The notes under the pieces are model-generated. The model was not told the origin of the DNA, did no database searches, and saw only the letters and a list, made by a program, of their open reading frames with translations. DNA of 34,387 bases from Candidatus Schekmanbacteria bacterium (lineage in GTDB: Bacteria; CSSED10-310; JACPHN01), in contig JACPHN010000100.1 in assembly GCA_016188575.1 (NCBI GenBank), forward strand, positions 1 to 34,387, written 5' to 3'. This document shows, piece after piece, positions 1 to 34,387 of the stretch. Made by a program: the position numbers and the translations under genes. How positions within the stretch are numbered: position 1 is the stretch's first letter; the number at the start of each line of letters is the position of its first letter.

Positions 1-22
1 ACCGATATCCCCGGCCGTCGGT

Positions 23-487
23 TCACGGATCAAGCCACCACAGGCCTACTTGCTCCCGGCCATACCCACCCAACTGCCACGCCCCGTCTGGCCTACTTTT
101 CGCCGGCACACCCCGGTCGTTTTTCGCCAGCGTTGAAGGGAAGACGCGCAGCTCTCCTCGGAAGTTCGTGTCCGTGAAGGCGTAGAGATACACGTCGGTG
201 TCCATGGCACGGATCCTGATGCTGGAGACCTGGTCGTTCATGTTCGATCCGAGATTGCCATCGAGCTCGTTGGCGAGCCGTCGCACCGACGTGCTGCGCC
301 AGGTGTCAATGCCGTCACTGTCGGGTGCGGCGAGGCTCATCAGCTTGAGCTCTCCCCGCTGGTCGGCATGCATGAACGCCTTGCAGTAGTCGCCGGCGGC
401 GGCAGGCGGTGCCGGGGCTGTGACCATGAGCGCTGCGGCAACGAAGGCACTGGCGGTAACGGGGCGGGAAAAGGTAGCGCGTTTCAT
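23..487 (-). CDS. Exported betagamma-crystallin-like protein
   Basis: This 154-aa protein has an n-region (KR), a hydrophobic core and an Ala-rich cleavage zone ending near residue 31, so it is probably exported by Sec. The mature part resembles one betagamma-crystallin domain. A first strand/turn segment (residues 34-51, containing ADQRGE) is followed by the calcium-clamp signature N/D-N/D-x-x-S/T-S as NDQVSS (84-89) and a second Greek-key segment with FTDTNFRGEL (104-113). Only one perfect clamp is visible; the C-terminal region lacks a second. By analogy with the family it would be a calcium-stabilised extracellular or periplasmic protein, but its role is unknown. The start is supported by AGGAGA at 493-498 on the minus strand. 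It diverges from the next gene. The family call is from motif pattern only. Confidence 0.75.
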   Translation of the reverse strand: MKRATFSRPVTASAFVAAALMVTAPAPPAAAGDYCKAFMHADQRGELKLMSLAAPDSDGIDTWRSTSVRRLANELDGNLGSNMNDQVSSIRIRAMDTDVYLYAFTDTNFRGELRVFPSTLAKNDRGVPAKSRPDGAWQLGGYGREQVGLWWLDP

Positions 488-732
488 TTCTGTCTCCTAC
501 TGTGGTAGATGGATTTCCCGGCGCCGTGGCCCGATTGGCCAGGCGCGCCGTGTTTCTGACCACCTAATGAGCAAGGACCGTGCCACAACTCGGTCGGCAG
601 ATCGACGCGGTCATGGCGATGTCCGCGGCGACGCCAAGGGGGCGGACGCCATGCTCGAACAGGCAAGCGAACGAAAAAGACGTCTGCCGTCGTCTTTAAG
701 GTGCAATAGACCCTCCCTGCGAAGGAACGCCA
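488..732. other. Divergent intergenic region with inverted repeat
   Basis: This spacer separates two divergent exported-protein genes and should hold both promoters, but no convincing -35/-10 pair was found. A 7-bp inverted repeat, AAAGACG (676-682) and CGTCTTT (691-697), lies about 35 bp before the plus-strand start. It could be an operator or a small hairpin. Confidence 0.3.
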
Positions 733-1179
733 ATGATCCCGTTCATCGTCTCCGCTATCTTGCTCGGCTTGTTTCTTGGACCCGCACCCACGGCGGCCGC
801 CGAACCGCCAGACATGCCGGTCTACGTAGACCTGGCCAAGAACGCCATGGATCGCGAAAAGCAGCCGTGGACCGGCAAACTGCTCGCGGAGGTCCTACCA
901 GTCGCCGCGGTGTCCCGGATCCTGTTGCTCAAGGCCGTCACCTCCGCCACCGCCGACCTCGACGTCGCGAACATCCACCGCCTGCTGAGCCGGAATGCCC
1001 GCTTCGAAAATCCCGCGTTCGCGCCGCCGGCGGACAGCCCGGACTTCTCGACCACCGTCTGCATCTGGGAAGCGGTAGTGGAGCTGAATGACGGCCGCCC
1101 GTTCCTGCTGCGGGTAGGTGGCGGCTGGGCGCTGCTCGTTTCGTCCGCAGGGCACGGCTACTTCCGCTCACAAGAGTGA
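733..1179 (+). CDS. Hypothetical exported protein
   Basis: This 148-aa protein starts with a typical Sec signal peptide (hydrophobic residues 2-17, cleavage expected after the AAA near residue 23). The mature portion has a helical middle (AAVSRILLLKAVTSA, residues 56-70) and a C-terminal beta-rich part with a single Cys, ending ELNDGRPFLLRVGGGWALLV and a short tail. A GAAGGAA-type ribosome binding site at 720-726 supports the ATG. I do not recognise a family. It is divergent from the crystallin-like gene and followed by a 158-bp gap before the 735-aa gene, so it is probably monocistronic. It is real on the basis of start context, signal peptide and codon pattern. Confidence 0.7.
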   Translation: MIPFIVSAILLGLFLGPAPTAAAEPPDMPVYVDLAKNAMDREKQPWTGKLLAEVLPVAAVSRILLLKAVTSATADLDVANIHRLLSRNARFENPAFAPPADSPDFSTTVCIWEAVVELNDGRPFLLRVGGGWALLVSSAGHGYFRSQE

Positions 1180-1337
1180 GGTCGCGGCCCAGCGGTTGCC
1201 CTCCGCGCGCAGCCAGCGTAGTATTTGCTCGCATAGCCCCCCGTCACCTCGGTCCACCCGAGCGCGGCGCCGGCGTCGGGAATCGGGGTTAGACTCTCCA
1301 CGCCGCGCACCTCCCCTCGGAAAGGAGGCACACTGCC

Positions 1338-3545
1338 ATGATTGTCAGGCGAACAGATGATGCGGCGACATTTCGACCCGATCCCGCGACGGTGACAACC
1401 GGCCGGGGAGAACGACCGAAATCCGCGGCGGACGCGAGCGCGGCTCCGCGAGCCGACCGACCTCACAGCGCTGACAGCTTCGAGTCCGGAGCGCCGTGCG
1501 ATCGCCTCGGGCTGCGCCACAGCGTAGTCGGCGACGGTGCTGCTCCGGCGAGCGCGGACGCCACCCCCGACCCAGGACCCGTCCCCGCCCTTTCGCCGGC
1601 AGCGCTGCTGTCACCCCTCGCGTTCGGTAGCGCTGACGCGCTCGCCGCTCACAGCGCCCTCATGGGGGCCGACATGGCGACCTTCGCGGGCTTTGTCGGG
1701 CGCATCGGTCGGCTGAATGGCGGCGAGATCCTGAGCGAGTTCGTGGAGCGAATCGGCGGCGATAGCGGGCGCCTGGCGGCTTTTGCGCGGCGGTTTGCGG
1801 CGGAGGTCCCCGCCGGCGACCGTGGCCGGATTCTGTCGCGCCTGTCCCTGCAGGCGCGCGAGCAGCTCGGCGCGCACTTGCCCGCCGGGAGCCAAGGCCC
1901 ACCCACGGCGGCGATGGAAGCTCCGGCCGCCGCGGCCGCCGCGGCCGCGGCGCCACTCGATGCCGCCGGCGCCGCCGACGCTGCGCGTCAGTCCGTCAGC
2001 CTCGAGGATGTCCGCGCGCGCGAGGCGCAGGTCGGCCGGTCGCTGTCCGTCGGCGAGCTCGCTCGGACGTACCCGAACGCGCGCCTACAGGGACGCGGCG
2101 AGACGCTCGCCGAGATCGCTCGAACCCCGCTCAACAAGCAGGGGCCGGACGGCGCCGAGCTCACGCTGGCGGCCGCGACGATCGACCGCAACGGCGATCT
2201 GGACGTCTCGCACCTCTTCCGAGAGGAGCTCCGCGCGCACAACCAAAATCTGCTCATCGAGAAAGGCGACGAGCTCCCCGTGCCGCTCGAGCACTCGATC
2301 CGAAACGCCGACTTCGTCATCCGCGACGCGGAGCAGCGGGAGCGGCTCCAGCAGGCCGGTTTCCGCGCCCGGGACGGCGCCGTCCGCATCGACATGAGCG
2401 ACATGGCGCAGGTCGACAAGGCGCTGCGGGCCACCGGCGTGGACCCCAAAGACGCCGCGCAGGTGGCGGCCGACCTCCGCAGCCAGGGAGTTGCGACACC
2501 CATGAGCGGCGACGATCAGCTCCGGCGCGCGCTTCTCGGGCGCCTGGACAGCCCCCGCAACGAAATTGACATCGATGACCGGCTCGTCGACCACGTCGGG
2601 GATCACAATGCCGGCATCACGCCGACGGTCTACGCTTCCGCGAAAGTCAGCCCGGAGCATCTCGACGAGGTCATCCTGGCCTACAAGCGCTACAACAATC
2701 AGAGCTATGCCGGGCAGGGATCGTGGGTAACCCAACTGCTCGGGAAGGACGAAGCGAGCCAGCACGAATTCGATTCGGAGGCCACCTTCGTGAAGATCGG
2801 GATGCGAGATCACGAAGTGGAGTCCGTGCTGGCGGCGCGCCACTATTTCGGCGAGCTATATGAGCAGGACGATCTCGCGGCGCTGCGCGACCGCACGGGG
2901 CGCGACGATTTGACCACGTCGGTTTCCTACAAGGCCCACGGGAGCCGGCTCGCGGAAAACGAGGAAGTAGATGCATGGGCGGGCCACGGTGCCGATGGCG
3001 TGAAATGGTACGATCCTCGCGACCACATCCTGAAGGACAAGTTCCGCGGTTATGGCGATGTCGCACGCGGTGACGCGGTGCTCATCCCAAGCGAGGACGT
3101 CAACCTCGTGATGGAGTGCGACGACCGCCAGACGCTGAACCTGCAGACACAATTCGGCGAGACGCGCCAGGGGATTCTCGGCACCGGGCTCATGGACATC
3201 TACAACGATGGCGGGCCAGCCGATCGGTTCGGGGGCACGGGGTGGTATTACGAGCAAGAACGGCTGTGCAAGGAGGGAAATGGCGTCGATCAGGCCCTTG
3301 CTGAGGTCGCCGGCACGCTCGACGACGCCATCCGTGCGGCGGAAGGACTGGTCGACGTCAACGGCGACGGCCGCCTGGGCTGGGGCGACGCCCGCGCGGT
3401 TGCCAAGGGAGCTACGGAGGCGGTGGAACGGGTCGCCGTGGAGGTTGCCGAAGGCGTGGAGGCGGCGGCGGTGGCGACGGTCGGCGCGGTCGGCGATGCC
3501 GCAGCCACGGTCGCCGAATTCGTCAAGAAGCTCAGGTTCTGGTAG
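1338..3545 (+). CDS. Unknown 735-aa protein with EF-hand-like loops
   Basis: This is a large protein with no signal peptide; its polar N-terminus is rich in Arg, Asp and Ala. A poly-Ala tract lies around residues 195-215. Two Asx-rich calcium-loop-like motifs are visible. DRNGDLDVS (283-291) is incomplete at position 12. DVNGDGRLGWGD (673-684) has acidic or Asn residues at loop positions 1, 3, 5 and 12, as in EF-hand or dockerin loops. A LysM-like pattern is suggested by GETLAEIA (near 255) and GDELPVP (near 312), but the spacing is too long for a standard LysM. The C-terminal 50 residues are a Val/Ala-rich, probably amphipathic helix. A strong ribosome site AAAGGAGG (1321-1328) fixes the start. 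The next gene, a small TPR protein, begins 18 bp downstream. No family was recognised. The Ala-rich, signal-less protein plus small TPR partner recalls secreted substrate/chaperone pairs, but this is speculative. Confidence 0.75.
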   Translation: MIVRRTDDAATFRPDPATVTTGRGERPKSAADASAAPRADRPHSADSFESGAPCDRLGLRHSVVGDGAAPASADATPDPGPVPALSPAALLSPLAFGSADALAAHSALMGADMATFAGFVGRIGRLNGGEILSEFVERIGGDSGRLAAFARRFAAEVPAGDRGRILSRLSLQAREQLGAHLPAGSQGPPTAAMEAPAAAAAAAAAPLDAAGAADAARQSVSLEDVRAREAQVGRSLSVGELARTYPNARLQGRGETLAEIARTPLNKQGPDGAELTLAAATIDRNGDLDVSHLFREELRAHNQNLLIEKGDELPVPLEHSIRNADFVIRDAEQRERLQQAGFRARDGAVRIDMSDMAQVDKALRATGVDPKDAAQVAADLRSQGVATPMSGDDQLRRALLGRLDSPRNEIDIDDRLVDHVGDHNAGITPTVYASAKVSPEHLDEVILAYKRYNNQSYAGQGSWVTQLLGKDEASQHEFDSEATFVKIGMRDHEVESVLAARHYFGELYEQDDLAALRDRTGRDDLTTSVSYKAHGSRLAENEEVDAWAGHGADGVKWYDPRDHILKDKFRGYGDVARGDAVLIPSEDVNLVMECDDRQTLNLQTQFGETRQGILGTGLMDIYNDGGPADRFGGTGWYYEQERLCKEGNGVDQALAEVAGTLDDAIRAAEGLVDVNGDGRLGWGDARAVAKGATEAVERVAVEVAEGVEAAAVATVGAVGDAAATVAEFVKKLRFW

Positions 3546-3563
3546 CCAGGCGGAGGTGACACG

Positions 3564-3866
3564 ATGACGGCAATAACTCGATCCTCGCACGGCGACCCGG
3601 CGTTTCGGCTCAATGAGCTGCTCCGGCAGGCGCGGCTCTGCCTGCGCCGCGGAGACCTCAATCGCGCGGCCGTCTACTTCGATCGCGCGCACGATGTCAA
3701 CCCCGCCACTCCGTGCGGCGCGATCGGCATGGCGCTGGTGGCGACGCTGCTGAACCGCTTTGCCGATGCCGCCGCAATCCTCGATCGCGTCGACGCGAAG
3801 TTTCCGGAAATCCCCGAATCCGGCGCTTGCCGTCGGTTTCTTACGCGGCGTATGCAAACCGTATAG
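3564..3866 (+). CDS. Small TPR-like protein
   Basis: This 100-aa cytoplasmic protein is built of paired amphipathic helices. RLNELLRQARLCLRRGDLNRA followed by AVYFDRAHDVNP is a canonical TPR-type helix pair (residues 15-48), and a second, weaker pair covers residues 50-82. It lies 18 bp after the 735-aa gene with its own strong site GGAGGTGA (3552-3559), so the two are almost certainly co-transcribed. A TPR protein of this size could bind or chaperone the upstream product. It is too short and generic to place in a named chaperone family. No signal peptide or membrane segment is visible. Confidence 0.7.
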   Translation: MTAITRSSHGDPAFRLNELLRQARLCLRRGDLNRAAVYFDRAHDVNPATPCGAIGMALVATLLNRFADAAAILDRVDAKFPEIPESGACRRFLTRRMQTV

Positions 3867-3957
3867 GAGCGTAGCGGAACCTTTCATGAATCCACTTGTT
3901 TGAATTGACTTGTGCAACCCTGAATTGGTTGCTGTTGGTTTGCGCTGCATGATCGTT

Positions 3958-3993
3958 TCCTCCCCATCGCGATTGCGGGGATCGCGGGGAGGA
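3958..3993 (+). terminator. GC-rich hairpin after the TPR gene
   Basis: The arms TCCTCCCC (3958-3965) and GGGGAGGA (3986-3993) are perfectly complementary, and the inner bases CGCGAT/ATCGCG can extend the stem. It lies about 90 bp after the TPR stop codon and is followed only by CGTATTT, so it is a weak terminator candidate or a leader structure of the next gene. The rest of 3867-4160 shows nothing else convincing. Confidence 0.35.
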
Positions 3994-4160
3994 CGTATTT
4001 GGCGCAAGCCACATTCACAGTAAAGAGCAGGAAGCTGCGAGCGAGCGCAGGCTTGCGCCCGGAACAACGCAGCGTTCCCGATCGTGAGAGCAAGTCGATC
4101 TATCAACAGAGCAGCGGATACCTATTCGTGTGCTCATCAAACAAGGAGGATCCTTTGCAC

Positions 4161-4865
4161 ATGCTCACGAAATCGCTACGGGGTGCGGCAGCGGTCGCAC
4201 TGATGATGATTCCTCTTTGCCTGGGTCCGCGCGCCGCGGCCGGCGGGCAAGACCAGGATCAGGTCGCACCGGCAGCGCCCGCACCGGTGGCGCCCGCCGC
4301 GCCGTCCGCGGACGAGAATGCTGCCGCGGCGAGCGATGCGAAGGGCGAACCGTCCCGCGACGGCTCGCCGACCCTGACCGGCCTGAAAGAGAGGGTATCC
4401 ACCGAGCTGCTGCGGACCTCAATACGGTTAGCGCTGCTACGGCAGCTCGGTACCGATGCTATCGGCCTGAGAATCGAGGTCGATGGCGAAGAGGCCATGC
4501 TTTTCGGTGAGGTCGACACGCGCGCGAAGCAAGAGCTCGCGGCGGAGGTCGCAGCCGCGGTGGAGGGCGTCGACAAGGTCAGAAACCACCTGGTCGTCGT
4601 TGCCGCGGAGCCGGCTGGGGAAAGCTGGGCCGCCAACCGCTTCCATGAGGCGCGAGAGGAAGTCGCCGACGCCGTGCTCGAGGCCAAGATCAAGCTGGGC
4701 CTGATGCGAGACCTCGGTGCCAACGCCTTTCGCGTCGAGGTGGAGGCGACCGACGGGGTCGTCAGCCTGCGTGGCCGGTTGCCCGGTGCGGAACATCGCC
4801 GGATCTCGGTCGAGGTCGCCTCGGGAACCAGCGGCGTTCGCCGCGTCTACGACCTCCTTTCGTAA
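4161..4865 (+). CDS. Exported double-BON-domain protein
   Basis: This 234-aa protein has a signal peptide (hydrophobic AAAVALMMIPLCLG, cleavage near residue 27), then a Pro/Ala-rich linker (about residues 30-68). Two BON-type repeats follow. The first (about 72-148) has helix RTSIRLALLRQLG, then IEVDGEEAMLFGEV and a terminal VDKVRNHLVVV. The second (about 165-234) has helix EAKIKLGLMRDLG, then VEATDGVVSLRGRL and VRRVYDLL. BON domains occur in periplasmic osmotic-shock (OsmY-type) and secretin-associated proteins and are thought to contact phospholipid or envelope structures. The site AAGGAGG (4143-4149) serves either this ATG or an in-frame TTG at 4155. The small barrel gene follows after 102 bp. 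Confidence 0.85.
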   Translation: MLTKSLRGAAAVALMMIPLCLGPRAAAGGQDQDQVAPAAPAPVAPAAPSADENAAAASDAKGEPSRDGSPTLTGLKERVSTELLRTSIRLALLRQLGTDAIGLRIEVDGEEAMLFGEVDTRAKQELAAEVAAAVEGVDKVRNHLVVVAAEPAGESWAANRFHEAREEVADAVLEAKIKLGLMRDLGANAFRVEVEATDGVVSLRGRLPGAEHRRISVEVASGTSGVRRVYDLLS

Positions 4866-4891
4866 CCGCGATCGATCGGCTCTTGGCAGCT

Positions 4892-4911
4892 CCGCGCCGC
4901 CTTCGGCGCGG
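4892..4911. terminator. Perfect 8-bp GC hairpin between two exported genes
   Basis: CCGCGCCG and CGGCGCGG flank a 4-nt loop (CCTT). There is no T-run on either side, so it may be an intercistronic stabilising hairpin rather than an intrinsic terminator. Confidence 0.35.
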
Positions 4912-4967
4912 CGCGGCGGACAAGCAGTCGAGCGGCCCGGTGCGAACCTCACACAGAGGAGAGAAAC

Positions 4968-5456
4968 ATGCGGATGAGGATTGGACTCAACCTTTTCGCG
5001 ATCGCGGCGTTCATAACCGCGGTCATCGCGCTTCCCCCGATCACTGCGGCCGAGGTGCTGGTCGGTGTTCGGGGCGGCGTCTATGAGGACAAGGACGCCG
5101 AAGACAGTAATTTACTACTGGCTGGCGCCGAGCTCGTCGCCCCCTTGGGGGGAAAGTGGTGGGTGAATCCCAATGCCGAGCACCGTTTCGACGACACGGC
5201 CAACGTCAATACGTTCAGCCTGGATTTCCACCGCGACATCGACACGGCTTCATCGCTATTCCTGTGGTTGGGTGGTGGACCATCGCTGGTACACACCAAT
5301 CCAGATGGGCCGGCGGACGCGCACTCCGATGTCGGCGGCAACGCGCTGTTTGGCGTTGGCGTGAAGAGCAAGGACGTCGTGCCCTACATGCAGGCGAAGG
5401 CGCTGTTCTTGGATGAGGACAACGTGCTGAGCCTGGCCGCCGGGATTCGGTTCTAG
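4968..5456 (+). CDS. Small outer-membrane beta-barrel protein
   Basis: This 162-aa protein has a signal peptide ending near residue 28 (ITAAEV). The mature chain alternates hydrophobic and polar residues in short strands, for example VLVGVRGGVYED, LLLAGAELVAPLG, KWWVNPNAEHRF and SLFLWLGGGPSL, and ends LSLAAGIRF. A C-terminal aromatic residue is the usual BAM-recognition feature of outer-membrane barrels. The size fits an eight-stranded barrel. The substrate is unknown. The start has AGAGGAGAG (4955-4963) just upstream, and a second Met two codons later is an alternative. It may be co-transcribed with the BON-domain gene. Confidence 0.7.
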   Translation: MRMRIGLNLFAIAAFITAVIALPPITAAEVLVGVRGGVYEDKDAEDSNLLLAGAELVAPLGGKWWVNPNAEHRFDDTANVNTFSLDFHRDIDTASSLFLWLGGGPSLVHTNPDGPADAHSDVGGNALFGVGVKSKDVVPYMQAKALFLDEDNVLSLAAGIRF

Positions 5457-5792
5457 GCGGTGCGGCGCGCCCTGCGGTCGCGTAGGGCGCGAAAAAAACC
5501 GGCCCCTCGCCAGAAGGGGCCGGTACGCCAGGAGGCACGCGTGAAGACGTCCGCGGAGTCGGTGGGGGCGGTGGCCCGCAAGGAGCGCGTCGGACGTGCT
5601 GTTGAGCGCGGCCGTCGCCCCGACCGACGCTACCAGATGCAAGGATCACGCCAGCTCACTTGTCGCGCGCGATTGCACGGCGAGAGCGCCCGAGCCTGAC
5701 TGGCGGCTGGCGCGTAGCAGGGTGCTCATGCGGCGGGACGCCCGAGTTGGCGGACAAGGCCAGCCATCGTGGCGTCAGACGCCATGATCCCA
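5457..5792. other. Convergent intergenic region with two perfect hairpins
   Basis: This 336-bp gap lies between a plus-strand barrel gene and the 3' end of a minus-strand gene. It contains a hairpin at 5466-5491 (CGCGCCCT / AGGGCGCG), a run of seven A (5492-5498) and a second hairpin at 5499-5523. The rest (5524-5792) shows no credible gene; a GTG-initiated 52-codon frame at 5541 is noted separately as rejected. Confidence 0.6.
5492..5523 (-). terminator. Intrinsic terminator, minus strand
   Basis: Read on the minus strand this is CCGGCCCCT, a 7-nt loop, AGGGGCCGG, then seven T residues. That is a textbook rho-independent terminator. It is placed to end the transcript of the truncated regulator and lipoprotein-like gene, about 270 bp after their last stop codon. 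On the plus strand the adjacent hairpin 5466-5491 lacks a T-run. Confidence 0.75.
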
Positions 5793-7247
5793 TCACAACG
5801 TCGAAATCGCCGTGCTCGCCACCAGCGGCTGTTGCTGGTGGCGCAGCAGCGTCTCGCCCGTTTCGGTGCTATCCGGACCGAGTAACCAGAGTGTTTGCGT
5901 CAAATCCGCGGCTTCAGTCGCCGGATCCGCAAGGAACGCCGCGACGTCGATGAGCAGCCCTGCTTCGCCGTAGGACATGCCGTCACCCGTGTCCTTGGCG
6001 CGCGCCACGCAGTGCTGAGCGTTGCCGCTGCTATCGTCGACGTAGCAGAAGGACACTCCAGCAAAGCTCCCGTAGTTGCCGACTACGACCAGCCGCCCAT
6101 TGCTGCCCTCGATTGCCGACCACGAGCTCAGATCCCGCGGTACGGAATCCGGCTTGCCGTCAATCGGCACCCCACTGACGTGCGCGTTGCTGAAGCGCAT
6201 GCCGACCGCAGTGGGCGCCAGATCGATCGTGCCCGACACGAGGACGTCTTTCACCCCCGCGGGCAGGGCTCCGCCGATCTCGCTCGGATCGAAGGCGAGC
6301 GGGATGCGAACAGACCACGGGTAGTAGAGCGCCTCCGCTTCCACCGTGGTATCCAGAAGCGGCTGTCCCAGAAGCGTGAGCAAGATGTGCCGCTCCGACC
6401 GTTCGACGACCCGGATCGGGCCGTCGATGAGGCCGGTCAGGCTCACCGAGATCGCGGGCAGGCCCTCGTTGAAAGTGACCTGGACCCAGGTGCCGAACAC
6501 CGGATCTTTGACCTTGGCCTCCCCTTTGGCCTTCATCTTGTCCAGCAGATCGGGTGACGTCGTGTCGGTCGGGCCGGCGGCGAGAATTCGCAGGTAGTCG
6601 TACAGGCTGTCGCGGTAAGAATGGTTGAAACCGAGCTCGTAGCCGAGCCCGCGCACCTGAGGTGGGCTAGTGTTGAAACCGCTTGCGCCAACGTGCGCGA
6701 CGTAATCATCCGGGCTCAGCGCGCCGGTCGTCGTCCGAAACAGGTAGGCAAAGCGCTGCAGGCCGGGCTGCAGGGGATCGGTCACCTCGACCTCGGCGCG
6801 CGGGTACCGCCTGGCGTCGGCGTCGTTGAGCCAGGCCGTGGCTGGAGCCCGCTCACCGAGATCCTTTGCGGCCACGACCAGCTCGTCATTGTCGTCAATG
6901 CCGGTATCAGCATCGACCTCGCCGGGGTAGGTGCGGTACACCCATTGATCGCCGGCGCTCTTCTCGTCGATCTGAAACGGAATGGCCTGGAATGCGCCCT
7001 GGCGCCACGCGTAGGCGCGGAGCTCGCCGGGTTCCGCCGCCGCCCGCGGCGCACTGTCTCCTGGCATCGCGTCGCGGTAAGCGGTGAGCTGATCGCCGCG
7101 CACCGTCACCCAATCGGCGCTTCGCAGGGGAGCCAGCGGGGGGGTCGAACCGCCGCCACCACCGCCGCCACCGCATGAGCTGCCGAGCGCAGCCGAGCAA
7201 ATACCGATGGTCGCGCTCACCCACCAGGAAAGGGGCCGGATCGTCAT
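5793..7247 (-). CDS. Glycine-rich lipoprotein-like exported protein
   Basis: This 484-aa protein has an N-terminal hydrophobic segment ending in GSSC followed by eight Gly (Cys25, Gly26-33). It looks like a lipoprotein signal, although the residues before Cys depart from the usual L-A/S-G/A-C box. The mature part is soluble and beta-rich, with VPIDG/IDDNDELVV-type acidic turns and several short beta segments such as HILLTLLG and RLVVVGNYG. I do not recognise a domain. Its ATG overlaps the TGA of the upstream truncated sigma-54 regulator by four bases (7244-7247), implying translational coupling. It also has its own AGAGGA about 8 nt upstream. It is the last gene before the minus-strand terminator. 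It is likely a surface or periplasmic protein of unknown role. Confidence 0.75.
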   Translation of the reverse strand: MTIRPLSWWVSATIGICSAALGSSCGGGGGGGGSTPPLAPLRSADWVTVRGDQLTAYRDAMPGDSAPRAAAEPGELRAYAWRQGAFQAIPFQIDEKSAGDQWVYRTYPGEVDADTGIDDNDELVVAAKDLGERAPATAWLNDADARRYPRAEVEVTDPLQPGLQRFAYLFRTTTGALSPDDYVAHVGASGFNTSPPQVRGLGYELGFNHSYRDSLYDYLRILAAGPTDTTSPDLLDKMKAKGEAKVKDPVFGTWVQVTFNEGLPAISVSLTGLIDGPIRVVERSERHILLTLLGQPLLDTTVEAEALYYPWSVRIPLAFDPSEIGGALPAGVKDVLVSGTIDLAPTAVGMRFSNAHVSGVPIDGKPDSVPRDLSSWSAIEGSNGRLVVVGNYGSFAGVSFCYVDDSSGNAQHCVARAKDTGDGMSYGEAGLLIDVAAFLADPATEAADLTQTLWLLGPDSTETGETLLRHQQQPLVASTAISTL

Positions 7248-7888
7248 GGGGAGGTCCTCTCAGCGCCAGGAGTGCTTCGCATCGAGCTCATGTGCTCCGA
7301 CTGCATGATAGACATCCGCGAGCTACGCGTCAATCGCGTCCCGGGTCCATCTGAGGGCGTGGCGGGCGCCGCCACCCGCTTCGCCGCGCCCCGCCCCGGG
7401 GCGGCGGCACGCGCAAGCTCAGCCGCGCCATCGTGCGCTTGCAGCACCCCACGTTCCAGCGCATTGCGAAGCTCGCGGATATTGCCGGGCCACGCGTACG
7501 CGCCGAGCACCTCGCGGACACCATCCGCCAGACAAAGGTCGCCGCGGCCGAGCTCGCCGGCGAGTTGGCGCAACAGACTCGCGGCCAGGGGCCAGATGTC
7601 TTCGCGGCGTTCGCGAAGCGCGGGGAGCTCGATCGGAAAGGCACTGATCCGGTAGTAGAAGTCGGGGCGCAGTCTGCCCGTGCGCAGCAACTCCGACAGG
7701 TCGCCTTGGGTCGCGGCGATGAGGCGCACATCGATGTGGCGGTCCGCTACCTCCTCGCCGTCGCGGCAGCCCCGCGCGGCGGCGACCTCGTAGCCGCTGG
7801 CCATCAGAAGCTGCGAAAGCCGTCGCCGATACCCGTCGGCGCCGTCGATGAAGAGGATGCGCCCGCTGCACGTCAGTTGCGTGGTCAT
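7244..7888 (-). pseudogene. Internally deleted sigma-54 response regulator
   Basis: This 214-aa open frame is a collage of an NtrC-family regulator. Residues 9-40 match the first part of a receiver domain (RILFIDGADGYRRRLSQLL), but the acidic pocket is reduced to one Asp. After a junction near residues 42-50 the frame continues in the second half of the AAA+ domain: VRLIAATQGDL, FYYRISAFPIELPALRERREDI and WPGNIRELRNALE. Missing are the phospho-acceptor region, Walker A, the GAFTGA loop, Walker B and the C-terminal Fis-type HTH. Compared with the intact regulator at 10684-12060, about 230 residues are gone. The C-terminal ~55 residues are unrelated. It cannot be a working activator; it is either a decaying gene or a degenerate interaction partner. 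An in-frame TTG at 7939 is an alternative start. Its end is coupled to the lipoprotein gene. Confidence 0.75.
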
Positions 7889-7942
7889 GCCGCCATTACC
7901 GATAGGATCCTCAGGACACGGTAGACCGAGGGGCAGCAAATC

Positions 7943-8041
7943 TCAACGCGGAAACGGCCGCAAACACTTCGCCCTGAGAAGTCGTTCAGCGTCGGTCATC
8001 TCGGTTCTCAGAGAGCGGGCGCGAGCGCGTTGTTGCGCCAT
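7943..8041 (-). pseudogene. DUF559-like gene remnant
   Basis: The 32-codon frame reads MAQQRARARSLRTEMTDAER and then loses the family pattern within a few residues before a stop. The RA-x-x-LR-x-x-MT-x-AER-x-L pattern is the usual start of DUF559 (Vsr-like endonuclease fold) proteins, which normally continue for about 100 more residues with a conserved DFxC/E-x-DG core. None of that is present downstream. A purine-rich AGGGGGGAG lies just upstream of the ATG. I read it as the surviving 5' end of a broken gene. Confidence 0.5.
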
Positions 8042-8102
8042 TCCCAATCTCCCCCCTCTGTCCCCCCAAACGGGGCGGAGGTAAACGGGTACCTCGGCCA
8101 TT

Positions 8103-8139
8103 TGTCCGAGCTCGCTACATGGTGTCCGAATTTTGGACA
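8103..8139 (+). promoter_or_regulatory. Candidate enhancer (UAS) for sigma-54 activator
   Basis: TGTCCGA occurs at 8103-8109 and again at 8123-8129, exactly 20 bp apart (two helical turns). The second copy forms a dyad with GGACA (8135-8139): TGTCC-N7-GGACA. The site lies about 85-120 bp upstream of the -24 element, the usual place for an NtrC-family activator to bind. Binding by the regulator encoded at 10684-12060 is an inference. Confidence 0.5.
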
Positions 8140-8218
8140 ACGACAATCGAGGCCCCAACTTACTTCGCTGCGGGACCGCATGGCGCCGCACTTCCCCCAT
8201 CGCAGCGCCGACAATTGT

Positions 8219-8236
8219 TTGGCACCAATTTTGCAA
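8219..8236 (+). promoter_or_regulatory. Sigma-54 (-24/-12) promoter
   Basis: The sequence TTGGCACCAATTTTGCAA matches the consensus TGGCAC-N5-TTGCA with the invariant GG (8221-8222) and GC (8233-8234) at the required 12-bp offset. Transcription would start near 8246, giving a leader of about 90 nt before the ATG at 8338. It is the only -24/-12 match I found in a gene-upstream position in this window. Confidence 0.8.
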
Positions 8237-8337
8237 GTTCTGGCTCGGTTTGGCCCTCTGGAAGCTGTCTTCCTGAGGGAAGGAAATCGAAGCGGCCCTG
8301 ACCGTGGGGTACGCATGACGCTTCTGGAGGTCGTGAC

Positions 8338-10095
8338 ATGAACCAGTTGGCACCCATGGCGCCATCAAGGGCTGCCGTGCTCGTCCTGCTACTTGCCTGC
8401 ACGTGCGTTTTGCGACCAGTGGCGGCGGAAGAGATTGCGCAGACAGGAACCACAGTCACGGGGAAATCGGGGCTTTTCACGGTTCAATCCGCGGAAGGTC
8501 TTGGCCGTGGCGGTTTCAGTGTCGGTCTGTGGCTGGACGCGTATGATCGCGAGCCCGGCGAAATCGATCTCAAGACCGGCGCTCTGAGCGTGGCCTTTGC
8601 TCCCCTTCCCGACCTCGAGCTCAGTGTCGAGCTCCCTTACTTCCAGATCGAGGCCGACGGCACCGCCGCGGAACCGGCTAGCTGGGGCGGATTTTACGCG
8701 GACCGGAAGCTCACCCGGCGAGGCGCAGGTGATGTGTTCATGGGTGCGCGCTACGCCTTCCTCAGTCAACACCGCGGCGCCCCCCTCGGGGTCGGGCTAG
8801 GCGGCGACGTCAAGCTCCCCACGGCCGACGAGGAGAAGGGGCTGGGAACGGGCAGAACCGACTACGGCTTGACGGTGCTCGTCAGCAAGCAGGCGGGACC
8901 AGTCGGAATGCACTTCAACGCTGGCTACCTCATCACGGGCGACATGGACGGAGCGGACATCCCAGACGAGCTTCGCTACGGAGTGGGGATCGCGATTCCC
9001 GCTACAAAGCCGTTGCGGGGCATTTTCGAGCTCACCGGGGTGGGCTTTGAGGCGGGCGACGCGGCCCCCGACGATCCGTTGGACGCGACGCTGGGTCTGG
9101 AGTGGCAGCACAAAGGATTCGGCATCGGTGCCGGCGTGCGCCGGAACGTGCTGATTTCGGGCCACGGCACCGATGCGTGGGGTGGCGTCGCCTTCGTTTC
9201 CTACTGCCGCCCCCGTAACGGCCCGCCCACCGTCGCCCTACGAGCGGACCGCGCCACAGTGCCAGTGGGCGAGCTGGTTAGCTTGACCGCGGCCGCGAGC
9301 GATCCAGACGGCGACTCCCTGACCTATCTCTGGGACAGCTCCCGTGGCCGCGTCACTGGTGAGGGCGCCAACACGACCTGGAGGGCGGAGGACGATGCGT
9401 GGGTCGGCCCGGTGACCTTTACGGTCACGGTGGATGATGGCCACGGTGGCCGCGCCGATGACAGCCTGACGGTGCAGGTTACGCCGAGGCCGAACCGCGC
9501 CCCGCAGGCGCAAGTGACCGTCGCGACCAAGGTGCTCGCTCCGGGGGAGAGGACCGCCGTTCATTGCGCCGGTACCGACCCGGACGGCGACCCTCTGACC
9601 TACGCGTGGCGGCCCGAGGACGGCCAAGTGGAGGGTGAGGGCGAAAACATCACCTGGCATCTCGACGTCGCACGCACGGGCAACATCTCGATCACGTGCA
9701 CGGTTACCGATCCGGCCGGCTTGAGCGGTAGTGGCACGGACAGCACGCTGCTCAGAGTAATCGTCCCGCTTCCCGTGATTCGGTTTCCGGGGGCGCGCCT
9801 GGACAACATCGCGAAGGCGCAGCTCGATGACGTCGCGATTGCGCTCAACCGCCATCTCGACATCCGGCTGCGGCTCATCGGGCACACGGACACGACTGGA
9901 AATGCAAAGGCACAACACGAGCGCGGCATGGCGATGGCGACCGCGGTGCGAGACTACCTGGTCAAGACCCATGGAATCGATTCGGGGCGCATCGAAGTCG
10001 AGAGCAAGGGAGGAGCGGAACCGCTCGCCGACAACAAAACCGCAAGCGGAAGGAGGCAGAATCGGCGCGTGGAAATCATTCAGATGGAGGACTGA
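8338..10095 (+). CDS. OmpA-family protein: barrel, two PKD-like domains, OmpA C-domain
   Basis: This 585-aa envelope protein has a signal peptide (about 1-30, hydrophobic AAVLVLLLACTCVL). A beta-strand-rich region with barrel character follows (about 35-290). Two PKD/cadherin-like modules come next (about 294-381 and 386-478), each with the DPDGDxLTYxW signature. The C-terminal OmpA-type domain (about 480-585) contains LRLIGHTDTTGN and ends NRRVEI. In OmpA domains the Asp of GHTD and an Arg 15 residues later hold the diaminopimelate of peptidoglycan. Here the Asp is present but the Arg position is Met (HERGMAMATAVRDYL), so binding may be weakened. The predicted role is an outer-membrane protein with periplasmic spacers towards the wall. 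GGAGG at 8326-8330 supports the start. It is driven by the sigma-54 promoter at 8219-8236. Confidence 0.85.
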   Translation: MNQLAPMAPSRAAVLVLLLACTCVLRPVAAEEIAQTGTTVTGKSGLFTVQSAEGLGRGGFSVGLWLDAYDREPGEIDLKTGALSVAFAPLPDLELSVELPYFQIEADGTAAEPASWGGFYADRKLTRRGAGDVFMGARYAFLSQHRGAPLGVGLGGDVKLPTADEEKGLGTGRTDYGLTVLVSKQAGPVGMHFNAGYLITGDMDGADIPDELRYGVGIAIPATKPLRGIFELTGVGFEAGDAAPDDPLDATLGLEWQHKGFGIGAGVRRNVLISGHGTDAWGGVAFVSYCRPRNGPPTVALRADRATVPVGELVSLTAAASDPDGDSLTYLWDSSRGRVTGEGANTTWRAEDDAWVGPVTFTVTVDDGHGGRADDSLTVQVTPRPNRAPQAQVTVATKVLAPGERTAVHCAGTDPDGDPLTYAWRPEDGQVEGEGENITWHLDVARTGNISITCTVTDPAGLSGSGTDSTLLRVIVPLPVIRFPGARLDNIAKAQLDDVAIALNRHLDIRLRLIGHTDTTGNAKAQHERGMAMATAVRDYLVKTHGIDSGRIEVESKGGAEPLADNKTASGRRQNRRVEIIQMED

Positions 10096-10103
10096 CGGGC
10101 GTA

Positions 10104-10236
10104 CCCGAAAGCACCGCCTGTTCGCCCGCAAGCTGCGCGGAAAACACATCACGCAGCCCCCACCTCACTCCCCTCGCAAGCCGGGGGAGGGAGGGGGGTG
10201 CTGTCACGTCGACGTCAAGCAGGCGGTCGATTCAGG
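10104..10236 (+). repeat. Palindromic intergenic element, copy A (133 bp)
   Basis: This copy begins CCCGAAAGCACCGCCTG and ends CAGGCGGTCGATTCAGG; the ends are inverted repeats matching at 13 of 17 positions. The centre is a C-rich/G-rich hairpin (CTCACTCCCC, short loop, GGGGGAGGGAG). It shares GCAAGCTGCGCGG near the left end and CGTCGACGTCAA near the right end with copy B. Confidence 0.7.
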
Positions 10237-10249
10237 CGTGGAGATCTCG

Positions 10250-10278
10250 TTGTTATTGGCGACTATCGTGGGTATAGG
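10250..10278 (+). promoter_or_regulatory. Sigma-70-like promoter for 87-aa gene
   Basis: TTGTTA (10250-10255), a 17-bp spacer and TATAGG (10273-10278) lie about 70 bp before the start at 10350. The -35 begins 13 nt after the end of repeat copy A. Confidence 0.4.
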
Positions 10279-10349
10279 CGAGAGTGCGGCGGCCGTCCGC
10301 GCTACGGGTGCTGACCGGGGGCGGACGAGCGCTGAGAGGGAGAACGTGC

Positions 10350-10613
10350 ATGCGATACCGCTACGAAGAGGATAGCCAGGGCGCCATTCGGATTTTCGAC
10401 GAGTGCGGGAAAAGGCTGGCCTATTTCGTTGGTCGCCACGCCAGCGACGTGGTGGCGCGTGTCGCACACGCGCGCCGGGGCGCCGCGCACTCCGGCGACG
10501 AAGATACTGCCATCAGCGACGCGTTGCGCAGCACGCTCTCCTGCCCCCCGGTCGGCGGCGGCGATCAGCAGGACGACGAATACTCGTTCAGCTCACCGTA
10601 CGAGTACTCCTGA
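10350..10613 (+). CDS. Small hypothetical protein
   Basis: This 87-aa protein begins MRYRYEEDSQGAIRIFDECG and ends with an acidic, Ser/Tyr-rich tail (DDEYSFSSPYEYS). There is no signal peptide or membrane segment. The ATG is preceded by GAGAGGGAGA (10334-10342) at good spacing and by a plausible sigma-70 promoter. The N-terminal 35 residues could form a short beta-hairpin fold (IRIFDECGKRLAYFVG). I recognise no family. It sits convergent to the sigma-54 regulator. Small size and lack of homology cues keep confidence moderate. Confidence 0.55.
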   Translation: MRYRYEEDSQGAIRIFDECGKRLAYFVGRHASDVVARVAHARRGAAHSGDEDTAISDALRSTLSCPPVGGGDQQDDEYSFSSPYEYS

Positions 10614-10683
10614 GCCTGCTCGACGGCGCGCACACGCACGGGCTGGGCGGGGGTGCAAGCAGCCGCCTCGACTCGCCGGCCCG

Positions 10684-12060
10684 CTAGCCGGAATTGGAGC
10701 GAGGGCGCAGAGCGATGCCGAGCCGGCTCATCTTGCCGTAGAGCGCGCTGCGCGAGATTTCCAGGCGACGTGATGCGGCCGCGACGTTGCCTCCAAGCTC
10801 AGTGAGTACGGCGGTGATGTGCTGCTTTTCCACCTGCTCGAGGGTAAGCTGGTTGGCCGCTCCGAAGCTTGCCGCCGGCCGACTTGCCCCAGCGCCGAGG
10901 TCGGCGGCCGTGATAAGTCCTTCATGTGCCAGCAGCACCGCTTGCTCGAGCGCGTTGCGCAGCTCACGGACGTTGCCCGGCCAGTCGCACCGTTGCAGCA
11001 CCTCCGCCGCCTCAGCCGCGAGGACGAGGTGCGCGCGCCCCATCTCGGCGCCGATGTGCGCCAGCACCGCCTCAGCGAGTAGCGGAATATCCTCGCGCCG
11101 TTCCCGCAGCGGGGGTAGCTCGATCGGAAACGCATTGATCCGATAGTAGAGGTCGCGCCGGAACAAGTCGGCGCGCACGAGCGCGTCCAGATCGCGGTGC
11201 GTGGCGGCAATCAGTCGGACGTCGACGTGATGATCCTGGAGACCTCCGAGCGCACGAAACCGATTCTCTTCGAGCACCTTTAGCACCTTCGCCTGCACGC
11301 GCACCTCCATGTCCCCGATCTCGTCCAGAAAGATCGTACCCCGATGCCCCACCTCCAGCAGGCCTTTCTTCGTCGTATGCGCATCGGTGAACGCCCCCTT
11401 GCAGTGTCCGAAGAGCTCTGATTCAAGTAATTCGGCGGTCAAGCCGGCGCCGCTCAAGTCGACGAAAGACTCGTCGCGACGCGGTCCGTGGTCATGAATC
11501 CAGCGCGCGAGCACGCCTTTTCCCGTGCCGGTTTCGCCGAGCAGGAGGACCGGCGTCTTGGCGGCAGCAACCACGCGAGCCTGCTCCGCAACGCGGGTAA
11601 TGGCCGGACTGGAGCCGACAAACGGATCAAGCCGCAGGCGCCGCGCCCGGTCAGTAGCGGCCTCGCCTCGGCGCCAACTGCGACGAGCCTCCAGGGCACG
11701 TGCGAGGACGACCTCCAGCGTGGTGGGCTCGACTGGTTTGGTCAGGAAATCCGCGGCCCCATAGTGGAGCGTGGCGACGGCGAGATCGATGGAGCCGTGC
11801 CCGCTCAGGACGACAACCGGAACCTCGGGGTCGATCTCTCGGAACCGCCTGAGCAGTGCCAGGGCGTCCCCATCTGGGAGGAAGTAGTCAAGAACTACGG
11901 CATGCGGCAAGTCGAGGCGAAAGGCCCGCAGCCCGGCGTGGCAACTGTCCGCCTGCACCACGTCGTAGCCATCCGCTTCCAGGTAGAGCGCGAGAGCAGA
12001 GCGAACGCTCTCATCGTCATCAACGATCAAGATTCTATCTCTCTGACCCTTCTGGTTCAT
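10684..12060 (-). CDS. NtrC-family sigma-54-dependent response regulator
   Basis: This 458-aa protein is complete. The receiver domain (about 7-120) has the acidic cluster DDD (14-16), phospho-acceptor Asp58 and Lys108. The AAA+ domain (about 143-375) has Walker A GETGTGKG (175-182), the sigma-54 contact loop as GAFTDA (222-227, a variant of GAFTGA), Walker B GTIFLDE (241-247), VRLIAATHRDL and the arginine region RRDLYYR. The Fis-type HTH (about 424-450) ends the protein. It would hydrolyse ATP to open sigma-54 promoter complexes when phosphorylated. No cognate histidine kinase is in the window. The likely target is the -24/-12 promoter at 8219-8236. ATG 12060 is chosen because the receiver starts at once; the longer frame upstream reads into repeat copy C. 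The ribosome site is weak. Confidence 0.93.
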   Translation of the reverse strand: MNQKGQRDRILIVDDDESVRSALALYLEADGYDVVQADSCHAGLRAFRLDLPHAVVLDYFLPDGDALALLRRFREIDPEVPVVVLSGHGSIDLAVATLHYGAADFLTKPVEPTTLEVVLARALEARRSWRRGEAATDRARRLRLDPFVGSSPAITRVAEQARVVAAAKTPVLLLGETGTGKGVLARWIHDHGPRRDESFVDLSGAGLTAELLESELFGHCKGAFTDAHTTKKGLLEVGHRGTIFLDEIGDMEVRVQAKVLKVLEENRFRALGGLQDHHVDVRLIAATHRDLDALVRADLFRRDLYYRINAFPIELPPLRERREDIPLLAEAVLAHIGAEMGRAHLVLAAEAAEVLQRCDWPGNVRELRNALEQAVLLAHEGLITAADLGAGASRPAASFGAANQLTLEQVEKQHITAVLTELGGNVAAASRRLEISRSALYGKMSRLGIALRPRSNSG

Positions 12061-12110
12061 GACCCGCCACTCTAGACGACTCCGGGCAGAAGCCGCAAGG
12101 GAAGGATTGA

Positions 12111-12248
12111 CCTGAATCCACCGCGACTTCGACGTCGACGCCACAGCGTCCCTTCCTCTCTCTCCCCACTAGCGGCGGGACGTGAGGCGAGGGGTTTTCA
12201 TCATGCGCTTTCTGCGCAACTTCCAGTCAAGGCGGTGGTGGATTCAGG
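12111..12248 (-). repeat. Palindromic intergenic element, copy C (138 bp)
   Basis: Perfect 12-bp terminal inverted repeats, CCTGAATCCACC (12111-12122) and GGTGGATTCAGG (12237-12248), bound the element. It contains CGACGTCGACG inside one end and TGCGCAGAAAGCGCATGATG (minus strand) inside the other, matching copies A and B in the opposite orientation. No clear target-site duplication is visible. Confidence 0.75.
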
Positions 12249-12261
12249 GACGCGCTGGCAG

Positions 12262-12290
12262 TTGACAGGGCCACGTAATCCTGTTACTAT
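12262..12290 (+). promoter_or_regulatory. Sigma-70 promoter of secreted nuclease gene
   Basis: A perfect -35 TTGACA (12262-12267), a 17-bp spacer and -10 TACTAT (12285-12290) would start transcription near 12297, about 128 nt before the ATG at 12425. Confidence 0.75.
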
Positions 12291-12424
12291 GCGGCGCAGC
12301 TTGAAACCCGTCCGCTGGGCGGTTAGGTGATCGGATGACCTGCCCTTCCACAGGTCTCCGGAGGCTGTCCCGCGGGATCGTGGTAGGTGTTCGTAAGGCC
12401 ATTCGTATCCCACAGGAGTGACGT

Positions 12425-14737
12425 ATGCCGACCCGCTGCCGACCGATCCTCCGGACTTTCCAGCTCGCTGCCACCCTTGCTCTGCTCCTCGGCACAATCG
12501 TACCCGCCGCACGTGGGGAACAGTGCGCAGCAGACTTGTTTTTCTCGGAGTACCTCGAGGGATCCAGCCTGAACAAGGCGCTGGAAATCTACAATGGCAC
12601 CGGCGCCGCCGTAAGCTTGGACGGCGTGTACGATGTGCAGATGTGCTTCAACGGCAGCACGTCATGCTCCATTTTCGCTCTGAATGGCACCGTCGCTGAT
12701 GGCGACGTGTTCGTGTTTGCCGCGGCGGATGGCGACCCGGCAATCGCGGCAGCGGCCGATCAGACGACGTCCAGCGGCGTTTTCAACGGCGACGATGCCG
12801 TTTTGTTGCGAAAGAACGGCGCGGTAATCGACGCCATTGGCCAGGTCGGCCTCGACCCCGGCAGCGAGTGGGGAACGGACCTCACCAGCACCAAAGATAA
12901 CACCCTCCGGCGCGCCGGCACCGTCGCCAGCGGCGACACCGACGCCTCCGACGCCTTCGACCCGGCAGCTCAATGGATCGGCTTCGCGAACGACTCGTTC
13001 GATGGCCTCGGCGCCCACAGCCTCAGCGCCTGCGACCCGGGCAATCCTGGCGAGGATGTGGCCGTCTATACGATCCAGGGTACCGGCACCGCGTCTCCGC
13101 TGGCCGGTCAAACCGTCAGCACGACCGGCATCGTCACCGCTATCGAAGCCAAGGGTTTCTACATCCAGGATCCCGCCGGTGACGGCAACGCCGATTCCTC
13201 CGACGGTGTATACGTCTATTCGGGCTCCGCACCGGTAGTCAGCACCGGAGACGAAGTCCGAGTCCAGGCCACGGTTGCCGAGTACAAGGAGCTTACGGAG
13301 CTTACAGGCCCGACCGTGACCATCCTGTCGTCCCGGAACGCGCTCCCTGCGGCCACCGCTCTTCACGCCGCCTTCCCCTCGCCGTTTGGCACCGACGACC
13401 AGCTCGAGACCGTGGAGGGCATGCGCGTCGCCATCGCCTCGGCACTCTCCAACGGCCCGACCAATGGCTACGCCGAAATCCCGGCCGTTATTCCGCCGAA
13501 CGAGCGCGCCTTCCGCGAACCAGGACTCACCTATGACGCCGGAAATGGCATCCCCGTCTATGACGGCAATCCCGAAGTGCTGTTCATCGACACGGACGGA
13601 CTGGGAGGCACGCCGCTCGACCTCAGCGCCAATGTCACCGTCAGCGGCATCGAGGGCATTGTGCAGTTCTCCTACGGCTACTATACGGTGAAGACCACGT
13701 CGATCGCCGGCGTTGGTGAAACCCTGGCGGCGCGGCCCGTCCGCGACCGCAGGAGCCGCGAGCTGACGGTCGGCTCGTTCAACGTGCGCAATCTTTATGA
13801 CGACGTGGACAATGGCAACGGCGAGACCGTGACGGACAGCCAGGCTTATCAAACCAAGCTCGCCAAGCTGTCTCTGGCCATCCGCACGGTCATGAAGGCA
13901 CCCGATGTCGTCGCCTTGCAGGAGCTCGAGAACGCCAACGTGCTACAGGCGCTCGCCGCCAAGATCGCGGCCGATGATCCCGCCATTACCTATACGATCC
14001 AGTATCTGCCGGGCCCCGAGCCGGCCTACGTGAGCACGGGCTATCTGCTCCGTCCAACCGTGTCGGTGACCGATTTCTTCCAGGTGGGCCAGGACGAAAC
14101 CTTCCCGAACCCCACGACGGGCGAGACCGAGATCTTGTTCGACCGCCCGCCGCTCGTGCTCGACGCGTCGGTTTGCGTCGCCGGCGGTGCACCGTTCGAA
14201 GTGCGGGTCATCAACAACCACCTGCGGTCGATGAACGATCTCGAGAGCGCGGCCAAGGGGCCCTACGTGCGCATGAAGCGGCAACTCGAAGCGGAGTACC
14301 TGGCGCGCTACATGCAAGGCCTGCAAAGTGAAGCCGCAGATCGCCGCGTCGTTCTCCTCGGAGATCTGAACGCCTACGAGTTTACCGACGGCTACGTGGA
14401 CGTCGTGGGAACGATCAAGGGCGACCCGGGGCCTGACCTTGCCGGCACGACCGACCTCGTCGAGCCCGATCTCATCAACATGGTCGAGACCCTGGAATCA
14501 GCGGAGCGGTATTCGTACACGCATCAAGGCGTGCCGCAGACGCTGGACCACGTCCTGGTCACGCAGGCCGCCACGGGGTCAGCCGCGGAGCTTGCCTATG
14601 GACGCGCCAACGCCGACTATCCGTGGAAGCTCTACGAGACGGATGCGACCCGGCCGGAGAACACCTCTGACCACGACATGCCGGTGCTTTTCATGACGGC
14701 GTCGGAAGCCGCCACCGGAACAGTGGGCTGCGACTGA
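12425..14737 (+). CDS. Secreted LTD/EEP-domain nuclease (ExeM/NucH-like)
   Basis: This 770-aa exported protein has a signal peptide (cleavage near residue 36, AARGEQC). Next is a lamin-tail (LTD)-type domain (about 37-195), with FFSEYLEGSSLNKALEIYNG at its start. An OB-like domain (about 215-330) has TVSTTGIVTAIEAKGFYIQD. The catalytic endonuclease/exonuclease/phosphatase domain covers about 440-765. Catalytic signatures are SFNVRN (near 450), QELEN (near 500), NNHLRS (near 600), GDLNAYE (near 646), LDHVLV (near 708) and SDHDMPV (near 748), the full metal-dependent EEP set. Related ExeM/NucH proteins degrade extracellular DNA and act in biofilm turnover or nutrient scavenging. No sorting tail is visible, so it is probably secreted or periplasmic. 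AGGAG at 12413-12417 supports the start. It has its own sigma-70 promoter. Confidence 0.9.
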   Translation: MPTRCRPILRTFQLAATLALLLGTIVPAARGEQCAADLFFSEYLEGSSLNKALEIYNGTGAAVSLDGVYDVQMCFNGSTSCSIFALNGTVADGDVFVFAAADGDPAIAAAADQTTSSGVFNGDDAVLLRKNGAVIDAIGQVGLDPGSEWGTDLTSTKDNTLRRAGTVASGDTDASDAFDPAAQWIGFANDSFDGLGAHSLSACDPGNPGEDVAVYTIQGTGTASPLAGQTVSTTGIVTAIEAKGFYIQDPAGDGNADSSDGVYVYSGSAPVVSTGDEVRVQATVAEYKELTELTGPTVTILSSRNALPAATALHAAFPSPFGTDDQLETVEGMRVAIASALSNGPTNGYAEIPAVIPPNERAFREPGLTYDAGNGIPVYDGNPEVLFIDTDGLGGTPLDLSANVTVSGIEGIVQFSYGYYTVKTTSIAGVGETLAARPVRDRRSRELTVGSFNVRNLYDDVDNGNGETVTDSQAYQTKLAKLSLAIRTVMKAPDVVALQELENANVLQALAAKIAADDPAITYTIQYLPGPEPAYVSTGYLLRPTVSVTDFFQVGQDETFPNPTTGETEILFDRPPLVLDASVCVAGGAPFEVRVINNHLRSMNDLESAAKGPYVRMKRQLEAEYLARYMQGLQSEAADRRVVLLGDLNAYEFTDGYVDVVGTIKGDPGPDLAGTTDLVEPDLINMVETLESAERYSYTHQGVPQTLDHVLVTQAATGSAAELAYGRANADYPWKLYETDATRPENTSDHDMPVLFMTASEAATGTVGCD

Positions 14738-14781
14738 CCCCGACGTCCTCGAACATGCCGCGGAAGGCATGCATGCTGCTG

Positions 14782-14800
14782 CCCCCCGCCACGCGGGGGG
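14782..14800 (+). terminator. GC hairpin after the nuclease gene
   Basis: CCCCCCGC and GCGGGGGG flank a 3-nt loop, 45 bp after the nuclease stop codon. There is no T-run, so its efficiency as a terminator is doubtful. Confidence 0.4.
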
Positions 14801-14866
14801 AGGCAGGGCCGGGTTGGGGGCGGAAGCGCAGGTGCAGGCGCTCAGCCGAGCCGCCATCCGCGCTGG

Positions 14867-15003
14867 CCCGAATCCACTGCCGGTGCGACTGCGAGCTGCG
14901 CGGGAAGCGCTTCACGAAGACCCCCCACCTCACTTCCCAGGCTTGCGGGGGAGGAACGGATGGGGCGCTGATGCGTCGACGTCAAACAGGCGGTGGAATC
15001 AGG
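14867..15003 (+). repeat. Palindromic intergenic element, copy B (137 bp)
   Basis: It begins CCCGAATCCACTGCCGG and ends CAGGCGGTGGAATCAGG, imperfect inverted repeats. Interior blocks GAGCTGCGCGGGAAGCGC and CGTCGACGTCAAACAGG match copies A, C and D. The last 22 bp overlap the 3' end of the GNAT gene, supplying its final codons (LIPPPV) and stop. Confidence 0.7.
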
Positions 15004-15446
15004 CCGACCCCAAGCCTGGCATTTCTGGCCAGCACAAAGGCCTGGGGATGCCGCTCCAGGCCGAGGCACTCGTAATAAGCGACGGCGCCTGGAGCCGACA
15101 GCAGAATGAGCTTGCACCGCGGCCCGAGCTCTTTCCGCGTCCGCGACAGGAGCTCCGTGCCCATGCCGCGCCTCTGGTAGGCGCGATCAACGGCAAGGTC
15201 TGACAAGTAGCAGCAGTAGCAGAAATCGGTGACTGACCGGGCGATGCCGACAAGCAGCACGCCGTCCCAAGCGGTCACCGTCAGGTTGCTGTTTTCGATC
15301 ATGCCGCGGATGCACTCCTGATCGTCTACCGGTCGCCGCTCGGCCAGCCCCGAGCGCCGCAGGATGCCGGCAAACTCTTCGGGATCGACCGGCGCGTTCA
15401 CCCGGTACCCGACGTTTATTTCCGCCACATCTGACCTCACTCCCAT
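14982..15446 (-). CDS. GNAT-family N-acetyltransferase
   Basis: This 154-aa protein fits the GNAT fold. The N-terminal helices include EFAGILRRSG. The strand VTAWDGVLLVGIARSVTD leads to the acetyl-CoA core LSDLAVDRAYQRRGMGTELL, where RRGMGT is the Q/R-x-x-G-x-G/A pyrophosphate loop. LILLSAPGAVAYYECLGLER is the usual motif B, with AVAYYE-x-LG. The substrate is unknown. Its start overlaps the 3' end of the giant membrane protein gene by 10 bp, so the two are co-transcribed. A GTG at 15428 preceded by GGAGTGAGG is an alternative start. The C-terminus runs into repeat copy B, suggesting insertion of the repeat altered the last residues. Confidence 0.85.
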   Translation of the reverse strand: MGVRSDVAEINVGYRVNAPVDPEEFAGILRRSGLAERRPVDDQECIRGMIENSNLTVTAWDGVLLVGIARSVTDFCYCCYLSDLAVDRAYQRRGMGTELLSRTRKELGPRCKLILLSAPGAVAYYECLGLERHPQAFVLARNARLGVGLIPPPV

Positions 15447-18400
15447 TGCGCCAGGCGCGCCCGCAGCTCACGATAGCGCGCCAGCACCTGGTCGCGCCGC
15501 ACGTTCAGATACACCATGCCGCCGAGAACCGTGCCGCCAAGGCCGATCAACATCATGCCCCACGCCAGTCGCGGCATATCCTGCGCGTACAGAACCGGCT
15601 GCATGACGACATTCAGCGCGAAGAATGCCGTCCCCGCGTAAAGGAATGGTCGAATGCGCAGGACGATGCCCATGACCACACCGGCAAGGCTCATTGCGGC
15701 CAGTGCGGCGGGGTACAGCAGGGGATGCTGCTCGGATCCGACCAAGACGTGAAAGGTGGAGGACAGGTACAGGCCCGTGATCGTCCAGAGCCGCAACTGA
15801 AACAGTTGCTGTGGTCCCAAGTCCGCCTTGTGCACCTGGATCAACCCGAGGATGGAGAGCGCCAGGGGGATCGCGTAGAGCTGCGCCTCCGATCGCGTCT
15901 CGTCGGTAAAGAACCAGAACAGTGCCGCACCGAGGTTGAACATGGACGCGGACAGGTAGAAGGGCCAGCGGCGCGCCAGTTGTTGGCCGATCCCGGCGTA
16001 CAGCAACGATGCGAACAGGGCGATGACGGCGGTGCCCCGGACGGCGCTGTCGGAGGTTTCGAAGGCGGTGACCAACGCGAGGATCGGCAAGGTCGCCGAC
16101 AGGATCATGGCGGGGCGGCGGAACACGGAATGGCGCTCGCGGTCCACCAGTGCGCCAAGGCCAAGAAAGGCAAACGCCGCCAACAACGTGAAGACGCCGT
16201 CAGCGAACGACCCGGCATCGAACAGCTCGGCTTCGCCGCGCAGGTACGGGTAGAGCGCGCAGCACAGCGCCTGACCGACGAAGGCGAGCCGCTCGCTGTG
16301 GCGGAGAACCGCGGCACGGAGGAAAAAGACGGCGGAGGCCGCCAGGGTAACGACGAAGACGCCTTGCTCGGCGGCCGCCGGCGCACTGGCAGCCGGCGAC
16401 AGCACGGATGCCAGCACGAGCGCGAGTGCAAGCCAGCCGAACGCGACGTCCGTCCCTGGCGACGCCGCCGATGCTCTGCGGCGCGGTGAGGTGAGGGCGA
16501 ACCGGCGCGCGTCCAGGGAGGCGAGCCAGGCCACCAGAATCGCGGCCAGGGCTCCCAGCAGCGGCGCCGCGGCCACGCGCAACCCGCCGAGCCCGGCGCG
16601 GGGAGCCAGCGCCACGAAGCTGCACGCCAGGCCCAGCCACAAGAGAACCGCCTGCAGCAGAGTAGCTCCTCTTCCCCACTCCAGGCGGCGCGGGTCGGCC
16701 CCCGTCAGCGTCGCGATGGCGGCGGCCGCGAGCAGCGAAGGGACGATCAACACCGAGACCGGCGCAAACGCCGCCAGCGATTCCGTCCACGGCGTCCGCC
16801 AAAACAGCAAGCCGGTTTCAGCCACTGCCAGAGCGTACCCACCCGCGACCAGCGCGATCGCCCACGCCGGCAATGTCCGCGGCCAGGGCGGCTCGGCGCT
16901 GCCCGCGTGGCGCCACCACGACGCGAGGCCGATCGCTCCGGCGGGCCACAGCCAGCACGGCAGGCCTGGACCCGGCACGAACACCGCCGCCGCCGCAAAG
17001 CCGCATACGCCGGCCGCCACGGCGCCGGGAATGGGCTTCCCACCGCCGCGCCGCGCCGCCAGCACGAGAGCCGCCGCCGTCGCCATCGCCAGCACGGCAC
17101 CGGCAAGCGCATTCGCGAGCAAGGGCCTCATTCCCTTGCTCAGCACCACCGGCACCCAGAGATCCACCGATGCCGCGCTACACGCCGCGACCGCCGCCAG
17201 TGCGCAGACGGCGGACCACTGCGCCAGCGCCGAAAACGGCGGGTCGCCGCGCCTTCCCCGGCCGGCGCTCGCGAGCACCAGCGCGATCAGCGCCGCCGGG
17301 GCCAGCCCCAGCGTGCTGCCCAGCATGATATCCGCTGCTCCCGAGGCGCGCGGCAGGATATCGGCACCCATGAGCGCCACGACACCCGGGCACAGCAGCG
17401 CTGCCGAGGTGACGGCGAGAACGCTTCGCGCCCGCTTTCCGATTACCAACTGCCAACAGACAATCGCAGCGATCGCCGAGCATGCGATCCACGTTACTCC
17501 GCGCGCCGGAGACGCCGGCACGGGCCATCCTCGATCCACGAGCACGAACGACGCCCAGGCCGCTCCGATCGCGACCGACAGGATTCCGTAGTCGCGGCAC
17601 GCGCGCCGGTAGTAGCGCTCGCGGTCCGGAAGTACCGTCGCCACTGCGACTGTCGCCAACACCCCAAGAACCGCGAGAGCCCAAAGCGTCCCGCTGCCCA
17701 AGAAGTCAATCACGCCCGGCCGTGACGCGGCGTGTTCCAGGGTGAGCAGCACCGCGGTGAGCGACAGGTAGGTCACGACCACCTGCAGCGAGCGGCTGGC
17801 GCCCCGCTTCCAGAGACGTTCCGAAAAGGTCCCGACGCGCCCTACCGCGATCATGCAGGAGGAAAGAACGGCTCCTGCCACCGCGGCGAGCCATGAGCCG
17901 CGAGCCGCTCCCACTTCTGCGACGCAGAACGCGCAGAACCCGACAATGGCGACGAGCGCGCACGCGTTGAACAGGGCGCTCCGCGCGTGCCGCCAGATCG
18001 TCGCGATGACCCACTGCCGATTCGCGGCGTCATCGGCACCGTCCAGCCACCGGGACAGCTCCGCCAGTAGCGCGATCCACAGACTGGCCACGGCGATGAC
18101 GGGCCAGAGAGCCTCATTGCGATTGAGCAGCAGCACTTCGCCGCTGCCCGCAATAGCCAGAATCCCTCCTGCCGCGACATCGAGCGCCACGAGGTGAAGG
18201 AATGACCGGCTTCGCTGCACCACGGCAGCGATGCTGCCCAAGGCTCCCGTAGCCACCAGACCGGTTCCGAGGAGCGCCAACGCCGCCCGCGAGCTGCCAG
18301 GCACGGCGGCTGCGTGCACCGCCGAGGCCCAGGCCGCGGCAAGGATGAGACCGATACCCGCCGCGCTCTTGTATGACGAGAGCTCCCGCTCGTCGCGCGC

Positions 18401-21400
18401 GCCCGGCGCGGTCGAGCGGCTCGTCGTGCGCAGCACGAGCAGCGACCACCCCAGCACAAGGGCGGTAGCCGCGAGCGGGTGAGCGACAGGTGCGTGCTCG
18501 GCGCTCAAGACTTTGGAAAGCGGCTGGGCGAGGTAGTGAGCGGCCGCGGCCGCGGGCACGGCCAACAGCCACAAGGGCAGGGCCCGGCCGTCGGTATCGG
18601 CCTGATCGGCTGCGACGGCGGCGGCGGCACCGAGCGCACCCGCGAGCGCGATGGATAGCGCCACTGCGTCAGGGAAGCCCCACACCGCGCCCGTCGCCAG
18701 CAGCACGACGCCCGCGCCGCCCAGCACCTGCGCCGTTTCCCGGTGGATGAGCTCCGGCGCGTGCTGGGCCACGACCAGCGCCGCCGCCGCGCAAAAGCCG
18801 GCCGCGGCGCCGTACAAGGCCAGCAGAGCCGCGTGTCCGGACACGCCGGTCCAATGCGCGACGGCTCCCATCCCGAGGTGCCCCACGCCGACAAAGCCCA
18901 CGAGCAACGCCCACGCAGCACAGGAGCGCCGCGCGCTCGCAGCCTCCTCGAGCCGGGTCGCCGCCAGCGCCCACAAGCAGCAAGCGATAAGGAGAGCAGC
19001 AGCTCCGGGCCGGATCGCCGGCCACGTCAGCGGGTGTGTGCCGGGATGACCCAGAACGAAGGAAGCACCGCGGGCCAGCTCCAGTACGGTCACGCCCGTG
19101 GCCCAGGCGAGCGCGAGCAGGCCGGCGAGACGAAAATGCCGCTCGCCGCGCGGCAGATACCGCGGTGCGGACAGCACGCAGAAGGCCCCAAGAGATACCG
19201 CAGCCCAGAGTGCCACCATGTCCATCGCATCATCGCCCCCGAGCCCCACCCCTGTGGCACGATCGATCGCCAGCAGCACCGCGAGCCATGAAATCCAGGC
19301 GACGACTGCGTGCAGCGTGCGACTTCCACCGACGTTCCACAGAGCTTCGGCGCGCGTGCCAGCCCGGCCTGCAGCCAGCAGGATAGCGGTCACCACCCAT
19401 GCCGTCGCGGGGTCTGGCGGAAACCAGGCCGCGAGAGCGAACAGCAGCAGCGGAGCGCACGCCATGTTGAACAGCGCACCGCGAGTCTCCCGCAAGATCC
19501 GGGCAACGTGTCCGCTTGCCTCGGCAGTCTCTTCGTCTCCACGCAACCGGCGCGCGCCTTCTGCGAGGACAAACAGCAAGACGCTCGTCCCGCAGATCAT
19601 CCAGGCGATATCGGCATTCGTGCCGCGCGCGGGCACCTTCACAAGCAAGGACAGGGCGGCGAGCGCGAGGCCGGCCACGATAGCAAGGGCGACCAGGTGA
19701 GCGAATAGCCTGCCTCGCTTGACCACTGCGGCAACGCTGCCGAACGCGCCGGCGAGCGCCAGGCTGACGCCGAGAAAAGGAAAGGGGTCGTTATTGTGGG
19801 CGCCCTGGACCGCGGCAACGTGGACCACAGACGCCCAGATCACGGCGAGTACGAGGCCGATGCGCAGCGAGCGGGCCGTCGCGTCCTGGCGCGACGGTTC
19901 CGGGCCGAGCCGCATGACACCTGGCGCGCGCGCTTCTTTCAGCACCATCACCGACCACGCTAGCACCAGCGCAGTCGTGGCGAGCGAGTGCAACATCGCG
20001 TCCAGCGGCGCAGCGAGGACGTCGGAGAACAGATCCGTGGTCAGCCGGTGGGCGATCACGGCCGCCGGCAATGCCAACAGCCAGATCGGCAGGCGGCGCG
20101 GCGCGAACCGCGAGAAATCCGCCATAACCGCGGCTCCAGCGCCAAGAGCCGCCGCGACGGCGGCAAACGATCCCGCCGGGAGCTGCAATGGAACGGCGGC
20201 AACCAATCCGAGCAGCAGGATCAGGCTGAGCACCCCCAGTCCCTGCGCGGTGGCGCGGTCAAAGATCGCCCGGTCCGCGCTGCTCGCCAGGATCAGCCCC
20301 GCAGCCGCGCAAAAGCCCGCGGCGGCGGCGTACAAGGCAGCGAGCTCCGGCAGCCCCCTGACGCCGATACCGTGCGCCACCGAGACTTGCAGGAGCTGCG
20401 CGACGCCGACAAGAACCGCGAGCAGTGCCCAGGAACCACAGCCGCGCTGCCAGGCCCGCGATGAATTGCGACCAGACGCCCAGCGCGAAAGTCCGTAAGC
20501 GATGGCAAATCCGGCGAGACCTGGCTTGATCGCGGCCCAGCTCAGCAAGCCGCTGTCGCCGTTGCTGCTCAATACGGCGATGGCGTAGTCACCCAGCGCA
20601 GTGGCTGCGATCATGGTAGCCCCGACCAGCGCCACGAGGCCGCCAGTGCGGACCGGCGGCCCGTAGAGCTCCGCTGACAGGCGCGGCGCCGCCCAGAGCA
20701 ACGCGCCTCCCGCCACCGCGGCCGTCAATCCCCCGGGCGCAATACCCAGGACCGCCTCCAGCACCGCACCGCTCACCGCCGCTGCGACCAATGCCGCGTA
20801 GACGAGTAGTTGCCCATAAGCACGGCGCGCCGCGACGAGCAGAATCAGCGCGCACAGCGCCAGCGGGCCGACCACAGCCAGAAGCGCCGGCCAAAGCGGC
20901 CCGGCATCGGTGGCTACGGTGGCGAGGGCGCCGATGGCGGCAATCGCGACGGTTCCCCGCACCAGCACCGCTCTGAACCCCTGCGGGCGCGCGGCGGCGC
21001 TGACCCGTCGCTCGACCAGCAGCAGCGCGGCGAGGCAGATCAGTGCCGCTAGCTCGAGGCCCGGCGGCAGCCACAGTCGGGGCAGCCCGGCGAACAGGGC
21101 AGCGACAACCGCCGCGAACGTCGCCCATAGCAGGAGCGGAGCGTCGAGCCAGAGCGCGGCAAACGCCGCCAGCGCTCCATAGCAGAATAGCCCGGTAGCC
21201 GCCGCCGGCCATGCGGACAGCACCAACGCCAGACCGACCAGCGCCACGGTGAGCGCTGTTCGCCGCGTCAGCTTCCTGAGCCGCGCCACACAGCCAGCTT
21301 CCCACTGCGCTTCGGCCACTTCCTGTTGACCGCTCGCGATCGCGGTCCGCGCGTCTTCGTCGGCGTCGGGCGACAGCTCCTTCTTCAGCGTCTCGACGCC

Positions 21401-23755
21401 GCGGCGCAGCTCGGATACGCGCTGCAAGCGTGAGGCGAGCGCCGTGCCAAGCCGTCGATCCAGCACGAGAGCGAGGGCGATCGGAATGCACAGACTGGTG
21501 CCGAGCCGCGCGGGCGACGCCCAACCCGTAGACGAGAACGCGCTCACCCACGCGCCGAAGGCGCCCGCAAGCGCGAGCAGCCCCATGCCCGGCGACAGCG
21601 TGCGCCGGGTCAGCACGCCGTACGCCACGGCGCCCGCGGCGAACGCAATCATGGCGACCAGTGGCGCGAAAACGCCTCCCCCAGGCGCCGCGGGAAAGGC
21701 GCCCGGTGCCGCGAGAAGGTAACCGAGCACCGCCAAAGCGTAGGCCGCGATGGTCAGGCGGGAGGCGCGCCCAACGCGCTTGCGCTTGCCGCCGAGATCG
21801 ATGTCCAGGTGGCACAGCATGGTCCCCGCGAGGACGAGGACGGGCGCATAGCTAGACGCGCCGGGAAAGGCGGCGTCCAGGTGCAGATGCCCGGCGCTCA
21901 CCAGCGCGCTGAACGCCAGGATCCCGGCGAACATCAGAAAATATCGGCGCCCCAGCGCAGTGATCCCGGAGGTTCGCCGCTGCAGGCCGGAAAGTACGTA
22001 CCAATAGAGCCCGAAGGTCATATATGTCGTGAGGATGAGCACCGCCGCACCCGTATCACCCCGGTGCCTGGGCACGAGCGGCAAGGCCGTCTGGATCGCG
22101 CCGAAGCCCAGGAGGCCGGCAGGAACGAGCCTGGCCAGGTCGCGGTGGGCCGCGGCACCGCTCACAACCCCGATCCACGCCGCCAGGCCAGCGGTGAGCG
22201 CCGCCGCGGCCAGGAAGGAGAGGAGCCGTGCCGTCCAGCCGGCCTTGTCGCTGTCGATCACGAGCATTTCCGTGACAAGAGCGAACGAGATGGGCACGAG
22301 CAAGAGCGAAATGGTGAAGAAGACCCACCGCGTCAGCTCGATCTTGTACTTGGCGTAGAGATGTCGCGCGGGAAGGAAGAACACACCCAGCGACGCGACC
22401 TCCAACACTGTGAGCACCACCCACAGGCGCGAGAACGGCGATTCCGCGGTGCGCAACCACGCCCACGAAGCGACGTACGCAAACCCAGCCACGACGCTCA
22501 GGGCGCCGATCAGCCATCCCACGTTCTGCACGAGAAACCCGCGCCACCAGTGAGCACCGTCGGCAACTTCGTCGATGATGCGCTCGAGCGCGGATGGCCG
22601 CCGCGGCTCGGCCACCCCGGGGAAGCCGGCCGCGGCCGTCACGACGGGGGCTGTGACGGCAGGCACAGGCGCCTGCCCCAGTAGCTCCGCGGCCACCTCG
22701 ACTGCGTCAAGCACACTCGTGGGGTCGGGCAAGGGCGGTGGCTCGAGCGGCTGGTCGGACGCGCCCTTCGCCGCAGGCGGCGACGGCGGCGAAGCAAACG
22801 CGTATGCGGGCGGAACCTCTGCGGCAGGCAGCGGCGGCGGCTGGACGACCGCCGGCGGCACCAGGTACATCCACGCACTCTCCGCAGCGCGGCGATAGGC
22901 GAGCGCCTTTTGCTCCTGTGGCGCGGTTGCCGCGAAGTTTCTGGCCGCCACGCGCACGGCGAAATCCGCGAGCCGGCTGGAGCTCTTGAGCCCATGGGCA
23001 ACTTCTGGGACTACCCCGCGCAGCACCGACAGGTCGCGAAGGAGCTGAACGAAGCCTGCAAGCAGCGACTCGCCGGAATCCGGTGGGACGCGGCCAGGAG
23101 GCTCGGCGAGTGAAGCGTACAAGTGGGAGAGCAGCGTGCCGAGCGCCTCGCCGAGGTAGCCGCGCCGGACGAGCCACGCGCAAGCGCGGGCCGCGGCGGC
23201 GCGGGTCGGAAACTCGGGGGGCCCGGGACTTCCGGGGGCAGTCGGGCTCGCCGCGAGCCGCATTGCCTGCTCCATCTTGCCGCGCGTCTGCTTTGCCAGA
23301 AACGCCCGCAGGTCACCGGCGCGCGGGCTCGCAACCGTCCCCGCGCCCACCGCGCTCAGAACGGCCCCGGCCCCGTAGGCCGTTTCGCCCACGGCGAGGA
23401 GTGCCTGGTTCCGGCTGGCCCGTGCCAGCGAGCCGCCGGCGGCGGCCAGCGCTGCGCGCGCGCGCTCAAGCCGCTCATGGCCTGCAGCAACGGTCATGAC
23501 ATGGTCCGCGTCCGCGCCCGTAAGCCCGCCCTCGGCGGCCAGCGCCGGCAGCACCTCGCTCAGGGGAACCTCGCGGGCGATGCGCGCCGTACGTTCCGCG
23601 ACCGCCAGCACCCCCTCCTGTCGGCGCCACAGTGCCGCCATCAGCGCCTGCTGCTGCCCGGTGGTCAGCGCACCCGTGCTTGCCAGTCTGGACAGGACGT
23701 GCTCGACGCGAACCAGATCCGCGAGTTGTTCGAGTGGATCTCCGTGCTGCGCCAT
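15437..23755 (-). CDS. Giant polytopic membrane protein (2772 aa)
   Basis: Residues 1-about 405 are soluble: helical N-terminal segments, then a Pro/Ala-rich linker (about 295-385). From about residue 407 (FLVQNVGWLIGALSVVAGF) to the end the chain is an almost unbroken series of hydrophobic helices, several dozen in all. The main break is a charged helical segment near 775-820 (SRLQRVSELRRGVETLKKEL). Residues about 1074-1578 and 1579-2081 are a tandem duplication. Paired landmarks include AIKPGLAG/AIRPGAAA, LYAAAAGFCAAAGL/LYGAAAGFCAAAAL, LPIWLLALPAAV/LPLWLLAVPAAA, FGSVAAVVKRGR/LGSIAAVVQRSR and GTRAEALW/GTFSERLW. The first membrane helices recall DUF2339-type proteins, but the size is far beyond that family. 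No catalytic motif was seen. The ATG lacks a strong ribosome site. It shares a transcript with the GNAT gene. Confidence 0.85.
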   Translation of the reverse strand: MAQHGDPLEQLADLVRVEHVLSRLASTGALTTGQQQALMAALWRRQEGVLAVAERTARIAREVPLSEVLPALAAEGGLTGADADHVMTVAAGHERLERARAALAAAGGSLARASRNQALLAVGETAYGAGAVLSAVGAGTVASPRAGDLRAFLAKQTRGKMEQAMRLAASPTAPGSPGPPEFPTRAAAARACAWLVRRGYLGEALGTLLSHLYASLAEPPGRVPPDSGESLLAGFVQLLRDLSVLRGVVPEVAHGLKSSSRLADFAVRVAARNFAATAPQEQKALAYRRAAESAWMYLVPPAVVQPPPLPAAEVPPAYAFASPPSPPAAKGASDQPLEPPPLPDPTSVLDAVEVAAELLGQAPVPAVTAPVVTAAAGFPGVAEPRRPSALERIIDEVADGAHWWRGFLVQNVGWLIGALSVVAGFAYVASWAWLRTAESPFSRLWVVLTVLEVASLGVFFLPARHLYAKYKIELTRWVFFTISLLLVPISFALVTEMLVIDSDKAGWTARLLSFLAAAALTAGLAAWIGVVSGAAAHRDLARLVPAGLLGFGAIQTALPLVPRHRGDTGAAVLILTTYMTFGLYWYVLSGLQRRTSGITALGRRYFLMFAGILAFSALVSAGHLHLDAAFPGASSYAPVLVLAGTMLCHLDIDLGGKRKRVGRASRLTIAAYALAVLGYLLAAPGAFPAAPGGGVFAPLVAMIAFAAGAVAYGVLTRRTLSPGMGLLALAGAFGAWVSAFSSTGWASPARLGTSLCIPIALALVLDRRLGTALASRLQRVSELRRGVETLKKELSPDADEDARTAIASGQQEVAEAQWEAGCVARLRKLTRRTALTVALVGLALVLSAWPAAATGLFCYGALAAFAALWLDAPLLLWATFAAVVAALFAGLPRLWLPPGLELAALICLAALLLVERRVSAAARPQGFRAVLVRGTVAIAAIGALATVATDAGPLWPALLAVVGPLALCALILLVAARRAYGQLLVYAALVAAAVSGAVLEAVLGIAPGGLTAAVAGGALLWAAPRLSAELYGPPVRTGGLVALVGATMIAATALGDYAIAVLSSNGDSGLLSWAAIKPGLAGFAIAYGLSRWASGRNSSRAWQRGCGSWALLAVLVGVAQLLQVSVAHGIGVRGLPELAALYAAAAGFCAAAGLILASSADRAIFDRATAQGLGVLSLILLLGLVAAVPLQLPAGSFAAVAAALGAGAAVMADFSRFAPRRLPIWLLALPAAVIAHRLTTDLFSDVLAAPLDAMLHSLATTALVLAWSVMVLKEARAPGVMRLGPEPSRQDATARSLRIGLVLAVIWASVVHVAAVQGAHNNDPFPFLGVSLALAGAFGSVAAVVKRGRLFAHLVALAIVAGLALAALSLLVKVPARGTNADIAWMICGTSVLLFVLAEGARRLRGDEETAEASGHVARILRETRGALFNMACAPLLLFALAAWFPPDPATAWVVTAILLAAGRAGTRAEALWNVGGSRTLHAVVAWISWLAVLLAIDRATGVGLGGDDAMDMVALWAAVSLGAFCVLSAPRYLPRGERHFRLAGLLALAWATGVTVLELARGASFVLGHPGTHPLTWPAIRPGAAALLIACCLWALAATRLEEAASARRSCAAWALLVGFVGVGHLGMGAVAHWTGVSGHAALLALYGAAAGFCAAAALVVAQHAPELIHRETAQVLGGAGVVLLATGAVWGFPDAVALSIALAGALGAAAAVAADQADTDGRALPLWLLAVPAAAAAHYLAQPLSKVLSAEHAPVAHPLAATALVLGWSLLVLRTTSRSTAPGARDERELSSYKSAAGIGLILAAAWASAVHAAAVPGSSRAALALLGTGLVATGALGSIAAVVQRSRSFLHLVALDVAAGGILAIAGSGEVLLLNRNEALWPVIAVASLWIALLAELSRWLDGADDAANRQWVIATIWRHARSALFNACALVAIVGFCAFCVAEVGAARGSWLAAVAGAVLSSCMIAVGRVGTFSERLWKRGASRSLQVVVTYLSLTAVLLTLEHAASRPGVIDFLGSGTLWALAVLGVLATVAVATVLPDRERYYRRACRDYGILSVAIGAAWASFVLVDRGWPVPASPARGVTWIACSAIAAIVCWQLVIGKRARSVLAVTSAALLCPGVVALMGADILPRASGAADIMLGSTLGLAPAALIALVLASAGRGRRGDPPFSALAQWSAVCALAAVAACSAASVDLWVPVVLSKGMRPLLANALAGAVLAMATAAALVLAARRGGGKPIPGAVAAGVCGFAAAAVFVPGPGLPCWLWPAGAIGLASWWRHAGSAEPPWPRTLPAWAIALVAGGYALAVAETGLLFWRTPWTESLAAFAPVSVLIVPSLLAAAAIATLTGADPRRLEWGRGATLLQAVLLWLGLACSFVALAPRAGLGGLRVAAAPLLGALAAILVAWLASLDARRFALTSPRRRASAASPGTDVAFGWLALALVLASVLSPAASAPAAAEQGVFVVTLAASAVFFLRAAVLRHSERLAFVGQALCCALYPYLRGEAELFDAGSFADGVFTLLAAFAFLGLGALVDRERHSVFRRPAMILSATLPILALVTAFETSDSAVRGTAVIALFASLLYAGIGQQLARRWPFYLSASMFNLGAALFWFFTDETRSEAQLYAIPLALSILGLIQVHKADLGPQQLFQLRLWTITGLYLSSTFHVLVGSEQHPLLYPAALAAMSLAGVVMGIVLRIRPFLYAGTAFFALNVVMQPVLYAQDMPRLAWGMMLIGLGGTVLGGMVYLNVRRDQVLARYRELRARLAQWE

Positions 23756-24088
23756 CAGAAGTCGGGACCGCCTTCCTTCATCGTCTCTGCCGGACGCGGT
23801 CTCTCATATCGCGGAGGCGCGGAAAAAAAAAGCAAGCACAAGGGTCCTCCCCCCGCCGTCCCTCCGCCGTTTGCGGGGGGAGTTGAGGTCGGGGGTCATC
23901 GCGCCGCACTTCCCACTCAGCTTGCAGGCGACCAGGCGGCGGATCGAGGCCTTGCGGGCCGCCCGCTCAGCGGCTAAAAAGGATAACCAGATCTGTATAT
24001 TGCCATACGCGGCGACGCGTCTTCTCAGAAGCAACGATGACGACGGCGGGATCCGCGAGTGCCCCCATGTCGTCAGGCGGTAGCGCAC
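23756..24088. other. Divergent region with partial repeat and A-run
   Basis: This spacer lies between the giant membrane protein gene (minus) and the SARP-type regulator (plus). It contains nine A (23823-23831), repeat copy E (23847-23949) and an AT-richer stretch at 23975-24005 with TATATT (23997-24002) as a possible -10; no matching -35 is evident. Confidence 0.5.
23847..23949 (-). repeat. Palindromic intergenic element, partial copy E
   Basis: On the minus strand it begins CCTCGATCCGCCGCCTG, then GTCGCCTGCAAGCTGAGTGG, matching copy A. It ends in a perfect 10-bp hairpin (CTCCCCCCGC / GCGGGGGGAG, 23847-23882). The right terminal repeat is missing. A T-run (minus strand) follows after 15 nt. 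Confidence 0.6.
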
Positions 24089-26329
24089 GTGAGCACAGGG
24101 TTCTTCCGGTTGGACCGGGGGGGCGCCATCGTTCTTTGGGACGCCGGGGCGGCGGCGCTCACGGGCAAGGCGCCCGCGGAGGCTCTGGGCCGCCGCTGTT
24201 ACGATGTAGTGGCCGGCACGGGAACGTCCGCCTCGGGGGGCTGCGGGCCGCGCTGTCCCTTGCTTCGCGTTCTCGAGGGAACGAAGATCTGTGCCGAGTC
24301 GGCGTTGCGGCTGCATCGAGCACCCGCTCCTGGGACCGCCGTGACCTGCCGGTTGACGGCGCTGCCAGGACCACTCGGCGGCGCGCTCGGCCACCTCAGC
24401 GCCGCCGCCGCCCTGCCGCCGCCAGCGCACGACCTCGCAGCCATTGCCACTCTCGGCGCACGCCTGCGCGGCATGCCGTTCCAGGCAGCGATCGACGCGA
24501 CTCTCGAGCTTCTTCGCGCCGCCACCGGGGCAGAGGTCGCCGAAGCCTTCCTGGCGAGCCCCGATCGCAGCCGTCTGGTGCTGACGAGTCAGCACGGCGG
24601 CTTTCAGCGTGCCTTTCGGCAGGTTCTGACCTTCGAGTCGGGAGATGGTATTCCAGGAAGGGTGCTCGCGGACGGCACGCCCTGCGTGGCGAGCCCCCTT
24701 GGCCCCGACCGGCGATTCATTCGGTCTCTCGTCAAAGATGCGGGATTCGCCTCCTACCTGTGCGTGCCGATCGCCTCGAGTCGTGGTGTCGGCGGTGCCA
24801 TTGGACTGGCGCTCCGCAGTGGCGCCGCCGACCTCGACCGCATCCGGGAAATCCTCTCATGGGTGAGTAGCCCCCTGTCCATGGCCCTGGAGATCGAGCT
24901 GCGCCGCATGCAGGCGGCGGTCACCGCTAGCGAGGGGAAGCTGGCGGGGCTGGAGGAGGTGGCCGGAGAGGCGCTCGGGGAGCTCGTGACGCTGTCTGGG
25001 GCTCAGGGCGGCGGCATGGTGGTGCTTGATCCCTGGAGCACGCGGGTGGCGATCCGCCTGGCGCTGGGGCTGGCGCCGCAGCGGCCGTGTCCGGCGCTCG
25101 CGGCCGACGGGGGCACCCGGGCCTGCCCTGTGGTCGCTACGGGGCGAGAGGTCTGGCGTGCCGGACCGCGCAGCGACTGGCCTGCGGCCTGTCGAGGGGC
25201 GGCGCGCACGGGCGCCGTTGCGTACTGCGTCCCGATTCCGGCGGCGACCGGCGTTACCGGAGTCTGCCAGCTCTACTTCTCCCATGGCGGTCGGGCCGCC
25301 GCCACGGGACGTCTGGTCCTGGCCAGCGAGCTCGCCGTCGCCGCTGGGCGGGTTCTGCATCGGGCATGGCGAAACGTAGAGGAGCGCCGGCGCCTGGACG
25401 ACATGATTGCGAAGCTGGTCCGCGAGACCCGCGTGGACGTGAGCAGCGCGATGCGCTCGGAGACTCGATCCGCCAACACGTCCCGAACCGGCGGCGCGAT
25501 CGGGGAAGGCGTTCGCGACCCTGGCAACGGGCCGCGGGCGGTCTCGGTCCTGTGCCTGGGGCCTTTCGAGGTGCGCGTGGATGGCGAGCTCGTTGCGCTT
25601 GCGGCCTTGCGGCGGAGACGCGCGCTGACGCTGCTCAAAATCCTGGTAACGCGAGCGGACCGAACCGTTCCGCGCGAAGAGCTGATCGAGTACTTGTGGC
25701 CGGAGCGGAGCACAAGGGGTTGTACTGGGCAGCTCCAGGTGCTCATCCACGATCTCCGCCGCCTCCTCGACCCCGGCGTCGAAGCGGCGCAGGCGTTTGG
25801 ACCGGCCCGGCGCTCCGGGATCATCCGGACTCACGCCGACTCCTATCGCCTGGCACTCGCGACCGGAGTCTCGATCGACGCGGTGGACTTCGAGCGCTTG
25901 CTGCGGGCGGGACGGAGTCACAGCCTGGACAACGACATCGAGGCGGCAATAGCGGCCATGGAGGCGGCGGTATCCCGCTACCGGGGAGACTTCATGGTCG
26001 AGGAGGCGTACGCCGAGTGGTGCGCGGGGGAACGAGATCGGCTGCGCGAGATGCTGCTCAGGGCGCTGGCAGGTCTGGCGGACCTGCACGGTGGCCTCGG
26101 CAACTGGGCCCGCGCGAGCGCGGTGCTCGGCCGGGCACTCGAGATCGATCCTACGCGCGAGCCGCTGCATCGCGCGGCGATGCACGCACTCTGGGCCAAC
26201 GGTCACCGGGACGAGGCGCTCCGCCAGTATCGCGCCTGCTGCGAGGCGTTGGCCAGGCTGCTTGGGGTGGAGCCGGTCCCGGAAACCCACGCGCTGGCTG
26301 ATCTCATTCGCGCTCGACCGCGCCCATGA
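24089..26329 (+). CDS. PAS-GAF-SARP transcriptional regulator
   Basis: This is a multidomain regulator of about 746 aa. An N-terminal PAS domain (first ~100 residues, TGFFRLDRGGAIVLWD) carries a Cys-rich CGPRCPLL motif. Two GAF-like domains follow (about 120-260 and 275-425), the first with VPIASSRGVGGAIGLAL. After a linker comes a SARP-type winged helix (about 485-580) with VSVLCLGPFEVRVDGE, RRRALTLLKILV and REELIEYLWPE. A BTAD/TPR domain (about 590-735) has VDFERLLRAG, YRGDFMVEE and the usual C-terminal helical repeats. It should sense a small molecule or redox state and bind DNA directly. GTG 24089 is chosen for AGGCGG at 24075; an in-frame GTG at 24059 would add 10 residues. It lies upstream of the cupredoxin/kinase operon on the same strand and could regulate it. 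Confidence 0.88.
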   Translation: MSTGFFRLDRGGAIVLWDAGAAALTGKAPAEALGRRCYDVVAGTGTSASGGCGPRCPLLRVLEGTKICAESALRLHRAPAPGTAVTCRLTALPGPLGGALGHLSAAAALPPPAHDLAAIATLGARLRGMPFQAAIDATLELLRAATGAEVAEAFLASPDRSRLVLTSQHGGFQRAFRQVLTFESGDGIPGRVLADGTPCVASPLGPDRRFIRSLVKDAGFASYLCVPIASSRGVGGAIGLALRSGAADLDRIREILSWVSSPLSMALEIELRRMQAAVTASEGKLAGLEEVAGEALGELVTLSGAQGGGMVVLDPWSTRVAIRLALGLAPQRPCPALAADGGTRACPVVATGREVWRAGPRSDWPAACRGAARTGAVAYCVPIPAATGVTGVCQLYFSHGGRAAATGRLVLASELAVAAGRVLHRAWRNVEERRRLDDMIAKLVRETRVDVSSAMRSETRSANTSRTGGAIGEGVRDPGNGPRAVSVLCLGPFEVRVDGELVALAALRRRRALTLLKILVTRADRTVPREELIEYLWPERSTRGCTGQLQVLIHDLRRLLDPGVEAAQAFGPARRSGIIRTHADSYRLALATGVSIDAVDFERLLRAGRSHSLDNDIEAAIAAMEAAVSRYRGDFMVEEAYAEWCAGERDRLREMLLRALAGLADLHGGLGNWARASAVLGRALEIDPTREPLHRAAMHALWANGHRDEALRQYRACCEALARLLGVEPVPETHALADLIRARPRP

Positions 26330-26516
26330 GGGGTGCTTCCGTGTGCTTCCTCCGCACGCGCCACCCAGCGGAACTGACATGCGGCGCGGAGCCCCCTGTC
26401 GGTCGGGTTGCGCGGTCTTCGGTAAGCCGCGTGGAAGCGGCGCTCGTTACAATAGGTGAGATTGGGGCTTCGCCCTTGACGAGCTGACAGGAGCCCGGCC
26501 CCGAGGTGGTGACAAC

Positions 26517-27611
26517 ATGGCGAGCTGCCGACTGACAACGCCCGTTCGCAGGCAAGACGATGCGGTCCGCGATGGACAGGCGCGGCCGAGGGCCGTTCCT
26601 CAGGCCCGCCTGCTGCGCGGACTCGCCCTTGCTGCCGTGTTGGCGGTCACGGTGTCGGCGGTCACCGTGTCGGGAGTCTCATGCCGCAGTGCGCGGCCTC
26701 GCGAACCCCCGGATGCTCTCCGCGCCCCGCTGGAGCGGGCGACGTCCGCTGCGGCACCATCTCCTACAGCAACGCCGACGCCGGCGCCCGAGGCGACCTT
26801 CACCTCCGTGGTGGTTCCCAGCTCGCCAACCGTGCCCTGGCCGTCTCCATCGCCAATCGCCGCGGAGCCGACGCTGACGAGGAGCCCACAGCCAGTCAAG
26901 ACGCGCACCATGCCCGCGGGCTTGCGCCCCGGTGCGCCGTCAACACCGCGGCCCGATACCTCCACGGCAGTGGTGCCAACGCCTACCGGCGCGCCTTCTA
27001 CGGGCCGGATCGAGGTCCGGGTGCGCGTCTCCACCGCCGGCAAGCCAGGGCCGGGCGCAAACACGGCCGTGTGGCTACCCGAGATCCGGAGCCCTGGGGC
27101 ACCACGCGGGGCGGCCGCGAAGGTCGCGCAAAGCAACAAGGAATTTTCGCCGCGCGTCTCGATTGTGCGCGCCGGCAGCGAGGTCGCCTTTCCAAACCTC
27201 GACCGCATCTTCCACAACGTTTTTAGCTTGTCGCCGACCAAATCGTTCGACCTCGGCCTGTACAGAAACGGGGCATCGAAATCCGTGGCTTTCGACAAGC
27301 CTGGCCTGGTCCATGTCTTCTGCAACATCCACTCCCACATGATTGCCTACCTCCTCGTTGTGGATTCGGATATCTACGGTATCACAGATCAAGCCGGCAA
27401 CATCACGCTCGAGCGCGTACCCGCCGGAATGCAAACGGTCTCCGGATGGAGCGCCGAGGGGGAAGAATGGTCGCGCTCGGTCGTGGTCAAGGCCGCCGGC
27501 ACGGCGGAGCTCGAGGTGACACTGGACGCGACCGGGCATCGCGAGACGCCTCACAAGAACAAGTATGGAAAGGACTATCCGCCTCCCGATGACGAGCAGG
27601 ACAGATACTAG
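26517..27611 (+). CDS. Exported amicyanin-like cupredoxin protein
   Basis: This 364-aa protein has a hydrophobic export segment (about 33-55) ending at Cys56, possibly a lipoprotein signal though the box is weak. A Pro/Thr/Ser-rich linker (about 57-165) leads to a cupredoxin-like domain (about 166-295). Type-1 copper ligands are visible: His233 in FHNVFS, then Cys269-N-I-His272-S-H-Met275. The C-x2-H-x2-M spacing is that of amicyanin. The C-terminal part has a carboxypeptidase-regulatory-like beta module (GNITLERVPAGMQTVSGW) and a charged tail. It resembles proteins often labelled methylamine utilisation protein, though no methylamine dehydrogenase gene is nearby. It starts the operon with two kinases; the next gene overlaps it by 23 bp. 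A -10-like TACAAT lies at 26448-26453. Confidence 0.82.
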   Translation: MASCRLTTPVRRQDDAVRDGQARPRAVPQARLLRGLALAAVLAVTVSAVTVSGVSCRSARPREPPDALRAPLERATSAAAPSPTATPTPAPEATFTSVVVPSSPTVPWPSPSPIAAEPTLTRSPQPVKTRTMPAGLRPGAPSTPRPDTSTAVVPTPTGAPSTGRIEVRVRVSTAGKPGPGANTAVWLPEIRSPGAPRGAAAKVAQSNKEFSPRVSIVRAGSEVAFPNLDRIFHNVFSLSPTKSFDLGLYRNGASKSVAFDKPGLVHVFCNIHSHMIAYLLVVDSDIYGITDQAGNITLERVPAGMQTVSGWSAEGEEWSRSVVVKAAGTAELEVTLDATGHRETPHKNKYGKDYPPPDDEQDRY

Positions 27612-29811
27612 CAGTGTCGCGCTCGGCGCGACGGTGGCGCTCGCCCCCTCACCCGCGGGCCTCGCCGCACCGCCACCTGCCGAAACGGCCGCGGTGCCGC
27701 CGGCGCGTTCTCCGGGGTTGGCGGTTCAGTTCTGTGCCGCAGCGGTCCTGCTCCTGCTCGCGACGATTGCTGCTGTGCTCGGTCTGGCGAGCTGGCAGAC
27801 GAACCGAATCGCGGAGGACGCAATCCGTGCGTCGCTGCGCAAGGTTCCGCCGGTAGTCGACACGTACCGCTCCGACCTGGGGCTGCGCCGGCTCGATCAG
27901 GTGCGATCGGTGGCCGAAGCGCCGGGGACCAAGTCGTTGTTTGCGGGCGAGGTGAACGTGGCGACCCGGTACGACTTCGCGCGCGACACTGCCGCGCTGC
28001 TTGCGGCGAGCACGGTCTTCCTGTTCAATCAGGAGGGAGACCTGCTCGCCAGGAGCGATCGACCCGAAGGCGAGGGAGTGGGGAAATCGTTCCGGGGGGC
28101 CAGGTGGGTGGTCGAACCGCTGGAGACAGCGGCAGGAGCGACCGCCATGATCCGAGAGGAAGACCGTCTTTCGCTGACGGCGTCCGCGCCCGTTGTCGTG
28201 GGCAGCGGGGACGGCGCCGCGGTGATCGGCGGCCTCGCCGCGACCTTCGCGCTGGACGAGGACGAGGCGAGGACGATCCGGGATCTGACGGGAGGAGAAG
28301 TCGGCTTTCTCATTGACATGGCGAAACGCGGCGAGTCGCCGCAGGTTGCCTTCGGGGTGGGCACGAAGGCGTTCGCCGCCGCCGAGCTGGTGCCGCGCCT
28401 CCTCGCGGTGCCTGGGGGTTTGAGCACCCTGTTCGGCAGCGTCGAGGTGCTCGGCCCGGTCGACATCGAGGCACAGGGCGATGTCAGGATCGTAGTGGCG
28501 CTACCGATCACGAGTGCTGCGGGGGAAACCCTCGGCGCGGTCGTCGTGGCGCGCTCCAGGGCGCAGGAGGCTGTTGCATTCCGCAGTATTCGTAAGGCGC
28601 TGCTGTTAATCGGCGGACTGCTGCTCCTCGTAGCATTTCCCGCGGCGGCAGCAATGGGCCACCGGATCGCCTCACCGCTACGCGAGCTGGCCGTCTCCGC
28701 TGAGGCCATTCGCGAAGGCCGCCTGGACATCGCGCTTCCGGACGGTGGCCGGGGCGAGGTCGGTGTTCTCGCCCGTGCCTTCGCCGCTCTGGTCGCGGAC
28801 CTGAGAGAGAGAAACTCGCTCGAGAAGCTGCTGCTTGATCTCGAGGCACAGCGAGCGGACGGGCAAGCGAAGACGGCGCCGGTGCGCGACTGCGGAGTCG
28901 CTGTCGAGCGGCTCGCGGCCGGCGAGGTGCTCGCCGATCGGTACGAGATCATCGCCATGCTCGGGCGCGGTGGCATGGCCGCCGTTTACCGGGCTCACGA
29001 TCGCGAGCTCGAGGAGGACGTGGCCCTCAAGGTTCTGCTGCCCGATCGCTTTGCCGGTGCCTCCGGTCTCACCGAGGGGGTCGAACGGCTCAAGCAGGAA
29101 ATCCGGCTCGCCCGCCGGATCAGCCACCCGAATGTGGTGCGCGTCCATGACGTGGGGGAGGCGCGGGGAAGCCGGTTCATCTCGATGGAATGCGTGCCCG
29201 GCCAGACCCTCACCCAAATCCTCTCGCGCCAGCGCCTCCTCGCGGGCGAGCCGGGGCTGCAGGTCATCAAACAGCTCTGCCGTGGTCTCGGTGCCGTCCA
29301 CGCTCAGGGGATCGTCCATCGCGACGTCAAACCGCAGAACGTGATGGTCCTGCCGAATGGGGCGGTAAAGCTGATGGACTTCGGCATTTCGCGGCTCCAG
29401 GCGCCCCAGCGCTCGGGGACGGGCGAGCTGATAATCTCGGGCACGCCCGCCTACATGAGCCCCGAACAGGTGGAGGGACGGCGGGATCTCGACGCGCGCA
29501 GCGACATCTACTCGCTCGGGATCGTCATGTTCGAAGTGTTTACGGGCAGCGTGCCATTCGCGGCCCCCATCGCGATGGCGGTCCTTCACGCGCACCTTTC
29601 GGCGTCACCGCCCCGTCCGCGCGACCGCAATCCGAACCTGTCGGCGGAGCTCGAGGAGCTCATGTTGCAGTGTGTGGCAAAGGCCCCCGAGAACCGACCC
29701 CAGAGCGTCCGGCTGCTCGAGCGGCGGCTGCGCGATCTGCCGGCGGCCCTGCCCGTCGCCATGCCGCGCCCTGGACCGCCGCATCCCCTGGCCGCGCCGG
29801 CGAGACACTAA
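27589..29811 (+). CDS. Transmembrane sensor Ser/Thr protein kinase
   Basis: This receptor-like kinase of about 740 aa starts with a Pro/Ala-rich cytoplasmic tail. TM1 is LLLLATIAAVLGLA. A periplasmic double-Cache/CHASE-like sensor of about 260 residues follows (FLFNQEGDLLARSD, LPITSAAGETLGAVVVARS). TM2 (LLLIGGLLLLVAFPAAAA), a HAMP linker (ASPLRELAVSAEAIREGRLD) and a C-terminal Hanks-type kinase complete it. Kinase motifs are LGRGGMAAVYRA, VALKVLL, HRDVKPQN, DFGIS and GTPAYMSPEQ, so it should be active. Sensor-TM-HAMP coupled to a Ser/Thr kinase is unusual, since HAMP normally feeds histidine kinases or cyclases. ATG 27565 is an alternative start. It overlaps the cupredoxin gene and is followed 21 bp later by a second kinase. 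Confidence 0.88.
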   Translation: MTSRTDTSSVALGATVALAPSPAGLAAPPPAETAAVPPARSPGLAVQFCAAAVLLLLATIAAVLGLASWQTNRIAEDAIRASLRKVPPVVDTYRSDLGLRRLDQVRSVAEAPGTKSLFAGEVNVATRYDFARDTAALLAASTVFLFNQEGDLLARSDRPEGEGVGKSFRGARWVVEPLETAAGATAMIREEDRLSLTASAPVVVGSGDGAAVIGGLAATFALDEDEARTIRDLTGGEVGFLIDMAKRGESPQVAFGVGTKAFAAAELVPRLLAVPGGLSTLFGSVEVLGPVDIEAQGDVRIVVALPITSAAGETLGAVVVARSRAQEAVAFRSIRKALLLIGGLLLLVAFPAAAAMGHRIASPLRELAVSAEAIREGRLDIALPDGGRGEVGVLARAFAALVADLRERNSLEKLLLDLEAQRADGQAKTAPVRDCGVAVERLAAGEVLADRYEIIAMLGRGGMAAVYRAHDRELEEDVALKVLLPDRFAGASGLTEGVERLKQEIRLARRISHPNVVRVHDVGEARGSRFISMECVPGQTLTQILSRQRLLAGEPGLQVIKQLCRGLGAVHAQGIVHRDVKPQNVMVLPNGAVKLMDFGISRLQAPQRSGTGELIISGTPAYMSPEQVEGRRDLDARSDIYSLGIVMFEVFTGSVPFAAPIAMAVLHAHLSASPPRPRDRNPNLSAELEELMLQCVAKAPENRPQSVRLLERRLRDLPAALPVAMPRPGPPHPLAAPARH

Positions 29812-29832
29812 CCGCATTCTGGAGGTGGCAGA

Positions 29833-30702
29833 ATGGAGACGCCAAGGCTCGCGGGCCCGCCCCCCCCACCCTCCTGCGCCGACCAGCCGCTGGCGAATCG
29901 CTACAGTCTAAGGCATGAGCTGGGCAGCGGCGCGAGTGGAACGGTATTCCTCGCGCGCGATCGGGTCGCGCGTAGAGACGTGGCCCTGAAGCTCATCCCG
30001 GACCAGGTCCTCGGCACAGACGGCGACCAGCCGCGCGGGCGCGCCTTGCGAGAGGCCCGGGTGCTGGCGCGTTTGCACCACCCCGGAATTCCCCGGCTCT
30101 ACGAGATCGGGGAGTTTCCCGGCGGCCTGTTCATCGCCATGGAGCTCATCGAGGGAACGCGACTCGATGCGCTGATCGGCGAGCGGACGCCACTTCCGGA
30201 AGCGATGGCGGTGCACCTGGCGCGGCAGGCGCTCGCCGCGCTTGGCCACGTCCATGCGGCAGGCGCGCTGCACCGAGACTTGAAACCCGAAAACTTCATT
30301 CTCGGGCGAGAAGACCGTGTCTACCTCATCGACTTCGGGTTCGCCACGCACGCCGGGGCGATGCCGCTGACGATGGAAGGGCAGACCCTGGGGACGGTCG
30401 CCTACATGGCGCCGGAGCAGCTTCGCTGTGAGGTGAGCCCGGCGAGCGACCTGTACAGCGTCGGCATGATCCTCCATGAGCTCCTCACCGGCGCTCTCCC
30501 CTGGCGCGGATGTCGGACCGAGAATGAGCTTGCGCTCGCGATCATGCTTCGCTTCGGAGATGCTCTGCCCGCGCCCTCGAGAGCTGTGTCGCCCGGCCTT
30601 TGGGAGGTGGTCAAGAAGGCGTGCGCCGCTGAACCCGAGGAGCGGTACGCCACCGCCGAGAGTTTCGGGGAGGCCCTTCGCGCGGTTGCCGAGAAGTCGT
30701 AA
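29833..30702 (+). CDS. Soluble Ser/Thr protein kinase
   Basis: This 289-aa protein is a stand-alone Hanks-type kinase domain with a short Pro-rich N-terminus. All catalytic elements are intact: glycine loop GSGASG (31-36), Lys53 in VALKLI, Glu74, HRDLKPEN (147-154), DFG (167-169) and APE (193-195). No membrane segment or extra sensor is present, so it is cytoplasmic. GGAGGTGG sits just upstream of the ATG. It lies between the receptor kinase and the TPR protein in a tight operon, so it may be a downstream kinase in a cascade or may share substrates with the receptor. The two kinase domains are only moderately similar, so this is not a recent duplication. Confidence 0.92.
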   Translation: METPRLAGPPPPPSCADQPLANRYSLRHELGSGASGTVFLARDRVARRDVALKLIPDQVLGTDGDQPRGRALREARVLARLHHPGIPRLYEIGEFPGGLFIAMELIEGTRLDALIGERTPLPEAMAVHLARQALAALGHVHAAGALHRDLKPENFILGREDRVYLIDFGFATHAGAMPLTMEGQTLGTVAYMAPEQLRCEVSPASDLYSVGMILHELLTGALPWRGCRTENELALAIMLRFGDALPAPSRAVSPGLWEVVKKACAAEPEERYATAESFGEALRAVAEKS

Positions 30703-30726
30703 CCGGCCGTTAGCTCGAGGAGCACG

Positions 30727-32160
30727 ATGAACCCGCTGTCGACACCGGATACCTGGATCGACGCCATCGGTCTGCCAGCGTTCAATGATCTCCGCCGGTG
30801 CGATGAGCTCCTCGCGGACGACGCACGCCGGCGGCTGCGCGCCGCGCTCGGCACCTGGATGCCCGAGATCGGTATTCCGGTGCCCAAGCCCTATCAGCCG
30901 CTGAACCCTACGGAATACCGTCCGGAGCTGTCCGGGGGTCAGTCCATCGCGGAGCTGCACCCCAAGAGCAGCATGTTGCTCGCCGCGCCACGCCAGGGGC
31001 GCCCGCAAGCGGTGCTGCTGGGTAGGCTGTTTCATCGGCTGAGCGCCTCCGCGATCGGAGCGGCGGCCCTGAACCCGGTTACCGAGGATGCCGCGCTCTT
31101 CGGCCAGCTCTGCTGGTACCTGTACCGCATGGAAGCGGTCTTTACCGACTTGTTCGAGTGGGAGAGCGCGCTGGCCTCGCGCCGCCTCGCGGCACTGCAG
31201 CCGGCGCTCGCGCGCGAGGGCAGGCGGCCGCAAGCACCGGGCGTTGATGTACCGCGGCCTGGGAAGCTCGGCATCTCCGACCCGGGCGAGGTTGGGCGCC
31301 GAGTCGAGGCCTTGCTGGCCGCCATGGATTCGCCCGCAGAGCAAGGTCTCGCCTACCTGCTCACGGTCGAAGATCGCGGCGAGCTGGCGCCGGCCATGCA
31401 CCTGCTGCTGGCGAAACCGGCGTTCCTCGGGCGCGGTCGCCCCCCTGTCAGCTCGCGGAGCGGGGTCGCAGCCTGGTTGTCGCACGCGGTGCGAAATGCG
31501 ATGGGAAGGTCCGCCGGGGCGCTTGGCCTGGCACTCAAGTACGGCTGGACGATCGCGGCCGCGCCGGAAGAGCTCGCCGCCAGCCGCGAGACTGATCAGC
31601 CCGGTCAACCATCAACGACGTCTGTGCCCGACCCGCGGGGCGACTCGCCGTCGCTGCTGGCCCTGGCGCACGCCGAGCTCTGTGGCCCGGAGCAGCTCGC
31701 TGCAGAACGCCTCCGGTTCTGCTCAGGGAACCGCTGCCCTCAGCGCCTGTGGGGCTACGAGGATGGAGAGCTCATGAGGTTCGCTCGCCGGGTGGCCCGG
31801 CTCACCTACGACGACATCGCCGGTGATGCGCTGGCCATCGCCGATGGCTTGCTCTGTCTGCGGCCGGACGAACCCTACTTCTGGCACGTCGCCGCCGCCG
31901 CCGCCGCGGCAGCAGGCGAGCCAGGGCGCGCGGTACGGCTCTACTGGGGCGCCGTCGAGCGTAATCCGCATGACCTGGCTTCGGCCAGCGCCCTGACCGA
32001 GCTATTTCTGCGACAGGGGATGCTCGACCCCGCGATCGCCTTGCTTGAGCGCCTATCGCAAGTCGCAGCGGGCAGCTTCCAGGGGCTGGACGTACGGCAT
32101 CAGGCTATCAATCGCACGCGCCTGCTGGCCGGCTTGCTGGTGACGCATCCCTGGCGATAG
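30727..32160 (+). CDS. Kinase-operon protein with C-terminal TPRs
   Basis: This 477-aa cytoplasmic protein has no signal peptide. The N-terminal ~330 residues are mostly helical and match no family I recognise; they include a repeated HR/ER-rich segment (LLGRLFHRLSASAIGAAAL, WYLYRMEAVFTDLFEWESAL). Residues about 350-450 form TPR-type repeats: DALAIADGLLCLRPDEPYFW, AGEPGRAVRLYWGAVERNPH and QGMLDPAIALLERL. A CSGNRC pair of cysteines lies near residues 334-339. Spacing of 24 bp after the soluble kinase and GAGGAG before the ATG place it in the same operon. It is probably a scaffold or kinase substrate; this is inferred from context only. Confidence 0.75.
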   Translation: MNPLSTPDTWIDAIGLPAFNDLRRCDELLADDARRRLRAALGTWMPEIGIPVPKPYQPLNPTEYRPELSGGQSIAELHPKSSMLLAAPRQGRPQAVLLGRLFHRLSASAIGAAALNPVTEDAALFGQLCWYLYRMEAVFTDLFEWESALASRRLAALQPALAREGRRPQAPGVDVPRPGKLGISDPGEVGRRVEALLAAMDSPAEQGLAYLLTVEDRGELAPAMHLLLAKPAFLGRGRPPVSSRSGVAAWLSHAVRNAMGRSAGALGLALKYGWTIAAAPEELAASRETDQPGQPSTTSVPDPRGDSPSLLALAHAELCGPEQLAAERLRFCSGNRCPQRLWGYEDGELMRFARRVARLTYDDIAGDALAIADGLLCLRPDEPYFWHVAAAAAAAAGEPGRAVRLYWGAVERNPHDLASASALTELFLRQGMLDPAIALLERLSQVAAGSFQGLDVRHQAINRTRLLAGLLVTHPWR

Positions 32161-32195
32161 GCAGGCGGCGCCACCCGCAGCGCCACCGAATTCCC

Positions 32196-33608
32196 CTAGA
32201 TTCCGCACCGCAGCGTGACGAGCAGCTCGTCGGGGTGGAGCTTGCCCCGCTCGGTGGTGACGTCATGAAGTGTGTATTCGACCGTCACGTCGACTTCCCG
32301 TATGATGCCGACTCTGAGGCCGACGTCCAGCTTCTTCCAATCCCAGGCGAAGGATGGCGCGACGAACTTCGGCGGAGCGGAGAAATCGTTGTCGATCTGG
32401 GAGTAGCGGACGACCGGCCGCACCCAGGTGAGCAGGGGCTGATCGCCGGACGCGAGGAGGCCGGGGAGCGCGAAGTGGGCGGAGAGCTCCGCCTCGAACC
32501 CAGCTCTCGGCAGCCCCGCGATCTCCTGGCGCACCCCCTGCGCGAAGAGCCGGAACGACCCGAGGCGCGCCATGGCATTCAGGCCGTACTCGATCTTGTC
32601 GCGTCCTGAGGTTGCCAGCGGTATTCCCGCCCCCCGCAGGAGCTCCAGATCTCCCTGGTAGAAGCTGCCGCGGATCGGCGCCGCGTCCTCGAGCTGCCGC
32701 TCGAAGTACCAGCCCAGAATGTCGACGCCGTGGCCGGACCCTGCGGCGGCGAACCGCGCTCCGAGGCCGCCGCCGACCTCGAAACGGTCGTCAAAGTTGA
32801 CGTCCGACTCGTGCGTGTCGTAGAGGATCGGAAACCCCGACTGGTAGATTGGATGCACATTCCCTGGAACGCGTTCGGGCGTGCCATTATCGCCGGCAAG
32901 GGCATTGGGGTCGCGCATGAGCAGCGGATTGCCGTTGGCGACGTGGAGGCGGAAATAGACGTGGCTTCCGAGTGACCCGCCGGCCTGAATCTGGGTTTGC
33001 TCGAACCGGCCGATCGCGGTGCCCCACAGTCCGTAGCTCTCGAGTTGCCGGTTGGCCTGCCTGGAGAACCGCGAGGCTTTTCCGATCTGGACGAAGAAGG
33101 TGGATCCGGGGAGGGGCCGGAGGGGTTCATCGGCGCGCCCGAGCCGGATCCACGCCTCGCGCAGAAAGAGGCGGTCCTGCATCGAGGTGGGGTTACGGTT
33201 ATAGAGATCGAGTCCCAGGATGGCGAGGCGCGCGGCGAGTGACGGGGTGAAGTCGGCGTCAGCGGAGAGCGCAACGCTGGAAACCTCAAGGGACCTCCCC
33301 GCGTCCGGCGTCCGCATGTAGACCTGCGTTTCGCCTGGGGGTATGAAGTCCGGTGGGAAGGGGAACTCGAGGGGGAATTCTTCCGCGCGCGAGTTGCGGA
33401 AGCTCACCTTGGCTTGGAGCCCGATCCGGAATCGAGACGCGGCCTCTGCAGTCGCGGCAGGAGCGTTCTCCTCCTCGGCCAGAGAAGCTCGGACCGACCT
33501 TCCCTCGCCCGCCTCGCTCCCTTGCCCGCATGCCACCTCTGGGGCGGAGGCGCAAAGCATGATGCCGACGACGAACGATGCGAACGGGAGCACGTGACCG
33601 TTTGACAT
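32196..33608 (-). CDS. Porin-like outer-membrane beta-barrel protein
   Basis: This 470-aa protein has a signal peptide (LPFASFVVGIMLCASA, cleavage near residue 28) and a short low-complexity segment. A long chain of alternating beta-strands with polar loops follows, such as RFRIGLQAKVSFRNS, SRQANRQLESYGLWG, VYFRLHVANGN and EAELSAHFALPG. It ends VDVTVEYTLHDVT...LLVTLRCGI. Length and pattern fit a 16-18-stranded porin, possibly of the phosphate-selective (OprO/OprP-like) or alginate-type group. The strong site AAAAGGAG on the minus strand selects ATG 33608; the longer frame to 33674 has no such signal. It is convergent to the cupredoxin/kinase operon with only 35 bp between stops. Placement next to a cupredoxin protein recalls cupredoxin/porin/sensor clusters seen elsewhere. 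Confidence 0.8.
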   Translation of the reverse strand: MSNGHVLPFASFVVGIMLCASAPEVACGQGSEAGEGRSVRASLAEEENAPAATAEAASRFRIGLQAKVSFRNSRAEEFPLEFPFPPDFIPPGETQVYMRTPDAGRSLEVSSVALSADADFTPSLAARLAILGLDLYNRNPTSMQDRLFLREAWIRLGRADEPLRPLPGSTFFVQIGKASRFSRQANRQLESYGLWGTAIGRFEQTQIQAGGSLGSHVYFRLHVANGNPLLMRDPNALAGDNGTPERVPGNVHPIYQSGFPILYDTHESDVNFDDRFEVGGGLGARFAAAGSGHGVDILGWYFERQLEDAAPIRGSFYQGDLELLRGAGIPLATSGRDKIEYGLNAMARLGSFRLFAQGVRQEIAGLPRAGFEAELSAHFALPGLLASGDQPLLTWVRPVVRYSQIDNDFSAPPKFVAPSFAWDWKKLDVGLRVGIIREVDVTVEYTLHDVTTERGKLHPDELLVTLRCGI

Positions 33609-34039
33609 GCGCAGCTCCTTTTTCCCGTGGCGTTCCCGTGTCTTTGGCCCCGAGCCGAATGGTGCGGGGCGCATGAGTGGCTCGCTTACGTACTGCGTCT
33701 ATCTTCCACGCGGCTTTCACGAAAGCAAGCTCAAGGCCGGTTCGACTGCAAGCTGTGCGGAAAGCGCATCACGAAGCCCCCCCGCCGCATCCATTCGTCA
33801 GCCGGTCCGAAACTGCGCGCAAACATGTCGCCGGCGTAAAGGCCGGCATCCCGGTGTATCGCGACCGCGATGACCGCGCACATCTGGGTCGGAAGAGATG
33901 CCACCGCCGCCGGCACGGCCTTGATTGTTTGAGGATCAGCAGCGGGATGTTCGTGCCGGCACCAACGCGTGGTCAGTCGCGTGCGCGCGGTTGGGCGGTG
34001 ACCTCACTCGAGCTGTTGCGTTGCTCGTGGGCGGCGCGC
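33609..34039. other. Intergenic region with partial repeat
   Basis: This 431-bp region separates the porin gene start from the 3' end of the edge gene. It holds repeat copy D (33718-33790). Its GC content is high. The overlapping plus-strand frames here are Arg-rich translations without ribosome sites or recognisable motifs, so I assign no gene. Confidence 0.5.
33718..33790 (+). repeat. Palindromic intergenic element, partial copy D
   Basis: It begins CACGAAAGCAAGC and carries CTGCAAGCTGTGCGGAAAGC and ATCACGAAGCCCCCCC, matching the left half of copies A and B. The G-rich half and the right terminal repeat are not present, so it is truncated or diverged. Confidence 0.6.
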
Positions 34040-34387
34040 TCAAGGTCCCGCCCCCGCCGCCGGGCCAGGCCGGCTCGCGGGCTTTGGGCAAAGATAGATC
34101 GAGGGGTGCCCGAAGCAGTCGGAGTACGTGTAGCAGGGCGGAGCGGGCCAGTCCATTCCGGTGACAATCTCTAGCAGGTACCAGGCGGCGTCAAGCTTGG
34201 CCGATCCGTCGGGCATGCCGCAAACCTTTGATATCAAATCCACTGCTTCATTGCTGTCCGCTATTTCCGGAAAGCGCATGGAAAGGATATCCACTATTCT
34301 CAGCAAGTCTCGAATCGCGTACTCATCGTCCGTGCGCATTATTCTGTCTACAATTGGATCCAGTATTACTATACCTTGCGATGCTAT
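34040..34387 (-). CDS. Partial hypothetical protein at window edge
   Basis: The frame is open from the window end and stops at 34040. The visible part, about 115 residues, reads through IASQGIVILDPIVDRIMRTD without a stop, so the true start lies outside; the internal ATG at 34339 has no ribosome site. It contains helices (IRDLLRIVDILSMRF, AKLDAAWYLLEIV) and a Cys/aromatic-rich tail (PPCYTYSDCFG...IYLCPKP). No family was recognised. The coding region beyond about 34190 is much lower in GC than the rest of the window, which may indicate a different origin. Confidence 0.55.
   Translation of the reverse strand: MASQGIVILDPIVDRIMRTDDEYAIRDLLRIVDILSMRFPEIADSNEAVDLISKVCGMPDGSAKLDAAWYLLEIVTGMDWPAPPCYTYSDCFGHPSIYLCPKPASRPGPAAGAGP

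Follow-up and report, generated by a model that had tools for sequence, protein, structure and literature searches.

A giant predicted membrane protein with an internal tandem duplication, and its unnamed family in several bacterial phyla

The window analyzed here, a 34,387-nucleotide stretch of DNA from Candidatus Schekmanbacteria bacterium (contig JACPHN010000100.1), encodes a predicted membrane protein of 2772 residues. Profile comparison shows that this protein belongs to an unnamed family of giant membrane proteins, and comparison of its members shows that conservation between phyla is confined to the two ends, with a variable middle. Within the variable middle, the window protein carries a tandem duplication of about 505 residues.

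Build of the window protein and its tandem duplication

The 2772-codon frame begins with ATG, contains no internal stop codons (Table 1) and has no second copy in its own 9.2-Mb genome. Helix segmentation with a home-made predictor, which was given no topology information as input, placed about 400 soluble residues ahead of 75-76 predicted membrane helices, with about 20 helices before the duplication, 16 in each copy and 23-24 after it. The helix count is approximate, as 75-76 helices were obtained at low penalties, a slightly higher penalty gave 74 and broke the charge alternation, and an earlier version of the predictor gave 56-78. Lysine and arginine summed over alternate loops numbered 28 versus 127 (0.10 versus 0.24 per residue), as would be expected from a correctly counted series of helices. 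A sequence-only reading of this DNA had described a protein of this size with a soluble N-terminus and several dozen hydrophobic helices, and the topology prediction agrees with that description.

Table 1. Coordinates of the giant gene, the segments of its product and the adjoining gene in the window.
Feature	Coordinates	Strand	Description or basis
Giant membrane protein gene	15437..23755	-	Intact frame; stop codon 15437-15439; single copy in genome
N-terminal soluble region, residues ~1-400	22556..23755	-	Helical start (LASTGALTTGQQQALMAALWRRQ) and Pro/Ala-rich linker
First membrane block, residues 402-493, family-wide DUF2157-like head	22277..22552	-	Profile of relatives
Membrane region preceding duplication, residues 412-1035, ~20 predicted helices	20651..22522	-	Helix segmentation
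Copy 1 of tandem duplication, residues 1036-1541, 16 predicted helices	19133..20650	-	Self-alignment and helix segmentation
Copy 2 of tandem duplication, residues 1542-2047 (similarity extends to 2073), 16 predicted helices	17615..19132	-	Self-alignment and helix segmentation
Membrane region past duplication, residues 2048-2441, no third copy	16433..17614	-	Comparison with copies
Conserved C-terminal module, residues 2442-2772, motif LRIRPFLYAGT, terminal WE	15440..16432	-	Profile and relatives
GNAT acetyltransferase gene	14982..15446	-	Overlaps stop of giant gene by 10 bp

Self-alignment paired residues 1036-1557 with residues 1542-2073 at 217 of 505 identical positions (43%), with a Smith-Waterman score of 722 compared to a mean of 104.6 (sd 17.9) and a maximum of 163 in 200 locally composition-preserving shuffles; no further pair of segments rose above the shuffles. 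The landmarks AIKPGLAG and AIRPGAAA, at positions 1075 and 1580, fall in successive copies, and the same number of helices was predicted in each copy. The two copies are barely alignable as DNA (best local score 32 over 1518 bases), and the duplication is therefore no assembly artefact. These comparisons show that the duplication, which the sequence-only reading had paired by eye, is real. That reading had also pointed to a third start-like segment, SPARGVTWIACSAI, at position 2082, and for this we found no support. Residues 2074-2125 scored like shuffles against the start of either copy (p = 0.29 and 0.99), a profile search of the residues after the duplicated part gave an E of about 1, and the weak similarity found for 2040-2125 (p = 0.01) comes mostly from a tail, 2040-2073, that the pairwise alignment already includes.

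The duplicated unit matched no relative, and nothing in the middle of the cyanobacterial members matched it above reversed-profile controls. An AlphaFold2 model of the unit, made from a two-row alignment, had a pLDDT of 41 and was discarded.

An unnamed family with two conserved ends

The full window protein gave no significant match to Pfam or NCBIfam and no sequence match to PDB chains, transporters included, at E values up to 1, consistent with the earlier claim that it resembles no characterized family. Full-length searches with the window protein retrieved no relatives, and residues 400-720 retrieved only a weak 50-residue match. The last 293 residues, when used as a query on a diverse genome sample, recovered clear relatives with E values down to 5e-24, and these matches end open frames of 1277-2521 aa. 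A C-terminal profile built from relatives with the window left out scored 195 bits on the window protein, versus a shuffle maximum of 9, and the C-terminal feature of the family (R-x-R-x-F/Y-L-Y-x-G and a terminal W) is present. The conserved first membrane block following a soluble N-terminus is present as well. Here the corresponding profile of relatives, again with the window left out, scored 19.5 bits at residues 402-493 versus a maximum of 12.0 in 200 shuffles; pairwise matches of this block were to L148-L151, including L148 to window residues 387-453 (37%, E 1e-7). The earlier statement that no family of this architecture is known therefore needs correcting, as the protein has hundreds of relatives in a large unnamed family. 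No Pfam or NCBIfam model for the family was found in scans of the window protein and its relatives, and our literature search yielded neither a description of the family nor anything relevant on DUF2339. The family is apparently undescribed, and its members have surely already been sequenced and stored as hypothetical proteins.

DUF2339 (PF10101), which had been suggested as a lead, is a large predicted membrane protein with a general resemblance in its many membrane helices after a soluble start. It had no match at E values up to 1 in the window protein and none in the relatives scanned, and no DUF2339 gene was found in the window's genome, leaving this lead unsupported.

Across nine diverse members the invariant residues of the C-terminal module are P, P, G, R, G and W, which look structural; there is no set of acidic, His or Cys residues among them that is typical of a catalytic or ion-binding site.

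In the case of the N-terminal end, 8 of 23 family N-termini matched DUF2157 (PF09925), the best with 29.2 bits (E 9e-7), none of them reaching the curated cut-off of 32.4 bits, and this Pfam model had no match in the window protein itself. The likeness lies in a short soluble segment followed by the first membrane block, in the same order as in the family, whereas the 146 positions of DUF2157 cover neither the long body nor the C-terminal module. The membrane helices of LiaF, which is part of the PSP/Lia stress-sensing system, are also labelled DUF2157 (PMC11237479). Many relatives carry at the N-terminus either a CxxC...CxxC zinc ribbon or a short helical segment, LLEGLDxWLRLGLISDAQV. The window protein has only something like the latter: its helical start, LASTGALTTGQQQALMAALWRRQ, is similar, as judged by eye, to the GLIS-Q segment in members from cyanobacteria. 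The zinc ribbon is present in several relatives and absent from the window protein and the cyanobacterial members, and is thus a variable feature of the family and not a defining one.

The family as defined comprises L030-L037, L038-L117 and L118-L159. Scanning with the motif [LW]R[IV]R[APT]FLY[LAV]G found 169 relatives, of which 80 were kept; these come mainly from cyanobacteria (Nostoc, Calothrix, Scytonema, Fischerella, Microcystis and others), followed by Planctomycetota, and include one Blastocatellia (Acidobacteriota) and one Candidatus Contendobacter (Pseudomonadota). Sampling of genomes by phylum found the family in 36 of 146 genomes from the phylum to which G054 belongs, cyanobacterial by its place in the tree, and in 18 of 149 from that of G279, 86 of 193 from that of G035 and two of eight from the window's own phylum. 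We infer that the phylum of G279 is Planctomycetota, since the tree places its member L033 among named representatives of that phylum; that of G035 is probably Myxococcota, on G+C and gene content among others. By these matches the family is found in Cyanobacteria, Planctomycetota, Acidobacteriota, one Pseudomonadota metagenome-assembled genome and a probable Myxococcota group. Hundreds of bacterial genomes, including many filamentous cyanobacteria, carry such a very large membrane protein. Nearly all relatives found are encoded by uninterrupted genes, and length, which varies widely across the family (mostly ~1200-2700 aa), is stable within groups.

A tree of the C-terminal module has two large groups. 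The window protein stands beside the Pseudomonadota (Contendobacter) member and apart from its phylum-mate L034, a placement on long branches from which we claim no transfer. L156, whose genome (G323) is assigned to the phylum of G035, clusters with Planctomycetota and Acidobacteriota, a position that suggests transfer between phyla.

A variable middle and recurrent duplication of helix blocks

The profile of the cyanobacterial middle gave no significant match to the non-cyanobacterial relatives tested (whole-protein E of 2 or worse), whereas the C-terminal profile matched the same relatives with E values of 1e-11 or better. Cyanobacterial members themselves differ rather little in length (mostly ~1200-1400 aa), and their middle is fairly well conserved; profile comparison within them revealed no ancient short repeat above reversed-profile controls.

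Similar in-frame duplications were observed elsewhere in the family. In two related myxobacterium-like genomes, a 313-aa block that was duplicated very recently occurs twice in tandem with 94% identity in L149 (residues 1267-1896; 900 of 939 bases identical) and 95% identity in L151 (residues 1257-1892), and L154 has a single copy of that block, ~67% identical to the L149/L151 block. A membrane block of ~160 residues occurs in three tandem copies in L077 of Microcystis wesenbergii (residues 731-1215) and in two in L085 of Microcystis aeruginosa (residues 730-1053). Compared with L077, about one unit is missing from L085, and the two proteins are 94-95% identical elsewhere, so that the alignment indicates a change of copy number between close relatives. 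L156 contains a duplicated pair of ~250-290 aa with 46% identity. Duplications thus occurred in at least four lineages with units of different size (505, 313, 160 and ~250-290 aa), and we regard in-frame duplication as a habit of the family because similar events recur outside the window protein. It is nonetheless sporadic: most relatives have no recent duplication, and those that do are a few of about 100 examined. Apparent repeats in L034 and L153 proved to be low-complexity stretches of the soluble part. Predicted helices per copy were 16 and 16 in the window protein, 12 and 12 in the 313-aa pair, 4 and 4 in the 160-aa blocks and 6 and 8 in L156; in the first three cases the copies have an even number, which keeps the topology of the downstream part.

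AlphaFold2 predicted an all-helical structure for the cyanobacterial member L049 (1199 residues, 44 alignment rows) with a mean pLDDT of 78.7 and a pTM of 0.47, and in this model the antiparallel helices appear to be stacked in an extended array and not packed into a compact bundle. Foldseek and VIA-align comparison to the PDB returned soluble helical-hairpin solenoids and not transporters, with a best Z of 11.6. These matches are weak (query-normalized TM-score at most 0.19, near the top; Z within the range of unrelated helical repeats) and reflect generic helical solenoids, no structural relative being found by either program. Piezo channels, which are eukaryotic and have 38 helices in repeated four-helix units, offer a comparison in the way a protein might work, as they too are very long chains of repeated membrane helical units; however, one relative gave only an insignificant match to them (E 0.16), and no pore module was identified in the family.

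Possible functions and gene neighborhood

We propose that the protein may serve the cell envelope as a membrane scaffold or sensor platform of adjustable length rather than as a transporter, a reading to which we give about an even chance. It is favored because the ends are conserved, the middle is variable, in-frame duplication is recurrent and no conserved catalytic pattern is seen. The variable run would form a ribbon-like structure of helical hairpins lying in the inner-membrane plane. This ribbon would space the two conserved ends, or keep them together, along with any partner bound by the soluble head; in relatives, this head is a zinc ribbon or short helical domain. The run lengthens by in-frame tandem duplication of helix blocks, and its length could change without functional loss; the soluble head and the C-terminal module would do the specific work, and there would be no defined substrate path. 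The cyanobacterial members qualify this proposal in two ways. They contain no ancient repeat, so that a ribbon of equivalent hairpins is suggested by the structural model only, and their constant length and conserved middle argue against a free spacer, which would not need them. The choice between transporter, scaffold and envelope machine had been left open by the sequence-only reading, and the evidence leans to one of the latter two.

It is more tentatively possible that these proteins represent a class of membrane-embedded helical solenoids, with length set by duplication of helix blocks, that act as an adjustable ruler or a tension-bearing inner-membrane scaffold in large-genome bacteria; to our knowledge, no such class of duplication-lengthened membrane solenoids has been described so far. 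As a scaffold, the protein would rank with the longest chains known to be built in a membrane. The recent block duplications (copies at 94-95% identity, and Microcystis proteins with or without one block) make it testable whether block number matters and what is held together by the conserved ends.

Several other explanations were considered. The head and N-terminus might signal envelope stress or membrane state in response to strain on the ribbon or to its binding of a lipid or a protein. DUF2157 labels the membrane helices of LiaF, which belongs to a stress-sensing module (PMC11237479), and the DUF2157 resemblance of 8 of 23 N-termini, the zinc ribbons or short helical domains of relatives and the NlpC/P60 or SH3 lipoproteins that adjoin family genes in myxobacterium-like genomes are all consistent with such a role. 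However, the DUF2157 scores stay below the curated cut-off, two-component or Psp/Lia genes do not recur beyond the level of common signaling genes, and ~75 helices would be left unexplained, which makes a dedicated sensor unlikely. We consider a transporter, channel or lipid-moving protein somewhat less probable still. Its core would lie in the conserved C- and N-terminal modules, and the middle would consist of accessory helices. Multi-helix proteins in general are most often transporters, and this one is polytopic with a conserved C-terminal membrane module, but no similarity to any transporter was found in Pfam, NCBIfam or the PDB, the invariant residues look structural and the middle tolerates a gain of 4-16 helices.

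The duplications could also be accidents in an over-grown protein, tolerated since the extra helices do nothing, and their sporadic occurrence and unequal unit sizes would fit with neutral growth. We regard this as the least probable of these explanations, as the 8.3-kb frame is still open though divergence has left its copies 43% identical, the two have retained an equal predicted helix number and the charge alternation, and genes in nearly all relatives found are uninterrupted, with lengths stable within groups.

No constant gene partner was found throughout the family among the fetched loci, and two-component or Psp/Lia genes did not recur beside it beyond the level expected of common signaling genes. 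In the window, the GNAT acetyltransferase gene is probably co-transcribed with the giant gene, yet none of the relatives fetched has a homologue of it nearby, and the suggested co-occurrence is rejected as a conserved link. An NlpC/P60-type lipoprotein gene lies directly downstream in about 18 of 30 myxobacterium-like loci, and also in L032, L149, L151, L153 and L154, with a gap of about 41 bp where measured (L149 and L154). In the paralogue L037 the next gene encodes an SH3-domain lipoprotein. The coordinates of these downstream genes are L149:12724-13656, L154:12042-13190 and L037:18787-19623. The lipoproteins, confined to part of one group, hint at a link to the cell envelope and a possible partner.

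Farther away in the window, a sigma-54 activator at 7244-8368 (minus strand) is apparently in pieces, with one frame limited to the final part of the ATPase domain plus its lid, and the adjoining frame having no Pfam match. An open frame at 26517-27611 has a Pro/Ala-rich start, a possible copper-protein-like C-terminal part and no Pfam match. It lies ahead of two consecutive Ser/Thr protein kinase genes at 27565-30702 (plus strand), the first of which has a HAMP domain and a weak Cache-like match.
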